Shown piece by piece: positions 1 through 64,000 of a stretch of 64,000 nucleotides of DNA. A program made the translations under genes and the position numbers. Each line of letters starts with the position of its first letter. Positions within the stretch are counted from its first letter, which is position 1. Location of the stretch: positions 434,001 to 498,000 of the forward strand of contig JAIUPQ010000002.1 in NCBI GenBank assembly GCA_020161145.1. The letters run 5' to 3'. Origin of the DNA: Pseudomonadota bacterium. GTDB taxonomy: Bacteria > Pseudomonadota > Gammaproteobacteria > Burkholderiales > Burkholderiaceae_C. The notes below the pieces were generated by a model. The model was not told the DNA's origin and did no database searches. It was given only the letters and a program-made list of their open reading frames with translations.

Positions 1-26
1 CTCCGGTGGTGCTGCAGCAACCATGA
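1..26 (+). CDS. Tail of an upstream gene, probably the RND periplasmic adaptor (partial)
   Basis: An open frame enters from the left edge and reads P-V-V-L-Q-Q-P before a TGA at 24-26. The stop overlaps the ATG of the following RND permease in an ATGA arrangement, typical of translationally coupled genes in one operon. The permease normally follows a membrane-fusion (adaptor) gene, so this is the likely identity, but only about seven residues are visible and no domain can be recognised. Confidence 0.35.
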
Positions 27-3000
27 ATTTCTCGGCGCTCTTCATCCGCCGTCCGGTGATGACGGTGCTGCTCAACCTGGCCATCGTGCTGGCCGGGGTG
101 CTGATGTACCGCAGCATCCCGGTGGCCGCGCTGCCCAACTACGACACGCCGGTCATCAACGTTTCGGCCCGCCTGCCCGGCGCCAGCCCCGAGACCATGG
201 CCACCTCGGTGGCACTGACGCTGGAGAAACAGTTCCAGACCATTGCCGGCCTGGCCTACATCAGCTCCAGCAGCACGCTGGGCGAGACCTCGGTGACGCT
301 GGAGTTCGAGCCCGGGCGCGACATCGACTCGGCGGCGCTGGACGTGCAGGCCGCGCTGCTGCGGGCGCAGCGGCGGCTGCCGCAGGACATGACCGAGCTG
401 CCCTCGTACCGCAAGGTCAACCCGGCCGACTCACCCATCCTCTTCGTGGCGCTGGCCTCACCCGCGCTGTCGCCGTCCGACCTGCAGGACTATGCCGACC
501 ACCTGATCCTGCCCTCGCTGTCCACCATCAACGGCGTGGCCCAGGTGTTCACCTTTGGCTCCAAGCGCTATGCGGTGCGGGTCGAGGTGGACCCGGCGGC
601 GCTGGCGGCGCGCAACATCGGCTTTGACGAGTTGGCCACCGCGCTGCGCGCGGCCAACGTCAACACGCCGGTGGGCACGCTCGATGGGCCGGCCCAGTCG
701 CTGACGCTGCAGGCCAACCGCCAGTTGCAGGATGCGGCCGATTTCGCCCGCCTCATCGTCAGCGCGCCGGGCGCCACGCAGACGGTGCGGCTGGCCGACG
801 TGGCCCGGGTGCTGGACAGCCTGGAGTCCACCCAATCGTTCTCCACCCTCAATGGCGAGCCCACCATCACGCTGGCGGTGATGCGCCAGCCGGGCGCCAA
901 CACCGTGGCCGTGGTGGACGCCGTGCGCGCCGCGCTGCCGGCCCTGACCGCGCAGCTGCCGCAGAGCGTGACGCTGCGCACCGTCAACGACCGCTCGCTG
1001 TCGGTGCGCGAGGCGCTGCACGACGTGACGCTGACGCTGCTGGGCACCATCGTGCTGGTGGTGCTGGTGATGTTCCTCTTTCTGCGCCGCGTCACGGCCA
1101 CGGCGGTGCCGGCGTTGTCGCTGCCGGTGTCGCTGCTGGGGGCGGTGGCGCTGCTGGGCTGGCTGGGCTACAGCCTGGACAACATCTCGCTGCTGGGCCT
1201 GACCCTGGCCGTGGGCCTGGTGGTGGACGACGCCATCGTGGTGCTGGAAAACATCATGCGCCACATCGAGGACGGCGAGCCGCCGCTGACCGCTGCCTTC
1301 AAGGGCGCGCGCGAGGTGGGCTTCACCATCGTCTCCATCTCGCTGTCGCTGGTGGCGGTGTTCATCCCCATCTTCTTCATGCCCGGCGTCATCGGCCTGC
1401 TGTTCCACGAGTTCGCCGTGGTGGTGGGGTTGGCCATTGCGGTGTCGGCCTTTGTGTCGCTGACGCTGGTGCCCATGCTGGCCTCGCGCTGGATCGGCCC
1501 CGAGCATGGCCGCCATGGCGCCCTGGTGCGCGCCTTTGAGCGCGCCTTCGACCGCGTGCTGGCTGCCTACACCCGCACACTGGATGGGGCGCTGGCCCAT
1601 CGCGGGTGGGTGATGGGGGTGGCCGTGGGCACGCTGGTGGCCACGCTGGTGATGTTCTGGGCCATTCCCAAAGGCTTTTTCCCGCAGGAAGACCTGGGCC
1701 AGATCCAGGTCAGCGTCGAGGCCGGCGACGACACCTCGTTCGAGGCCATGGTGGCGCTGCAGACCCAGGTGGCCGAACGCCTGCGCAACCACCCCGCCGT
1801 GCGCACCGTCAGCAGCTTTGCCGGCAGCGGCAGCGGGCGCATGTTCATCAACCTCAAGCCGCGCAGCGAGCGCGCGCCCATGGCGCAGGTGCTCGACGAA
1901 TTCCGCCAGCAGGCGCGCCAGGTGGCCGGCATCAACATCTACCTCAACCCCATGCAGAACCTGCGGCTGGGTGGCCGCATCAGCCGCGCCCAGTACCAGT
2001 ACACGCTGCAAAGCGTGACCAGCGACGGGCTGGGCGACTGGGCCGACCAACTGCAGACGGCGCTGCGTGCCGACCCGCTGTTTCGTGACGTCAACTCCGA
2101 CCGCCAGGCCACCGGCCTGCAGGTGGACGTGCAGATCGACCGCGAGCGCGCCGCCACGCTGGGCGTGGCCGTGGCCGACGTGCGCTCGGTGCTGTACAGC
2201 GCGTTCGGCGAGCGCCAGGTCTCGACCATGTACCTGCCGGCCGACAGCTACGCCGTCATCATGCAGCTGGCGCCCGAGGCGCGGCAGGACGAAAGCGCGT
2301 TCGACCAGCTCTACGTGCGGGCGCGCAGCGGCCGGCTGGTGCCCGTCAGCGCGTTTGCCACCGTGGCGCGCAGCGTGGGCCCGACGGCGGTCAACCACGT
2401 CGGGCAGCTGGAGGCGGTGACGGTGAGCTTCAACCTCGCGCCCGGCGTCCCGCTGGGCGACGCCACCCGCCGCCTGGCGCGGATGCGCACCGAGTTGGGC
2501 ATGCCCGAGTCCATCATCGCCCGCTGGGGCGGTGACGCGGCCGTGTTCCAGAGCGCGCAGACCAGCCAGGTGGTGCTGCTGCTGTCGGCGCTGCTGGTGA
2601 TGTATGTGTTGCTGGGCGTGCTCTACGAGAGCTACATCCACCCGCTGACCATCCTGGCCGGCCTGCCGTCGGCGGCGGTGGGCGGGCTGGCCACGCTGAT
2701 GCTCTTCGGCCAGCCGCTGACGCTGATCGCCACCATCGGCATCCTGCTGCTGATCGGCATCGTCAAGAAGAACGCCATCATGATGATCGACTTCGCGCTG
2801 GCCGCCCAGCGCGAGCAGGGCCTGACCCCGCAGGCGGCCATCCGCGAGGCCTGCCGACTGCGCTTTCGGCCCATCATGATGACCACGCTGGCGGCCATGG
2901 CCGGCGCGCTGCCCATCGCCCTGGGCATTGGTGCCGGCGCCGAGCTGCGCCAGCCGCTGGGCCTGGCGGTGGTGGGCGGCCTGGTCTTCTCGCAGGCGGT

Positions 3001-3112
3001 CACGCTCTACATCACGCCGGTGATCTACCTGCTGCTGGACCGCTGGTCGGGCCGCGGGCCGCTGCCGCCCGAGACCGAGTTGATGGGCGAGGCGTCGCCG
3101 GCCAGGGGATAA
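23..3112 (+). CDS. RND efflux permease (AcrB/MdtC-like, HAE1 type)
   Basis: Inner-membrane proton/drug antiporter, the pump component of a tripartite efflux complex. At 1029 residues it has the usual length of the family. It begins with the classic N-terminal amphipathic segment and first membrane helix (IRRPVMTVLLNLAIVLAG), followed by a large periplasmic porter loop, then two sets of hydrophobic helices. The proton-relay Asp pair of helix 4 is present as D402-D403 in GLVVDDAIVVLENI. The start at 23 overlaps the stop of the upstream gene, so it belongs to an operon whose first part is outside the window. No outer-membrane channel gene follows. The substrate cannot be told from sequence. Overall similarity in style is to the MdtB/MdtC and MuxB/MuxC group. 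Confidence 0.9.
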   Translation: MNFSALFIRRPVMTVLLNLAIVLAGVLMYRSIPVAALPNYDTPVINVSARLPGASPETMATSVALTLEKQFQTIAGLAYISSSSTLGETSVTLEFEPGRDIDSAALDVQAALLRAQRRLPQDMTELPSYRKVNPADSPILFVALASPALSPSDLQDYADHLILPSLSTINGVAQVFTFGSKRYAVRVEVDPAALAARNIGFDELATALRAANVNTPVGTLDGPAQSLTLQANRQLQDAADFARLIVSAPGATQTVRLADVARVLDSLESTQSFSTLNGEPTITLAVMRQPGANTVAVVDAVRAALPALTAQLPQSVTLRTVNDRSLSVREALHDVTLTLLGTIVLVVLVMFLFLRRVTATAVPALSLPVSLLGAVALLGWLGYSLDNISLLGLTLAVGLVVDDAIVVLENIMRHIEDGEPPLTAAFKGAREVGFTIVSISLSLVAVFIPIFFMPGVIGLLFHEFAVVVGLAIAVSAFVSLTLVPMLASRWIGPEHGRHGALVRAFERAFDRVLAAYTRTLDGALAHRGWVMGVAVGTLVATLVMFWAIPKGFFPQEDLGQIQVSVEAGDDTSFEAMVALQTQVAERLRNHPAVRTVSSFAGSGSGRMFINLKPRSERAPMAQVLDEFRQQARQVAGINIYLNPMQNLRLGGRISRAQYQYTLQSVTSDGLGDWADQLQTALRADPLFRDVNSDRQATGLQVDVQIDRERAATLGVAVADVRSVLYSAFGERQVSTMYLPADSYAVIMQLAPEARQDESAFDQLYVRARSGRLVPVSAFATVARSVGPTAVNHVGQLEAVTVSFNLAPGVPLGDATRRLARMRTELGMPESIIARWGGDAAVFQSAQTSQVVLLLSALLVMYVLLGVLYESYIHPLTILAGLPSAAVGGLATLMLFGQPLTLIATIGILLLIGIVKKNAIMMIDFALAAQREQGLTPQAAIREACRLRFRPIMMTTLAAMAGALPIALGIGAGAELRQPLGLAVVGGLVFSQAVTLYITPVIYLLLDRWSGRGPLPPETELMGEASPARG

Positions 3113-3123
3113 TCCTGCCCCTC

Positions 3124-3684
3124 ATGCAAACCGCCACCATCCCCTCGCTGCGCCAACTGGCGCGCCCCATCGCCGCCATGGCCGCCGTCATCGTGCTGTC
3201 CAACTGGCTGGTGCAATACCCCATCAACGACTGGCTGACCTGGGGCGCGTTCAGCTACCCGCTGGTGTTTCTGGTCTGCGACCTGACCAACCGCGCCGTG
3301 GGCGTGTCCGCCGCGCGCCGCGTGGCCTGGGCCGGCTTTGCGGTGGCCGTGGTGGTCTCGCTGCTGCTGGCGCCCTGGCGCATCGCCGTGGCGTCGGGGG
3401 TGGCCTTCATCGCCGCGCAGCTGCTGGACATTGCCCTGTTCAACCGCCTGCGCGCCGCCTCGTGGTGGAAGGCGCCGCTGATCGGCTCGGCCATCGCCTC
3501 GGTGCTGGACACCGTCATCTTCTTTTTCATCGCCTTTGCCGGCTCCGAGCTGGACTGGGCCATGCTGGCCGCCGGTGACCTCAGCGTCAAATGGCTGATG
3601 GCGGCGCTGCTGCTGGCGCCCTACAAGGCCATGCTGGGCCACCTGGGCATGTGGGTGCCGGGCGCGGCAGCCGCGCGCCCCTGA
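3124..3684 (+). CDS. yhhQ: Queuosine precursor transporter (YhhQ/VUT family)
   Basis: A 186-residue, strongly hydrophobic protein with about six membrane helices. The stretch PLVFLVCDLTNRAVG is the recognisable signature of the VUT/YhhQ family, whose E. coli member imports the queuosine precursors preQ0/preQ1. It starts 11 nt after the RND permease stop, so it could be co-transcribed. However, a GATAAT hexamer at 3108-3113, overlapping that stop, may act as its own -10 element with a very short leader. No clear Shine-Dalgarno is present. Function rests on family resemblance only. Confidence 0.8.
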   Translation: MQTATIPSLRQLARPIAAMAAVIVLSNWLVQYPINDWLTWGAFSYPLVFLVCDLTNRAVGVSAARRVAWAGFAVAVVVSLLLAPWRIAVASGVAFIAAQLLDIALFNRLRAASWWKAPLIGSAIASVLDTVIFFFIAFAGSELDWAMLAAGDLSVKWLMAALLLAPYKAMLGHLGMWVPGAAAARP

Positions 3685-3708
3685 CCCGGCGCGCGGCGGG
3701 AGCCCCTG

Positions 3709-4149
3709 ATGCCGCCCTGCGTGCTCTGCGCCGCCACCGACCCCGCCACCACCGTCCTGTGGCAGACGCCGCAGCTGCGGGTGGTGCGGGTGCTGGACGC
3801 GCCTGACTTCCCCGCCTTCTACCGCGTCATCTGGCAGGCCCACGTGGCCGAGTTCACCGACCTGACGGCGGCCGAGCGCAGCATCTGCATGGCCGCCGTG
3901 GCCACGGTGGAGCAGGCCTTGCGCACGGCGCTGGCTCCCACCAAGATCAACCTGGCCAGCCTGGGCAACGTGGTGCCGCACCTGCACTGGCACGTGGTGG
4001 CCCGCTTCGACTGGGACAGCCACTTCCCGCAGCCCATCTGGGGCTCGCCCCAGCGCGCGGGCGATGCGGCGCGGCTGGCGGCGCTGAAGGACGATCTGCC
4101 GGCGCTGGACCAGCGCCTGGCGGCCACCCTGACACAATCCACGGTATGA
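3709..4149 (+). CDS. HIT family protein (nucleotide hydrolase/transferase)
   Basis: A 146-residue histidine-triad protein. The triad HLHWHVV (H91, H93, H95) provides the nucleotide-phosphate binding and catalytic histidines. The N-terminus carries a Cys-x2-Cys pair (C4, C7), seen in many HIT proteins and possibly part of a zinc site. These small cytosolic proteins hydrolyse nucleotide phosphoramidates or dinucleoside polyphosphates; the exact substrate is not predictable. It lies between the queuosine transporter and ubiE in the same direction with short gaps, so the group may be read as one transcript. Confidence 0.85.
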
Positions 4150-4192
4150 ACCCCATGCCCGCCGCCCTCCGAAGGCGCCGGGCCGCACTGAC

Positions 4193-4924
4193 ATGACCCA
4201 AACCCATTTCGGCTACGACACCGTGGACGAGACCGCCAAGGCCGGCAAGGTCAAGGGCGTGTTCGACTCCGTGGCCTCACGCTACGACGTGATGAACGAC
4301 TTGATGTCCATGGGCCTGCACCGCCTGTGGAAGCGCTACACCGTGGCCGTGGCCGACGCCAGGCCCGGCGACCAGGTGCTGGACATCGCCGGCGGCACGG
4401 GCGATCTGGCCCGGGCGTTTGCCAGGCAAGTGGGCCCCAGCGGCTGCGTGGTGCACACCGACATCAACGAGGCCATGCTGCGCACCGGCCGCGACCGCCT
4501 GCTCGACGCCGGCCTGGTGCTCCCCACCGTGCTGTGCGATGCCGAGGCGCTGCCCTTCGAGAGCAACCGCTTCGACGTGGTCTGCGTGGCCTTCGGCCTG
4601 CGCAACATGACGCACAAGGACAAGGCGCTGGCCGAGATGGCCCGCGTGCTCAAGCCGGGCGGGCGGCTGGCGGTGCTGGAGTTTTCCAAGGTGGCCGCGC
4701 CGCTGCAAAAGCCTTATGACTGGTACTCGTTCAGCGTGCTGCCGCGCCTGGGCAGCCTGGTGGCGGGCGACGCCGAGAGCTACCGCTACCTGGCCGAGTC
4801 CATTCGCATGCACCCCGACCAGGCCACGCTCAAGGCCATGATGAAGACGGCCGGCTTCGGCCACGTGGACGTGCACAACCTCACCGGCGGCGTCGTCGCC
4901 CTGCACCTGGGACTCAAATGCTGA
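4193..4924 (+). CDS. ubiE: Ubiquinone/menaquinone C-methyltransferase UbiE
   Basis: SAM-dependent C-methyltransferase that methylates the benzoquinol (or demethylmenaquinol) ring in respiratory quinone synthesis. It is 243 residues, as expected for UbiE. The SAM-binding motif I reads [12 protein letters not shown], and the N-terminal [18 protein letters not shown] and the [10 protein letters not shown] segment are characteristic of the UbiE/COQ5 family. The ATG at 4193 gives the standard family N-terminus, although no obvious Shine-Dalgarno precedes it. Its stop overlaps the start of the ubiJ-like gene by seven bases, and ubiB follows, the order conserved with E. coli ubiE-ubiJ-ubiB. Confidence 0.95.
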
Positions 4925-5475
4925 AGCAACCCCCCATGCTCGAATCCCTGAGCCAGACCGTCTCGGGCGCCGTCAAGCCGGCGGCCGACGCCGTCTTTCG
5001 CGCGGCGCAGGCGCGCGGCGTGCTGTGGGCCAACCACGTGCTCAAGAGCGCGCCGGCCGCCACCCAGCGGCTGGTGCCCCATGCCGGCCGCGTGCTGCGC
5101 GTGGAGCTGGAAGGCGCCTGGAACCAGCCTGGCCCCACGGTGCTGGCCATCACCCCGGCTGGCCTGCTGGAACAAGTGGACGACGCCCATGCGGCCGACC
5201 TGACGCTGCACGTGGATGCCAGCGCGCCGCTGGATCAGGCGCAGCGCCTGGCGCGCGGCGAGCAGCCGCGCGTGGCCATCGAGGGCGACGCGGCGCTGGC
5301 CGCCGACGTCAGCTGGATCATCGCCAACGTGCGCTGGGACGTGGCCGCCGATCTGGAGCGGGTCTTCGGCCCCACGGCGGCCGACGTGCTGGTGCGTGCC
5401 GGCGGCATGGCGGCTGAAGGTGCCCGCATGGCGGCCGACGGCATGCGCGCGGTGGCCGCCGCTTTCAAGCGATGA
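4918..5475 (+). CDS. ubiJ: Ubiquinone biosynthesis accessory factor UbiJ (SCP2 domain)
   Basis: A 185-residue protein with an N-terminal helical region followed by an SCP2-like lipid-binding fold and a helical Ala-rich tail ([19 protein letters not shown]). UbiJ binds the lipophilic quinone intermediates and, with UbiK, organises the cytosolic Ubi complex. Sequence conservation in this family is low. The assignment therefore leans on the position between ubiE and ubiB and on the SCP2-type middle part. The ATG at 4918 overlaps the ubiE stop; a second ATG at 4936 would give a slightly shorter protein and fits the family N-terminus (MLESLSQ) equally well. Confidence 0.8.
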
Positions 5476-5500
5476 CGCGCTCCGTCCACGCACCCAGCTG

Positions 5501-7057
5501 ATGCGCCACATCACCCGTTCGGCGCGCATCGGCTACGTGCTGCTGCGCTATGGCATCGATCAGCTGGCGCTCAGCGGCCTGTCGCACCGGGGCGTGCGCC
5601 TGGCTTCCTGGCTGGTGCGCGGCGGGCGCCAGTTCGACACCCCACGTGGCGAGCGGCTGCGCCGCGCGCTGGAAGAGCTGGGCCCCATCTTCGTCAAGTT
5701 CGGCCAGGTGCTCTCCACGCGGCCCGACCTGGTGCCGCCGGACATCGCCTCCGAACTGGCGCTGCTGCAAGACCGCGTGCCACCGGTGCCGTCGGCCCAG
5801 GCGCGCGAGCTGATCGAGGCTGGCCTGGGCCAGCCCATCGAGGCCGTGTTCAGCCAGTTCGAGGCCGAGCCGGTGGCCAGTGCCTCCATCGCCCAGGTGC
5901 ATTTCGCCGTGCTGCACGACGGCCGCGAGGTGGCCGTCAAGGTGCTGCGGCCCGGCATGCAGGCCGTCATCGAGGACGATCTGGCGCTGCTGCACACGCT
6001 GGCGCGCTGGGTCGAGCGCTTCAGCGCCGATGGCCGACGCCTGCGCCCGCGCGAGGTGGTGGCCGAGTTCGACACCTACCTGCACGACGAGCTGGACCTG
6101 CTGCGCGAGGCCGCCAACGCGGCCCAGTTGCGCCGCAACATGGCCGACCTGCCGCTGATCATGGTGCCCGAGATGCATTGGCCCTGGTGCAGCCGCACCG
6201 TCATCGTCATGCAGCGCATGACTGGCGTGCCCATCAACCAGGTGGAGCGCCTGCGCACGGCGGGGGTGGACTTCAAGACGCTGGCCCGCGACGGCGTCAC
6301 CATCTTCTTCACCCAGGTGTTTCGCGACGGCTTCTTCCACGCCGACATGCACCCGGGCAACATCCAGGTCAGCCTGGCGCCCGAGACCTTCGGCCGCTAC
6401 GTGGCGCTGGATTTCGGCATCGTCGGCACCCTGTCCGAGACGGACAAGGACTATCTGGCGCAGAACTTCATCGCCTTCTTCCGCCGCGACTACCGCCGCG
6501 TGGCCGAGCTGCACGTGGAAAGCGGCTGGGTGCCGCCCAGCACGCGCATCGAATCGCTGGAGGCCGCCATCCGGGCTGTTTGCGAGCCGCACTTCGACCG
6601 CCCGCTCAAGGACATCTCGCTGGGCCAGGTGCTGATGCGGCTGTTCCAGACCTCGCGCCGCTTCAACGTCGAAATCCAGCCGCAGCTGGTGCTGCTGCAA
6701 AAAACGCTGCTCAACGTCGAGGGCCTGGGCCGCACGCTGGACCCGGAGCTGGACCTGTGGTCCACTGCCAAGCCCTTCCTGGAGCGCTGGATGCAGCAGC
6801 AGGTGGGCTGGCGCGCGCTGGTGCGCCACCTGCGCGACGAGGCGCCGCACTATGCGCGCCTGCTGCCCGAGCTGCCGCGTCTGGTGCACCAGCGCCTGCT
6901 GGCGCCGCCCGAGAGCGAGGCCATCGCCCCGCTGCGCGCCCGCGTGCGGACGCTGGAGCGCGCGCAGCAGCGCACGCAGGGGTTCATCCTGAGCGCGCTA
7001 TGGCTGCTGACCGGGTTCGTGCTGGGCGCCTTGCTGATCCACTGGTTCGTCCAGTAG
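5501..7057 (+). CDS. ubiB: Ubiquinone biosynthesis regulatory protein kinase UbiB
   Basis: Atypical ABC1/ADCK-type kinase-like ATPase needed for ubiquinone synthesis, anchored in the inner membrane. At 518 residues it has family length when started at the ATG at 5501 ([15 protein letters not shown]); the open frame extends further upstream but only as an overlap with ubiJ. Visible signatures are the KxGQ motif ([16 protein letters not shown], about residue 66), the AVKVLRP lysine, HADMHPGN (about residue 280) and LDFGIVG (about 302), which form the ATP site. A hydrophobic C-terminal hairpin (about 495-517) gives the membrane anchor. The last 60 bases overlap the convergent DUF1415 gene. Confidence 0.93.
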
Positions 7058-7576
7058 CCGCCGCCACCCGGCGTGCCCCAGCGCCGTGACGGTGGCGATG
7101 TTGCGCTCGTAGATCTGCTCGGCCTCGGGGAAGGCCGCCACCGCCCGCGCGATGCTGGCCTCGCGCAGCAGGTGCAGCGTGGGGTAGGGCGCGCGGTTGG
7201 TCAGGTTCTCGGCGTCACCCGGCGCCGTGCCGGCAAACTGGTAGTCGGGGTGGAAGCTGGCGATCTGCAGCACGCCCTCGAGGCCCAGTTCGGTCAGCGC
7301 CTGATCGGCCACGTCCAGGAAGTCGTTGAAATCCAGGAAGTCGGTCAGCACCTGAGGGTGGATGAGCAGCGTGGTGTCGAGCTGCTCGGGGTCGGCTGCG
7401 GCCAGGTGCGTCAGCTCGGCCACCAGCTCGGCCAACAGCGCCTCGGGCGTGGTGGCCGTGCTGACCACATGGCGCACCTGGTCCTTGACCACCACGCCCT
7501 TGGCAAACGGGCAGAGGTTGAGGCCAATGACGGCCCGCTCCAGCCACTGCCGGGTGCGGGCCTCTTCCAGGCTCAT
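6998..7576 (-). CDS. DUF1415 domain protein of unknown function
   Basis: A 192-residue cytosolic protein. The start [20 protein letters not shown] and the following CPFAK motif match the DUF1415 family, which is widespread in proteobacteria and has no established function. The ATG at 7576 overlaps the TGA of hpd by four bases (ATGA), so it is probably translated by coupling to that gene. At its other end the coding sequence runs 60 bases into the convergent ubiB gene. The frame also stays open upstream through hpd in another register, but that is a shadow and not a fusion. Confidence 0.8.
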
Positions 7577-8658
7577 GCGCCGGCTTCGGCGGTCAGCGTG
7601 CCACGGCGGATCTGATCGCGCTCCAGCGACAGGAAGAGGGCGCGGAAGTTGCCTTCGCCAAAGCCCTCGTCGCCCTTGCGCTGGATGAACTCGAAGAACA
7701 CCGGACCCAGCAGCGTCTGCGAAAAGATCTGCAGCAGCAGGCGGGGCGAGCCGCCCTCGGTGGAGCCGTCCAGCAGGATGCCGCGCGTCTGCAGTTCGGA
7801 CACCGGCTGGCCGTGGCCGGGCAGGCGATCGGCCAGCATCTCGTAGTAGACGTCGTTGGGTGCGGTCATCACCGGCACACCGGCCATCACCAGCTTGTCC
7901 ACCGAGGCAAAGATGTCGTCCGTCAGCAAGGCGATGTGCTGGATGCCCTCGCCGTTGAACTGCATCAGGTACTCCTCGATCTGGCCGGCGCCGCCCTTGG
8001 CTTCCTCGTTGAGCGGGATGCGGATCAGGCCGTCGGGTGCCGTCATGGCCTTGCTGGTCAGGCCGGTGTACTCGCCCTTGATGTCGAAGTAGCGGATCTC
8101 GCGGAAGTTGAACAGGTGCTCGTAGAACTCGGCCCAGAACGCCATGCGGCCCCGGTAGACGTTGTGCGTCAGGTGGTCGATGATGGAAAAGCCGTGGCCC
8201 TCGGGGTGGCGCGGCACGCCGGGCAGCCATTCGAAGTCGATGTCGTAGATGGACTTGCCGTCTTCGAAGCGGTCGATCAGGTACAGCGGCGCGCCGCCGA
8301 TGCCTTTGATGGCCGGCAGCCGCAGCTCCATGGGGCCGGTGGGAATCTCGATGGGCTGGGCGCCCAGCTCCAGTGCGCGGGCATAGGCCAGGTGGGCGTC
8401 CTTGACGCGAAACGCCATGCCGCAGGCGCAGGGACCGTGCTCGGCGGCGAAGTAGCCGGCCAGGCTCTTGGGCTCGTTGTTGACGATGAAGTTGATCTGG
8501 CCCTGGCGGTACAGCAGCACCTGTTTGCTGCGGTGGCGGGCCACGAGCGAGAAGCCCAGTTGCTCGAACAAGGGCTCCAGCAGCCCGGGCTTGGGCGAGG
8601 CGAACTCGACGAATTCGAAGCCCATCAACCCCATCGGGTTCTCAAACAGATCGGCCAT
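7573..8658 (-). CDS. hpd: 4-hydroxyphenylpyruvate dioxygenase
   Basis: Fe(II)-dependent non-heme dioxygenase that converts 4-hydroxyphenylpyruvate to homogentisate in tyrosine catabolism. The 361-residue length fits bacterial enzymes. The three iron ligands can be placed as H162 (in [12 protein letters not shown]), H241 (in [13 protein letters not shown]) and E323 (in [14 protein letters not shown]), matching the H161/H240/E322 set of the Pseudomonas enzyme. The two-domain VOC fold is evident from the N-terminal half repeating the pattern without ligands. It is followed with overlap by the DUF1415 gene. No homogentisate dioxygenase gene is nearby. Confidence 0.95.
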
Positions 8659-8845
8659 GTGTGTCTCCAGTAGAAAAATAAATGGTGGTTCAGTGTGGGG
8701 CGGTACCGGCCCGTGGCGGTGCGCCCGGCCGCCCCCGCACGCTGCGCGCGAGGTGGTCGCCGAACACCAGTTGGTAGACGCAGGAACACATGGTGGGCGA
8801 TGTTAGCGCCGCCGCCATGGGGCGTGCCGGCCTCAGCGCGCTCGT
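8659..8845. other. Intergenic spacer between the TolC-like gene and hpd
   Basis: The spacer is 187 bases and lies downstream of the TolC-like gene's stop and upstream of hpd, both on the minus strand. It should contain the hpd promoter, but no convincing -35/-10 pair stands out beyond an A/T-rich patch at about 8667-8690. A 33-codon minus-strand reading frame is possible here but shows no protein-like features. Confidence 0.4.
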
Positions 8846-10219
8846 TCAGGGCGCCGCGGGCGGGGTGCTGGCGTCGTCCAGCGCGGCGAGCGCGGCAACA
8901 TCCAGCCGGTTGGCATAGGTCAGCAGCGTGAGGTGCGCCAGCCACTCCCGGGCGATCGCGTCGGCGTGGGCCAGCTCGATGCGGGCGGTGTCGGCCTCGG
9001 CGGCCAGCAGATCCAGCAGCGTGCGGTCGCCGGCCTGCAGACCGGTGCGGGTGGCGTCCAGCCGCGCGCGGCTGGCGACCAGGGCGTCCTGCATGGCGCG
9101 GGCGCGAGCGGCCTGCGCGCCTTGGCCGGCCCACTGCGCGCGCACCTGAGCGTCCAGTTGCTCGCCGGCCAGCGCGAGGCCGGCTTCGGCCTGGGCCAGT
9201 TCGCTGGCCGCCTGCTGGGCCCGGGCGCTGCGCACGCCGCCGTCGAACAGCGGCAGGCTGATCTGCACGCCCACGCCCCACGGCGTGGCGCGCTGGCTGG
9301 CCGCACCGAAGTCGCCGTTGCCCGAGAGGCGCTCCTGGCGCCATTCGCCCACTGCGTCCACGGCCAGTTGGGCGCCCGGCCGCTGGCCGCGCACGCCCTG
9401 GCGCGCCGCGTCCACGGCCAGGCGCTGGCGGGCGAGGTCGGGGCTGGCGGCGCGGGCGGCGGCCAGCCAGCCGGCCTCGTCGCCGGGGTCGGCCGGCTCG
9501 TTGCGCACACCGCGTGCAGGCAGCGCCGGCTGCGGGTCGGGCAGGCCGGTGAGGTCGGTCAGCGCCTCGCGGGCCAGCCGCGCCTGCGCGGCGGCTTGCA
9601 CCTGCTCGGCCTGCACCTCGGCCAGCGCGGCGGCGGCCTCATGGGTGTCGGTGATGGGCGTGCTGCCCACGCGGTAGCGCTCGCGCGCGGCATCGCCGGC
9701 GCGGGCCACGGACGCGTGTTGGCGCGCCAGCACCTGCGTGCGCTGGCGCGCCAGAGCCAGGTCCAGGTGGCGCTGGGCCAGCCGCAGCGCGGCTTGCTGG
9801 CGCGCGCCGTTCCATTGGTGCTGGTCGGCCTCGGCGGCCAGCCGCAGCTGTGCGGCCTGCGCGTCGCGGGCCGGGCTGTAGAGCCGCCACTGGGCTTGCA
9901 GCGCGGCGCGCGAGGCGTGGCCGTCCTGGATGCGGGTGTCCAGGCCCACGGGGCCGGTGAGCGGGCTGCCGGGCATCTCGAAGGCGCTGCCGCGCAAGGC
10001 GCTCTGCACGCCGCCCGCACCGGCCATGACGCTGGCCTGCGCGCTGGGCCGGTACAGGGCGTCGGCCTGCGCGCGGCGGGCATCGGCCATGCCGCGCGCG
10101 GCCTCGGCCACGGCCAGCGCGCGGTCGTGCTGCTGCGCGGCCTGCCAGGACTCGGCCAGCGTGGTGGCGCCGGCCAGCGTGGGCAGCAGGGCGGCGATCA
10201 GCAGCGCGCCGCAGTTCAC
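8846..10219 (-). CDS. TolC-family outer membrane channel protein
   Basis: Outer-membrane/periplasmic channel of a tripartite efflux system, 457 residues. An N-terminal signal peptide (CGALLIAALLPTLAGA) is followed by two repeats rich in Ala, Gln, Leu and Glu heptads that form the TolC helical barrel. The start is taken as GTG at 10219. This gives a four-base GTGA overlap with the stop of the AhpD-like gene and places the signal peptide at the N-terminus; the longer frame upstream is an overlap artefact. It is the last gene of the operon driven from 16376, supplying the exit duct for the RND pump encoded earlier in the operon. There is no lipobox, so it is not an OprM-type lipoprotein. Confidence 0.85.
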   Translation of the reverse strand: MNCGALLIAALLPTLAGATTLAESWQAAQQHDRALAVAEAARGMADARRAQADALYRPSAQASVMAGAGGVQSALRGSAFEMPGSPLTGPVGLDTRIQDGHASRAALQAQWRLYSPARDAQAAQLRLAAEADQHQWNGARQQAALRLAQRHLDLALARQRTQVLARQHASVARAGDAARERYRVGSTPITDTHEAAAALAEVQAEQVQAAAQARLAREALTDLTGLPDPQPALPARGVRNEPADPGDEAGWLAAARAASPDLARQRLAVDAARQGVRGQRPGAQLAVDAVGEWRQERLSGNGDFGAASQRATPWGVGVQISLPLFDGGVRSARAQQAASELAQAEAGLALAGEQLDAQVRAQWAGQGAQAARARAMQDALVASRARLDATRTGLQAGDRTLLDLLAAEADTARIELAHADAIAREWLAHLTLLTYANRLDVAALAALDDASTPPAAP

Positions 10220-10566
10220 GCGCGCGCTCCGCCAAAGTACTCGTAGGCGGCTATGGCCTCGGCGGCGTACATCAGCGCCGGGCCGCCGCCCATGTAGATG
10301 CACATGCCCAGCATCTCCTCAAGCTCGGCGCGCGTGGTGCCCAGCTTGACCAGCGCCTCGGCGTGGTAACCCAGGCAGGGGTCGCAGCGCGCAGCCACCG
10401 ACAGGGCCATGGCGATCAACTCCTTGGTCTTGGCGTCCAGCGCGCCGGGCTGGGTGGCGGCCTGGGCCAGCGCCGAGAAGCCGCGCGTGGTCTCGGGAAT
10501 GTCGGCGCGCAGTTGGCGCAGCAGGCCGCTGGTGCGGGCGGTGATGGCTTTGTAGTTTTTGTCCAT
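10216..10566 (-). CDS. AhpD-like carboxymuconolactone decarboxylase family protein
   Basis: A 116-residue all-helical protein of the CMD/AhpD family. It carries the full redox motif Glu-x11-Cys-x2-Cys-x3-His (E49, C61, C64, H68; sequence CDPCLGYH), the hallmark of members with thiol-disulfide or peroxidase activity rather than true decarboxylases. It lies between the DUF2892 gene and the TolC-like gene and overlaps the latter by four bases, so it is embedded in the efflux operon. A thiol-based detoxification role next to a sulfide:quinone-oxidoreductase-like protein is a reasonable inference; the substrate is unknown. Confidence 0.85.
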   Translation of the reverse strand: MDKNYKAITARTSGLLRQLRADIPETTRGFSALAQAATQPGALDAKTKELIAMALSVAARCDPCLGYHAEALVKLGTTRAELEEMLGMCIYMGGGPALMYAAEAIAAYEYFGGARA

Positions 10567-10600
10567 GTCAGCGCCGCCCGGCCGTTCCGAAGGCGCTGAC

Positions 10601-10640
10601 AGCCCCCGCGGGGGGCAGCGAACGAAGTGAGCGTGGGGGT
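10601..10640. repeat. REP-like palindromic intergenic repeat (copy A)
   Basis: A C5-GC-G6 palindrome at about 10603-10615 is followed by GCAGCGAACGAAGTGAGCG and a second G run. The same architecture (GCCCCC, short loop, GGGGG, then A/TAGCGA...GAG.G and GGGGG) recurs at 53643-53684 and 49467-49510. Here it sits inside an operon, between the DUF2892 and AhpD-like genes, where it could attenuate transcription or stabilise upstream mRNA. Confidence 0.6.
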
Positions 10641-10649
10641 TGGTTCATC

Positions 10650-10844
10650 TCAACATCCGGGTTTGAAGCCCAGCTTGCGCATGAGGGTTTCCATCAGGCA
10701 CCAGCGCGAGAGGCTGCTTTGCAGCAGGTTGGCGCCGACGAAGGCGGTGAACCACAGCCACGCCGGATGCACGTAGTGGGCCAGCGCCAGCGAGGTGAGG
10801 ATGAACACGCCTGCGATGAGGCGCACGACTTGCCAGGAGGTCAT
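10650..10844 (-). CDS. DUF2892 (YgaP-type) small inner-membrane protein
   Basis: A 64-residue protein with two hydrophobic segments (about 8-24 and 28-45) and the short basic tail typical of DUF2892. The same module forms the membrane part of the rhodanese YgaP. The ATG at 10844 overlaps the stop of the flavoprotein gene by four bases, so the two are coupled. DUF2892 proteins are often found beside sulfur-handling genes (sulfide:quinone oxidoreductases, rhodaneses, persulfide dioxygenases), which fits this neighbourhood. The biochemical role is unknown. Confidence 0.8.
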   Translation of the reverse strand: MTSWQVVRLIAGVFILTSLALAHYVHPAWLWFTAFVGANLLQSSLSRWCLMETLMRKLGFKPGC

Positions 10845-12139
10845 GATGGAGTTCCTTTGGAGTGGGGGGTGATGAGGCGCGCAATGCCCAGCGCCTTGAG
10901 CACGTGGCGTTCGTAGACGGGCTCGCTGGTGCCGCTGCGCAGCTTGTGCATGAAGTACTTCTCGAACGCGATCTTGGCCAGGTGCACCCACTTGCCCTTC
11001 TTGAACCAGTTGACGTTGCGCGGCGGGATCTGGGGCAGGGCGATGAAGGCGGCGCCGGTGTTGCCCATGTCGGCCAGGCAGATCGCATTCCAGGTGCCGC
11101 TGGCGGTGGCCGGCTTGCCGGCCAGCTCGGCGGCGATGTTGTGGGCGATGGCCGTGACCATGGTCTCGATCATGTAGCCCGTCTTGGGTGCGCCGGTGGC
11201 CACGGGTGTGCCCTCCACGGGCGGGATGGCCACGCAGACGCCGGCCGACCAGATGGTGGGGTAGGCCGTGCTGCGCTGGTACTCGTCGATCAGCACGAAG
11301 CCGCGCGGATTGGTCAGGCCGGGCACGGCCATCAGCGGCTCGATGCCCTTGAACGCGGGCAGCATCATCGCCAGCTTGAACGCCACGGCGTGCTCGCGCC
11401 GGGGCTGGCCCAGGCCATCGAGCTCGGTGGCGTGCAGCACACCGGGCTCCACACGGGTGGTTCTGGCGTTGGTCACCCACTTGATGTCCTGGTTGCGCAG
11501 GTCGCTCTCCAGCATGGACTTGCTGTCGCCCACGCCGCCCAGGCCCAGGTGGCCGATGTAGGGCTCGCTGGTGACGAAGGTGATGGGCACTTTGTGGCGC
11601 AGCTTGCGCTTGCGCAGATCGGCCGCCAGGATGAACGCGAACTCATAGGCCGGACCGAAGCAGCTCGCGCCCGGCATGGCGCCGACGACGACGGGGCCCG
11701 GGTCTTGCAAAAAGGCCTGGTAGTCGCGCCAGAACGCGGCGGCATGGTCCACGGTGCAGACCGAATGCGTGTGGCCGCCATGCGGGCCGCTGCCCGGCAC
11801 CTCGTCGAACGCCAGGCGCGGGCCGGTGGTGATCACCAGGTGGTCGTAGGCCAGCGTCTGCCCGTCGGCCAGCGTCAGGCGGTGGGTCTGGGCGTCCAGC
11901 GCGGTCATCGCCTGCGGGATGAAGGCGATGTGCTTTCGGGCCAGCAGCGGGCCGATGGCGAGCTTGACGTCGGCGGCCTGGCGCCAGCCCACCGCCACCC
12001 AGGGGTTGGAGGGCACGAACTGAAAGTAGTCCACCGCGTTGACGACGGTGATGCGGTGCTGGGCGGGCAGCGCCTCGCGCAGCTCGTAGGCCGCCGGCAT
12101 GCCGCCGATGCCGGCGCCGACGATGACGATGTGGGCCAT
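10841..12139 (-). CDS. Sulfide:quinone oxidoreductase-like FAD flavoprotein
   Basis: A 432-residue FAD-dependent oxidoreductase. It opens with the dinucleotide-binding motif IVIVGAGIGGMPAAYEL and then the SQR-type stretch FQFVPSNPWVAVGWR. The cysteines needed for sulfide oxidation in the SQR family appear conserved: C128 (HSVCTVDH), C160 (GASCFGPAYEF) and a third in the C-terminal third (C354 in NAICLADMG, with C302 as alternative). The family transfers electrons from sulfide to the quinone pool while building persulfide at the periphery of the inner membrane. It begins 35 bases after the RND permease stop and overlaps the DUF2892 gene. This places an SQR-like enzyme inside an efflux operon. 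Sulfide as substrate is inferred, not shown. Confidence 0.82.
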   Translation of the reverse strand: MAHIVIVGAGIGGMPAAYELREALPAQHRITVVNAVDYFQFVPSNPWVAVGWRQAADVKLAIGPLLARKHIAFIPQAMTALDAQTHRLTLADGQTLAYDHLVITTGPRLAFDEVPGSGPHGGHTHSVCTVDHAAAFWRDYQAFLQDPGPVVVGAMPGASCFGPAYEFAFILAADLRKRKLRHKVPITFVTSEPYIGHLGLGGVGDSKSMLESDLRNQDIKWVTNARTTRVEPGVLHATELDGLGQPRREHAVAFKLAMMLPAFKGIEPLMAVPGLTNPRGFVLIDEYQRSTAYPTIWSAGVCVAIPPVEGTPVATGAPKTGYMIETMVTAIAHNIAAELAGKPATASGTWNAICLADMGNTGAAFIALPQIPPRNVNWFKKGKWVHLAKIAFEKYFMHKLRSGTSEPVYERHVLKALGIARLITPHSKGTPS

Positions 12140-12174
12140 GGTGGGGGTCTCCTGTTGTGGTGATGGCAAAGACG

Positions 12175-15100
12175 TCAAGCCGACTGGCCGCGCCGGGCCA
12201 TGAAATACAGCAGCGGGATGACCACCAGCGTCAGCACGGTGGAGACGGCGATGCCGAAGACCAGCGAGATGGCCAGACCGTTGAAGATGGGGTCGTCCAG
12301 GATGAACAGCGCGCCGGTCATGGCCGCCAACCCCGTCAGCACGATGGGCTGCGCCCGCGCGATGGCCGACTGCAGGGTGGCGCGTGCCAGGGGCACGCCC
12401 TGCCGCAGTTGCAGGTTGACGAAGTCCACCAGCAGGATGGAGTTGCGCACGATGATGCCGGCCAGCGCGATCATGCCGATCATGCTGGTGGCGGTGAACG
12501 GCGCGCCCAGCAGCGCGTGGCCCGGCATCACGCCGATGAGGGTGAGCGGAATGGGGGCCATGATGATCAGCGGCGTCAGGTAGTTCTTGAACTGCGCCAC
12601 CACCAGCAGGTAGATCAACACCAGGCCCACGGCGTAGGCGGCGCCCATGTCGCGGAACGTCTCGTAGGTGATCTGCCACTCGCCGTCCCACTTGAGCGCG
12701 TAGCCCCGATAGGGGTCGGCGGGCTGGGTGATGAAGTGCTCGGCGATGGGCTGGCCGTCGGGGGCGGTGAGGGCGGCGATGGCGCGGCGCATGGCGAACA
12801 GGCCGTACAGCGGGCTGTCGGCACGGCCGGCCATGTCGCCCACCACGTAGCTGACCGGCAGCAGGTCTTTGTGGAAGATGGGCTCCTCGCGCTGGCCCTC
12901 GCCCACGCGCACCAGCTCGCGCAGCGGCACGTTCTGGCCCGCCGCGCCGGGCACGTGCAGGTTCAGCAGCGTGCCCAGCCGGCCCTGGTCGCGGGCGTCG
13001 AGCTGCAGCCAGGCCGGCATGGGCGTGCTGCCGGGCACGTGCAGCCAGGTGGCGCTGCGCCCTTGCAGCGCGGTGGCCAGCGTGTCCACCACCGCCGCCT
13101 GCGGCACGCCCAGCAGCGCGGCCTTGCGGCGGTCCACGGTCAGCATCACGCGCGGCGCGGTGTCGGGGTGGGAGCTGTCCACGTCCACGATGCCCTCGGC
13201 GCCCGCGAAGACCTGGCGCACGGCGGCGGCCACGGCGCGGCGGCCATCGGCGTCGGGGCCGTAGATCTCGGCCACGATGGGCGCCTGCACCGGCGGCCCC
13301 GGCGGCACCTCCACCACCTTGAGCCGCGCGCCGTGGCGGCCGGCAATGGCTTGCAGGGCCGGGCGCTCGCGCAGCGCGATGGCGTGGCTCTTGAGCGCGC
13401 GCTCGCCCTTGGGCTTGAGGTTGACCTGCAGGTCGCCCAGCTCGGTGCTCTGGCGGCCGTCGTACTGGCGCACCAGGCCATTGAAGCTGATGGGCGCGGC
13501 CGTGCCGGCATAGGCCTGCCAGTCGGCCACCTCGGGCACGGTGGCCAGGTGGGCGCCCAGCTCGGCCAGCACGGCAGCGGTCTGCTCCATGGGCGTGCCG
13601 GGCGGCATGTCCACCACCACCTGGAACTCGCTCTTGTTGTCGAAGGGCAGCATCTTGAGCACCACCAGGCCGGTGGCGGGCAGCAGCAGCGAGACGGCGA
13701 TCAACCCCAGCACGCCCAGCCCCAACACTGCCCGTGCGCGGCCTGAGGTCAGCAGCGGCGCGAAGAGGCGCTCGAAGTGCGGTGCCAGGCGTTGCGAGAA
13801 ATCGAACCCCGCATGTCCACTGGGGGCGCGCATCCAGCGCCGCGCCAGCCACGGCGTGATGACGAAGGCCACTGCCAGCGACAGCAGCATGCCCATGCTG
13901 GCGTTGATGGGGATGGGCGCCATGTATGGCCCCATCAGGCCCGACACGAAGGCCATCGGCAGCAGCGCGGCGATGACGGTGAAGGTGGCCAGGATGGTGG
14001 GGCCGCCGACCTCGTCCACGGCGGGTGGAATCAGCTTGGCCAGCGACATGTTGGGGTGCATCGCCACATGGCGATGGATGTTCTCCACAACGACGATGGC
14101 GTCGTCCACCAGGATGCCGATGGAGAAGATCAGCGCAAACAGCGACACGCGGTTCAACGTGAAGCCCCAGGCCCAGGAGGCGAACAGCGTCGCCGCCAGG
14201 GTCAGCACCACGGCGGCGCCCACGATGGCGGCCTCGCGCCGGCCCAGCGCCAGCAGCACCAGCAGCACCACCGAGGCGGTGGCAAAGCCCAGCTTGGTGA
14301 TGAGCTGCACCGCCTTGGCGTTGGCCGTCTCGCCGTAGTTGCGGGTGACGGCGACCTGCACGCCGTCGGGGATGGCGGTGTTCTGCAGCGCCGCCACGCG
14401 CGCCTCGAGCTCGCGCGCCACCGTGATGGCGTTGGCGCCGGGCTTTTTGGTCAGCGCCAGCGTGATGGCCGGCTGGCCGTCGTACCAGACCGATGCCTTG
14501 GGCGTGGGTGCGCCGTCGTGCACGGTGGCCACGTCGCCCAGCGCGATGGGCTTGCCGGCGTGGGCGCCGACGATCAGCGCGGCCACGTCGTCGGCGCTGC
14601 GCAACACGTCGCCCACGTGCACCTCGATCGCCTGGTTGCCGGCCACCAGTTCCCCCACCGGCTGGCCGAGGTTGGCGCTTTGCAGCGCGCCTCCCAATTG
14701 CGCCAGCGTCAGGCCCGAGGCGGCCAGCCGCGTGCCGTCCACCGCCACGACCACGGCGCGCCCCGGATCGCCCGTGACCAGCACGTCGCGGGTGCCGGGC
14801 ACGCGCTTCAAGTCACCGGCGATGCTCTGGGCGACCCGGCCGAGCGCATAGGCGTCCGTCAGGGTTGGCGCGGCGTCGCCTTGTGGCCGCGAGCCATGCA
14901 GCGTCAGCGCCACGATGGGCACGTCGGCGATGCCCTTGGGCTTGAGCAGCGGCGGCAACACCCCCAGGCCCGGCGGCAGCCAATCGGCATGTGCCTGCAC
15001 GGTGTCGTTCAGGCGCACCAGCGCCTCGGTGCGGGGCACACCCACCTTGAACTGCACGGTGATCACGGCCACGCCGGGGCGCGAGACCGACGTCACGTGC

Positions 15101-15357
15101 TCCACGTCCGCCATCCGCGCCAGCACGCGCTCGGCCGGTGTGGTGACCAGCGCAGCCACGTCCTCGCTGCTGGCGCCGGGGAAGGGCACGATGACGTTGG
15201 CCATGGTCACGTCGATCTGCGGCTCTTCTTCGCGCGGCGTGACCAGCACGGCGAACACGCCCAGCAGCAGCAGCGCCAGCGCCAGCAGCGGGGTGATGGC
15301 GGCGTCCTGGAACGCCGCGGCCAGGCGCCCGGCAATACCCATCCGGGTGCCGCTCAT
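12175..15357 (-). CDS. RND family efflux permease
   Basis: A 1060-residue inner-membrane pump with the RND layout: a first helix (TPLLALALLLLGVFAVLV), large periplasmic domain, helices 2-6, second periplasmic domain and C-terminal helices. The helix-4 Asp pair is D418-D419 ([12 protein letters not shown]). The EEEPQID segment just after helix 1 and the low overall resemblance to AcrB separate it from the other two RND pumps in this window. The ATG at 15357 overlaps the stop of the adaptor gene by four bases; a second Met at residue 6 is also possible. It is followed by the SQR-like flavoprotein gene, suggesting a substrate linked to reactive sulfur or an electrophile. Confidence 0.9.
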   Translation of the reverse strand: MSGTRMGIAGRLAAAFQDAAITPLLALALLLLGVFAVLVTPREEEPQIDVTMANVIVPFPGASSEDVAALVTTPAERVLARMADVEHVTSVSRPGVAVITVQFKVGVPRTEALVRLNDTVQAHADWLPPGLGVLPPLLKPKGIADVPIVALTLHGSRPQGDAAPTLTDAYALGRVAQSIAGDLKRVPGTRDVLVTGDPGRAVVVAVDGTRLAASGLTLAQLGGALQSANLGQPVGELVAGNQAIEVHVGDVLRSADDVAALIVGAHAGKPIALGDVATVHDGAPTPKASVWYDGQPAITLALTKKPGANAITVARELEARVAALQNTAIPDGVQVAVTRNYGETANAKAVQLITKLGFATASVVLLVLLALGRREAAIVGAAVVLTLAATLFASWAWGFTLNRVSLFALIFSIGILVDDAIVVVENIHRHVAMHPNMSLAKLIPPAVDEVGGPTILATFTVIAALLPMAFVSGLMGPYMAPIPINASMGMLLSLAVAFVITPWLARRWMRAPSGHAGFDFSQRLAPHFERLFAPLLTSGRARAVLGLGVLGLIAVSLLLPATGLVVLKMLPFDNKSEFQVVVDMPPGTPMEQTAAVLAELGAHLATVPEVADWQAYAGTAAPISFNGLVRQYDGRQSTELGDLQVNLKPKGERALKSHAIALRERPALQAIAGRHGARLKVVEVPPGPPVQAPIVAEIYGPDADGRRAVAAAVRQVFAGAEGIVDVDSSHPDTAPRVMLTVDRRKAALLGVPQAAVVDTLATALQGRSATWLHVPGSTPMPAWLQLDARDQGRLGTLLNLHVPGAAGQNVPLRELVRVGEGQREEPIFHKDLLPVSYVVGDMAGRADSPLYGLFAMRRAIAALTAPDGQPIAEHFITQPADPYRGYALKWDGEWQITYETFRDMGAAYAVGLVLIYLLVVAQFKNYLTPLIIMAPIPLTLIGVMPGHALLGAPFTATSMIGMIALAGIIVRNSILLVDFVNLQLRQGVPLARATLQSAIARAQPIVLTGLAAMTGALFILDDPIFNGLAISLVFGIAVSTVLTLVVIPLLYFMARRGQSA

Positions 15358-16376
15358 CGCACCCGCGCCGGTTGGGTGACCACCTGCTCGCCGGCGGCCA
15401 CGCCGGCCAGCACCTCGACCTCCTGGCCCATGGCGCGGCCCAGCCGCACCTGGCGCAGCAGCGGGGTGCCCGTGGCCGGCTGCACGTAGACGGCGGTGAG
15501 CTCGCCGCGCCGCACGATGGCGGCGGCCGGCACCGCCAGAGCCGGCGTGGCGGCGGCGGCGCCGGGCAGCGCCAGCCGCGCGAACTGCCCCGGCACCAGC
15601 CCGGTGCCGGCCGGCAGCGTGGCGCGCACGGTCTGCGTCAGCGAGCGGGCATCGACGGTGGGCAGCAGCTCCACGCGCGTGGGCGTGAACGTCTGCTCGC
15701 CCACGTGCAGGCGCAGCTCGGCGGCGTGGAACGCCTTGGGCAGCGCGGTGGCGGGCACGGCTGCGGTCACGCGGAGCACGGCTGGGTCGTAGAGGGTGAG
15801 CAGCGGCTGGCCGGGCAAGGCCATGTCGCCCACGGTGGCCGGCACGCTGGCGACCACGCCGGCAAACGGGGCGCGCAGCACGCCCAGGTCGCTTTGCGTG
15901 CGCGCGGCGCCGGCCTGGGCGCGGGCGGCGCGCAGCGCGGCCTCGGCGGCGGTGTGCTGAGCCTGGGCCTGCTCCAGCGCGGCGCGGCTCAGGTAGTTCA
16001 GCGTCGCCAGCTGCTCGCGGCGCCTGAGCTCGGCGGCGGCCACGCCCACCTGGGCCTGGGCGGCGGCCACCTGCGCGGCCTGGGCGGCGGCGCCTTGTTC
16101 GGCGGCGCGCGCGTCGATGCGGGCCAGCACGGCGCCGGCCGCGACGCGCTCGCCCGGCCGCACCGGCAGCGCCAGCACGGCGCCCGGCACCTGCGGCGCG
16201 ATGGCGGCCGCGCGCTCGGCCTCGACCACGCCCTCATGCGCGGTGGTGGCGGCGCCGGCGAGCACCCGCACCGGGGCGGTGGGCAGAGGGGCGGACGGCG
16301 CGGCCCAGCCGGGCGCGGCCAGGGCGGCGGCCACGGCCAGCAAGCTGAGGTGGATGGGGAAAGCGCGCGGGTGCAT
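15354..16376 (-). CDS. RND efflux periplasmic adaptor (membrane fusion protein)
   Basis: A 340-residue adaptor with an N-terminal signal peptide (LSLLAVAAALAAPGWA), a lipoyl/hairpin region rich in Ala-Gln heptads (about 90-150) and beta-barrel and membrane-proximal domains. It bridges the RND pump and the outer-membrane channel. The ATG at 16376 is preferred over an in-frame upstream ATG because it gives the signal peptide and lies outside the operator. A TAGAGT -10-like hexamer (16384-16389, minus strand) ends seven bases before it, so the mRNA may be leaderless. It is the first gene of a six-gene operon divergent from the ArsR-type regulator. Confidence 0.87.
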   Translation of the reverse strand: MHPRAFPIHLSLLAVAAALAAPGWAAPSAPLPTAPVRVLAGAATTAHEGVVEAERAAAIAPQVPGAVLALPVRPGERVAAGAVLARIDARAAEQGAAAQAAQVAAAQAQVGVAAAELRRREQLATLNYLSRAALEQAQAQHTAAEAALRAARAQAGAARTQSDLGVLRAPFAGVVASVPATVGDMALPGQPLLTLYDPAVLRVTAAVPATALPKAFHAAELRLHVGEQTFTPTRVELLPTVDARSLTQTVRATLPAGTGLVPGQFARLALPGAAAATPALAVPAAAIVRRGELTAVYVQPATGTPLLRQVRLGRAMGQEVEVLAGVAAGEQVVTQPARVR

Positions 16377-16383
16377 GGGTTCC

Positions 16384-16412
16384 ACTCTATCTGTATTTGC
16401 GCATATGCGCAA
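16384..16412 (-). promoter_or_regulatory. Predicted promoter of the efflux/SQR operon
   Basis: On the minus strand TTGCGC (16407-16412) and TAGAGT (16384-16389) are separated by 17 bases. The -35 and most of the spacer lie inside the 26-bp palindrome, the arrangement expected for repression by the adjacent ArsR-type protein. The -35 matches the consensus only in its first three bases. Confidence 0.5.
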
Positions 16413-16417
16413 ATACA
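16392..16417. promoter_or_regulatory. Perfect 26-bp palindrome, probable ArsR-type operator
   Basis: The left arm TGTATTTGCGCAT (16392-16404) is followed at once by its exact reverse complement (16405-16417), a perfect palindrome without a loop. It lies between the divergent adaptor and ArsR-type genes, 15 bases from one start and 20 from the other. It resembles the A/T-flanked GCGCAT-type dyads bound by winged-helix ArsR/SmtB dimers. The local A/T content is unusual for this GC-rich DNA. It likely controls both directions. Confidence 0.8.
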
Positions 16418-16437
16418 AATTAACTTACACTGGCGCC

Positions 16438-16788
16438 ATGGCCTCAGACTCCCTGCCCGTGGCGGCGCTGGAACAAATCGCGCTGTACTTCCAGGCGCTT
16501 TCCGAGCCCACGCGGCTGCACCTGCTGCGGCTGTTGCGCGACAGCGCCGAGCACAGCGTGGGCGAGTTGGCCGAGTTGATCGGCACCAGCCCGGCCAATG
16601 CGTCGCGCCACCTCTCCATGCTGTGCCAGCACGGCTTTGTGGCGCGCGAGAGCCGGGGCAACGCGGTTTATTACCGCGTCGCCGACGAGTCGGTCTACGA
16701 GATGTGCGACGTGGTCTGCGGCCACATTGCACGCCGGCTCGAGGCGCTGCAACGGTCTTATGCGCCGGCCGTGCGCCGGCGCGCCTGA
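16438..16788 (+). CDS. ArsR/SmtB family winged-helix repressor
   Basis: A 116-residue dimeric DNA-binding protein. The wHTH spans about residues 12-85 (ALSEPTRLHLLRLLRD, recognition helix SPANASRHLSMLCQHG, wing ARESRGNAVYYRV). It lacks the ELCVCDL metal site of classical ArsR/SmtB. The cysteines are C63 at the end of the recognition helix and C90/C94 in the last helix (YEMCDVVCGHI), so a thiol or metal sensor using C90/C94 is possible. The known persulfide sensors SqrR/BigR use a different pair. Start: ATG at 16438, with TACACT ending six bases before it and no Shine-Dalgarno. It probably autoregulates and represses the divergent efflux/SQR operon. Confidence 0.85.
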   Translation: MASDSLPVAALEQIALYFQALSEPTRLHLLRLLRDSAEHSVGELAELIGTSPANASRHLSMLCQHGFVARESRGNAVYYRVADESVYEMCDVVCGHIARRLEALQRSYAPAVRRRA

Positions 16789-16802
16789 GCATCCAGCCCG
16801 GT

Positions 16803-18299
16803 TCAGTCTGCCGGCACGAAGCTGCCGTGAAACCCCAGCGGCAGCGCATAAGGCAGCACCGCCTGGGCCAGCGGGCCGTCGGCCAGGTGGGCGGCATCCA
16901 ATAGGTTGAGCACGGTCGCCTGGCGGCGGGCGTCGAAGTGGGTGGCCAGCAGCCAGGCATCCAGTTCGCCGCGTCCCCCGGGCTTGGGCACCCAGACGGG
17001 CTCCTCGGTGACGGCGTGGTCGCCCATGTCCACGCGCTGCGTGCGGCCGCTGTCCAGGTCGGTCAGCTGCCAGCCATGGAAGAGGTCTTGCGGGCGGTGG
17101 CGCCAGGCCGCGGCGGTGCTGACCCAGCGCTGGCGCAGGCCCACGCGCGCGGGGTGCACGCGCGGGAACTCCATGTCGAACGGCTCGCCGTGCACCTGGA
17201 TGCGGCCGCTGGCCAGATGCAGCCGGCAGTGCAGCAACTGCGGATCGGCAGTGGGTTGCCGGGGCAGGGCGGCCATCAGCGCGGTGGCGCCGTCGTTGAG
17301 AAAGTCCAGACCGCGCCCGCCGATGAAGCTCAGTGCGACCTCGCCCGGCCCGGCATCCCAGGCATTGGCCACGTGGAAGACCATCTGCGCCGGCAGCTCG
17401 AAACGCCATTGGCGGCTGAGGTCGGCCTTGTCGATCACCAGCAGCGTCAGCGGCCGGCCCGGCTGCATGGCAAAGCGGCGGGCGCCGCCGTCGGGCGTGG
17501 GCCCAAAGCTCAAGGGTGCCAGCGGCGGCAGCGGCACCACCAGGTGGCGCTCGGTGATGGCCATGTCGTGCACCAGGCCGCCCACCTCGGGCACGCGCAG
17601 CACCTGGGCCTGGGCCAGTTGGCCGTCGGGTGCCAGATGCCAGACGAGGAGGGTGCCGGGCATGCTGCCGATGTTCCACAGATGGCCTTGCGCGTCCACC
17701 TTGGGGTGGGCACTGAACGGCGTGCCCTTGAGGTCGGCGCGCCAGGTGACGGGGCCGATGGTTTCCAGGGTGGCGGCATCCAGTTCATGGGCGGAGCCGC
17801 CCTCCCACAGCGCCAGCAGCCGGCCGGCGTGGGCCACCACATGGGTGTTGGCGGTGTTGGCGCCGTCGGGGCCGGTCAGGGGCAGGGTGTCTTCGATGTA
17901 GGTGCCCAGCACCGGCACGGCCAGGCGGCCGGCGGCGCGCTCGCGCGCGAGCTTGGTGGTCTGGACCAGCCGGCCCAGGTGGGTGACCTGGCCATCGCCC
18001 AGGCTGTAGCGCTGCACCATGCCGTCGCCGTCGAACCAGTGGCGGTAGCGCTCGCCGGCGCGCGCCATCAGCGCCGGGCCGTTGCGGTAGAAGTGGCCGC
18101 GCAGCGCGGCCGGCCAGCGGCCACGCAGCAGTGCGGTGGCGCTGGGCGCGGCGCCGTCGGCCACGCCCAGAAACGGTGTGCGCAGCGGGTCGGCGGCGAT
18201 GCGTGCGCGCACCGTGGCGTCGTCCAGCCCGCGCGCGGCGCCGGCCAGAGGCGCCAGCAGCGGGGCCGCGCCGGCGGCCAGCAGGTGGCGGCGCTTCAT
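16803..18299 (-). CDS. Carotenoid oxygenase (RPE65/lignostilbene dioxygenase) family protein
   Basis: A 498-residue seven-bladed propeller Fe(II) dioxygenase that cleaves a conjugated C=C bond in carotenoids or stilbenes. The four iron-binding histidines are visible: H198 (FSAHPKVD), H244 (GLVHDMAI), H309 (MVFHVANAWD) and H491 (LGFHGSF). The N-terminus has a twin-arginine-like signal ([21 protein letters not shown]), which suggests export of the folded metalloenzyme, unusual for this mostly cytosolic family. The ATG at 18299 overlaps the stop of the DUF2141 gene by four bases. The substrate (apocarotenoid, stilbene or lignin fragment) cannot be told. Confidence 0.88.
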   Translation of the reverse strand: MKRRHLLAAGAAPLLAPLAGAARGLDDATVRARIAADPLRTPFLGVADGAAPSATALLRGRWPAALRGHFYRNGPALMARAGERYRHWFDGDGMVQRYSLGDGQVTHLGRLVQTTKLARERAAGRLAVPVLGTYIEDTLPLTGPDGANTANTHVVAHAGRLLALWEGGSAHELDAATLETIGPVTWRADLKGTPFSAHPKVDAQGHLWNIGSMPGTLLVWHLAPDGQLAQAQVLRVPEVGGLVHDMAITERHLVVPLPPLAPLSFGPTPDGGARRFAMQPGRPLTLLVIDKADLSRQWRFELPAQMVFHVANAWDAGPGEVALSFIGGRGLDFLNDGATALMAALPRQPTADPQLLHCRLHLASGRIQVHGEPFDMEFPRVHPARVGLRQRWVSTAAAWRHRPQDLFHGWQLTDLDSGRTQRVDMGDHAVTEEPVWVPKPGGRGELDAWLLATHFDARRQATVLNLLDAAHLADGPLAQAVLPYALPLGFHGSFVPAD

Positions 18300-18715
18300 T
18301 GCGACATCACCACGGTGACCGGCGCATCGCCCACCTGCACCTGGGCCTTGGCCCAACTGGGGCCAAAGGCGGCGCTGGCGCCGCTGCTGCCCCAGGGTTC
18401 GGTGGGCATGCCCATGGCGTTGCGGCCCATGCGGCTGTCGCCGTCCAGGTCCTGGTACAGCAAAAAGGCCAGCGGCCCGTCCGCCGGCAGGTCGCACAGG
18501 TTGACCGTCTGGCGCGGCGCGCTGCCGGCGGCCACGGCCACGGCGGCCACCGGTTTGCGGGCAAAGTCGGCCTCGCTGGCGTAGGCGGCCACATAGAGGG
18601 TGCCGGCGGCGGGGCGCACGCCGTCCACGTCCAGCGCGGCGCAGCGGCCGGCCTGGGCGGCGGGGGCGGCCAGCGCGGCGGCCAGGGTCAGAAGGGGCAG
18701 GGTCAGGCGGGTCAT
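18296..18715 (-). CDS. DUF2141 domain secreted protein
   Basis: A 139-residue protein with a signal peptide ([19 protein letters not shown]) followed by a beta-rich DUF2141 domain ([37 protein letters not shown]). The Asp-rich LDGDSRMG turn is typical and may bind a cation. Its function is unknown. The start MTRLTLP at 18715 is chosen because it begins the signal peptide; the frame extends a few codons upstream. It is translationally coupled to the carotenoid oxygenase gene, and both products appear to be exported, so they probably act together in the periplasm. Confidence 0.8.
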
Positions 18716-18870
18716 CGGGGGTTCCTCGTCGGGTGGCAAGAGGTTTCATGCTGCGCGGGTCGGCTGCTGCAGGCCAGCGCGTTGCGACCAAGCCAGATGG
18801 CGGCGGCGCCAATGGCGGTGGGGCGTCGCCAATGGGGCGCCAGGCGCGCTATGCTGGCCGCTCGCCGGGG

Positions 18871-18899
18871 CTTGACAAGATCTGCGTCCGCCCCCATGT
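18871..18899 (+). promoter_or_regulatory. Sigma-32 (RpoH) heat-shock promoter of clpB
   Basis: CTTGACA (18871-18877) and CCCCATGT (18892-18899) are separated by 14 bases. This fits the RpoH consensus of CTTGAA-type -35 and CCCCATNT -10 closely. It lies 34 bases upstream of the clpB ATG. Confidence 0.85.
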
Positions 18900-18933
18900 G
18901 ACGTGCAACGAACGCCTTCGAAAGACCACCCAC

Positions 18934-21525
<2,592 letters not shown>

Positions 21526-21560
21526 CCTGAGGCTGCGGTGGGTCCGTAAGATCGCGCCCA

Positions 21561-21578
21561 CCCGCTGCCTTGAGCGGG
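21561..21578. terminator. Short hairpin between clpB and the S9 peptidase gene
   Basis: CCCGCT (21561-21566) and AGCGGG (21573-21578) form a six-base stem with a six-base loop, 36 bases after the clpB stop. There is no T run, so it may be a weak terminator or an mRNA 3'-end structure. Confidence 0.35.
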
Positions 21579-21599
21579 CCGCCATTGGAGGAGTTCACG

Positions 21600-23831
21600 A
21601 TGATGCCCGCCCGCCTGATGGCCCCGGCCGCCCTGGCCTTGCTGTTGAGCGCTTGCGCCACCCCGCCGCCCAAGCCGATGGCCACGCCGATGGCCACGGC
21701 CACGGCGCCCGTGGTGGCGGTGGCAGCTGCAGCGCCTGCGCTCCCACCGCCCATGGCCGCGCGCCACCCCAGGGACGTGACGGTGCATGGCGACACCCGC
21801 ATCGACGACTACTTCTGGCTGCGCGAGCGTGACAACCCCGAGGTCACGGCCTACCTGAAGGCCGAGGCGGCCTACACCGCGCAATGGTTTGCGCCGCGGC
21901 AAGGGCTGACCGACACCCTCTACCAGGAGATGGTGGGGCGCGTCGAGCCGGCCGACGAGGCGCCGCCGATGCGCGAAGGGCGCTGGTGGTATTCGAGCCG
22001 CACGCTGGACGGCGCCCAGTACCCGCAGCTGATCCGCCGCGCCGCCATGGGCCCGGCCCGGGCGCTGGACGAGACCGCGCCGGTGCAGGTCATGCTGGAC
22101 CTGAACGAGCTGGCCAAGGGGCGCAAGTTCCTCGCGCTGGGCACCCGCAGCGTCAGCCCCGACGGCACGCTGCTGGCCTACAGCATCGACGAGACGGGGG
22201 CCCGCGACTTCACGCTGCACCTGCGCCGCCTGGCCACCGGCCAGGACTTGCCGCTGACCGTGCCCAAGACCATGGACCTGGTTTGGGCGGCGGACAGCCG
22301 CCACTTCTTCTACCTGACCGCCGACGACACCACCCGCCGCACCCACCGCCTGTGGCGCCAGCGGGCGGATGCCGCCCAGCCGCCGCAACTGGTGTATGAG
22401 GAGACCGATCCGCTGTTCAACCTGATGCTGGGCAAGACGGCCGATGGCCGCTACCTGCTGTTGACCAGCATGGCCAAGAACACCACCGAGGTGCGGCTGC
22501 TGGCGGCCAACCGGCCGCAAGGGGCGTGGCGCCCGGTGCTGCCGCGCCAGGCGGGGCAGGAGTACAGCGTCGAGCACCGGCAGGGACAGCTGTACCTGCG
22601 GCTCAACGACACCGGCCCCAACTTCCGCCTGGTGCGGCTGCCGCTGCCGCGTGCACTGCCGGTGCGGCCGGCGCAACTGGCCCGGGCGCAGCAGCTGCTG
22701 GCCCAGCGGCCCGATGCGCTGCTGGAGGCCATCACGATGTTTCGCACCCACTACGTGGCGCAGTGGCGCGGCGGCGGTTCGGTCAGGCTGGTGATCCACG
22801 CGGTGCAGGGCGGCGGCGCGCGTGACATGGCGTTTGACGCACCCACCTATGTGGCCCAGGCCAGAGGCTGGAGCCTGGATCTCAACCGCGAGTACGACAG
22901 CCCGTTCGTGCGGCTGAGCTACGACGCACTGGCCACGCCCAACCGCATTTACGACGCCGACCTGGCCACCGGCCGCCTGACGCTGCGCAAGGAGCAGCCC
23001 GTGAAGGGCGGCTACGACGCCAGCCGCTACGCCAGCGAGCGCATCTGGGCCACCGCCGCCGACGGCACCCGCGTGCCCATCTCGCTGATTTATGCCAAGG
23101 CGCAGCGCCGCAGCGGCCCGCAGCCGCTGCTGCTGTACGGCTATGGCAGCTACGGCATTTCCAGCGATCCGCGCTTCTCATCGGAACGGCTGTCGCTGCT
23201 GGATCGCGGCGTCATCTTCGCCATTGCCCACATCCGTGGTGGCAGCGAGATGGGCCGCCCCTGGTACCTCGGCGGCAAGCTGAGCCAGAAGATGAACACC
23301 TTCACCGACTTCATCGCCAGCGCCGAGGCCTTGATCGGTGCCGGCTACACCACGCCGCAGCAGCTCATCATCCGGGGTGGCAGCGCCGGCGGGCTGCTGA
23401 TGGGCGCGGTGGTCAACCTGCGCCCCGAGCTGTTCAAGGCGGTGGTGGCCGAGGTGCCGTTCGTCGACGTCATCAACACCATGCTGGACGAGACCATTCC
23501 GCTGACCACGGAGGAATTCATCGAGTGGGGCAACCCCAAGCAGCCGGCGGAGTACGCGTGGATGCGCGCCTACAGCCCGTACGACAACCTCAAGCCCGGC
23601 CCATATCCGGCCATGCTGCTGCGCACGGGCTTCAACGACAGCCAGGTGCCGTACTGGGAGCCGGCCAAGTACACGGCCCGGCTGCGCACGCTCAAGACCA
23701 ACGACACGCCGCTGCTGTTCGACATCAACATGGACGTGGGCCATGGCGGCGCGTCGGGCCGCTTCGATGCGCTGCGAGAGCGGGCCAGGGTCGATGCCTT
23801 CATGCTGGCGCAATGGGGGTTGGTGCCTTGA
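21600..23831 (+). CDS. S9 family (oligopeptidase B/prolyl oligopeptidase-like) serine peptidase, lipoprotein
   Basis: A 743-residue S9A peptidase that cleaves short peptides. It starts with a lipoprotein signal (ALALLLSAC, lipid Cys 19) and a Pro/Ala-rich linker, then the propeller domain (VHGDTRIDDYFWLRERDNPEV) and the alpha/beta-hydrolase domain. The catalytic triad can be assigned as S595 (RGGSAGGLLMG), D680 (TGFNDSQVPYW) and H715 (DVGHGGASGR). The start is fixed by GGAGGAG at 21587-21593, six bases before the ATG at 21600. Most oligopeptidases B are soluble cytosolic enzymes, so the lipobox predicts an envelope location. Confidence 0.9.
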   Translation: MMPARLMAPAALALLLSACATPPPKPMATPMATATAPVVAVAAAAPALPPPMAARHPRDVTVHGDTRIDDYFWLRERDNPEVTAYLKAEAAYTAQWFAPRQGLTDTLYQEMVGRVEPADEAPPMREGRWWYSSRTLDGAQYPQLIRRAAMGPARALDETAPVQVMLDLNELAKGRKFLALGTRSVSPDGTLLAYSIDETGARDFTLHLRRLATGQDLPLTVPKTMDLVWAADSRHFFYLTADDTTRRTHRLWRQRADAAQPPQLVYEETDPLFNLMLGKTADGRYLLLTSMAKNTTEVRLLAANRPQGAWRPVLPRQAGQEYSVEHRQGQLYLRLNDTGPNFRLVRLPLPRALPVRPAQLARAQQLLAQRPDALLEAITMFRTHYVAQWRGGGSVRLVIHAVQGGGARDMAFDAPTYVAQARGWSLDLNREYDSPFVRLSYDALATPNRIYDADLATGRLTLRKEQPVKGGYDASRYASERIWATAADGTRVPISLIYAKAQRRSGPQPLLLYGYGSYGISSDPRFSSERLSLLDRGVIFAIAHIRGGSEMGRPWYLGGKLSQKMNTFTDFIASAEALIGAGYTTPQQLIIRGGSAGGLLMGAVVNLRPELFKAVVAEVPFVDVINTMLDETIPLTTEEFIEWGNPKQPAEYAWMRAYSPYDNLKPGPYPAMLLRTGFNDSQVPYWEPAKYTARLRTLKTNDTPLLFDINMDVGHGGASGRFDALRERARVDAFMLAQWGLVP

Positions 23832-23847
23832 GCGCCGCCCGCTGATC

Positions 23848-24216
23848 GTGGGTCGCGCCACCACCGTTGCGGCTTATCTCGAAGCTGCCCCGCCCGAGGG
23901 CCAGGCCCACTTGCGCCGCCTGCATGCCTTGCTGGCGGCGGCAGCGCCCGAGGCCAGCGCGGTCATCAAATGGGGCAGCCCCTTTTTCGTCGAGCCGCGC
24001 TTTGTGTTCGCCTACTCGGCGCACAAGGCGCACCTGAGCTTTTCGCCCGGCCGCGCGGTGCTGGAGACCTTCCAGGCGGAGTTGGCGCCATATGCGACGA
24101 CCCGGCACTTTCTGAAGGTGCGCTACGACCAGCCGCTGCCCGAAGACCTGCTGCGGCGCATGGCCGCGCGCTGTGTGCAGGCCGTGCACGAGCGTGAGGG
24201 GGACGGTTTCTGGTAG
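23848..24216 (+). CDS. DUF1801 domain protein
   Basis: A 122-residue small protein matching DUF1801 (YdhG-like fold): AYLEAAPPEGQAHLRRLHALL, the IKWGSPFFV strand and the C-terminal KVRYDQPLPEDLLRRM segment. No catalytic function is established for the family. No ATG is available at the right place. GTG at 23848, 16 bases after the peptidase stop, gives the expected N-terminus; in-frame ATGs further upstream would overlap the peptidase gene by some 90 bases. Confidence 0.75.
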   Translation: MGRATTVAAYLEAAPPEGQAHLRRLHALLAAAAPEASAVIKWGSPFFVEPRFVFAYSAHKAHLSFSPGRAVLETFQAELAPYATTRHFLKVRYDQPLPEDLLRRMAARCVQAVHEREGDGFW

Positions 24217-24265
24217 CGCCGGGTGACTGGCATCATGCGGGTTCCGTTCATACAAGGAGACTGCG

Positions 24266-24664
24266 ATGAACCCGTTCCAGACCCCTGGCGCCATGAGCTG
24301 GGCCGAGTTGATGACCAGCGACGCCGAAGCCGCCGTGCGGTTTTACGGCGAGTTGCTGGGCTGGCAGATGAAAGGCATGCCCATGGAGGGCATGGGCACC
24401 TACCACGTGTGCAGCGTGCCGGGCCATGACGACCAGCCCATAGGCGGCATTTGCAACCGGCCGCCGCAGGAGGCGTCGCAGCCGCCGGCCTGGGGCGTTT
24501 ACGCCACGGTGGCCGACGTCGAAGCCACCGCGGCGCGCTGTACGGCGTTGGGTGGCACGGTTTGCGCCGCGCCGTTCGACGTGCCTGGCGTGGGCCGCAT
24601 GGCGGTGCTGCAAGACCCGCAGGGCGCGGTGTTCCAGGTCATGCAGTACGAGATGCCGGCATGA
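24266..24664 (+). CDS. VOC family protein (glyoxalase/bleomycin-resistance fold)
   Basis: A 132-residue protein with two beta-alpha-beta3 modules of the vicinal oxygen chelate fold (MSWAELMTSDAEAAVRFYGE; VFQVMQYEMP at the end). Such single-pair proteins dimerise and bind metals or small ligands; function varies widely and cannot be predicted here. AAGGAG at 24254-24259 sets the start. Its stop overlaps the next gene's ATG by four bases. Confidence 0.82.
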   Translation: MNPFQTPGAMSWAELMTSDAEAAVRFYGELLGWQMKGMPMEGMGTYHVCSVPGHDDQPIGGICNRPPQEASQPPAWGVYATVADVEATAARCTALGGTVCAAPFDVPGVGRMAVLQDPQGAVFQVMQYEMPA

Positions 24665-25050
24665 GGTGGGCAGCGTTGACGCTGGCCGCCGCCCTGGCGC
24701 TGGGGGCGGCCCCTGCTGGCGCGGCCGCCACAGCCGCTGGCGTGCGGGCAGAGATCGACGCGCTGCTGGCGCGCCTGCAGGCGTCGGACTGCCAGTTCGG
24801 CCGCAACGGCACCTGGTACGCCGGCACCGAGGCCAAAGACCATCTGCTGCGCAAGTTGTCGGCCATCGAGGGCCGCACCACCGTGGCCAGCACCGAGCAG
24901 TTCATCGAGTTGGCGGCCTCGCGCAGCAGCACCACGGGCCGACCCTACGCGGTGCGCTGCGCCGCCCAGGCGGCCACGCCCAGCCAGCAGTGGTTGACGC
25001 AGCAGTTGACGGTGCTCCGGGCGGCCAAGCCGGGCGCGGCACCGCGATGA
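24661..25050 (+). CDS. DUF5329-type secreted protein
   Basis: A 129-residue protein with a signal peptide ([19 protein letters not shown]). The mature part has two cysteines in the pattern of the DUF5329 family (SDCQFGRNGTWY, where the Tyr/Trp and AKDHLLRKL segment follow; RPYAVRC). It is periplasmic and of unknown function. The ATG at 24661 overlaps the VOC gene stop (ATGA), so it is probably co-translated with it. Confidence 0.72.
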   Translation: MRWAALTLAAALALGAAPAGAAATAAGVRAEIDALLARLQASDCQFGRNGTWYAGTEAKDHLLRKLSAIEGRTTVASTEQFIELAASRSSTTGRPYAVRCAAQAATPSQQWLTQQLTVLRAAKPGAAPR

Positions 25051-25060
25051 CCCGCACTTC

Positions 25061-25066
25061 TAGAAT
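25061..25066 (+). promoter_or_regulatory. -10-like hexamer immediately before nadB
   Basis: TAGAAT ends six bases before the nadB ATG at 25073, and no Shine-Dalgarno lies between. Transcription would start at or next to the ATG, giving a leaderless or near-leaderless mRNA. No good -35 is evident. Confidence 0.45.
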
Positions 25067-25072
25067 TTGCCC

Positions 25073-26707
25073 ATGACAACCGTCTCATCCGGGCCTGCTC
25101 AGGCCGACGCCCTGCCTGTGGTCATCGTCGGTGCCGGCCTGGCCGGCTTGACGGTGGCCTTGCATCTCGCCGCCCAGGGTCAGCGGGTGGAGGTGCTGGC
25201 CAAGCGCGGCCTCACCGAAGGCGCCACGGCCTGGGCGCAGGGCGGCATCGTGGGCGTGCTGGGTGCGGACGACAGCGTCGAGTCCCACGTGCGCGACACC
25301 GAGACGGCCGGCGCCGGCATCGTCGATGGGGTGGCCGCGCGCTTCATTGCCGAGCGCAGCGCCGAGGCCGTGGCCTGGCTGGTGGCCCAGGGCGTGCCGT
25401 TCTCGGCCGATCCGGGTGGTCCGCTGGGCCTGCACCTGACGCGCGAAGGGGGCCATGCGGTGCGCCGCATCGCCCATGCGGCCGACGCCACCGGCTGGGC
25501 CATTCAGCAGGCGCTGCTGGCCCAGGCCCAGGCCCAGCCCTTGATCACCTTGCGCGAGCGCTGGATGGCGGTGGACGTCATCACCTCGCGCCACGTGGGC
25601 GCCGTCGAGGGCGAGCCGCCGCGCTGCCACGGCGTCTATGCCATGGACATTGCCGAGCGCCGTGTCGAGACGCTGCCGGCACGCGCCGTGGTGCTGGCCA
25701 CGGGCGGTGTGGGCAAGGTCTACCGCTACACCAGCAACCCCGAGACGTCGACTGGCGATGGCATTGCCATGGCCTGGCGCGCCGGCTGCCGGGTGGCCAA
25801 CATGGAGTTCATCCAGTTCCACCCCACCTGCCTGTACCACCCGCAGGAGCGCACGTTTCTGATCACCGAGGCGCTGCGCGGCGAAGGGGCCTACCTGAAG
25901 CTGCCCGACGGCACGCGCTTCATGCCGGCGCACGACGCGCGGGGCGAACTGGCCTCGCGCGACATCGTGGCGCGCGCCATCGACTTCGAGATGAAGCGCC
26001 TGGGCATCGACCACGTGTGGCTGGACGCCACTCACCTGGGCGAGACCTTTTTGAAGGAACACTTCCCCACCATCCACGCGCGCTGTCTGAAGCTGGGCAT
26101 CGACATCGCGCGCCAGCCCATTCCGGTGGTGCCGGCGGCGCACTACACCTGCGGCGGCGTGGTCACCGACCTGTTCGGTCGCAGCGACCTGAGCGGCCTC
26201 TACGCCGTGGGCGAGGCCACCTACACCGGCTTGCACGGTGCCAACCGGCTGGCCAGCAACTCGCTGCTGGAATGCGTGGTGGTGGGCCGCACCTGTGCCC
26301 AGGCGGTGCTGGACGCGCCGGTGCGCAACGCCGTGCCGGTGCCCGCCTGGGACGAGAGCCTGGTCGAGAACGCCGACGAGCAGGTGGTCATCGCCCACAA
26401 CTGGGACGAGTTGCGCCTGCTGATGTGGAACTACGTGGGCATCGTGCGCACCACCAAGCGGCTGGAGCGGGCGTTGCACCGCATCAAGCTGCTCAAGGCC
26501 GAGATCGACGAGTACTACGCCAACTTCAAGGTCACGCGCGACCTGCTGGAGTTGCGCAACCTGGTGGTCTGCGCCGAACTCATCGTGCGCTCGGCCCTGC
26601 TGCGGCACGAGAGCCGCGGCCTGCACTACAGCCGCGATTTCCCGCAGGCGCTGCCGGTGAGCTTCCCCACCATCCTGGGTCGCAAGGCGCGCAGCGGCCG
26701 GCGGTAA
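25073..26707 (+). CDS. nadB: L-aspartate oxidase NadB
   Basis: FAD enzyme that oxidises L-aspartate to iminoaspartate, the first step of de novo NAD synthesis. The 544-residue product contains the FAD motif [18 protein letters not shown] at the N-terminus, the capping domain and the active-site region EFIQFHPT...[10 protein letters not shown] (split by 12 residues), which also marks it off from succinate dehydrogenase flavoprotein. The [20 protein letters not shown] segment and the C-terminal helical domain are typical. The start at 25073 is the only ATG that fits. No nadA or nadC gene is adjacent in the window. Confidence 0.94.
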
Positions 26708-26710
26708 CGG

Positions 26711-27163
26711 CTACTTGAACATTGGCCCCATCAGCTGAAATCCGGGCTTGATGCCGCGCTTGGCGAACCAGCCCTGGTTCATCTCCAGCACGTAGCGCAC
26801 GGGTTTGGCCGAGCACTTGGACTGCTCTGACAGCGGCTGCATGTCCTCGATGTTGACGATGCGGCCGTCGTCGGCCACATAGGCCACCGACAGCGGCAGG
26901 TAGGTGTTGCGCATCCAGAAGCACTGCGTGGCCGACGCTTCGAAGATGAAGATCATGCCTTCGTGGGTCGCCATCTGCTGGCGCCACATCAGGCCGATCT
27001 CGCGCTCGCGCGGCGTCTGCGCCACCTGCACCAGCAGGTTGTGCATGCCCGCTTGCAACTGGGTGGTGGCCAGCTTCTGAGGCTGGCCCTGGGGCTGGGC
27101 CGGGGCGGAGGGCGCCAGCAGCAGCAAAGGCAGAGCGCACAGCAGGGGCTTGAGGGGCATCAT
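26711..27163 (-). CDS. DUF192 domain secreted protein
   Basis: A 150-residue protein with a signal peptide (MMPLKPLLCALPLLLLAPSA) and a DUF192 beta-barrel. Family signatures are REREIGLMWRQQM, GMIFIFEASATQCFWMRNT and LEMNQGWFAKRGIKPG. The family is widespread; no biochemical role is firmly established. It is convergent to nadB, with only three bases between the stops, and divergent from ccoI. Confidence 0.85.
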   Translation of the reverse strand: MMPLKPLLCALPLLLLAPSAPAQPQGQPQKLATTQLQAGMHNLLVQVAQTPREREIGLMWRQQMATHEGMIFIFEASATQCFWMRNTYLPLSVAYVADDGRIVNIEDMQPLSEQSKCSAKPVRYVLEMNQGWFAKRGIKPGFQLMGPMFK

Positions 27164-27217
27164 GGGGCAGGGCGGTGGTTGTGGTTACAGTGGGCAACGC
27201 GCCAACCGGGTTGATGG

Positions 27218-29464
27218 ATGTCTGTGACTGTAGCTGTTGACGCCGTGCTGCCGGCACGGCCTGTTGAACAAGAAAGTGCCCCGACCACGCCGGCCGACGG
27301 GGCCCATATGGCCGAGGCCTGGTTCCAACTCGGGGGGCTGTACTGCGCGGCCTGTACCGGGGTGATCGATGCGGCGCTGCGCGCGGTGCCGGGCGTGGCC
27401 GACGTGCACATCGGCACCGGCACCCACCGTGCCCGCGTGCGCTGGCATGCAGACCGCACCGACCCGGCCGCGCTGATGGACGCCGTGCGCCGGGCCGGCT
27501 ACGAGGCCGTCCCCGATGCGGTGGCGCCGGCCCGGGCGCTGCGCCTGCGCGAGCGGCGGCGGGCACTGTGGCGGTTTTTCGTGGCCAGCTTTTGCGCCAT
27601 GCAGGTGATGATGTTCGCCACGCCCAGCTATGTGGCGGGGCCCGGTGAGCTGGCGCCCGATCTGGCGCGATTGCTGAACTGGGGCGGCTGGCTGTTGTCG
27701 CTGCCGGTGCTGGTGTTCGCGGCGGGGCCGTTCTTCCGCGGGGCCTGGGCGGCCCTTTCGCGGGGGCGCATCAGCATGGACGTGCCGGTGGCGCTGGGGG
27801 TGCTGGTGACCTTTGTGGCCAGCACCGCGGCGACGTTCAATCCTGGCGGCGTCTTTGGCAGCGAGGTGTATTTCGACTCGCTGACCATGTTCGTGGCCTT
27901 TTTGTTGGGCGCGCGCTACGTGGAGATGCTGGCGCGCCACCGCGCGGCGGCTGTGCTGGATGAGGCGTTGGCGGTCATTCCCGAGCAAGCCCAGCGGCTG
28001 ACCGCAGAAGGTGGGGCCGAGTGGGTGGACGTGGCGGCGCTGCGCGTGGGCGACCGCGTGCGCGTGGCGCTGGGGGCGGCATTTGCGGCGGACGGCCGCG
28101 TGCTGCAAGGCCAGACGCAGGCCGATGAGGCGCTGCTGACCGGTGAGTCGCGCCCGGTGCCCAAGGGCGTGGGCGATGCGGTGGTGGGCGGCAGCATCAA
28201 CCTGGGCGCGCCGGTGGTGGTGGTGGTCGAGCAGGTGGGTAGCGCCACGCGCTACGAGGCCATCGTGGCCGCCATGCGCGATGCGCTGTCCCAGCGCCCC
28301 GCTGTGGCGCGCTGGGCCGATGCCTGGGCCGCGCCGTTCTTGTGGGTGGTGCTGGCGTTGGCGGCTGGCGGTGCCTTGGTCTGGAGCCAGATCGATCCGT
28401 CGCGCGCGGTCTGGGTGGCGGTGGCGGTGCTGATCGTGACCTGCCCCTGCGCGTTGTCGCTGTCGGTGCCTTCGGCGATGACGGCAGCGGCTGGCGCGCT
28501 GGCGCGGCGGGGGGTGTTGCTGCAGCGGCTGGACGCCCTGCAGGCGCTTGCCAAGGTCAATCGGGTGTTCTTCGACAAGACAGGCACGCTGACCTGCGAC
28601 CAGCCCACCTGGCATGTGCGGGCGCCAGCAGGCGGGCCGGTGCCGGCCGACGTGGTGGCGGCGGCGCAAGGGCTGGCCCAGTGGTCCAGCCATCCGCTGG
28701 CGCGGGCGCTGGCCGCCGGCGATGGTGAGTCGTGGCAAGCCGTGACCGAGCAGCCCGGTGCGGGGCTGGAGGCTGAGGACGCCCAAGGCCAGCGCTGGCG
28801 GCTGGGGTCGCTGGACTGGGTCAGCAACTTGACGGAGTCGGCGCAGCAGGCGCCGCTGCCGCAGGTCTGGTTTGGCCGACTGGGGGCGCCGCTGGCCTGT
28901 TTCGAGTTTGATGAATGTTTGCGACCGGATGCGCTGGCGGCCGTGCGCGCGCTGGCCGACGCGGGCCTGCGGCCGGGTCTGCTGTCGGGCGATGACCCGC
29001 AGCGTGTCCATGCCCTGGCGGTGCGCCTGGGCCTGGCCGATGGCCGGGGCGGCTCGTCGCCTGAAGACAAGCTGCGCTGGGTGCGCGCGGCCCAGCAGCG
29101 GGGCGAGGTGGTGGCCATGGTGGGCGATGGTGTCAACGATGCACCGGTGCTGGCCCAGGCCGACGTCTCGTTTGCCATGGGCCAGGGCGCAAGGGTGGCG
29201 CGCGCGCATGCGGACCTGGTGATGACCGGCGGGCGTCTGCAGGACGTGGCCTGGGCTCAGCGGCTGGCGCGCGCCACGCAACGGGTGGTGCGGCAGAACC
29301 TGGCCTGGTCGGCGGCCTACAACGCGGTGTGCATTCCGCTGGCGCTGGCCGGCTGGCTGCCGCCGTGGGCGGCCGGGCTGGGCATGGCGCTGAGTTCGCT
29401 GCTGGTCATTGCCAATGCCAGCCGGCTGCTGTGGTTCAAGGCAGACGGGGCGACAATGGCCTGA
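27218..29464 (+). CDS. ccoI: cbb3-associated copper P-type ATPase CcoI (FixI)
   Basis: P1B-type ATPase that moves copper across the inner membrane for cbb3 oxidase assembly. It is 748 residues: a single N-terminal metal-binding domain with C43-A-A-C46 (LYCAACTG), eight predicted helices, actuator motif LLTGES, ion-channel motif C409-P-C411 and the phosphorylation site D453 in FFDKTGTLT, then MVGDGVNDAP. The first gene of the oxidase cluster, it is followed with overlap by ccoS, as in other proteobacteria. The frame starts at ATG 27218; a nearby ATG at 27214 is out of frame. Confidence 0.93.
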   Translation: MSVTVAVDAVLPARPVEQESAPTTPADGAHMAEAWFQLGGLYCAACTGVIDAALRAVPGVADVHIGTGTHRARVRWHADRTDPAALMDAVRRAGYEAVPDAVAPARALRLRERRRALWRFFVASFCAMQVMMFATPSYVAGPGELAPDLARLLNWGGWLLSLPVLVFAAGPFFRGAWAALSRGRISMDVPVALGVLVTFVASTAATFNPGGVFGSEVYFDSLTMFVAFLLGARYVEMLARHRAAAVLDEALAVIPEQAQRLTAEGGAEWVDVAALRVGDRVRVALGAAFAADGRVLQGQTQADEALLTGESRPVPKGVGDAVVGGSINLGAPVVVVVEQVGSATRYEAIVAAMRDALSQRPAVARWADAWAAPFLWVVLALAAGGALVWSQIDPSRAVWVAVAVLIVTCPCALSLSVPSAMTAAAGALARRGVLLQRLDALQALAKVNRVFFDKTGTLTCDQPTWHVRAPAGGPVPADVVAAAQGLAQWSSHPLARALAAGDGESWQAVTEQPGAGLEAEDAQGQRWRLGSLDWVSNLTESAQQAPLPQVWFGRLGAPLACFEFDECLRPDALAAVRALADAGLRPGLLSGDDPQRVHALAVRLGLADGRGGSSPEDKLRWVRAAQQRGEVVAMVGDGVNDAPVLAQADVSFAMGQGARVARAHADLVMTGGRLQDVAWAQRLARATQRVVRQNLAWSAAYNAVCIPLALAGWLPPWAAGLGMALSSLLVIANASRLLWFKADGATMA

Positions 29465-29661
29465 TGGATGTCCTGTATCTGCTGATCCCGCTGTCGGTGC
29501 TGCTGGTGCTGGGCATCATTGCCGTTTTTGCCTGGGCCTTGTTCCAGGGTCAGTTCGACGACCTTGAGGGCGAAGGTGTCCGGATATTGCAACAAGACGA
29601 TGCCGGACTTGATGGACATCAAGTTCGAAAAGGTGACCTGGATCAAGAATCCCGGGTGTGA
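29464..29661 (+). CDS. ccoS: cbb3 oxidase maturation protein CcoS
   Basis: A 65-residue membrane protein with one N-terminal helix ([23 protein letters not shown]) and the conserved QFDDLEGEG motif, the signature of CcoS. It is required to insert heme and copper into the oxidase. Its ATG overlaps the ccoI stop (TGATG). The C-terminal codons from about 29600 also carry the FNR box and promoter of ccoN, so the tail sequence is probably under regulatory as well as coding constraint. Confidence 0.9.
29609..29650 (+). promoter_or_regulatory. FNR/Anr-dependent class II promoter of ccoNOQP
   Basis: TTGATGGACATCAA (29609-29622) is a perfect FNR/Anr box (TTGAT-N4-ATCAA). AAGAAT at 29645-29650 is spaced so that the box would be centred at -41.5 from a start near 29657, the canonical class II geometry. 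It lies wholly within ccoS, about 50 bases upstream of the ccoN ATG. This implies oxygen-controlled induction of the oxidase genes independent of ccoI. Confidence 0.85.
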
Positions 29662-29705
29662 AAAACAGGCTCAAGCCTGGATACGAATTGCTAAGGAGAG
29701 CGTCA

Positions 29706-31148
29706 ATGGCAGGTGATCGGACACCGGCAACAGGGCCGGTATACAGCGACACCGTGGTGCGATGGTTTGCCGTCGCCTCGGTGGTCTATGGCATTGTGGG
29801 CATGGCCGTCGGGGTGCTCATTGCTGCCCAACTGGCCTGGCCCGACCTGACGGCAGGCATCTCCTGGCTGTCGTATGGCCGCCTGCGGCCGCTGCACACC
29901 AACGCGGTCATCTTCGCCTTCGGTGGCTGCGCGCTCTTTGCCACCAGCTACCACGTGGTGCAGCGCACCTGCCAGACGCGGCTGTTCATGCCCGGGCTGG
30001 CCATGTTCACCTTCCTGGGCTGGAATCTGGTCATCCTGCTGGCGGTCATCACGCTGCCCATGGGCATCACCTCCAGCAAGGAATACGCGGAACTGGAGTG
30101 GCCCATCGATGTGCTGATCACCATCGTGTGGGTGTCTTACGCGGTGGTGTTCTTCGGCACCGTGGGCATCCGCAAGGTCCGGCACATCTATGTGGCCAAC
30201 TGGTTCTTCGGCGGCTTCATCCTGGCGGTCGCGCTGCTGCACGTGGTCAACAGCGCGGCCATCCCGGTCAGCTTGTGGAAGAGCTACTCGGCCTATGCAG
30301 GCGTGCAGGACGCCATGGTCCAGTGGTGGTACGGCCATAACGCCGTGGGCTTCTTCCTGACCGCCGGCTTCCTGGGCATGATGTATTACTACATTCCCAA
30401 GCAGGCCGAGCGGCCGGTGTACTCGTACCGGCTGTCCATCGTCCACTTCTGGGCGCTGATCTTCACCTACATGTGGGCCGGCCCCCACCACCTGCACTAC
30501 ACGGCGCTGCCCGACTGGGCGCAGAGCGTGGGCATGGTGTTCTCGCTGGTGCTGCTGGCGCCCTCGTGGGGCGGCATGATCAACGGCATCATGACCCTGT
30601 CGGGCGCCTGGCACAAGCTGCGTGATGACCCCATCCTGAAGTTCCTGATCGTGGCCTTGTCGTTCTACGGCATGAGCACGTTCGAGGGCCCGATGATGTC
30701 GATCAAGACCGTCAACGCGCTGTCGCACTACACCGACTGGACGGTGGGCCACGTGCACTCCGGCGCGCTGGGCTGGGTGGGCCTGATCTCCATCGGTTCG
30801 CTCTACTACCTGATTCCGCGCATGTTCGGCCGCAAGGAGATGTACAGCGTGCGCGCCATCGAACTGCACTTCTGGATCGCCACCATCGGCATCGTGCTCT
30901 ACATCGCCGCGATGTGGATTGCCGGCGTCATGCAAGGCCTGATGTGGCGCGCGGTGCACCCCGATGGCACGCTGGTGTTCAGCTTCGTCGAGTCGGTCAA
31001 GAGCACCTATCCGTTCTACGTGATTCGCGTGCTGGGCGGCGTGTTCTACCTGGCGGGCATGTGCATCATGGCCTGGAACGTGGTCAAGACCATGCAGAAC
31101 GGCAAGGTCGTGACCTACGCCATCCCGGCGGTGCCGGCCCACGCCTGA
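29706..31148 (+). CDS. ccoN: Cytochrome c oxidase cbb3-type subunit I CcoN
   Basis: Catalytic heme-copper subunit of the high-affinity cbb3 terminal oxidase, 480 residues, about 12 membrane helices. Metal ligands are visible: H64 (heme b), the CuB histidines H211 and H261/H262 (GPHHLHYT), the cross-linked tyrosine Y255 (FTYMWAG), and H349/H351 ([10 protein letters not shown]) for heme b3 and heme b. The ATG at 29706 is preceded by AAGGAG (29692-29697); an in-frame ATG at 29658 lacks such a site. A CAGGCT-CA-AGCCTG palindrome (29666-29679) lies in the leader. Confidence 0.97.
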
Positions 31149-31167
31149 GAAACAAGGAGAACGCAAT

Positions 31168-31788
31168 ATGGCTGGCAACCACAAGCCCCGGGGTCACGAG
31201 AGGATCGAGACCAACAACTTCCTGATGATCGTCCTGATCCTGCTCACCGTCTCCGTCGGTGGTCTGGCAGAGATCGTCCCGCTGTACTTCCAGCGCTCCA
31301 CCACCCAACCCGTCGAGGGCCTCAAACCCTACACCGCGCTGCAACTGGCCGGCCGCGACATCTATGTCCGCGAGGGTTGCTACAACTGCCACTCGCAGAT
31401 GGTGCGGCCGTTCCGGGCCGAGACGCTGCGCTATGGGCCGTACTCGGTGGCCGGTGAATTCGTCTACGACCACCCGTTCCAGTGGGGCTCCAAGCGCACC
31501 GGGCCCGATCTGCACCGCGTGGGTGGTCGCTACTCCGACGAGTGGCACCGCGTGCACCTGCACAACCCTCGCGATGTGGTGCCTGAGTCCAACATGCCGG
31601 CCTACCCCTGGCTGGAGAAGGCCACCATCGATCCGGCCGAAATGGCACCCAAGATGCGCGTGCTGCGCACCCTGGGTACGCCCTACACGGACGACGAGAT
31701 CGCGCAAGCGGGCGAAGCCGTCAAGGACAAGACCGAGACGGAGGCCTTGATCGCCTACCTGCAGGTGCTGGGCACAGCCCGCAAATGA
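31168..31788 (+). CDS. ccoO: cbb3 oxidase subunit II CcoO (monoheme cytochrome c)
   Basis: Membrane-anchored cytochrome c of 206 residues. One N-terminal helix ([20 protein letters not shown]) is followed by the heme-c site C71-Y-N-C-H75 and the distal Met region [11 protein letters not shown]. It passes electrons from CcoP to CcoN. AAGGAG precedes the ATG at 31168, and its stop overlaps the ccoQ start. Confidence 0.96.
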
Positions 31789-31961
31789 GCGCCGCCATGG
31801 ACATCAATACCTTGCGCATTGCGGTGACCCTGGTGTCGTTCGTGCTGTTCGTCGGCATCGTGGCCTGGGCCTGGAGCCGTCGGCGCGAATCGGATTTCGA
31901 GGCGGCAGCCCAATTGCCTTTTCAGGATGAGGCGCCCTCGTCCAATCCCCGGAGAGACTGA
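31785..31961 (+). CDS. ccoQ: cbb3 oxidase subunit CcoQ
   Basis: A 58-codon gene between ccoO and ccoP. One membrane helix ([17 protein letters not shown]) is followed by the basic-acidic CcoQ tail ([16 protein letters not shown]). CcoQ stabilises the core oxidase in the presence of oxygen. The ATG at 31785 overlaps the ccoO stop (ATGA); a second in-frame ATG at 31797 would give 54 residues. The stop TGA overlaps the ccoP ATG (TGATG). Confidence 0.9.
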
Positions 31962-32878
31962 TGATTAGCGACTTCATTCACAGCGGTTGGTCGCTGTATG
32001 TGGCCGGCCTGACGTTGGGCGGCCTGGTGTTCTGCCTGGTGTTGTTGTATGTGGCCAGCCGTCGCACGGTGATGGCCAGCGACAACAGCACGGGTCACGT
32101 CTGGGACGAAGACCTCATCGAGATGAACAACCCCCTGCCGCGCTGGTGGGTGGGCCTGTTTTTGATCACCGTGGCCTTCTCGGTGCTCTACCTTGCCATC
32201 TACCCCGGCCTGGGCAGCTTTGCCGGCACGGCGAAGTGGTCGTCGGTGGGGCAGTTGGACGCCGAACAGGCCAAGGCCCACAAGGCCATGGCGGAGGTCT
32301 ACGCCGACTACACGACGATGACCCCCGACCAGTTGGCACACAACGACAAGGCCATGGCCATCGGCGAGCGCCTGTTCGTCAACAACTGCGCCCAGTGCCA
32401 CGGTGCCGACGCGCGCGGCTCCAAGGGCTTTCCCAACCTGACCGACAAGGACTGGCTGGGCGGCGAGGGTGCCGAGTACGTGCACAAGACCATCATCGAA
32501 GGCCGCACCGGCATCATGCCGCCCATGGCTGCCGCCGTGGGCACGCCCGAAGACGTCAAGAACGTGGCCAACTACGTGCTCAGCCTCTCGGGCAGCGCCC
32601 ACAACGCGGTGGCGGCGCAACTGGGCAAGCCCAAGTTCGCGGCCTGCGCGGCCTGCCACGGCGCCGACGGCAAAGGCATGCACGCCCTGGGTGCGCCCAA
32701 CCTGACCGACAAGGTCTGGCTGCATGGCTGGGGTGAGCAAGCCATCATCGACGCCGTCAACCGGGGCAAGACCAGCGTCATGCCCCCCCAGGGCCAGCGC
32801 CTGACGCCCGAGCAGTTGCACGTGCTGACGGCCTATGTGCTCAGCCTGTCCAAGCCGACTCAGGTGGCTGCACAATAG
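31961..32878 (+). CDS. ccoP: cbb3 oxidase subunit III CcoP (diheme cytochrome c)
   Basis: A 305-residue diheme cytochrome. It has an N-terminal double helix (about 8-34 and 60-82) that anchors it, then two cytochrome c domains with C143-A-Q-C-H147 and C229-A-A-C-H233. The second helix is preceded by the conserved ELIEMNNPLPRWW-type segment (DLIEMNNPLPRWW here). It is the entry point for electrons from soluble cytochrome c. Tight overlap with ccoQ shows the operon organisation. Confidence 0.96.
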   Translation: MISDFIHSGWSLYVAGLTLGGLVFCLVLLYVASRRTVMASDNSTGHVWDEDLIEMNNPLPRWWVGLFLITVAFSVLYLAIYPGLGSFAGTAKWSSVGQLDAEQAKAHKAMAEVYADYTTMTPDQLAHNDKAMAIGERLFVNNCAQCHGADARGSKGFPNLTDKDWLGGEGAEYVHKTIIEGRTGIMPPMAAAVGTPEDVKNVANYVLSLSGSAHNAVAAQLGKPKFAACAACHGADGKGMHALGAPNLTDKVWLHGWGEQAIIDAVNRGKTSVMPPQGQRLTPEQLHVLTAYVLSLSKPTQVAAQ

Positions 32879-32882
32879 CGTC

Positions 32883-34322
32883 ATGAATGCTGCGCCCCCC
32901 AAGGCGCCTGATGACAGCGACACCACCGTCCAGGTGGTGTCGCTGTACCAGAGCGAGAAGAAGATCTACGCCCGTTCGGTGACCGGTGTGTTTGCCACCT
33001 GGCGCTGGGCGCTGGTGTGGTTCACCCAGTTGCTGTACTACGGCCTGCCGTGGCTGAGCTGGAACGGCCGCCAGGCGGTGTTGTTCGACCTGGGTGCGCG
33101 CCGCTTCTACATCTTCGAGCTGGTGCTCTACCCGCAGGACTTCATCTACCTGGCGGTCCTGCTCATCATCTGCGCCTATGCGCTGTTCCTCTTCACGGCG
33201 GTGGCTGGCCGCCTCTGGTGTGGCTACGCCTGCCCGCAGACGGTCTACACCGAGATCTTCATGTGGGTGGAGCAGAAGTTCGAGGGCGACCGCATTGCCC
33301 GCATGAAGCTGGACGCCCAACCCTGGGGCACCGAGCGCATCCTGCGCAGCGGCGGCAAGCAGGTGGCCTGGGTGGCCATCTCGCTGTGGACGGGCTTCAC
33401 CTTCGTCGGCTACTTCACGCCCATTCGCGAGCTGGCGGCGGCCGCCCTGACGCTGTCATTTGGGCCCTGGGAGTGGTTCTGGGTGCTGTTCTACGGCCTG
33501 GCCACCTATGGCAACGCAGGCTTTCTGCGCGAGCAGGTCTGCAAGTACATGTGCCCGTACGCGCGCTTCCAGAGCGCCATGTTCGACCGTGACACGCTGA
33601 TCATCGGCTACGACACCGAACGGGGCGAGCCGCGCGGCTCGCGCAGCAAGAAAGTCGATCCCAAGACCGCTGGCCTGGGCTCCTGCATCGACTGCACCTT
33701 GTGCGTGCAGGTCTGCCCCACCGGCATCGACATCCGCAAAGGGTTGCAATACGAGTGCATCGGCTGCGCTGCCTGCATCGACGTCTGTGACGACATCATG
33801 GACAAGATGAACTACCCGCGTGGCCTGATCCGCTACGACACCGAGAACGGCATGGCCGAGCACCTGGGCCGCTCGGCGCTGCTGCACCGGGTGCTGCGAC
33901 CGCGGGTGCTGGTCTACACCGCCGGCCTGGCCTTGATTTGCATTGCCTTCGTGGTCAGCCTGTGGCTGCGCTCACCCATGCGTGTGGACGTGGTGCGCGA
34001 CCGCGCCACGCTGGCACGCATCGTCGATGACGGCTACATCGAGAACATCTATCGGTTGCAGATCATGAACGTGGCCGAGTCTGCGCAGCGTTTCGTCGTC
34101 ACTGCCGACGGCCTGCCCGGCATTGCCGTCGCCGGGGCGGCCAGCTACCTGTTGGAGCCCACCGAGGCGCGCTGGGTCACCGTGGCGGTGCGCCTGGCGC
34201 CAGAGGCGGCGCAGCAGGCCGGCAGTGGTGCCCATCCCATGCACTTCATCGTGCAGCGCGTCACCGAGCCTGGTGACACCGCGCAGGTGCAAGAGAAATC
34301 AACCTTCGTGATTCCCCGATGA
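32883..34322 (+). CDS. ccoG: cbb3 oxidase accessory protein CcoG (polyferredoxin)
   Basis: A 479-residue membrane protein with about five helices and two [4Fe-4S] binding sets (CIDCTLCVQVCP and CIGCAACIDVCD). A CGYACPQ motif in the membrane part precedes them, and a periplasmic immunoglobulin-like domain ends the protein. CcoG acts in copper reduction for CuB assembly. The ATG at 32883 lies four bases after the ccoP stop. Its stop overlaps the ccoH ATG by four bases. Confidence 0.95.
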   Translation: MNAAPPKAPDDSDTTVQVVSLYQSEKKIYARSVTGVFATWRWALVWFTQLLYYGLPWLSWNGRQAVLFDLGARRFYIFELVLYPQDFIYLAVLLIICAYALFLFTAVAGRLWCGYACPQTVYTEIFMWVEQKFEGDRIARMKLDAQPWGTERILRSGGKQVAWVAISLWTGFTFVGYFTPIRELAAAALTLSFGPWEWFWVLFYGLATYGNAGFLREQVCKYMCPYARFQSAMFDRDTLIIGYDTERGEPRGSRSKKVDPKTAGLGSCIDCTLCVQVCPTGIDIRKGLQYECIGCAACIDVCDDIMDKMNYPRGLIRYDTENGMAEHLGRSALLHRVLRPRVLVYTAGLALICIAFVVSLWLRSPMRVDVVRDRATLARIVDDGYIENIYRLQIMNVAESAQRFVVTADGLPGIAVAGAASYLLEPTEARWVTVAVRLAPEAAQQAGSGAHPMHFIVQRVTEPGDTAQVQEKSTFVIPR

Positions 34323-34600
34323 CCCGCCGCTCCACCGATCCCCAGCCCTGGTACCGCTATCCCATCGTCTGGATGGTCGTTGGCGGGCCGCTCGTCGTGG
34401 TCGTGGCCAGCCTGGTTACTGCCTTCATCGCCATTCGTGGCGCAGACCCCGTGCTCACGCGCGAGGACTCGGCCGCCGCCGCCGTGGGCCGTGACGGCAT
34501 GGACACGCTGTCGCCCGCCGTGCAGGCGCGCAACCATGCAGCCACGCCCAAAGAGGGCGGGGTGCAGGACGCTGAAGCGCACAAGCCCGCCGGCGACTGA
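34319..34600 (+). CDS. ccoH: CcoH/FixH family membrane protein
   Basis: A 93-residue protein with one membrane helix (WMVVGGPLVVVVASLVTAFIA) and a short polar tail, corresponding to the N-terminal part of FixH/CcoH. Full-length CcoH (about 150-170 residues) has a longer periplasmic domain; in many betaproteobacteria a short version is present. The YPIVWMVVGGPLVVVVAS stretch and the coupled position after ccoG support the call. It ends four bases from the convergent MFS-PlsC gene. Confidence 0.78.
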   Translation: MTRRSTDPQPWYRYPIVWMVVGGPLVVVVASLVTAFIAIRGADPVLTREDSAAAAVGRDGMDTLSPAVQARNHAATPKEGGVQDAEAHKPAGD

Positions 34601-34604
34601 TCGC

Positions 34605-36518
34605 TCAGCGGGTCGAGTCGCGGGCCAGCAGCGTCGCCACCTCGGTGTGCAGGCGCTCGGGGGTCACGGCATCGGCAGGCAGCGGTGCGCCGATGCGCAG
34701 TTCCACCTGATTGCGCAGGCCACGCCGCAGCGGTCGCACCATGGCCCGGCCGTCTTCGATGCGTGAGAAGTACGAACCCCACAGGCTGCACAGCGCCATC
34801 GGCACCACCGGCAATTCGGCCACCGGCCGTTCGGCCAGGATCTTCATGATGCCGCCCTTGAAGGGGTGCAACTGCCCATCGGACGTGATGCCACCTTCGG
34901 GAAAAATGGCCAGCAGATCACCCTCGGCCAGCACCTCGCGGGCGGCAGTGAACGCCGCGTCATAGGCCTTGGGGTCTTCGTGCTGCGGGGCCACCGGGAT
35001 GGCCTTGCCCAGCCTGAACAACCAGCCCAGCACCGGCATGTTGAACAGGCGGTGGTCCATCAGAAACCGCAGCGGCCGGGGGCTGGCGGCCAGCAGCAGC
35101 ACCGCATCGACATAGCTCACGTGATTGCACACCAGCACCGCCGGACCTTCGGCCGGCACATGGTGTGCGCCCTCTACCCGAAAGCGGTAGACCAGCCGCG
35201 TCAACACGAAGGCCGCAAAGCGCAGCAGGTACTCCGGCACGATGAGGAAGATGTAGGCCCCCACCGCGAGGTTGGCCAGGCCCGCCGCCGCAAACACCTG
35301 CGTCACCGTGTAGCCGGCTGCCAGCATGGCACCGGCGGCCAGCGCGCTGACGATCATGAACAACGCGTTCAGGATGTTGTTGGCGGCAATGATGCGGGCC
35401 CGGTGCGTCACGGGTGTGCGCAGTTGAATCAGCGCATACATGGGCACGCTGTAGAGGCCTGCCGATAGCGCCATCAACGCCAGATCGGCCAGCACCCGCC
35501 AATGCGCGTGCAGGGATAGAAATGCGGCCAGGTTCATCTCGCCCGTCATGGGTGGCAACGCCGTCACTGCCGCGTACAGATCCAGCGTGAACACGCTCAT
35601 GCCCAGGGCGCCCAGCGGCACGAGGCCGATCTCAACCTGCCCACGCGACAGCCACTCACACAGCAGCGAGCCTGTGGCGATGCCCACCGAAAACACCACC
35701 AGCAACAGCGAGGCCACGTGCGCATCGCCATGCAGCGCGTCCTTGGCGAACACCGGGAATCCGGCCAGAAACACCGCGCCGAAAAACCACAGCCACGAGA
35801 TGCCCAGCAGCGAACGGAACACCGCCAACTGCTGATGGGCGAGCTTGAGGTTGCGCCAGGTTTCGCTCACCGGGTTCCAGTTGATCGGCAGCCCCGGATC
35901 GGTGGCCGGGCTGGGCGGAATGGCCTGCGCCGTCAGCCGCCCCAGGATGGCCAGCAGCAGACAAGCCACCGCCACCTGCCTGGGCCCCACCACCGGCGTG
36001 GCCACCAGCACGCCGCCCGCCACGTTGCCCAGCAGGATGGCGACGAACGTGCCCATGCCGATCATGCCGTTGCCGCCAGTCAACTCGGCCGCCGTCAGGT
36101 GCTGCGGCAAGTAGGCGTATTTGATCGGCCCGAACAGGGTTGAGTGCAGCCCCATCAGCAGCACACAGGCCAACAGCACGGGCACGCTGCCCCGCCAGAA
36201 GCCCCATGCGGCCAGCGCCATGATGGCGATCTCCAGCGTCTTGACGGCGCGAATCAGCATGCGCCGGTCGTACTTGTCGGCCAACTGCCCACTCGTGGCC
36301 GACAGCAGCAAAAAAGGCGTGATGAACAGCGCCCCGATCACCACACCCGCCTGCTCGGGGGGCAACCAGCTCAGATGCAACTGGTAGGTCAGCAACACGG
36401 TCAGCGCAAACTTGAACAGGTTGTCGTTGGCCGCCCCCAGGAACTGGGTCCAGAAGAACGGCGCAAAACGCCGCTGGACCATCAGGCTGAACTGGTGTGG
36501 TTGGGAAGGATCGCTCAT
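34605..36518 (-). CDS. MFS transporter-PlsC acyltransferase fusion (LplT-PlsC type)
   Basis: A 637-residue two-domain protein. Residues 1 to about 420 form an MFS transporter resembling the lysophospholipid flippase LplT (FWTQFLGAANDNLFKFAL). Residues about 435-637 are a PlsC-type acyltransferase with the H466-x4-D471 motif (NHVSYVD) and the FPEGGIT glycerol-phosphate site. Together they could flip a lysophospholipid inward and re-acylate it. The third domain of larger homologues, an acyl-ACP synthetase, is absent. Start: ATG at 36518. An AATAAT hexamer (36527-36532, minus strand) ends eight bases upstream. Confidence 0.88.
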   Translation of the reverse strand: MSDPSQPHQFSLMVQRRFAPFFWTQFLGAANDNLFKFALTVLLTYQLHLSWLPPEQAGVVIGALFITPFLLLSATSGQLADKYDRRMLIRAVKTLEIAIMALAAWGFWRGSVPVLLACVLLMGLHSTLFGPIKYAYLPQHLTAAELTGGNGMIGMGTFVAILLGNVAGGVLVATPVVGPRQVAVACLLLAILGRLTAQAIPPSPATDPGLPINWNPVSETWRNLKLAHQQLAVFRSLLGISWLWFFGAVFLAGFPVFAKDALHGDAHVASLLLVVFSVGIATGSLLCEWLSRGQVEIGLVPLGALGMSVFTLDLYAAVTALPPMTGEMNLAAFLSLHAHWRVLADLALMALSAGLYSVPMYALIQLRTPVTHRARIIAANNILNALFMIVSALAAGAMLAAGYTVTQVFAAAGLANLAVGAYIFLIVPEYLLRFAAFVLTRLVYRFRVEGAHHVPAEGPAVLVCNHVSYVDAVLLLAASPRPLRFLMDHRLFNMPVLGWLFRLGKAIPVAPQHEDPKAYDAAFTAAREVLAEGDLLAIFPEGGITSDGQLHPFKGGIMKILAERPVAELPVVPMALCSLWGSYFSRIEDGRAMVRPLRRGLRNQVELRIGAPLPADAVTPERLHTEVATLLARDSTR

Positions 36519-36571
36519 GGCTTGACATTATTGACAGGGCCGACACCCGACCCTATGGTCTGCGCAGGCTC

Positions 36572-36599
36572 TTGAGCTCGTTGCGCCCTGGCCTATAAT
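36572..36599 (+). promoter_or_regulatory. Predicted promoter of the acrAB-oprM-tetR operon
   Basis: TTGAGC (36572-36577) and TATAAT (36594-36599) are separated by 16 bases. The -10 is a perfect match to consensus. The start of transcription would fall near 36606, inside the palindromic operator that follows. Confidence 0.7.
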
Positions 36600-36614
36600 G
36601 AATGATCGTTCATT
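36597..36614. promoter_or_regulatory. TetR-type operator overlapping the -10 element
   Basis: AATGAATGATCGTTCATT is an 18-base dyad with perfect six-base arms (AATGAA/TTCATT) and 16 of 18 symmetric positions. It overlaps the last bases of the -10 box and the expected transcription start, so binding would block RNA polymerase. The TetR gene at the end of the operon (42369) is the probable binder. Confidence 0.7.
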
Positions 36615-36655
36615 CTCAAACTCCATTCCAATAACAACCTCCTGGAGGCTTTCCC

Positions 36656-37840
36656 ATGCGTCGATCCTTCGTGTTTCTTCCGCTGCTGAGTGCGGCCTTG
36701 CTCGCCGCCTGTGGTGGCGATAAATCGGCGCAGGCGCCCGGTGCCGGCGCAGCGGCACCGGCCGTTCCGGTGCAGGTGACGACGCTCAAGACCGGGCCCC
36801 TGGTGCAGCAGCGCGAGTTGCCGGGTCGTGCCGTGGCCTCTTTGGTGGCCGAGGTGCGGCCGCAAGTGGGTGGCATCGTGCGCCAGCGCCTGTTCACCGA
36901 GGGCGGCACGGTGCGTGCCGGCCAGTCGCTGTACCAGATTGACGACGCCACTTACCGCGCCGCCGTGACCAGCGCCCGCGCCACGCTGGCGCGAGCCGAG
37001 GCCACACTGGTGTCGGCCAGGCTGAATGCCACCCGCAGTGCCGAACTGGTCAAGATGGATGCGGTCAGCCGTCAGGACGACGACACCGCCCAAGCCGCAC
37101 TGGCCCAGGCCCTGGCCGATGTGGCCGCCGCCAAGGCCGGTGTGCAAAGCGCCGAGGTGACGCTGGGCTACGCGCAGATCATCGCGCCCATCTCAGGCCA
37201 GATCGGCCGCTCCAGCGTCACTCAAGGGGCGCTGGTCACCGCCAGCCAGGCCACTGCGCTGGCCACCATTCAGCGCAACGACCCCATGCATGTGGAGTTG
37301 AACCAATCCAGTGCCGAGGTGCTGGCGCTGCGCAAAGCCCATGCTTCGGGGGCGCTGGGCGGCTCGCCGCGCGCCTTGCCGGTCAAGGTGTTGCTGGAGG
37401 ATGGCAGCGTCTATGCCCACCCCGGCAAGCTCGCGTTTGCCGAGGCCACGGTGGATCCGGCCACGGGTGCCGTGGCCTTGCGCGTCGAGGTGCCCAACCC
37501 CGATGGCCTGCTGCTGCCGGGGACTTATGTGCGTGCCGTCATCGGTGAGGGCGAGCGCAACCAGGCCTTGCTGGTGCCCCAGCGCGCGGTTGCCCGCGAC
37601 CCCAAGGGCGACACCAGCGCCATGGTGGTGACGGCGCAGAACAAGGTGGAAGTGCGCCCGGTGCGCGTCAGCCGCGCGGTGGGTGACCAGTGGTTGGTGG
37701 AGGATGGTCTCAAAGCCGGTGAGCGCGTCGTCGTCGAGGGCTTGCAAAAAGTGCATGCCGGCTCGGCGGTGCAGCCCACCGAAGCCACTGCCAAGCCGGC
37801 TGCCGCCGGTGCCGCGCCCGTGGCTTCGGCCGCCCACTGA
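36656..37840 (+). CDS. acrA: RND periplasmic adaptor lipoprotein (AcrA/MexA type)
   Basis: A 394-residue membrane-fusion lipoprotein: lipobox LLAAC (lipid Cys 19), beta-barrel/lipoyl segments (VRPQVGGIVRQRLFTEGGTV), helical hairpin (about 95-170) and membrane-proximal domain. It connects the AcrB-type pump to the OprM-type channel. GGAGG at about 36644-36648 sets the ATG at 36656. First gene of a four-gene operon with acrB, oprM and tetR. Confidence 0.93.
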   Translation: MRRSFVFLPLLSAALLAACGGDKSAQAPGAGAAAPAVPVQVTTLKTGPLVQQRELPGRAVASLVAEVRPQVGGIVRQRLFTEGGTVRAGQSLYQIDDATYRAAVTSARATLARAEATLVSARLNATRSAELVKMDAVSRQDDDTAQAALAQALADVAAAKAGVQSAEVTLGYAQIIAPISGQIGRSSVTQGALVTASQATALATIQRNDPMHVELNQSSAEVLALRKAHASGALGGSPRALPVKVLLEDGSVYAHPGKLAFAEATVDPATGAVALRVEVPNPDGLLLPGTYVRAVIGEGERNQALLVPQRAVARDPKGDTSAMVVTAQNKVEVRPVRVSRAVGDQWLVEDGLKAGERVVVEGLQKVHAGSAVQPTEATAKPAAAGAAPVASAAH

Positions 37841-37852
37841 TCGGAGCTGCGC

Positions 37853-40800
37853 ATGGCACGCTTTTTCATTGACCGCCCGGTTTTCGCCTGGGTGATCGCC
37901 ATCATCATCATGCTGGCCGGTGGCCTCGCCATCTTCACGCTACCGGTTTCCATGTACCCGACCATTGCGCCGCCCACGGTGCAGGTCAACGCCACCTACA
38001 CGGGCGCTTCGGCCAAGGTGGTCGAGGACTCGGTGACGCAAGTCATCGAGCAGGCCATGACCGGCCTGGACGGCCTGCTGTACTTCTCGGCCAACAGCAC
38101 GGCCAGTGGCGCTGCCACGGTCACGCTGACCTTCTCCAGCGACACCAACCCCGACACCGCCCAGGTGCAGGTGCAGAACAAGTTGCAATCGGTGATGGCG
38201 CGGCTGCCTCAGTCGGTGCAGAGCCAGGGCGTCACGGTCACCAAGTCCAGCTCGGGCTTTTTGCAGGTGATCGGCTTCGTCTCCACCGATGGCCGGATGA
38301 GCCGCACCGACATCTCCGACTATGTCTCGGCCAACGTGGTGGACGTGCTGGCGCGCGTGCCCGGCGTGGGCAGCCTGCAGGTGTTCGGTGCACCCTATGC
38401 GATGCGCATCTGGCTCAACCCGGATCAGCTCACGGCGTACAACCTGTCCACCAACGAGGTCATCGCCGCCATCAACGCCCAGAACGCCCAGGTGTCGCTG
38501 GGTCAGGTGGGCGGCACGCCGTCGATCCAGGGCCAGCAGCTCAACGCCACGGTCAACGCCCAGTCGCGGCTGCAAACGCCCGAGCAGTTCCGCGCCATCA
38601 TCGTGCGCAGCAACGCCGACGGCTCGGTGCTGCGGCTGTCGGACGTGGCCCGGGTGGAGTTGGGGGCCGAGTCCTACAACTTTGTCTCGCGCTACAACGG
38701 CCAGCCGGCCACCGGCGTGGCGATCTCGCTGGCCACCAACGCCAATGCGCTGGCCACTGCCCAGGGCGTCGAGGCGGCGCTGGAGCGGCTGCGGCCCACC
38801 TTCCCCGAGGGCATCAAGACCGTGACCCCGTTCGACAGCACGCCGTTTGTGCGCGTGTCCATCGAGAACGTGATCGAAACCTTGATCGAAGCCTTCGTGC
38901 TGGTGTTCCTGGTCATGTACCTGTTCCTGCAGAACTGGCGCGCCACGCTGATCCCCTCCATCGCCGTGCCGGTGGTGCTGCTGGGCACGTTCGGCGTGCT
39001 GGCGGTGCTGGGCATCTCCATCAACATGCTGACCATGTTCGCCATGGTGCTGGCCATCGGCCTGCTGGTGGACGACGCCATCGTGGTGGTGGAGAACGTC
39101 GAGCGCATCATGACCGAGGAGGGCCTCTCTCCACTGGAGGCCACGCGCAAGTCCATGGACCAGATCACCGGTGCGCTGGTGGGCATCGGCCTGGTGCTGT
39201 CGGCGGTGTTCGTGCCCATGGCCTTCATGAGCGGCTCCACCGGCATCATCTACCGCCAGTTCTCGGCCACCATCGTGTCGGCCATGGCGCTGTCGGTGCT
39301 GGTGGCCATCGTGCTGTCGCCCGCGCTGTGCGCCACCATGCTCAAGCCGGTGGAAAAAGGCCATGACGCGCTGGCCACGACCGGCTTTTTCGGTTGGTTC
39401 AACCGCGTCTTCAACCGCGGCAGCGGCCGCTACCAGCGCGGTGTCAAGGGCATGGTGACACGGCCCTGGCGCATGATGCTGATCTACCTGGCGCTGGCGG
39501 CAGTCATGGTCGTGGTCTTCCTGCGTCTGCCCTCGTCCTTCCTGCCCAGCGAAGACCAGGGCGTGCTGTTCGCCATGGTGCAGACCCCGGTGGGCGCAAC
39601 CCAGGACCGCACGCTCGAGGCGATCAAGAAGGTCGAGAACCACTTCTTCGAAAACGAGAAGGAGAACGTCGAGTCGGTGTTCAGCGTGCAGGGCTTCAGC
39701 TTTGCGGGCACCGGCCAGAACGTGGGCATGGCCTTCGTCAAGCTCAAGGACTGGTCCGAGCGCGAGGCGCCAGAGCAGGGCGCCGACGCCGTGGCCATGC
39801 GAGGCATGGGGGCGGTGTCGCACATCGGCGATGCCCTGGCCTTCGTCTTCGCGCCGCCCGCCATTCCCGAGCTGGGCACCTCGGCCGGTTTCACCATGTT
39901 CCTCAAAGACATGGGCGGCCATGGCCACCAGGCGCTGGTGGCCGCACGCAACCAGTTGCTGGGCGCGGCTGCGCAGAACCCCAAGCTGGTGGGCGTGCGC
40001 CCCAACGGCCAGGAGGACACGCCGCAGTTGCAGGTCGACATCGACCAGGCCAAGGCCGTGGCGCTGGGGCTGTCCATCTCCGACGTCAATGCCACGCTCT
40101 CCACGGCCTGGGGCAGCCGCTACATCGACGACTTCATCGACCGCGGCCGCGTCAAGCGCGTGTACATGCAGGCCGATGCGCCGTACCGGATGGCACCCGA
40201 GGACTTCGACCGCTGGCAGGTCAAGAACAGCGCCGGCGACATGGTGCCGTTCTCGGCCTTCGCCACCTCGCGCTGGGTCTATGGCTCGCCGCGCCTGGAG
40301 CGCTACAACGGTGTGGGGGCCATGGAAATCCAGGGCCAGGCGGCGCCAGGTATCTCGTCGGGCACGGCCATGGCCGAGATGGAGCGCATGGCGGCCGAGC
40401 TGCCACCGGGCTTCGTGATCGAGTGGACGGGCCTGTCCTACCAGGAGCGCGCTGCGGGCGAGCAGACTTCGCTGCTCTACATGCTCTCGCTCATCATCGT
40501 CTTCCTGTGTCTGGCCGCACTCTACGAGAGCTGGACGATTCCCACCTCGGTGCTGCTCGTGGTGCCGCTGGGCATCCTGGGCGCGGTGGTGGCCACCTGG
40601 CTGCTGGGGATGGAGCGTGACGTCTACTTCCAGGTTGCCATGCTGACCACCGTCGGCCTGTCCAGCAAGAACGCCATCCTGATCGTGGAGTTTGCGCAGG
40701 CCAACCTGCACAGTGGCGCCACCGTGATCCAGTCCATCATGGCCGCCGTGCGCGACCGGCTGCGCCCCATCCTGATGACCTCGCTGGCCTTTGGCCTGGG

Positions 40801-40993
40801 TGTGTTGCCGCTGGCCCTGGCCAGTGGTGCCGGCTCGGGTGCCCAGCGTGCCATTGGCGTGGGCGTGGTGGGCGGCATGCTGGCCGGTACCTTCCTGGGC
40901 TTGTTCTTCGTGCCCGTGTTCTTCGTCGTCGTGCAGCGCCTGTTCGTGCGCGGCAAGACCGCAGCCCCCGGCCAAGAGGAGGCCGCATCATGA
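37853..40993 (+). CDS. acrB: RND multidrug efflux permease (AcrB/MexB type)
   Basis: A 1046-residue HAE1 pump, the length of AcrB and MexB. It begins [20 protein letters not shown] as these do. The proton-relay residues are D407-D408 ([13 protein letters not shown]), the same numbering as E. coli AcrB. The porter domain, the funnel domain and the C-terminal helices are all complete. It exports hydrophobic and amphiphilic drugs with AcrA and the OprM-type channel. It ends in an ATGA overlap with the next gene. Confidence 0.96.
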
Positions 40994-42372
40994 CCAAAAC
41001 CCTGACCTTGCTGGCTGCCGCGCTCGTCGCGGCGGGCTGCACCACCATGGCGCCGGATCTGCCGCAGGCCCAGAGCGGCACGCCGGTGGTGGTGGCCGCG
41101 CCCGGCCTGCCCGCGTCGGGCGTGGCTGCCGTGGCCGAGACGCCCTGGCAGCGCATCTTCACCGACCCGGCGCTGCAAAAAGTGATCGAGATGGCCCTGG
41201 CCGGCAACCGCGACCTGCGCACCACGGTGTTGCAGGTCGAGCAGGCCCGCGCCCAGTACGGCATCCAGCGGGCCAATCAGTGGCCCGCACTGGGGGCGCA
41301 GTTGACCGGCACGCGCAACGGCACCGACACCGCCATCACCCAGCAGTACTCGGCCGGGCTGGCCGTCTCCGCCTTCGAGCTGGATTTGTTCGGCCGTGTG
41401 CGCAGCCTCTCGGATGCCGCGCTGCACAGCTGGCTGTCCACCGACGAGGCCCGTGCCTCGACCCAGATCAGCCTGATTGCCGAAGTGGCCAATGCCTACC
41501 TGACGCTGGCCGCCGACCGCTCCAGGCTGGCACTGGCACGCGCCACGCTGGAGAGCTACACCCAGTCGCTGAACCTGGCCGAGCGCCGCCACACGGCGGG
41601 GGCCATCTCGGGGCTGGATCTGGCGCAGTCGCGCACCCAGGCCGCCAGCGCCCGGGCCGATGTGGCCAGTTATGAACGTGCGGTCGCCAACGACCGGCTG
41701 GCGCTGGACTTGCTGGCGGGCAGCCCGGTGGCCGAGGACTTGCTGCCGCAAGGCCTGACGCCGCGCGTGGCCGCGTTGCCCGCGCCGCCGGCAGGCCTGC
41801 CCTCCGAGGTGCTGCTGCGCCGCCCTGACGTGAAGGCGGCCGAGCACGACCTGCGGGCCGCCAACGCCCGCATCGGTGCCGCCCGGGCCGCCTTTTTCCC
41901 CAGCATCTCGCTGACGGGCAGCGTGGGCTCCGCCAGCAACGAGTTGTCGGGTCTCTTCAAGTCCGGCTCGGGTGTGTGGAGCTTTGTGCCCCAGATCACC
42001 TTGCCCATCTTCCAGGGTGGGGCGTTGGAGGCCAGTCTGGAGTCCAGCGAGGCGGCCCAGGGCGCCGCGCTGGCGCAGTACGAGAAGGCCATCCAGTCGG
42101 CGTTCAAAGACGTGGCCGGCGCGCTGGCCAGCACCAGTTGGCTGGCCGTGCAGCGCGAGGCGCAGGTGGTGCTGGTGGAATCGTCGGTGCGCGCCGACAC
42201 CCTGGCCGATGCCCGCTGGAAAGCCGGCCGCGACAGCCAGCTGACCCGGCTGGACACCCAGCGCACGCGCTACGCCGCCGAGCAGGCACTGATCGCCACC
42301 GAGCTGGCCGAGCAGAGCGCGCGCGTGGGCCTCTATCGCGCACTGGGAGGGGGCTGGATACAGCCAGGATGA
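40990..42372 (+). CDS. oprM: Outer-membrane efflux lipoprotein (OprM/NodT family)
   Basis: A 460-residue OprM-like channel. It has a lipoprotein signal with lipid Cys 17 (LVAAGC), followed by two homologous repeats of the barrel and helical tunnel ([39 protein letters not shown]). It forms the exit duct of the tripartite pump. Its ATG overlaps the acrB stop by four bases and its stop overlaps the TetR start. Confidence 0.94.
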
Positions 42373-42962
42373 TGACGACGGCACGTGCTCAGGACAAGCG
42401 CGAGCGCATCATCCGCGCCGCGCAGGATTGCTTCGAGGCCGAGGGCTTTCACGGTGCGAGCATGGCCCGCATTGCCGCCACCGCCGACGTCAGCGCGGGC
42501 CTGATCTACCGCTACTTTGCCAGCAAGGAAGCCATCATCGAGGCCATCGTCCAGCGCCAGCTCGAAGCCATCCAGGCCCATGTGGACTGCGGCCCGCGTG
42601 ACGCCACCAGCCTGGCCCAGCGGTTGACTGCCGAATACGGCGAGCCGGTGGGGTACAACCCCCGGCGAGGCAACCCCAAGCTGGGGCTGGAGCTGTCGGC
42701 CGAATCCACACGCAACCCGGCCATCGGTGCCGTGGTGCGCCGCTTCGACACCGAAATCCGCCGCCACATCACCCAGTGGCTGGCCGCGCCGGTGGCCGAT
42801 GGCGGCCGTGCCATGCCGCCGACCAAGGCGCGCGAGCGCGCCTTGATGCTGCAGATCGTGATCGAAGGGCTGATGGTGCGCGAGGCGCGCGAGCCCGATC
42901 TGGATCGCGCGCTGCTGGGCCGCACGCTGGCCAGGCTGATTCCCGAGGTGCTTGACGCCTGA
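42369..42962 (+). CDS. TetR family repressor of the acrAB-oprM operon
   Basis: A 197-residue regulator with an N-terminal HTH (RERIIRAAQDCFEAEGFHG; ATADVSAGLIYRYFASKEAI) and an all-helical ligand-binding C-terminus. Two tandem ATGs (42369 and 42372) overlap the oprM stop; the first is used here. Being the last gene of the pump operon, it would act in a negative feedback loop through the dyad at 36597-36614. Ligands are unknown. Confidence 0.88.
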   Translation: MMTTARAQDKRERIIRAAQDCFEAEGFHGASMARIAATADVSAGLIYRYFASKEAIIEAIVQRQLEAIQAHVDCGPRDATSLAQRLTAEYGEPVGYNPRRGNPKLGLELSAESTRNPAIGAVVRRFDTEIRRHITQWLAAPVADGGRAMPPTKARERALMLQIVIEGLMVREAREPDLDRALLGRTLARLIPEVLDA

Positions 42963-42975
42963 ACCTCGGGCCGGC

Positions 42976-45261
42976 TCACCACCGCATCCGCACCCCCACG
43001 CTCCAGGCGCGCGGCGCGCCGGGGGCGGCGAACAAGGCCAGGTGCTCGTCGCCGGCCCAGGCCCCTTGGGCATCAAACTGGGTCTCGGCCAGCGCGCCGA
43101 AGTTGGCGTAGCCGCGGTCGAAGACGTTGCTGATCTGGCCGAAGAACTCCACCCCCCGCCACGACGGGGGTTTGTAGCTGGTGCGCAGGTTGACGATGGC
43201 GTAGCCGGGCAGGCGCACGTCCTTGGCCAGCCCGTCGTCTTCGAGCAGCCCGTCCTCGTTGCCGGCCACGCCGCGCGGCCCCACCGCCTGCACATCGCCG
43301 CCCATGCGCCAGCCGCCACCCACCAGCCAGTCGGCGCCCAGCTTGAGCTGCTGGCGCGCCAGACCCGCGATGCGCATGCCCGGCGTGATGGCCACGTTGC
43401 GCTCGCCCTGGCGCAGCACGCCATGGGCCTGGTAGGTGGCGTCCAGAAAGCTGTAGCCGGCGCTCAGCTCCACATCGCCCAGGCGGCTGGTGATCTGGGC
43501 ATCCAGCCCCTGGTGGCGGGTGCGCGCAAAGTTCTCGAAATAGCCTTGCTGGCCCGTGACGCTGACGCTGCGAAAGAGGATGTCGTCGCGGTTGTTGGTG
43601 CGCCACAGCGTCACGCTGCCCCGGGCGCCGGGGCCCAGGTTCAGGCGCAGCCCGCCTTCCACGTGGGTGGCCACCACGGGCTTGAGATAGGGGTCGGCCT
43701 GCAGGCCGGCGGGCAGGCGGCAAGGCTGTTCGGGGTCGGCGCAGCCCAGCTCGATGACGGTGGGCACGCGGGTGTTGCGCGCCAGGTTCGCGAACGCGGT
43801 GACCTGAGGGCTGAATTGATGGGCCACGCCCAGGGCCGGGCTCAGCGCGTCGTAGGTGAAGGTCTCTTCGGCGTGCGGGGTGAAGACGCCGGTGTCGTCG
43901 TCCACGCTGGCGATGCGGTTGCTGACCCGCGTGTGGTTGTAGCGCAGCGCGCCGGTCAGGTGGGTGGCGGCCGCCACGCGCCAGGTGTCGCTGGCGTACA
44001 GGCTGGCGGTGTGGCTGCGGCCGCTCACCTGGGCGTCCAGCACCACCGGCTCGTCGCTGGCCTGCACGCCGCGCGTGGCATCGAAGGTGCTGGCCTGGGT
44101 GGTCTGTTCAAAGCGCACGCTAGAGGCGTCCAGACTGGCGCCCACCTGCCACTGGTGCGCGCCGCTGCCTGAAAGGGCCACCGCCAGACCACCGCCGCGC
44201 TGGCGGGCGTGGGTGCGGTTGAAGGTGGCGTTGAGCAGGGCGTCGTCGCCATCCTCGTCATCCTCGTCGGGGCCTTCCTCGGCCTCGTCGCCGTTGATGG
44301 TGTCGCGGCGGGAGTGGCGCACATAGGCCAGGGTTTCCAGCAGGCGCTGGCCGCCCAGCTCATGCGTGCTGGCCAGGCTCAGCTGCACCACGCGGTTGTC
44401 GGTCTCGTCGGGGTGGGTGTAGATGGCGCTGCGGCGGGTCATGCCCAGGTCGGGCGTGGTGGCGCCGTCGTCTTCGTCGATGGTGTACAGCGGCACCAGG
44501 CCGTTGCCGATCAACTTGCCGCCCGCCACCAGCAGCCGCAGCCGGATGTCGCCGCCCTCGATCTCGCGGCCCAGCGTGGCACTGAGGTGGGCCAGGCGGC
44601 CGTCGGAGTGGTCGCGCCAGCCGTCCTCGCGAAAGGTGCTGACGCCGATGTAGTGGTCCCAGCCGTCCTCGGCGCCGCCGTGCGAGGCGCTGGCGCTCAG
44701 GCGGCCGAAGCGGCCCGCGCCCAGCTCGGCCCGCACGCCGGGTGCCGTCTTGCCCGTGGCGCTGGTGAACACCAGGGCCGCCCCCAGCGTGTTGAGGCCG
44801 AACACCGGGTTGGCGCCGGGCGTCACCGCCACGCTGTCGATGGCGAACTCGGGCAGCATGTCCCAGTTCACCACGTCGCCGAAAGGCTCGTTGATGCGCA
44901 CGCCGTCCAGGTACACCGACAACCCCTGCGCCGCGCCCATCAGCCCACTGGCGCGGTAGCCGCGAAACGTCAGGTCGCTCTGGAACGGGCTGCCCTGCAC
45001 GTCGTTGATCTGCACGCCGGGCAGGTGACGCGCCAGATGGTCGGTCAGCGTCTGGGCCTGGGCGTTTTGCAGCGCGTCGCGGCGGATGACGGTGGTGGTG
45101 TAAGGCAGGGCGTTGCGGTCCACCCCCTGGCCGGGCAGCGGGCCGGCACCGATGATCTCCACCACCTGGGGCGGGGCCAGTGGGGTGTCGTCGGTGGATG
45201 GCTGGGCCGTGGCCTGGGCGGCCAACGCAAGGGTGCACAGGGCAAAGGCGGGGGCTTTCAT
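42976..45261 (-). CDS. TonB-dependent outer-membrane receptor
   Basis: A 761-residue receptor with signal peptide (FALCTLALAAQATA), TonB box region (PPQVVEIIGAG), plug domain (LPGVQINDVQGSPFQSDLTFRG; GLSVYLDGVRINEPFGDVVNWD) and a C-terminal beta-barrel ending in an aromatic residue (VGVRMRW). A run of acidic residues, about 325-340 (EAEEGPDEDDEDGDD), lies in a predicted barrel loop. No riboswitch or convincing Fur box precedes it, so the ligand (siderophore, metal or other) cannot be told. It follows the esterase gene on the same strand, with a hairpin between. Confidence 0.88.
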   Translation of the reverse strand: MKAPAFALCTLALAAQATAQPSTDDTPLAPPQVVEIIGAGPLPGQGVDRNALPYTTTVIRRDALQNAQAQTLTDHLARHLPGVQINDVQGSPFQSDLTFRGYRASGLMGAAQGLSVYLDGVRINEPFGDVVNWDMLPEFAIDSVAVTPGANPVFGLNTLGAALVFTSATGKTAPGVRAELGAGRFGRLSASASHGGAEDGWDHYIGVSTFREDGWRDHSDGRLAHLSATLGREIEGGDIRLRLLVAGGKLIGNGLVPLYTIDEDDGATTPDLGMTRRSAIYTHPDETDNRVVQLSLASTHELGGQRLLETLAYVRHSRRDTINGDEAEEGPDEDDEDGDDALLNATFNRTHARQRGGGLAVALSGSGAHQWQVGASLDASSVRFEQTTQASTFDATRGVQASDEPVVLDAQVSGRSHTASLYASDTWRVAAATHLTGALRYNHTRVSNRIASVDDDTGVFTPHAEETFTYDALSPALGVAHQFSPQVTAFANLARNTRVPTVIELGCADPEQPCRLPAGLQADPYLKPVVATHVEGGLRLNLGPGARGSVTLWRTNNRDDILFRSVSVTGQQGYFENFARTRHQGLDAQITSRLGDVELSAGYSFLDATYQAHGVLRQGERNVAITPGMRIAGLARQQLKLGADWLVGGGWRMGGDVQAVGPRGVAGNEDGLLEDDGLAKDVRLPGYAIVNLRTSYKPPSWRGVEFFGQISNVFDRGYANFGALAETQFDAQGAWAGDEHLALFAAPGAPRAWSVGVRMRW

Positions 45262-45311
45262 AAGGCCATTCTGCGAGGGGGGCGAACCCGAAGTGGCCCC
45301 TTGATCTCGTG

Positions 45312-45328
45312 GCGGGAGAAATTCCCGC
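45312..45328. terminator. Hairpin after the esterase gene
   Basis: GCGGGA (45312-45317), loop GAAAT and TCCCGC (45323-45328) form a six-base stem 13 bases past the esterase stop on the minus strand. There is no T tract, so terminator function is only tentative. Confidence 0.35.
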
Positions 45329-45341
45329 TCTGCTGTGACAC

Positions 45342-45974
45342 TCAGCGCAGCAGCGGTGCCAGCCCCTGCCACACCGTGCTCAGAATCTGGGGCTGGGCGG
45401 CGGCGGTGGGGTGCAGGCGATCGGCCTGGAACAAGGCGGTGGGGTCTTTGGCGTCGGCCACGCCGGCCAGCATGAAGGGCACCAGCGCGGCCTGCTCGGC
45501 GCGCGCCACGTCGCTGAAGGCGGCCGCGAAGTCGGTCGTGTAGCGCTGGCCGTAGTTGGGGGGCACCTGGTTGCCCACCAGCAGCACGCGCGCACCGGCC
45601 GCACGGCAGGCCGCCACCATGGCCGTCAGGTGGGCGCGCGTGTCGGCCAGCGGCAGGCCACGCAGCGCATCGTTGCTGCCCAGTGCAATGACGACCACGC
45701 GCGGCGTGTGGGTCTTGAGCAGCGCCGCCAGCCGCGCGCGCCCGCCCGCCGTCGTCTCGCCGCTGATGCTGGCATTGACCACCGCATACGGCGGCTTGTG
45801 CGTGGCCAGCCGCTGGGTCAGCAGCGCCACCCAGCCGCTGCCGCGCGTCAGGCCGTACTCGGCCGACAGGCTGTCGCCCAGCACCAGCAGCTTGGGCGGC
45901 TCGGCCGCATGCGCAGTGGGCAGCAGCGCGAGCAGGCCACAATGCACCAGCACCCGGCGATTCAACATCATCAT
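45342..45974 (-). CDS. tesA: TesA-like arylesterase/lysophospholipase (SGNH hydrolase)
   Basis: A 210-residue secreted SGNH esterase. Block I is LVLGDSLSAEYGL with nucleophile S35, block III GSNDALRG, and block V DRLHPTA with the catalytic Asp and His. A signal peptide (VLVHCGLLALLPTAHA) sends it to the periplasm. Three ATGs stand in tandem at 45974, 45971 and 45968; the first has GAGGGG upstream at a suitable distance. That ATG overlaps the start codon of the divergent ABC ATPase gene. In E. coli tesA is likewise divergent from ybbA. Confidence 0.88.
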   Translation of the reverse strand: MMMLNRRVLVHCGLLALLPTAHAAEPPKLLVLGDSLSAEYGLTRGSGWVALLTQRLATHKPPYAVVNASISGETTAGGRARLAALLKTHTPRVVVIALGSNDALRGLPLADTRAHLTAMVAACRAAGARVLLVGNQVPPNYGQRYTTDFAAAFSDVARAEQAALVPFMLAGVADAKDPTALFQADRLHPTAAAQPQILSTVWQGLAPLLR

Positions 45975-46653
45975 GGATTCATCCCCTCTGGTCGTCGTCG
46001 ATGACCTCACCCAACGCGTCAGCGATTCGCAAGGCGTACTCACCATTCTCGACGGCGTTTCGTTCACGCTGGCGGCCGGCGGCACGGCGGCCATCGTCGG
46101 CGCCTCGGGCTCGGGCAAGTCCACCCTGCTGACGCTGATGGCCGGGCTGGACGTGCCCGCCAGCGGCACCGTGCGCATCGCCGGCCAGGACTTGTTCGCG
46201 CTGGACGAAGACACCCGTGCCCAATGGCGGGCGCGGCACATCGGCTTCGTGTTCCAGAACTTCCAGTTGCTGGCCAGCCGCACCGCGCTGGAAAACGTCA
46301 TGCTGCCGCTGGAGCTGGCCGGCACCGCGCAGGCCGAGGCGCGCACCCGCGCCCGCGACATGCTGGCCCGCGTGGGCCTGGCCGAGCGGCTGGCGCATTA
46401 CCCGCGCGTGCTCTCGGGCGGCGAGCAGCAGCGCGTGGCGCTGGCGCGCGCCTTCGTCACCCAGCCGCCGCTGCTGCTGGCCGACGAGCCCACCGGCAGC
46501 CTGGACGCCACCACCGGCGAGACCGTGATGGCGCTGATGCTGGAACTCAACCGCGAGGCGGGCACCACGCTGGTGCTGGTCACCCACGACCAGGGCCTGG
46601 CTGCGCGCTGCGAGCGGCAGTTGCACATCGAGGCCGGGCGGCTGGTGGCCTGA
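45973..46653 (+). CDS. ybbA: ABC transporter ATP-binding protein (YbbA/LolD-like)
   Basis: A 226-residue ATPase with Walker A GASGSGKST, Q-loop, signature LSGGEQQRVALARA and Walker B LLLADEPT. It resembles YbbA and LolD of the MacB-type family. In E. coli ybbA is followed by the permease gene ybbP; here the next gene is convergent and unrelated, so the ATPase has no adjacent membrane partner. No Shine-Dalgarno precedes the ATG at 45973, which overlaps the esterase start. Confidence 0.88.
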   Translation: MDSSPLVVVDDLTQRVSDSQGVLTILDGVSFTLAAGGTAAIVGASGSGKSTLLTLMAGLDVPASGTVRIAGQDLFALDEDTRAQWRARHIGFVFQNFQLLASRTALENVMLPLELAGTAQAEARTRARDMLARVGLAERLAHYPRVLSGGEQQRVALARAFVTQPPLLLADEPTGSLDATTGETVMALMLELNREAGTTLVLVTHDQGLAARCERQLHIEAGRLVA

Positions 46654-47346
46654 TCAACTCAGTAGCCGCCGCCCCTGCCGCCAGGCCGCGCGCACGGCCA
46701 GCACCACGCCGGCCAGCGTCAGCGCCAACGCCGCCAGCGCGGCCAGGCGCAGCAAGGTGTTGTTGAAGTCCTCGCCGCCGCCGTAGTCCATGATGTGCAG
46801 CCGCCACAGCAAGTCGTAAGCCACCCAGGCGTCGGTGCGGGCGGTCAGGTAGGCGCCGCTGGCGCCGTCCAGGTAGATGCGCGTGCCCAGCCGGTCAGCG
46901 AACTGCACCCGCCACACATCGCCGCGCCCCGCCAGTTCGTGGACGATGCCCAGCCGGTGCGGCACCTCGGCCAGCCGCTGCACGTCGGCCACGGCCGCGC
47001 CCTCCCGGTGCAGGCTGGCGCCAAATGCGCGCACCGCCTCGGCCGTGGGCGCGGGCAGCGGCCGGCCGTCGGTGCCCAGCACCTGCGGCGGTGCACCTGG
47101 CGTCTGCACGCGCAGTGCCGGCCCGGCCGGTGTGGCCACCACGGCCAGCGCCTCGGCACCGGCCGGCAGCGCCCAGCCAGCTGACAGCACGGCCTGCGGC
47201 GGGCGCACCACGTCGCCGGCCTTGACCCAGCCGTCGAACGGCAGCCACGCGAACAGCACGCCGCCCAGCACCCAGGCCAGCACCTGGGCGCCCACCAGCC
47301 AACCGGCCCAGCGGTGCAGGCGATAGATCCAGGCGACGGTTTTCAT
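46654..47346 (-). CDS. PepSY domain membrane protein
   Basis: A 230-residue protein with an N-terminal helix (GWLVGAQVLAWVLGGVLFAWL), a periplasmic segment including a PepSY-like region (RVQFADRLGTRIYLDGASGAYLT would be its last strands) and a C-terminal helix (RLAALAALALTLAGVVLAV). PepSY proteins of this layout are linked to iron reduction or peptidase inhibition. The ATG at 47346 overlaps the stop of the TetR gene by four bases. It is convergent to ybbA with no gap. Confidence 0.75.
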   Translation of the reverse strand: MKTVAWIYRLHRWAGWLVGAQVLAWVLGGVLFAWLPFDGWVKAGDVVRPPQAVLSAGWALPAGAEALAVVATPAGPALRVQTPGAPPQVLGTDGRPLPAPTAEAVRAFGASLHREGAAVADVQRLAEVPHRLGIVHELAGRGDVWRVQFADRLGTRIYLDGASGAYLTARTDAWVAYDLLWRLHIMDYGGGEDFNNTLLRLAALAALALTLAGVVLAVRAAWRQGRRLLS

Positions 47347-47888
47347 GCCGCCTCCTGCGGCGCCAACACCTGATCGATCAGCGCGAAGCTGGTGTCCCAT
47401 TGCGCATCGCTCATGGCCATCAGCCCGAAGTGGCGCAGCAGGAAGGCGCCCTCGGTGGCCAGCAGCGCCAGCCAGGCGCGGCGGCCGGCGTCGGTGCCGG
47501 TGTCCACGCCATCGGCCAGCCGGGCATACCAGGCGCGCACGGTGGCCAGGTGCTCGGGCGCCTGGATCAGCGCCGCCATCAGGCCGGCGGCCTTGGCCTG
47601 GCTGAGGGCGTCGGCACCGTGGGTGGCGCGCGCATGGGCGCGCACGCGCTGGGCCGGCGTCGCGCCGGGCGGCGGTGCGAACAGCGCCTGATAACTGGCC
47701 TCCCAGCGCGTGAAGAGGGCATCGATGAGGCCGTCCTTGGTGCCGAAGGCCGATTGCACACCGCCCTTGCTGATGCCGGCGGCGCGCGCCACGGCGTCGA
47801 TGGTCAGGCCGGCGGCACCGCTGTCCCGCACGATGGCCTCGGCCACGTCCAGCACGGCGTCGCGATCGATGCTCGGTTTGCGACCCAT
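47343..47888 (-). CDS. TetR family transcriptional regulator
   Basis: A 181-residue repressor with an N-terminal HTH (VLDVAEAIVRDSGAAGLTID; ARAAGISKGGVQSAFGTKDG) and a C-terminal helical domain. It is divergent from an MFS efflux gene, with a dyad between them, the standard set-up for a repressor of a multidrug exporter. It also overlaps the PepSY gene by four bases, which makes the two part of one operon. The start at 47888 gives the expected short basic N-terminus (MGRKPSIDRD). Confidence 0.85.
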   Translation of the reverse strand: MGRKPSIDRDAVLDVAEAIVRDSGAAGLTIDAVARAAGISKGGVQSAFGTKDGLIDALFTRWEASYQALFAPPPGATPAQRVRAHARATHGADALSQAKAAGLMAALIQAPEHLATVRAWYARLADGVDTGTDAGRRAWLALLATEGAFLLRHFGLMAMSDAQWDTSFALIDQVLAPQEAA

Positions 47889-47907
47889 GAGGGCTCCTTT
47901 TAAAATA

Positions 47908-47926
47908 AATACGACCGTATTATAAT
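47908..47926 (+). promoter_or_regulatory. TetR operator and -10 element of the MFS gene
   Basis: AATACG (47908-47913) and CGTATT (47916-47921) form a dyad with a two-base centre. TATAAT at 47921-47926 is a perfect -10 whose first base is shared with the dyad. It ends seven bases before the MFS ATG, without any Shine-Dalgarno, so the mRNA may be leaderless. Confidence 0.65.
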
Positions 47927-47933
47927 TTCGGCC

Positions 47934-49496
47934 ATGAACAAGCTGACCAACCGCTGGCTGGTGCTGGCCATTGTCTCTACGGCGCTGCTGCTCATCGTCG
48001 TGGACATGACCGTGCTCTACACGGCGCTGCCGCGCCTGACGCACGACCTGGGCGCCACTGGCGCGCAAAAGCTGTGGATCGTCAACGCCTACGCGCTGGC
48101 GGTGGCCGGCTTGCTGCCTGGCGCCGGCACGCTGGGCGACCGCGTGGGCGCCAAGCGCATGTTTCTGGTGGGCCTGGTCATTTTTGCGGTGGCCTCGGCG
48201 GCAGCGGCCTTCGCACCCACGGCGGCGGCCTTGATCGCGGCGCGCGTGCTGCTGGCCGTGGGTGCGGCGGCCATGATGCCCGCCACGCTGGCCATCATCC
48301 GCCACACCTTCGACGACGCCGACGAGCGCGCACTGGCCATCGGCATCTGGGCGGCCGTGGCGGCCGGCGGCGCGGCGCTGGGGCCGGTGCTGGGTGGTGC
48401 GCTGCTGGCGCATTTCTGGTGGGGCTCGGTGTTTCTGATCAACGTGCCCATCGTGCTGGTGGCGTGGCCACTGGCGGCGTGGCTGATCGAAGGGCGGCCG
48501 GGCGATGCCAGCCGGCATTGGGACGCCTGGGCCTCGCTCTACCTGCTGGGCACGCTGGTGGCGCTGGCGTTGGCCATCAAGACGGCGGGTCAGCGGGCAC
48601 CGTCGCTGGGCGTCATCTCGCTGGCGCTGGTTGTGGGCCTGGGCTGCGCGGCGCTGTTCGTGCGGCGCCAGCGGCGTGCGGCCAGCCCGTTGATCGATTT
48701 CACGCTGTTTGCCGAACGGCGCTTTGCGGGTGGTGTGGCGGCGGCATTGGTGGCGGCGCTGGCGCTGGTGGGGTTGGAGCTGGTGCTGGCGCAGCGGCTG
48801 CAACTGGTGGCGGGCCTCACGCCGCTGGATGCGGCGCTGGTCATCCTGCCGGTGCCGTTGGCCGCCTTTGTGGCCGGGCCGCTGGCCGGGCTGGCATTGC
48901 GCCGCATGGCCGCGCTGCCGCTGATGGCGCTGGCCTTGCTGGTGGCGGCGCTGGGCACGCTGGGGGTGGCCATCACCCACGCAGCGCTGGGCTGGCCCCT
49001 GCTGGTCTGGCTGGCCGTGCTGGGCGCCGGCCTGGGCGCGGTGATGACGGGCGCGTCCAGCAGCATCATGCACCACGCCCCACCCGAGCGGGCCGGCATG
49101 GCCGCGTCGATGGAGGAGGTGTCGTACGAGCTGGGCGGCGCGCTGGGTGTGGCCTTGTTGGGCAGCGTGCTGGGCGGCGTCTACGCCGCGCGGCTGGCGT
49201 TGCCGCAAGGGGTGTCGCCAACGGCTCGCGACAGCCTGGACCAGGCCTTGCTCGCCGCCGAGTCGCTGCCGCCAGCGGTGGCACAGAACCTCATCGCACT
49301 GGCGCAGACTGCCTTCGATCAGGCGTTCAATGTCGTGGTCTGGGTCACGGCCGCACTATTGCTGCTGTGTGCCGGGGCGCTGGCCTGGGTCAGTCGCCCA
49401 TCCTTCACGCGGCACGCCACCCAAACCCAGCGACTGCCGTGGATCCGGCTTTGCCGGTCCACTGGCAGTGCCCCCTTGAGGGGGCGCGATCTGTGA
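47934..49496 (+). CDS. MFS transporter, DHA2 (EmrB/SmvA-like) family
   Basis: A 520-residue drug:proton antiporter with 14 predicted helices. Motif A is GDRVGAKRMFLVG, and the helix-1 region is DMTVLYTALPRLTHDLGA. It resembles SmvA and other quaternary-ammonium exporters. Controlled by the divergent TetR gene through the dyad at 47908. The last 20 or so residues (from LPWIRLCRSTG) are encoded by a repeat element that also occurs between genes at 53614, so the natural C-terminus was probably extended by that insertion. Confidence 0.9.
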   Translation: MNKLTNRWLVLAIVSTALLLIVVDMTVLYTALPRLTHDLGATGAQKLWIVNAYALAVAGLLPGAGTLGDRVGAKRMFLVGLVIFAVASAAAAFAPTAAALIAARVLLAVGAAAMMPATLAIIRHTFDDADERALAIGIWAAVAAGGAALGPVLGGALLAHFWWGSVFLINVPIVLVAWPLAAWLIEGRPGDASRHWDAWASLYLLGTLVALALAIKTAGQRAPSLGVISLALVVGLGCAALFVRRQRRAASPLIDFTLFAERRFAGGVAAALVAALALVGLELVLAQRLQLVAGLTPLDAALVILPVPLAAFVAGPLAGLALRRMAALPLMALALLVAALGTLGVAITHAALGWPLLVWLAVLGAGLGAVMTGASSSIMHHAPPERAGMAASMEEVSYELGGALGVALLGSVLGGVYAARLALPQGVSPTARDSLDQALLAAESLPPAVAQNLIALAQTAFDQAFNVVVWVTAALLLLCAGALAWVSRPSFTRHATQTQRLPWIRLCRSTGSAPLRGRDL

Positions 49497-49510
49497 TCGC
49501 GTAGGGGGTG
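49439..49510. repeat. REP-like repeat (copy B), overlapping the 3' end of the MFS gene
   Basis: Three palindromic parts in a row: GTGGATCCGGC-TTT-GCCGGTCCACTG (49439-49464), CCCCCT-TG-AGGGGG (49471-49484) and GCGATC-TGT-GATCGC (49486-49500). The first part recurs almost exactly at 53614-53639. The unit supplies the last codons and the stop of the MFS gene and may also end transcription of the convergent ohr gene. Confidence 0.7.
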
Positions 49511-49515
49511 GTCGG

Positions 49516-49935
49516 TCAGGCGAGGGTCAACGTCATATCAATGTTGCCCCGCGTGGCGTTGGAGTAGGGGCAGATCTGGTGGGCGGCATCCACCAGCGCC
49601 TGGGCGGCGGCGCGCTCCATGCCGGGCAGGTGCACCGTCATGCGCACGGCGATGCCGAAGCCGTGGGCGATGGGGCCCAGATCGACCTCGGCGTCGATGG
49701 CCACTTCGGGCGGCACCCGCACGCCTTGCTTGCCGGCTGCGGCCTTGATTGCGCCGATGAAGCAGGCCGAATAGCCGCTGGCAAACAACTGTTCGGGGTT
49801 GGTGCCGCCGCCGGCCTGGCCCGGGGGCGTCAACACCACGTCGAGCCGGCCGTCGTCGGTGCGCGAGGCGCCGTCACGGCCCCCCGTGGTGTGGGCGCGG
49901 GCGGTGTAGAGGACTTTTTCAAGGGTGTTGGGCAT
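49516..49935 (-). CDS. ohr: Organic hydroperoxide resistance protein (Ohr, OsmC family)
   Basis: A 139-residue thiol peroxidase that reduces organic and fatty-acid hydroperoxides. Catalytic C58 (GYSACFIGAI) and resolving C122 (QICPYSNATRGN) are both present with R20 (TTGGRDG) and the Glu in TNPEQLF, the set that separates Ohr from OsmC. The start MPNTLEKVLYTARAHTTGG at 49935 is standard; the frame is open further upstream. No adjacent ohrR. Confidence 0.93.
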   Translation of the reverse strand: MPNTLEKVLYTARAHTTGGRDGASRTDDGRLDVVLTPPGQAGGGTNPEQLFASGYSACFIGAIKAAAGKQGVRVPPEVAIDAEVDLGPIAHGFGIAVRMTVHLPGMERAAAQALVDAAHQICPYSNATRGNIDMTLTLA

Positions 49936-49975
49936 GGGGGTCTCCGTGATGACTCTGGGAGTGCCCAATGTAGCG

Positions 49976-50016
49976 CCCTGCGAAGGGCGGGCTGGCCATA
50001 GCCCGGCCCCGCAGGG
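49976..50016. terminator. Nested hairpin after the transglutaminase-TPR gene
   Basis: Outer stem CCCTGC (49976-49981)/GCAGGG (50011-50016) and inner stem CGGGCT (49988-49993)/AGCCCG (50000-50005). It begins four bases past the stop of the minus-strand gene ending at 50020 and lies upstream of ohr. A terminator is plausible although there is no T run. Confidence 0.45.
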
Positions 50017-50019
50017 GGC

Positions 50020-51231
50020 TTACAGCCGTCGCAACGCATCCAGCTTGGCCAGAAAGCGCTGGCGCTGGGCGGTGTCGGTGCTGAAGCGCTGGGCCTGTTG
50101 CAGGTGGCGCATGGCGTCGTCGACCCGGCCCAGCCCCAGCAGTGCCTGGGCCATGGCGTGGTGGACCAGCGGATCCTCGGGGGCGCGTTGCAGGGCCTGC
50201 GCCAGCGCGTCCCGGGCCTCGGCCCAGCGGCTTTGCGCCAGGGCCTGGCGGCCGCGCTCGTACTGGGCATAGGGGGGGTCGGGTTGCAGGCGGGCCAGCC
50301 GCTGGGCCAGCACGGCGGCCTCGGCGGTGTCGGCGGTGCCGGCGCGTGTGGCCAGCAAACCATGCAGATTGGTCAGCGCCGCCAGATGCGTCGGGGCCTG
50401 GCCCAGCACCTCGCGCAGCACGGCCTCGGCCTCGGGCACCAGCCCGCCGCGGTACAGCACCACGGCCAGCGTGTTGCGGGCATTGGCGTCGTTCGGTGCC
50501 CGGCCCACGGCGGTGCGCGCCAGCGCGTAGGCGCGCGCCAGGTCCCCGGCCGCCAGCGCCTCGGCGGCGCGGTTGTTCAGGTACATGGCGCCCACCTGGG
50601 GGCGGCTGACCTCGCGCACCTGCTGGTGGGCCAGATCCTGCCCGGGCAGGAAGTCCACCACCCACTCGCTGTCGCCCAGCGGGCCCGTGACGCGGTGGAC
50701 GTTGTTGGGCGGTGCCAGCGACAGGTTGACGTGGCCGGCCGCGATGACCAGCCCCTCGCTGTGCGTGAAGCTGGGTGGCGCCAGCACCTGACGCAGGCGC
50801 ACGCGCAAGCCCATTTCGTCGGCAAATGCGGCCGACATCAGCACCAGCGACAGGCAGTTGCCGCGCCGGTCGTCAAAGGCCTGGGCCGCGTTGCGGGTGG
50901 GGCCGCCGTCGTACTCCAGGCGCAACCGGCGCTGGTCCAGCAGCGCATGCAGCAGCACGCGGCGGGGGTCATCGCCTTTGCGCAGCAGGGGCCGGATGAC
51001 GTCGTTCAGGTAGGCCTGCATGGTGGCACTGACGCGCAGTGCGCTGTCGGCGTCCTCGACCACCGGCAGCGGGGCGAAGCGGGCATCGGCGCGCGCCAAC
51101 GCCTGCGCCAGCACAGGCTCGGTGGGTGGGGCGTCCTGGGTGACGTGGGCGCAGCCCACCAGGGCGGCGGCCAGCACCGTCAGCAGGTGGCGGCCAATGC
51201 GCGATGGGGCGGGTAGGGCGGCATGCAACAT
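50020..51231 (-). CDS. Transglutaminase-like lipoprotein with TPR repeats
   Basis: A 403-residue outer-membrane-type lipoprotein. A signal peptide with LVGC (lipid Cys 27) is followed by a transglutaminase-like domain (about 55-230) with C126 (GNCLSLVLM), H167 (AGHVNLSL) and D193 (VVDFLPG) as the probable catalytic triad. Several TPR units fill about 220-400 (PNDANARNTLAVVLYRGG; APEDPLVHHAMAQALLG). It may be a peptidase or cross-linking enzyme with protein-binding repeats. GGGAG, six bases upstream, supports the ATG at 51231 over an upstream TTG. It stands alone. Confidence 0.8.
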   Translation of the reverse strand: MLHAALPAPSRIGRHLLTVLAAALVGCAHVTQDAPPTEPVLAQALARADARFAPLPVVEDADSALRVSATMQAYLNDVIRPLLRKGDDPRRVLLHALLDQRRLRLEYDGGPTRNAAQAFDDRRGNCLSLVLMSAAFADEMGLRVRLRQVLAPPSFTHSEGLVIAAGHVNLSLAPPNNVHRVTGPLGDSEWVVDFLPGQDLAHQQVREVSRPQVGAMYLNNRAAEALAAGDLARAYALARTAVGRAPNDANARNTLAVVLYRGGLVPEAEAVLREVLGQAPTHLAALTNLHGLLATRAGTADTAEAAVLAQRLARLQPDPPYAQYERGRQALAQSRWAEARDALAQALQRAPEDPLVHHAMAQALLGLGRVDDAMRHLQQAQRFSTDTAQRQRFLAKLDALRRL

Positions 51232-51279
51232 GACCAACTCCCTTCAGAGCCCGTCATCTCGCCGGGCCACGTCGCCATA

Positions 51280-52371
51280 CTACGCCGTTGGGCGCTGGTG
51301 CGCATCCCGCCAGCGCAAGGCCGGCCGCTCCACCGTGTGGTGCAGTGCGGCCCCCAGTGCGCCGACCGCCAGCGCATAGGCGGCAAAGGCAGCCCAGCCA
51401 TGCAGATGCGCCTCGATCCAGGGCTGAGCCAGGTGGTAGGCGATCTTGTGGCTGAGGTAGAGGCTGTAAGACGCGGCGGCCACCCAGGCCACGCCGGGCA
51501 GGCGCCAGCGGCCGATGAGGCTGCCCGGCTGCGCGGCGGCGAAGACGTTGAGCGCCAACGCCAGCGACAGCACCGGCCAGCCCACGCTGTTGGCCAGCAG
51601 GCCGGTGCGCTGGCTGAACAGCACCATGGCCAACGCCAGCAGCGCCAGGCCGGCCAGCAGCACGCCGTTGGCGCGTGCCCGCAAGCCGGCCCACCAGGCG
51701 GGCCGCCAGGTCTGCAGCGCGGCCAGCAGCACGCCGGCCAGCAGGCCGTCCAGCCGGCACCAGGTGGGGTAGTAGAGGTCTTCGACAAACCAGGCGCGGG
51801 GCGGGTCCAGCGCGCTGCCCTGCAGCCAGATGGCGCTGCGCAGCGCGATGCCGCCCAGAACGATGGCCAGCGCGACGGCGGCCGTGCGGCGCAGGCTGGG
51901 CCGGCGCGAGAGCGCCCAGGCCAGCGCCGGGAACAGCAGGTAGAAGTGCTCTTCCACGCACAGCGACCAGGCGTGCGAGAACGCCGGGTGGGCCAGGTAG
52001 TCCACACAGAGATTGAAGACGAAGAGGGCGAATACCCACCACGGCTCCATGCCCGGTGCCTCGCGTGCGGCCGGCACCAGCGTATAGACGGCCAGCACCA
52101 CCCAGAACGCCGGCAGGATGCGCAGCGCCCGGCGCCAATAAAAGGCCGCCATGTCCACGCGGCCCTGGGCGGCCAGTTGCTGGAAGACCTGGCCGCCGAT
52201 CAGGTAGCCGCTGAGGACGAAGAACACGTCCACGCCCATCCAGCCATAGCGCGACAACCACTCCCAGTCGGGGCCCAGGCCGCCGACCAGAAAGCTGTGG
52301 AACAGCATGACCCAGACCACGGCCAGGGCGCGCAGCAGATCCAGGCCCGGCAAGCGGGCTGCAGGGGTCAA
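51280..52371 (-). CDS. Acyltransferase-3 family membrane protein (OafA/YrhL-like)
   Basis: A 363-residue integral-membrane acyltransferase with about ten helices. It starts with the family signature (LPGLDLLRALAVVWVMLFHS) and then FFVLSGYLIGGQVF, with the conserved His in the first helix and an Arg-rich loop (FYWRRALRILPAFWVV). Such enzymes O-acylate sugars or lipids of the envelope. The only start that keeps the signature is TTG at 52371, which overlaps the stop of the CoA-transferase gene (TTGA). Hence it may be translated by coupling to that gene. Substrate unknown. Confidence 0.8.
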   Translation of the reverse strand: MTPAARLPGLDLLRALAVVWVMLFHSFLVGGLGPDWEWLSRYGWMGVDVFFVLSGYLIGGQVFQQLAAQGRVDMAAFYWRRALRILPAFWVVLAVYTLVPAAREAPGMEPWWVFALFVFNLCVDYLAHPAFSHAWSLCVEEHFYLLFPALAWALSRRPSLRRTAAVALAIVLGGIALRSAIWLQGSALDPPRAWFVEDLYYPTWCRLDGLLAGVLLAALQTWRPAWWAGLRARANGVLLAGLALLALAMVLFSQRTGLLANSVGWPVLSLALALNVFAAAQPGSLIGRWRLPGVAWVAAASYSLYLSHKIAYHLAQPWIEAHLHGWAAFAAYALAVGALGAALHHTVERPALRWRDAHQRPTA

Positions 52372-53549
52372 CGGCCCAGCCAGTCGCGCAGCACCTCGGC
52401 CGTGTGTTCGCCCAGCAGCGGCGGCGCCTGCTCGTAGCGCACCGGCGTGGCCGACAGGCGGATGGGGCTGGCCACCAGCGGCACGCTGCCAAAGGCCGGA
52501 TGCGGCAGTTCGAGCTTGAGCCCGCGCGCCACCACCTGCGGGTCGGCAAAGACCTCGTTCAGGCGGTTGATGGGGCCGCAGGGCACGCCGGCGGCCTCCA
52601 GCAGCGCGATCCATTCGGCCGTGGGCTTCATCACCGTGGCCTGGCGGATCAGCGGCATCAGCGTCTGGCGGTGGGCCACGCGCGCCGGGTTGGTGGCAAA
52701 GCGCGCGTCCGTCGCCCACTCGGGGTGGCCGGCGGCGGCGCAGAACTTGGTGAACTGGCCGTCGTTGCCCACCGCCAGAATCATGTCGCCGTCGGCCGTC
52801 GGCACGTCCTGGTAGGGCACGATGTTGGGGTGGGCATTGCCCAGCCGCACCGGCGCCTTGCCGCTGGTCAGGTAGTTGGCGGCCTGGTTGGCCAGCGTGG
52901 CCACCAGCACGTCCAGCAAGGCCATGTCGATGTGCTGGCCCTCGCCGGTCTGCTGGCGGTGGTTGAGCGCGGCCAGCACGCCGATGGTGGCGTAGAGGCC
53001 CGTCATGATGTCCACCAGCGCCACGCCCACCTTCTGCGGGCCGGCGCCGTCCTCGCCATCGGCGCGGCCGGTCAGGCTCATCAGCCCGCCCATGCCCTGG
53101 ATCAGGAAGTCGTAGCCGGCACGCGGCGCATACGGCCCGGTCTGGCCAAAGCCGGTGACCGAGCAGTAGATCAGCCGCGGGTTGACGGCCTTGAGGCTGG
53201 CGTAGTCCAGCCCATAGCCCTTGAGGCCGCCAACCTTGAAGTTCTCCAGCACCACGTCGGCCTCGCGCGCCAGTTCGCGGATCAGCGCCTGCCCCTCGGC
53301 CGTGGCCATGTCGATGGCAATCGAGCGCTTGTTGCGGTTGGCACACTGGAAGTAGGCCGCCTGGCGCGAGTCGGTGCCATCGGCCTGCGCCACCCACGGT
53401 GGCCCCCAGGCGCGGGTGTCGTCCCCGCTGCCGGGCCGCTCGACCTTGACCACATCGGCCCCCAGGTCACCCAGGATCTGGCTGGCCCAGGGACCAGCGA
53501 GCACGCGAGAGAGGTCGAGGACTTTGAGACCGTGCAACGCCGTGGTCAT
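52368..53549 (-). CDS. gcdG: Class III CoA-transferase (CaiB/BaiF), probable glutarate CoA-transferase
   Basis: A 393-residue family III CoA-transferase: LKVLDLSRVLAGPWASQ at the N-terminus and catalytic Asp 180 (ALVDIMTGL). With gcdH upstream on the same strand and a LysR gene divergent from gcdH, the set corresponds to the glutarate-utilisation genes gcdH-gcdG-gcdR known from pseudomonads. It would therefore convert glutarate to glutaryl-CoA with succinyl-CoA as donor (inference from context). The ATG at 53549 gives MTTALHGLKV. Confidence 0.85.
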   Translation of the reverse strand: MTTALHGLKVLDLSRVLAGPWASQILGDLGADVVKVERPGSGDDTRAWGPPWVAQADGTDSRQAAYFQCANRNKRSIAIDMATAEGQALIRELAREADVVLENFKVGGLKGYGLDYASLKAVNPRLIYCSVTGFGQTGPYAPRAGYDFLIQGMGGLMSLTGRADGEDGAGPQKVGVALVDIMTGLYATIGVLAALNHRQQTGEGQHIDMALLDVLVATLANQAANYLTSGKAPVRLGNAHPNIVPYQDVPTADGDMILAVGNDGQFTKFCAAAGHPEWATDARFATNPARVAHRQTLMPLIRQATVMKPTAEWIALLEAAGVPCGPINRLNEVFADPQVVARGLKLELPHPAFGSVPLVASPIRLSATPVRYEQAPPLLGEHTAEVLRDWLGR

Positions 53550-53613
53550 AAAACAGCACACCTATAAAAAAACCAACCGCCGCAATGCCAGAGCCCCCAA
53601 CCCGGCCGTCGGC

Positions 53614-53684
53614 GTGGATCCGGCTTCGCCGGTCCACTGCCGAAGCCCCCTCGGGGGGTAGCGACCGGGAGGGAGCTTGGGGGC
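53614..53684. repeat. REP-like repeat (copy C) between gcdH and the CoA-transferase gene
   Basis: The 26-base palindromic part (53614-53639) differs from copy B at 49439 in one base (CTTC for CTTT). It is followed by AGCCCCCTCGGGGGGTAGCG and a GAG-rich stretch ending in GGGGG (about 53645-53682), like copy A at 10601. A T-rich run (minus strand, about 53565-53572) follows downstream of it. It could end or attenuate the gcdH transcript. Confidence 0.7.
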
Positions 53685-53685
53685 C

Positions 53686-54864
<1,179 letters not shown>

Positions 54865-54967
54865 GGCGTCGTCTCCTTGCTTCAAAAGCGGCGATTCTAG
54901 AAACCCCGTCGGGCCGCCGGCAAGCGAGAAATTCGCAGCCTGTTGTGCGCACATCGCATTCCGGGCC

Positions 54968-54973
54968 TAGCAT
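54968..54973 (+). promoter_or_regulatory. -10-like hexamer before the LysR gene
   Basis: TAGCAT ends six bases before the ATG at 54980. There is no Shine-Dalgarno. Transcription would begin at the start codon. Confidence 0.35.
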
Positions 54974-54979
54974 GCCGCC

Positions 54980-55906
54980 ATGCGCCGCAAACTGCCCTCC
55001 ACCGCCGCCCTGGCCGCCTTCGAGGCGGCCGCGCGGCACCTGTCATTCACCCGCGCGGCCGAGGAGCTGGCCGTCACCCAGAGTGCCGTGTGCCGGCAGG
55101 TGGCCACGCTGGAGGGGTTCCTGGGCACCAAGCTGTTTCGCCGCAGCCAGCGCGGCGTGGTGCTGACCGAGGTCGGCCGCCGCTACGCCCAGACCGTGGC
55201 CGCGCGGCTGGACGCGGTGGAGCGCGACGCGCTGGACGCCATCGGTCAGGCGGTGCCCGCCGCCGCAGGCCAGCTCAGCGGGGCGCTGGAGCTGGCCGTG
55301 GTGCCCACCTTCGCCACCCAGTGGCTGCTGCCCCGGCTGCCGCGGCTGGCGCAGGCCCAGCCGGGCATCACCGTGCACCTGACCTCGCGCACGCGGCCGT
55401 TTCTGTTCGACGGCTCGGGGCTGGATGCCGCCATCCACGCCAGCGCCAGCCCCTGGCCCGGCACCGAAGGCCTGCCGCTGCTGCCCGAGGACTTGATGGC
55501 CGTGGCCGCCCCGGCGCTGCTGGCCGGGCGCAAGCGCTGGCAGCCGGCCGACCTGCTGCGGCTGCCGCTGCTGCAGGCCAGCACCCGGCCGTATGCGTGG
55601 CGGCAGTGGTTTGCCAGCGCCGGTGTGCGCCACGTGCAAGATGGGCAGGATCTGGCCGGGCCGCGCATGGAATTGTTTTCTTTGCTGGCCGAGGCCGCCG
55701 CCCAGGGGCTGGGGGTGGCGCTGCTGCCGCGCCTGCTGGTGGAGCGCGAGCTGGCCGCCGGCCGGCTGGCCCAGGCCACGCCCCATGTGCAGCGGGGCGA
55801 GCGCACCTACCATCTGCTCTACCCCAGCCACCGCGTGGGGGAGCCGGTGCTGGCGGCGTTTGCCGACTGGCTGGCCCAGGAGGTACGGGCCTACCAAAAC
55901 GGCTGA
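54980..55906 (+). CDS. gcdR: LysR family regulator, probable GcdR
   Basis: A 308-residue LysR protein with the N-terminal HTH (LAAFEAAARHLSFTRAAEEL; VTQSAVCRQVATLEGFLG) and a GcvA-like effector domain. It is divergent from gcdH with a 115-base spacer. LysR proteins generally activate divergent genes in the presence of a pathway ligand, so glutarate or glutaryl-CoA is the likely signal (inference). Confidence 0.85.
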   Translation: MRRKLPSTAALAAFEAAARHLSFTRAAEELAVTQSAVCRQVATLEGFLGTKLFRRSQRGVVLTEVGRRYAQTVAARLDAVERDALDAIGQAVPAAAGQLSGALELAVVPTFATQWLLPRLPRLAQAQPGITVHLTSRTRPFLFDGSGLDAAIHASASPWPGTEGLPLLPEDLMAVAAPALLAGRKRWQPADLLRLPLLQASTRPYAWRQWFASAGVRHVQDGQDLAGPRMELFSLLAEAAAQGLGVALLPRLLVERELAAGRLAQATPHVQRGERTYHLLYPSHRVGEPVLAAFADWLAQEVRAYQNG

Positions 55907-55921
55907 TGCGGCGGAGGGGTC

Positions 55922-55956
55922 TCAAGAAAACGCCGGGCCGCCCCAAGTTTTCTTGA
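55922..55956. terminator. Hairpin with 10-base stem after the LysR gene
   Basis: TCAAGAAAAC (55922-55931) and GTTTTCTTGA (55947-55956) are exact reverse complements with a GC-rich 15-base loop. It lies 15 bases past the LysR stop. The T-rich second arm suggests a terminator for that gene, though the loop is long. Confidence 0.5.
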
Positions 55957-56000
55957 CCCCCACGGGGGGCGGGCTGGGCAAAGCCCAGCCCTGGGAGCCT
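55957..56000. repeat. Palindromic GC-rich element (copy D of the REP-like group)
   Basis: A CCCCCA-C-GGGGGG motif is followed by GGGCTGGGC (55971-55979), AAA and GCCCAGCCC (55983-55991), a nine-base perfect stem. It sits just past the stop of the small minus-strand ORF, so it could be a terminator for that transcript and, with the preceding hairpin, a bidirectional one. Confidence 0.55.
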
Positions 56001-56084
56001 TCAGAACCACAGCCAGATGCGGCGCAGCCACAGCGGCGTGCGGTCGGGGCGGGTGGGGTAGACGTGGCGCTGGAAGGGGTACAT
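56001..56084 (-). CDS. Candidate SOS-controlled 27-residue microprotein
   Basis: A 28-codon reading frame running MYPFQRHVYP...LWLRRIWLWF. It is basic in the middle and rich in Trp, Leu and Phe at the C-terminus, a possible membrane-interacting tail. No Shine-Dalgarno is apparent. The case rests on position: a promoter with a LexA box lies upstream on the same strand (56117-56145), giving a leader of about 25 bases, and a strong hairpin follows the stop. It does not resemble any protein I know. E. coli has SOS-induced small toxins (TisB, DinQ) in a comparable setting, but there is no sequence likeness. The transcript could also be noncoding. Confidence 0.4.
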   Translation of the reverse strand: MYPFQRHVYPTRPDRTPLWLRRIWLWF

Positions 56085-56116
56085 GGCGGTGTCCGGTGGT
56101 CAATGGATGTGCGGCC

Positions 56117-56145
56117 ACTTTACTGTATAAAAAAACAGTTATCAA
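56117..56145 (-). promoter_or_regulatory. LexA box within a predicted minus-strand promoter
   Basis: CTGTATAAAAAAACAG (56123-56138) fits the LexA consensus CTGT-N8-ACAG. On the minus strand it fills the 17-base spacer between TTGATA (56140-56145) and TAAAGT (56117-56122), so LexA bound there would block the promoter. The direction points to the 27-codon ORF at 56084. Confidence 0.7.
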
Positions 56146-56183
56146 GCCTGATCGGCCCGCAGGGGGTGGGGCGGGCGGGGCTT

Positions 56184-56189
56184 TAGAAT
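56184..56189 (+). promoter_or_regulatory. -10 element of the btu operon
   Basis: TAGAAT lies about seven bases upstream of the point where the cobalamin riboswitch begins. It fits a start near 56196. No clear -35 is seen. Confidence 0.45.
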
Positions 56190-56195
56190 CGCGCC

Positions 56196-56405
56196 CGTCG
56201 TTGGTGCTCAACCAGTTAAACGGGAAGCAGGACGGTCGCAGCGCCCGCTGCATGGCCTAACCTGCGCTGCCCCCGCAACGGTAAGCACCTGCCGCCCTGG
56301 CCTTGCGTCCCGGGCGGCCCCTCCGGGCCACTTGCCACTGGACGCTGCGGCGTCTGGGAAGGCACCCGGGGTGGGGTGTAGCCCGGATACCGGCCAACGA
56401 AGTGG
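56196..56405 (+). ncRNA. Cobalamin riboswitch
   Basis: The aptamer core is visible: CTGCCCCCGCAACGGTAAGC (about 56266-56285), the GGGAAGGC segment (56356-56363) and the B12 box AGCCCGGATACCGGCC (56380-56395). Between the B12 box and btuB lie two alternative GTGCGC/GCGCA hairpins (56404-56424 and 56431-56461), the second followed by a T-rich stretch. This suggests control by termination or masking when adenosylcobalamin is bound. Confidence 0.92.
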
Positions 56406-56490
56406 TGCGCTGCCTGGCGGCGCATGGATGGTGCGCGCGGTTGCGGGGAGCGGCGGCGCACGGTTGTTTTGCCGTTTGTTTTCTACTCCC

Positions 56491-58362
56491 ATGCATCAAC
56501 TTTCTTCGGGCCGCGCTGCCCGCACCGGCCTCATGCTGGCCGTGGCCAGCCTGGGTGCGCCTGCGTGGGCGCAAGCCCTGGCCGCCGCCCCTCAAACCGT
56601 GGTCGTCACCGGCGCGCGCGAGCCGCTGCCGCTGGCCGACATTGCCGCCGACGTGGTGGTCATCGACGCCGCCCGCATCGCGGCCAGCCCGGCCGATTCG
56701 CTGGCCGACCTGCTGCGCCGCGAAGCCGGCGTGCAACTGACCCGCAATGGCGGCCCGGGGGCCGCCAGCAGCATCTCCATTCGCGGCGCGGCGGCGTCGG
56801 GCACCCTGGTGCTGGTCGATGGCGTGCGCGTGGGCTCGGCCACGCTGGGCCAGGCCGAACTGGAGGGCATCAGCCTGGCCACCATCGAGCGCATCGAGGT
56901 GCTGCGCGGCCCCGCCTCCAGCCTGTGGGGCGCCGACGGCGTGGGCGGGGTGATTCAGATCATCACGCGCCAGGGCAAGGCCGGCACCCAGGGCGGCGCC
57001 CGGCTGGCGCTGGCCAACTACGCCGGCCGCGAGGCCTCGGCCTGGGCCAGCGGCAAAAGCGGTGCGCTGGACTGGGCGGCCAGCCTGGCGCGCGAGCAAA
57101 GCGACGGCATCTCGGCCGTCAAGCCCGATGACCGCTGGGGCAACCACAACCCCGACAACGACGGCTTCGAGCGCACCACCGTGCAGGCCAGGCTGGGCCT
57201 GCAAGCCGCGCCGGGCCAGCGCCTGGGCGCCAGCGTGGTGGCCGGCCGCCACGACAACCAGTACGACGCCACCGAATACCCGCCACCCGACTACGCGCCC
57301 AGCAACGCGGCCGACTTCCGCAGCGAGGCCCGCAGCCACAGCCTGGAGGCCCATTGGCGAGCCGACTGGACGCCGCAGTGGCAAACGCTGGTGCGTGCCA
57401 CCACGCAGTTGGGCGACACCGACACCGGCGGCCAGCTCATCGACAGCTACCGCACGCGCCGCGAAGGCCTGACGGCCCAGGCCACCTGGCAGCCGCAGCC
57501 CACCCAGCACCTGACGCTGGCCGCCGAGACGCTGCGCGAGCGGGTCAGCTCCACCGCCTACGACGACGAAAGCCGCCGCACCAACAGCCTGGCGGTGGCC
57601 TGGGCCGGCCGCCATGGCGAGCTGGCCACCCAGGCCGACCTGCGCCACGACGACAACAGCGTCTACGGTGGCACCACCACCGGCCGCCTGGGCCTGGCCT
57701 ACACCCTGGCGCCGGGGCTGCGGCTGCGCGGCCTGGTGGGCAGCTCGTTTCGTGCCCCCAGCTTCAACGAGCTGTACTACCCCAGCTATGGCGTCACCAC
57801 CATCCAGCCCGAGAAAGGCCGCAGCGCCGAGCTGGGCGTGGAGCACAGCCTGGGCGACGTCAGCCTGGCCGCCACCGTATTCCATAACCGCGTGACCAAC
57901 CTCATCGCCTACCAGAGCGACGCCAGCCAATGCCCCAGCGGCTACAGCTACGGCTGCGCCGCCAACATCGGCCGCGCCACGCTGCAAGGCATGAACTTCA
58001 CCGCCGGCTGGCAGGACAGCCACTGGGACTTGCGCGCCGCGCTGGACCTGCTGCGCGCCCGCGACGACGCCACCGGCCAGCGGCTGGCGCGCCGCGCGCC
58101 GCACCAGTTCTCGCTGGACGCCCGCTGGCAGGACGGCCCCTGGCAGGCTGGTGCGGCCTTGCTGCGCGTGGCCGCCCGGCCCGACAGCGGCATCACCTTG
58201 CCCGCCTACACCCAGATCGACATCAGCGCCGGCTGGCGCTTTGCGCCGCAGTGGACGCTGGAGGCCAAGGTCAACAACCTGACCGATCGCCAGATCGAGC
58301 CCGTGCGCGACTACCAGTCGCTGGGCCGGCAGGGCTGGCTGATCCTGCGCTGGGCGTCGTGA
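56491..58362 (+). CDS. btuB: TonB-dependent vitamin B12 receptor BtuB
   Basis: A 623-residue outer-membrane receptor. A signal peptide (LMLAVASLGAPAWA) is followed by the TonB box (PQTVVVTGARE), a plug domain (RREAGVQLTRNGGPGAASSI; LDGVRVGSATLGQAE-type loop) and a 22-strand barrel ending in an aromatic-containing terminal strand (LILRWAS). The cobalamin riboswitch and the following btuFCD genes fix the substrate as cobalamins or cobinamide. The ATG at 56491 is chosen because it starts the signal peptide; the upstream open frame lies in the riboswitch. Confidence 0.95.
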   Translation: MHQLSSGRAARTGLMLAVASLGAPAWAQALAAAPQTVVVTGAREPLPLADIAADVVVIDAARIAASPADSLADLLRREAGVQLTRNGGPGAASSISIRGAAASGTLVLVDGVRVGSATLGQAELEGISLATIERIEVLRGPASSLWGADGVGGVIQIITRQGKAGTQGGARLALANYAGREASAWASGKSGALDWAASLAREQSDGISAVKPDDRWGNHNPDNDGFERTTVQARLGLQAAPGQRLGASVVAGRHDNQYDATEYPPPDYAPSNAADFRSEARSHSLEAHWRADWTPQWQTLVRATTQLGDTDTGGQLIDSYRTRREGLTAQATWQPQPTQHLTLAAETLRERVSSTAYDDESRRTNSLAVAWAGRHGELATQADLRHDDNSVYGGTTTGRLGLAYTLAPGLRLRGLVGSSFRAPSFNELYYPSYGVTTIQPEKGRSAELGVEHSLGDVSLAATVFHNRVTNLIAYQSDASQCPSGYSYGCAANIGRATLQGMNFTAGWQDSHWDLRAALDLLRARDDATGQRLARRAPHQFSLDARWQDGPWQAGAALLRVAARPDSGITLPAYTQIDISAGWRFAPQWTLEAKVNNLTDRQIEPVRDYQSLGRQGWLILRWAS

Positions 58363-59186
58363 TGGTGAGGTTGCTGCTGGCGGCGCTGGCGCTGTGCGCG
58401 GCATGGGCCGCGCAAGCCGCGCCGCAGCGCATCGTCACGCTGATCCCGTCACTGACCGAAAGCGTCTGTGCGCTGGGCGCCTGCGCGCGGCTGGTGGGGG
58501 TGGACCGCTACTCCAACTGGCCGGCCGAGGTGGCCAAGCTGCCCCATCTGGGCGGGCTGGACGACGTGCAGATCGAGCGCGTGGTGGCGCTCAAGCCCGA
58601 CCTCGTGCTGGCCTCGCCGTCCAGCCGCGCCGTGGCGCGGCTGCGCGCGCTGGGGCTGCACGTGGTGGTCATCGAAGCGCGCACCCACGCCGAGGTGCGC
58701 AGCAGCCTGACCGAGCTGGCGCGGCTGCTGGGCGAGCCGGCAGCGGCCGAGCGCGTCTGGGCCGGCATTGCGCGCGACCTGGACACCGCCGCTGCCCGCG
58801 TGCCCGCCGCCTGGCGCGGCCAGCGCGCCTATGTGGAGGTGGCGCCCGACCCCTATGCCGCCGGCACCGTCTCCTTCATCGGCGAGACGCTGGCCCGGCT
58901 GGGCCTGGTCAACATCGTGCCGGCCGCCATGGGGCCGTTTCCCAAGCTCAGCCCCGAGTTCGTCGTGCGCGCCCAGCCCGACCTCATCATCGCCACCCAA
59001 CGCGACTGGGCCGCCATGCCCGGCCGCCCCGGCTGGGCCGCGCTGACCGCCGTGCGCCAGGGCCGAGCGTGCGCGTTTGCGCCGGCACCTTATGACGTGC
59101 TGGTGCGCCCCGGCCCGCGCATGGGCGAGGGCGCGCTGCTGCTGGCGGCGTGCATCGACAAATTGAGCTCGGCGGAGGCCCGGTGA
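58362..59186 (+). CDS. btuF: Cobalamin periplasmic binding protein BtuF
   Basis: A 274-residue class III binding protein with signal peptide (LLLAALALCAAWAAQA) and the family start PQRIVTLIPSLTESVCALGA. It delivers B12 to BtuCD. The ATG overlaps the btuB stop by one base (TGATG), and its TGA overlaps the GTG of btuC, so all genes are coupled. Confidence 0.92.
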   Translation: MVRLLLAALALCAAWAAQAAPQRIVTLIPSLTESVCALGACARLVGVDRYSNWPAEVAKLPHLGGLDDVQIERVVALKPDLVLASPSSRAVARLRALGLHVVVIEARTHAEVRSSLTELARLLGEPAAAERVWAGIARDLDTAAARVPAAWRGQRAYVEVAPDPYAAGTVSFIGETLARLGLVNIVPAAMGPFPKLSPEFVVRAQPDLIIATQRDWAAMPGRPGWAALTAVRQGRACAFAPAPYDVLVRPGPRMGEGALLLAACIDKLSSAEAR

Positions 59187-60142
59187 GCCGTCTGGGCCTG
59201 GCGCTGGCGCTGCTGTCGGCACTGCTGGTGGCGCTGGGCCTGGCCGTGGGCAGCCAGGGGTTTGCGCTCGATTGGGGTGGCGAGCAGGCGGCGCTGATCG
59301 TGGGCGAGATCCGCGCCCCGCGCACGCTGGGCGCCTGGCTGGTGGGCGCGCTGCTGGGGCTGGCCGGCGCCGTGGCGCAGGGGCTGTTTCGCAACCCGCT
59401 GGCCGACCCGTATCTGCTGGGCGCCGCCTCGGGCGCGGTGCTGGGCGTGGTGGCCACGCTGGCGCTGCTGCTGGGCGCCGCCGCGCCGCCCTGGCTGGCG
59501 CAGACGGGGCAGGTCGTGGCCGCATTTGCCGGCGCCGTGGCCGGTGTGCTGCTGACGCTGACGCTGGCGCGCGGCGCCACCCACACCACGCGGCTGCTGC
59601 TGGCCGGCGTGGTGGTGGGCGTGGTGCTGGGCGCCTGCAGCGACCTCATCACCACCTTCGAGCCCGACGTGTTGCGCGGCAAACAAGCCTTCTTGCTGGG
59701 CAGCACCGCCTACATCGGCTGGAGCGGCGTCGCCTGGCTGGCGGCGGGCGTGGTGCTGGCGCTGCCGCTGGCCTGGCGGCTGGCGCGGGTGCTGGACGCG
59801 CTCACGCTGGGCGACGACAGCGCCCGCAGCCTGGGCCTGGCGCTGCCGCGCTGGCGCCTGGTGCTGGTGGGCGTGCTGGCGCTGGCCACCGCGCTGGCGG
59901 TGGCCCAGGCTGGCCTGGTGGCCTTTGTGGGCCTGGTGGCACCGCACCTGGTGCGGCGCATGGTGCCGTCGGCCCATGCGCCGCTGCTGCTGGCCAGCGC
60001 CGCCACCGGCGGTGTGCTGCTGCTGGCCGGTGACGTGCTGGCACGCGGCCTGATTGCGCCCGAGGAGCTGCCGGTGGGCGTGCTCACCGCCGTGCTGGGT
60101 GGCGGCTACCTGGTGTGGCTGCTGCGGCGGGGGGTGCGGTGA
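59183..60142 (+). CDS. btuC: Vitamin B12 ABC permease BtuC
   Basis: A 319-residue FecCD-type permease with about ten helices. Typical segments are GEIRAPRTLGAWLVGALLGL, GAVAQGLFRNPLADPYLLG and GLVAPHLVRRMV. The start is the GTG at 59183, in a GTGA overlap with btuF. It forms the transmembrane channel with BtuD. Confidence 0.93.
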   Translation: MSRLGLALALLSALLVALGLAVGSQGFALDWGGEQAALIVGEIRAPRTLGAWLVGALLGLAGAVAQGLFRNPLADPYLLGAASGAVLGVVATLALLLGAAAPPWLAQTGQVVAAFAGAVAGVLLTLTLARGATHTTRLLLAGVVVGVVLGACSDLITTFEPDVLRGKQAFLLGSTAYIGWSGVAWLAAGVVLALPLAWRLARVLDALTLGDDSARSLGLALPRWRLVLVGVLALATALAVAQAGLVAFVGLVAPHLVRRMVPSAHAPLLLASAATGGVLLLAGDVLARGLIAPEELPVGVLTAVLGGGYLVWLLRRGVR

Positions 60143-60900
60143 CCGCACTGAGCGCCCACCAGCTCGGCGTGGTGCTGGCCGGGCGGCCCGTGCTGCGCGG
60201 CGTGGACGTGGCCTTTGCACCCGGCTGGACGGCCGTCGTCGGCCCCAACGGTGCCGGCAAGAGCACGCTGTTGCGCGCGCTGGCCGGCTTGTTGGCGCCG
60301 CAGGCCGGCCAGGTGCGGCTGGACGGGGCGCCGCTGGCCGCCTTGCCGCCGCGCCAGCGGGCGCAGCGGCTGGCCTGGCTGGCGCAAAGCGGCGAGCCCA
60401 GCGGCGAGCTGACCGTGCGCCAGACGGTGGCGCTGGGCCGGCTGCCCCATCTGGGCCTGCTGGCCGAGCCGGGGCCGGCCGACCATGCGGCCATCGAAGC
60501 CGCCATGGCCGCCACCCAATGCACGGCCTGGGCCGGGCGCCGGCTGGCGGCGCTGTCGGGCGGCGAGCGCCAGCGCGTGCTGCTGGCGCGGGCGCTGGCC
60601 ACCTGCGCCCCGGTGCTGCTGCTGGACGAGCCCACCACCCATCTGGATGTGCCGCACCAGGTGGCGCTGGCGCGCTGGCTGCGCAGCGCGGCGGCCACGC
60701 GCACCGTGGTGGCCGTGGTGCACGACCTGACGCTGGCGCTGGCGGCCGACCGCGTGCTGGTGCTGGCGGATGGGCAGGTGCGGGCGCATGCGCCGGCCCA
60801 CGAGCCGGCGCTGCACCGTGCCATCGAGGCCACGTTCGACCACGCGGTGCGCATCGTCCAACTGGACGGGGCCTGGACGGCATTGCCGCGCTACCTGTAA
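60139..60900 (+). CDS. btuD: Vitamin B12 ABC ATPase BtuD
   Basis: A 253-residue ATPase with Walker A GPNGAGKST, signature LSGGERQRVLLARA and Walker B LLLDEPTTHLD. It starts at GTG 60139, again in a GTGA overlap. It completes the BtuB-F-C-D uptake system under riboswitch control. Confidence 0.93.
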   Translation: MTALSAHQLGVVLAGRPVLRGVDVAFAPGWTAVVGPNGAGKSTLLRALAGLLAPQAGQVRLDGAPLAALPPRQRAQRLAWLAQSGEPSGELTVRQTVALGRLPHLGLLAEPGPADHAAIEAAMAATQCTAWAGRRLAALSGGERQRVLLARALATCAPVLLLDEPTTHLDVPHQVALARWLRSAAATRTVVAVVHDLTLALAADRVLVLADGQVRAHAPAHEPALHRAIEATFDHAVRIVQLDGAWTALPRYL

Positions 60901-60957
60901 CACCGGCTGACCGGCCGTTACCTGGGCGCCGGGCGGCGCCGCCAGAATGCGCAGCCC

Positions 60958-62100
60958 ATGTCTGCCACCGCTTTTGCCTTCGCCCCGTTCAGCTTGCCGC
61001 CACCCAGCCGGTCGGCTGCGGCGCCGCTGTGCGAGGCGGCCGTGCCGGTGGACGCCATCGTGCTGGCCAAGGCGCTGGCCTCGCAGCTCATCGTCTGGCA
61101 CCACCTGGTGCTGTACGGCCCGCTGCAGGAGGCCCTGGCGCAGTGGGCGCCGGCCCTGACGGTCTGGCTGCGCCAGGACGGGCGGCTGGCGGTGCAGGCG
61201 TTTCTGGTGGTGGGCGGCTACCTGGCGGCCGGCAGCATCTGGCGGGCGCAGGCCGAGGGTCGCGGCTGGGGTCAGTTGGTGGCCGCCCGCTGGTGGCGGC
61301 TGGTCAAGCCCTATGCGCTGGCGCTGCTGGCGGCCCTGCTGGCCGCCTGGGCGGCGCGGCTGCTGGTGGCGGATGCCGACACACCGGCTGCGCCCACGGC
61401 CGCCCAGGTGGGCGCGCACCTGCTGCTGGCGCACGACGTGCTGGGCGTGCCGGCGCTGTCGGCCGGCGTCTGGTACGTGGCCATCGACCTGCAGTTGTTT
61501 GCCTTGTGGGCCGCCTTGCTGGCGCTGACCCGGGGCCGGGTGCCGCTGCCGCTGGTGCTGCTGGCGGGGCTGGCGGCGTCGCTGCTGGCGTTCAATCTGG
61601 AGGCGGGCGGCGACGTCTACGCCCCGTACTTCTTCGGCACCTGGGGCCTGGGCGTGGCCGCCTGGTGGCTGCGCGCGCAAGGCTGGCGCGCGCCCGCCGC
61701 GCGTGGCCTGGCGCTGGCCTTGGTCGCCTTGCTGCTGGTCGCGCTCACGCAGGCCTGGCGCGAGCGGGTGGTTCTGGCGGCGGCGGTGGCCGTGGTGCTG
61801 ACGCTGGCTCCCGCGCGCGGGCTGCTGCCCAGCCGGCTGCGGGCCGGCATCACCTGGCTGGCCGATCACTCTTACGGCGTGTTTCTGATGCATTACCCCG
61901 TGCTGCTGCTGGTGGGCGCGCTGGGGGCGGCCGCCGGCCTCGTCTCGCCGGCCGCCGCAGCGGTGGTGATGGCGGCCGGCTGGCTGGCCAGCCTGGCCGC
62001 TGGCGCGGCGTTGCACCGGCTGACGCAGGCGCGGCTCAGCCCAAAACCAGCCGCCCGGCCCGCGCCTGGGCCGTGGCGCCCAGCGGTTCGTGGCTGGTGA
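60958..62100 (+). CDS. Acyltransferase-3 like membrane protein
   Basis: A 380-residue protein with about ten helices of very high Ala/Leu content. WHHLVLYG in the first helix, QAFLVVGGYLAAGS in the second and the HSYGVFLMHYP motif near the end match the acyltransferase-3 family. Such proteins O-acylate carbohydrates or lipids; the target is unknown. CAGAAT ends nine bases before the ATG and no Shine-Dalgarno is present. The 3' end overlaps the convergent ABC ATPase gene by 65 bases. Confidence 0.75.
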   Translation: MSATAFAFAPFSLPPPSRSAAAPLCEAAVPVDAIVLAKALASQLIVWHHLVLYGPLQEALAQWAPALTVWLRQDGRLAVQAFLVVGGYLAAGSIWRAQAEGRGWGQLVAARWWRLVKPYALALLAALLAAWAARLLVADADTPAAPTAAQVGAHLLLAHDVLGVPALSAGVWYVAIDLQLFALWAALLALTRGRVPLPLVLLAGLAASLLAFNLEAGGDVYAPYFFGTWGLGVAAWWLRAQGWRAPAARGLALALVALLLVALTQAWRERVVLAAAVAVVLTLAPARGLLPSRLRAGITWLADHSYGVFLMHYPVLLLVGALGAAAGLVSPAAAAVVMAAGWLASLAAGAALHRLTQARLSPKPAARPAPGPWRPAVRGW

Positions 62101-62653
62101 CGATCCAGATGCGCTCGGTCTGCGTGGCGGCGGCATCCAGCAGCGCGCGCAACTCGTCCTGACAGGCGGCATCCACGTTGGCCAGCGGTTCGTCCAGCAA
62201 CAGCACCGCCGTGCCGGTGGCCAGCATGGCCGCCAGCGCCAGCTTGCGCTGGGTGCCGCTGGACAGTGCGGCGATGCGCGCGCCGCGCCATGGGGCCAGG
62301 CCCAGGGCATCGGCCACGCGGTCGTAGATGGCCACGTCGAAGCGGGGGTAGAGCCCGGCCAGGAAACTGGCGTATTCATCCGCATGCAGGTGGCCAAACA
62401 CCAGCGCGTCCGGCCCGCACCAGCCCACGGCCTGGCGCCAGGCCAGCGGGGCGTGGCGGGCATCGGTGTCCCCCAGCCGCAGCGTGCCGAACGGGGCGGG
62501 CAGCGCCCCGCCCAACACCTTGAGCAAGGTGCTCTTGCCGCAGCCGTTGGGGCCTTGCACCCAGGTCAGGCCCGGCGCAAACGTGTGTGACCAGCCGGCC
62601 AGCACCGGACGGCCCGGGTAGCCGGCATGCAGGCCGGTGACGGTGAGGTTCAT
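62036..62653 (-). CDS. ABC transporter ATP-binding protein (CcmA-like size)
   Basis: A 205-residue ATPase. Walker A is GPNGCGKST, Walker B VLLLDEPLANVD, while the signature reads LSSGTQRKLALAAML instead of LSGGQ, a form seen in CcmA-like and some export ATPases. It is translationally coupled with the membrane-protein gene upstream (ATGA overlap) and probably powers it. Substrate not predictable. Confidence 0.82.
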   Translation of the reverse strand: MNLTVTGLHAGYPGRPVLAGWSHTFAPGLTWVQGPNGCGKSTLLKVLGGALPAPFGTLRLGDTDARHAPLAWRQAVGWCGPDALVFGHLHADEYASFLAGLYPRFDVAIYDRVADALGLAPWRGARIAALSSGTQRKLALAAMLATGTAVLLLDEPLANVDAACQDELRALLDAAATQTERIWIVTSHEPLGATAQARAGRLVLG

Positions 62654-63726
62654 GGCATGACTTGTGAAGCAAAAGCAAAGGTCAGGGCGAGCACCAGCAG
62701 CGTCCAGGCGGCATCGTGGTCGGCGCGCGCCGTGGGGGCGCTGCTGGCGCGCCAGATGGCCACGGCCATGCCCAGCAGCCAGCCGGCCAGCGGCAGCGGG
62801 TGAGGGCGGTGAGCGCCCAACAGCACGGCCAGGGTGGCGGCCACACCCAGTGCGGCGGGGGCACAGACCAGGGTGCGCGCCGCGCGCGGCGGCGGGGTGC
62901 GCAGCGGCAGGGCGGCGCAGGCGGCCCACAGGGGTGCCAGCTCATCGTGCAGCCGCCGCTGCAACTCGGCGGTGCCTGCCATGGCCAGCAGCGCCTGGGC
63001 GGCCAGCCACCAGCCGCCGTGGGCCGGCCAGCCCATCAAGGCCAGTGCCGGCAGCGGCGCGGCGGCCAGCAGCAGGGCCAGCGCGCGGCCGCTGCGCCGG
63101 GCCGGGCCGCGCCACAGCGGCCGCAGCAGCAGCGCCCACTGCGCGTGCTGGGCCTGTACGCCCTGGGCCAGCGTGGCGGGGCCGTCCGATGCATGGCCCG
63201 GTGCAGCGGCGGCCCGCCAGCGGCGCAGCAGCGCGCGTGCCAGCACGGCGGCCGCCAGCGCGGCCAGGGCCAGCGCGGCCACGGCCAGACTGCGTGTGGC
63301 GTGCAGCCCGGGCGGATCCAGCGCCCACAGCAGCGCCGCACCCAGCGCCAGCAGGCCTTGCAGCGGCAGCCAGCCCCAGCGCAGGCAGCGCCGGTCGGAC
63401 GCGCGCAGCACGCTGGCGGGCAGCGGCAGCGCGCGCTCGGCTTCGGCCCAGCGCGCCGGCCACCACAGCGGGCGGGTCAGCCACACGGGCAGCACGCCCG
63501 CCAGCGCATAGGCCAGCGTGGCGCCCGCCAGCGGCCAAGGCCCTTGTGCCGCAGCGCTGAACAGCGGCAGCGCCAGCGCCACGGGCAGGCCGGCCAGCAA
63601 GGCCAGCGGGTCGTTGGCGCCCATGACCAGCAGGGCGGCGAAGGTCAGCAGCCACAGCCCCCAACGCTGCAGACCGGCGGCGAGGCGGCTGCGGGCGTGG
63701 CGCATGCGCATGGCGTGGTAGTCCAT
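62650..63726 (-). CDS. Putative ABC transporter membrane subunit, unrecognised family
   Basis: A 358-residue very hydrophobic protein with many Ala/Leu/Trp-rich segments (LLTFAALLVMGAND; LPLAGWLLGMAVAIWRA), which I place as about eight or more helices. I do not recognise a family. Its overlap with the ATPase gene suggests the permease of a two-gene ABC exporter. The ATG at 63726 (MDYHAMRMRH) is one of several possible starts; another in frame is at 63735. Confidence 0.6.
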   Translation of the reverse strand: MDYHAMRMRHARSRLAAGLQRWGLWLLTFAALLVMGANDPLALLAGLPVALALPLFSAAAQGPWPLAGATLAYALAGVLPVWLTRPLWWPARWAEAERALPLPASVLRASDRRCLRWGWLPLQGLLALGAALLWALDPPGLHATRSLAVAALALAALAAAVLARALLRRWRAAAAPGHASDGPATLAQGVQAQHAQWALLLRPLWRGPARRSGRALALLLAAAPLPALALMGWPAHGGWWLAAQALLAMAGTAELQRRLHDELAPLWAACAALPLRTPPPRAARTLVCAPAALGVAATLAVLLGAHRPHPLPLAGWLLGMAVAIWRASSAPTARADHDAAWTLLVLALTFAFASQVMP

Positions 63727-63768
63727 GCGGCCCATTGTGCAAGGGGTCGCCCAGGGGAGAATGCGGCG

Positions 63769-64000
63769 ATGTTCGATTGCATACACCTGGCTTCCCAGAG
63801 CCCGCGCCGCGCCCAGTTGCTGGCCCAGATCGGCGTGCGCCATGTGCCGCTGCTGCCGGGTGCCGACGAGGATGCGGAGGGTCTGGAGGCCGTGCGCCCC
63901 GGCGAGCCGCCGGAGGTTTACGTGGCCCGCGTGACCCAGGCCAAGCTGGCCGCCGCGCTGATGCGCCGCGTGCAACGCGGTGCCGCCGATTGGCCGGTGC
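63769..64000 (+). CDS. maf: Maf family nucleoside triphosphate pyrophosphatase (partial)
   Basis: The first 77 codons of a Maf-type dTTP/UTP pyrophosphatase, cut by the window edge. The N-terminal signature LASQSPRRAQLL, a variant of the Maf SxSPRR motif, is clear, as is EVYVARVTQAKL. GAGAAT/GGGGAG lies just upstream of the ATG at 63769. Divergent from the ABC module. Confidence 0.88.
   Translation, partial: MFDCIHLASQSPRRAQLLAQIGVRHVPLLPGADEDAEGLEAVRPGEPPEVYVARVTQAKLAAALMRRVQRGAADWPV

Follow-up and report, generated by a model that had tools for sequence, protein, structure and literature searches.

An ArsR-linked operon combining a tripartite RND efflux system with a sulfide:quinone oxidoreductase homologue in a Burkholderiales genome

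Sulfane-sulfur sensors of the SqrR/BigR type belong to the ArsR family and rely on two distant cysteines (PMC12423496). In its accessible text, the same 2025 paper notes that genes for RND pumps occur in the neighbourhood of sulfane-sulfur-responsive ArsR genes and names RND pumps as likely targets of these regulators. MarR-family sulfane-sulfur sensors are described, in the available excerpts of two papers, as controlling multidrug efflux such as MexAB (PMC11211675, PMC8614764).

An operon of related composition, Dsui_3440-3443, is described in Azospira suillum PS. It is made up of a protein of unknown function, an efflux pump, a sulfide:quinone oxidoreductase (SQR), and an RND adaptor. Its expression is high under H2S, and Bar-seq also singled it out (PMC5358917, accessible part). 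Deletion of the SQR or of the whole operon left the H2S oxidation rate unchanged, and the operon is thus not the main sulfide oxidase in that organism. The accessible part of the paper reports no pump phenotype, and its authors propose metal sulfides as the exported material. The first-pass annotation of the locus described here stated that no system of its full composition had been described. This is too strong in view of the H2S-induced Azospira operon, likened by composition only, and of the RND genes near sulfane-sulfur-responsive ArsR genes (PMC5358917 and PMC12423496, as far as accessible). As an H2S-induced operon of similar composition is already known, the general kind of the present locus is not new.

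Gene layout, probable operator, and repressor

The locus lies in a window of 64,000 nucleotides, the whole stretch of DNA that was analysed. Counted from the arsR side, the minus-strand genes encode the adaptor, the RND permease, SQR, DUF2892, AhpD, and the TolC-type channel, and arsR is divergent (Table 1). All seven genes are where the first-pass annotation had placed them, with the six-gene run in one direction and the ArsR-type gene adjoining. Its statement that most genes overlap by four bases holds at three of the five junctions (10216-10219, 10841-10844, and 15354-15357). At the remaining junctions, 35 nt separate RND from SQR and 83 nt separate DUF2892 from AhpD. No RNA element reached the Rfam gathering scores at 8000-17500. 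A consensus sigma-70 promoter was not found at 8600-16900 either, where the chance expectation is 0.4 and the result is thus uninformative.

Table 1. Features of the operon and its divergent regulator, in window coordinates
Feature	Position	Strand	Remarks
OEP/TolC-type outer membrane channel	8846-10219	minus	GTG start; PF02321 108.4 bits, cut-off 22
AhpD-family thiol-redox protein	10216-10566	minus	TIGR00778 49.6 bits, cut-off 27.8
DUF2892 / YgaP-like transmembrane protein, 64 aa	10650-10844	minus	PF11127 41.5 bits, cut-off 25.3
SQR (sulfide:quinone oxidoreductase), 432 aa	10841-12139	minus	563 bits to 3sz0
RND permease	12175-15357	minus	PF00873 505 bits
RND periplasmic adaptor (MFP)	15354-16376	minus	TIGR01730 162.6 bits, cut-off 94.9
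Perfect 26-bp palindrome TGTATTTGCGCATATGCGCAAATACA, probable operator	16392-16417		In the 61-bp arsR-adaptor gap
ArsR/SmtB-family repressor, 116 aa	16438-16788	plus	NF033788 81.6 bits, cut-off 55

The palindrome beside arsR is perfect over its full 26 bp, as had been claimed, and the next-longest perfect palindrome within the 64 kb has 18 bp. Of 54 ArsR orthologues (window counted; kinship uncorrected), 10 have half-sites of the form ATTTGC-N8-GCAAAT upstream, and any dyad appeared in at most one region in mononucleotide shuffles (n = 20). The genome (3.5 Mb) has a single copy of the 22-bp palindrome core, and a search of it allowing up to three mismatches found no further repressor targets. 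Judged from sequence, the palindrome is the probable ArsR operator.

The repressor possesses a near-invariant Cys90-x3-Cys94 pair. Among orthologues with 45% identity or more (window counted), Cys90 is found in 54 of 54 and Cys94 in 53 of 54, and the ArsR alignment took in 44 of the 54. From this alignment and ArsR topology, the site presumably lies in the last helix. At the position of the first SqrR/BigR cysteine (ILC), the window protein has LLR and its relatives have ILN, and the BigR model NF040642 gives 31.1 bits against a cut-off of 155. Membership in the SqrR/BigR group was rejected on both grounds.

ArsR proteins at SQR loci beyond the family were also compared with the BigR model, which was run on 8 of the 14 ArsR-type matches listed there. 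The model ranks first or second for all eight at 62-92 bits, under the cut-off of 155, and the same-site SqrR/BigR cysteine pair is present in each. Among the other six matches, one at locus L185 is Cys-free and one at L197 has no second Cys.

The SQR homologue and its recurrence with the pump

The flavoprotein had been called SQR-like, a label that is right about the kinship and too weak in degree. Residues 2-423 align with the A. ferrooxidans SQR 3sz0 at the score given in Table 1, and the score against SQR 3hyv is 358 bits. Cys128, Cys160, and Cys354 are present as claimed, each opposite a Cys in 3sz0, and we take them to be the catalytic cysteines of SQR. Cys128 and Cys160 are kept in 154 of 154 aligned SQR loci and Cys354 in 153 of 153 (window counted). 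By these alignments, the protein is a true SQR homologue of the A. ferrooxidans class. The source genome also contains three SoxY matches.

The pump forms a distinct RND clade in a quick tree, for which rows were preselected by similarity, with at most 14 per beta group, and in which long outgroup branches were flagged. The first-pass annotation had named a gene order unique to this genome as evidence against its own reading, but the order is far from unique. A clade RND gene lies near SQR on the same strand at 29 of 47 SQR loci of the family sample (window counted). The same is seen at 41 of 67 non-duplicate loci from a contig search, in which the best 80 of at least 588 confirmed relatives were taken and 13 of the 80 dropped as duplicates. 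In the family, the gene is missing near SQR at 18 of the 47 loci; contig ends truncate 4 of these, and several more belong to dsr-type clusters. Beyond the family, 40 of 83 SQR loci were pulled, and clade RND is present at 22 and absent from 18 of these. Coordinates for both genes were at hand in 62 genomes beyond the family; the two are at most 10 kb apart in 38 and on one contig in 41, and the listed RND gene is more than 10 kb off or on a different contig in 24. Chance adjacency of RND and SQR genes was rejected because the arrangement recurs across many genomes.

The clade is also tied to SQR at the level of genomes. In the family sample, clade RND occurs in 43 of 47 genomes with SQR versus 48 of 153 without it (kinship uncorrected). 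RND candidates were scored at three per genome in the family and two in the phylum, where the denominator of 386 is approximate. Both other sampled genomes of the genus (2 of 2) have the RND gene and no SQR. Of the 40 loci L223-L262, 26 belong to genomes in which no SQR was detected and 14 to genomes with SQR elsewhere; three weak SQR-like matches at these loci were excluded from the cysteine counts. Sulfur-handling genes stand beside clade RND in 28 of these 40 rows.

Recurring sulfur partners are rhodanese, OsmC, a CsoR-family regulator, a metallo-beta-lactamase/rhodanese protein, and DUF2892. At SQR loci beyond the family, BigR-like ArsR, DUF2892, and clade RND genes are found together. The close packing of SQR and a complete tripartite pump beside a regulator is conserved elsewhere, amid further sulfur genes. 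As a claim that SQR and RND make up one module, the first-pass reading is borne out by the recurring adjacency but goes too far for SQR. Adaptor, RND, and DUF2892 together with a sulfur-type regulator form the core that recurs; accessories vary, and SQR is optional. The environmental type strain Acidovorax soli DSM 25157 (locus L062) is one example of a carrier of the module.

Pump class, thiol proteins, and possible cargo

The RND permease has an ACR_tran domain and carries Asp418-Asp419. It thus has two of the features expected of HAE-type pumps, but the later relay Lys is replaced by Arg971; we assume that AcrB Lys940 is the equivalent Lys of the later proton-relay motif. Arg971 is found in 133 of 133 aligned rows of the pump clade. 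The same position in eight other aligned pumps of the source genome is Lys in five, Leu in two, and Glu in one. Scores against the HAE subfamily models NF033617 (458 bits) and NF000282 (331 bits) are below their cut-offs of 1250 bits. The TolC-type protein passes PF02321 and has 148.7 bits against TIGR01844, with a cut-off of 225. The window pump is Cys-free. This was considered as a sign of reactive-sulfur cargo and dropped as weak, because 9 of 10 other fully read pumps of the source genome have only 0 to 2 Cys.

The operon could encode a general stress pump, a sulfide-induced exporter of the multidrug type for endogenous toxic organics, with which SQR would share a regulator and not a substrate. 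The Asp-Asp motif is that of multidrug pumps, the closest solved structures are MdtB, MexK, and 6vej, and the pump module often occurs without SQR, as in the 26 loci mentioned above. MarR-family sulfane-sulfur sensors over multidrug efflux like MexAB point the same way (PMC11211675, PMC8614764, in excerpt). However, the clade often stands beside sulfur-handling genes (28 of the 40 rows) and has an invariant Arg971 of its own. This reading is somewhat unlikely.

Efflux of metals or metal sulfides is less likely still. Here, ArsR would sense a thiophilic metal or metalloid via Cys-x3-Cys, and the pump would export metal ions or metal sulfides, the latter as suggested for Azospira (PMC5358917, accessible part). 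The repressor does match NF033788, a "metalloregulator" model, and ArsR proteins are classically metal sensors. In contrast, the adaptor passes the general model (162.6 bits versus 94.9) and not CzcB/NccB (124.8 versus 319.3), and the presence of rhodanese, OsmC, and SQR genes nearby does not point to metal resistance. The RND motif of the heavy-metal (HME) type is Asp-Gly/Ala, and three other pumps of the source genome have Asp-Gly or Asp-Ala at this place. The window pump has Asp-Asp, though 2 of 40 clade rows have Asp-Gly, and scores 226 bits against the CzcA/CusA model TIGR00914, with a cut-off of 701; it was rejected as an HME pump for these reasons. Metal-sulfur complexes, one of the cargoes offered by the first-pass annotation, are disfavoured because the pump has no heavy-metal RND signature.

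Of the two small proteins, DUF2892 has an invariant Cys49 (122 of 122 aligned, window counted). The AhpD-like motif reported earlier is present as Glu49-x11-Cys61-x2-Cys64-x3-His68. All 29 relatives with 45% identity or more (window counted) keep it, and the protein scores 127.9 bits against the AhpD structure 5dik. An AhpD with 45% identity or more occurs at 11 of 67 (best-80 set), 8 of 47, 3 of 40, and 7 of 40 loci, a minority, and is therefore not part of the core. AhpD and OsmC families have peroxide and thiol roles, and their presence would suit a defence in which they and the CxxxC repressor answer organic peroxides or electrophiles while SQR makes protective sulfane sulfur, but with AhpD outside the core and with CsoR-family and BigR-like regulators pointing to sulfur at sister loci, such a role is highly improbable.

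Proposed module and comparison with described systems

The unit is probably a sulfane-sulfur-responsive detoxification and efflux module. This is favoured by the SQR identity, the RND adjacency, the co-occurrence, the sulfur partners, and the BigR-like ArsR proteins beyond the family. The H2S induction in Azospira, the RND targets named in PMC12423496, and the SoxY matches also favour it, as far as the accessible parts of those papers go. It is weakened by the Azospira deletions without effect, the absent first Cys of ArsR, the many SQR loci without RND, and the congeners without SQR.

In the resting state, an ArsR dimer would occupy the 26-bp operator and block both arsR and the operon, as position and palindrome suggest. 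As sulfide is oxidised, persulfide or polysulfide would accumulate, modify Cys90/Cys94, and release the repressor. SQR, by its close homology, is predicted to oxidise sulfide and pass electrons to quinone. DUF2892, with its one invariant Cys, and AhpD, with its redox CxxC, may handle sulfane sulfur or reduce by-products. The adaptor-RND-TolC assembly would export something that arises from sulfide stress. A sulfane-sulfur species or an organic thiol/persulfide adduct is the most likely cargo, rather than a metal ion.

A wider proposal is offered tentatively and is rather doubtful. The RND subfamily marked by Arg at the relay Lys site, so far without a name, may be dedicated to sulfane-sulfur export and, in Burkholderiales, be switched by a new class of ArsR sulfur sensor whose Cys-x3-Cys pair takes the role of the two distant SqrR/BigR cysteines, with SQR, rhodanese, OsmC, AhpD, and persulfide enzymes as interchangeable feeders of one pump. 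In the literature searched, as far as accessible, no RND pump is established as exporting reactive sulfane sulfur. The present pump clade, which accompanies SQR, DUF2892, and sulfur-type regulators in genomes across the phylum, is a concrete candidate. The Cys-x3-Cys repressor would add to the BigR-like and CsoR-family ways of controlling the same pump clade. Accessible parts of Leptospirillum, Allochromatium, Ferrovum, and Cupriavidus papers from a full-text search do not mention the window operon.

Rhodobacter capsulatus SqrR and Xylella BigR resemble the window in that an ArsR-family repressor stands over SQR or persulfide enzymes. They use a distant Cys pair in the available account, whereas the window ArsR has Cys90-x3-Cys94 and no first Cys. 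To our knowledge, the efflux operons under MexR/MarR control have no SQR, and the cst operon of Staphylococcus aureus has no RND pump. The regulator of the MexR/MarR systems is of the MarR family, unlike that of the window. As proposed here, their efflux repressor reacts with sulfane sulfur via cysteines (PMC11211675, PMC8614764, in excerpt). The cst operon (CstR, CstA, CstB, SQR) likewise joins a sulfur sensor and SQR in one locus, which includes persulfide enzymes (PMC9995734, accessible part); a CsoR-family gene also occurs in the sister architecture described above.

The Azospira operon Dsui_3440-3443, compared by composition only, shares with the window a pump, an adaptor, and an SQR in one operon. 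By locus numbers, its order would be adaptor-SQR-pump-unknown, as at locus L116 and unlike the operon described here. In the accessible text of PMC5358917, an ArsR is not found, and AhpD and TolC are unnamed. If the two operons are homologous, a module of the proposed kind would explain why the Azospira operon responds strongly to H2S and yet is dispensable for H2S oxidation.

Gene content and conserved residues of the operon

The first-pass annotation placed seven genes around a perfect 26-bp palindrome beside arsR, and both the gene order and the coordinates are correct. The palindrome exceeds every other perfect palindrome of the window by at least 8 bp. Most junctions had been described as four-base overlaps, which holds for three of the five; at the remaining two the genes are 35 and 83 nt apart.

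Features of the operon and its surroundings in the window
Feature	Coordinates	Strand	Remark
Second RND permease	23-3112		left edge of the window
4-Hydroxyphenylpyruvate dioxygenase	7573-8658	minus	187 nt downstream of tolC
TolC-type channel	8846-10219	minus	GTG start
AhpD	10216-10566	minus	
duf2892-ahpD spacer	10567-10649		83 nt
DUF2892	10650-10844	minus	
SQR	10841-12139	minus	
RND permease	12175-15357	minus	
Adaptor	15354-16376	minus	
Perfect palindrome, 26 bp	16392-16417		within the 61 bp that separate arsR from the adaptor gene
ArsR	16438-16788	plus	
RPE65-family gene	16803-18812	minus	beyond arsR
DUF2141 gene	18296-18739	minus	beyond arsR

Residues 2-423 of the sulfide:quinone oxidoreductase (SQR) align at 563 bits with the SQR structure from Acidithiobacillus ferrooxidans. 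Cys128, Cys160, and Cys354, singled out earlier from the sequence, align to cysteines of that enzyme and are conserved in relatives: Cys128 and Cys160 are present in 154 of 154 loci (67, 47 and 40; window counted), and Cys354 in all 153 that align there. The AhpD motif is complete, as had been annotated, and the protein closely matches a solved AhpD. Cys49 of DUF2892 is common to 122 of 122 aligned loci, window counted. The TolC-type channel passes the Pfam OEP cut-off and misses the stricter NCBIfam TolC cut-off.

GC-rich hairpins are predicted in the duf2892-ahpD spacer, one stopping right before the ahpD start codon; the fold has a z of -1.7, with 13 of 200 shuffles equally good. Measured between BLAST hits, this spacer is 16-34 nt in three same-order relatives (loci L122, L101, and L138 of other genomes) and 80 nt in a fourth (L065). 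A 21-nt word of the spacer has six further sites in the genome with 2 mismatches.

Several other genes were observed. The second RND permease matches ACR_tran closely, at 1020 bits. The RPE65-family gene (carotenoid oxygenase type) has a long frame that overlaps the DUF2141 gene, so its real start probably lies further inside the frame. In some modules of other genomes, a divergent second SQR-like flavoprotein gene soon follows SQR (L059, at 9343-10476; L098; L099; L147); in L235 it is placed after TolC instead. Three SoxY matches occur in genome G000 (contigs C2 and C11), which suggests that the source organism may oxidize thiosulfate as well.

A distinct pump clade and SQR as an optional member of its module

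The RND permease is an ACR_tran member (505 bits) that falls under the cut-off of all 15 NCBIfam families listed for the pump, with 458 bits on the multidrug model (cut-off 1250) and 226 on the heavy-metal one (cut-off 701), and it carries the Asp-Asp pair typical of multidrug pumps. Its Arg971 is replaced by Lys in five other pumps of the genome, Leu in two, and Glu in one. Within the clade, Arg971 is conserved in 133 of 133 rows (71, 22 and 40) and Asp419 in 127 of 129, with Gly in two. A quick tree separates 47 clade rows from the 10 other pumps of the genome with an SH-aLRT of 100, although its rows were chosen by similarity, which favors such separation, and long outgroup branches were flagged.

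The first-pass annotation called for a search for the same gene order and a count of RND and SQR co-occurrence. The exact order recurs in L065, L101, and two loci of the family sample, L122 and L138. That sample comprises 200 genomes, with a close SQR in 47 (window's counted), and up to 8 kb either side was fetched for all 47. Clade RND is found in 29 of these loci, always on the strand of SQR; in 26 of the 29, DUF2892 is no more than 3.2 kb away from the pump gene. The other 18 lack clade RND in the stretch, of which four (L135, L153, L158, L164) reach contig borders yet show other module genes. A search of genome_contigs, using the best 80 of 588 relatives minus 13 duplicates, found clade RND in 41 of 67 loci, all on the same strand. 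By genome, clade RND is present in 43 of 47 SQR genomes of the family versus 48 of 153 others (Fisher p 7e-14, kinship ignored).

Beyond the family, about 386 genomes of the phylum were sampled. SQR was detected at E <=1e-100 in 83, and 72 of these carry clade RND versus 88 of about 303 others, kinship again ignored. Among the 62 of the 72 with listed coordinates, RND and SQR are within 10 kb in 38, farther apart on one contig in 3, and on different contigs in 21. Of the 83 SQR loci, 40 were fetched; 22 of these have clade RND in the stretch, its strand agreeing with that of SQR in 11 and differing in 11.

Two further arrangements are observed. The second runs adaptor-RND-SQR-DUF2892, with OsmC, a CsoR-family gene, or both behind it (L044, L083, and others). 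Some of these loci add a metallo-beta-lactamase/rhodanese protein, GloB- and Blh-like but under both cut-offs, which may be a persulfide dioxygenase. In the third, SQR of the same clade adjoins DsrC-, DsrM-, and DsrK-like genes, with the pump missing from the stretch (L045, L048, L063, L072, L092, L112, L139).

The pump also occurs away from SQR. Forty such loci were taken, 26 from genomes without detected SQR and 14 with SQR elsewhere. DUF2892 is near the pump in 33 of them, and 21 have an ArsR with 45% identity or more. One or more genes of the rhodanese, OsmC, AhpD, CsoR-family, or metallo-beta-lactamase type are found in the stretch in 28 (a row count, either strand). Both other sampled genomes of the window's genus have the pump without SQR. 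These counts make adaptor-RND-DUF2892 the core of the module, joined in many cases by a sulfur-type regulator. In the beta branch of the tree, SQR-adjacent and non-adjacent pumps are intermixed, and the starred branches force at least six changes. From this mixing, SQR was probably gained, lost, or moved repeatedly beside one and the same pump.

The ArsR regulator and its putative operator

The window ArsR has Cys63, Cys90, and Cys94. Among 54 orthologues, window counted, Cys90 is present in 54 and Cys94 in 53 (the exception is L099); Cys63 is unique to the window. In the alignment, the window protein lacks the cysteine at the ILC site of SqrR and BigR, the known ArsR-family persulfide sensors, and it scores 31 on the BigR model, whose cut-off is 155. 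Eight of 14 ArsR-type hits from SQR loci beyond the family were scanned; they score 62-92 bits, well above the window protein and under the cut-off, and each of them carries a cysteine at either SqrR/BigR position. Of the six left out, one lacks any cysteine and one lacks the second. The same pump clade thus adjoins three regulator types: Cys-x3-Cys ArsR, BigR-like ArsR, and CsoR-family.

The half-sites ATTTGC-N8-GCAAAT of the palindrome occur upstream of 10 of the 54 orthologues, window counted; in 20 shuffles, any dyad was confined to at most one region. Among the remaining orthologues, some show dyads that are related without being identical, and in many no clear dyad is seen. The genome contains a single copy of the 22-bp core of the palindrome, suggesting that the switch is local and self-regulated.

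Proposed function and comparison with known systems

We infer a sulfane-sulfur-responsive module as the most economical reading. SQR and the other enzymes would process sulfide, and the RND pump would remove a product of this processing. The weakest part of this reading is the cargo, for which an organic thiol, persulfide, or polysulfide would agree with the neighboring genes. The sulfur oxidation and export proposed in the first-pass annotation is thus supported in part. The main rival is a general stress pump. Metal cargo, which the annotation had also allowed in the form of a metal-sulfur complex, is disfavored by the pump class.

Among the papers listed in searches of mostly open full texts, none dealt with a comparable Cys-x3-Cys ArsR or with an RND pump that exports persulfide. 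Three elements go beyond print as searched: the pump clade, which spans the phylum and bears an Arg signature, the optional membership of SQR, and the Cys-x3-Cys repressor with its putative operator.

A published comparison is an operon of Azospira suillum PS, which is reported to encode SQR and an RND adaptor together with a cation/multidrug efflux pump and a protein of unknown function (PMC5358917). The operon was highly expressed under H2S-oxidizing conditions and was also suggested by Bar-seq, and a separate DUF2892 gene, Dsui_0042, was up ~10-fold under such conditions (PMC5358917). Strains deleted for SQR or for the entire operon oxidized H2S at an unchanged rate (PMC5358917), so the main sulfide oxidase need not be encoded by an operon of this type. 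By analogy, a detoxification role would suit this result better than energy gain.
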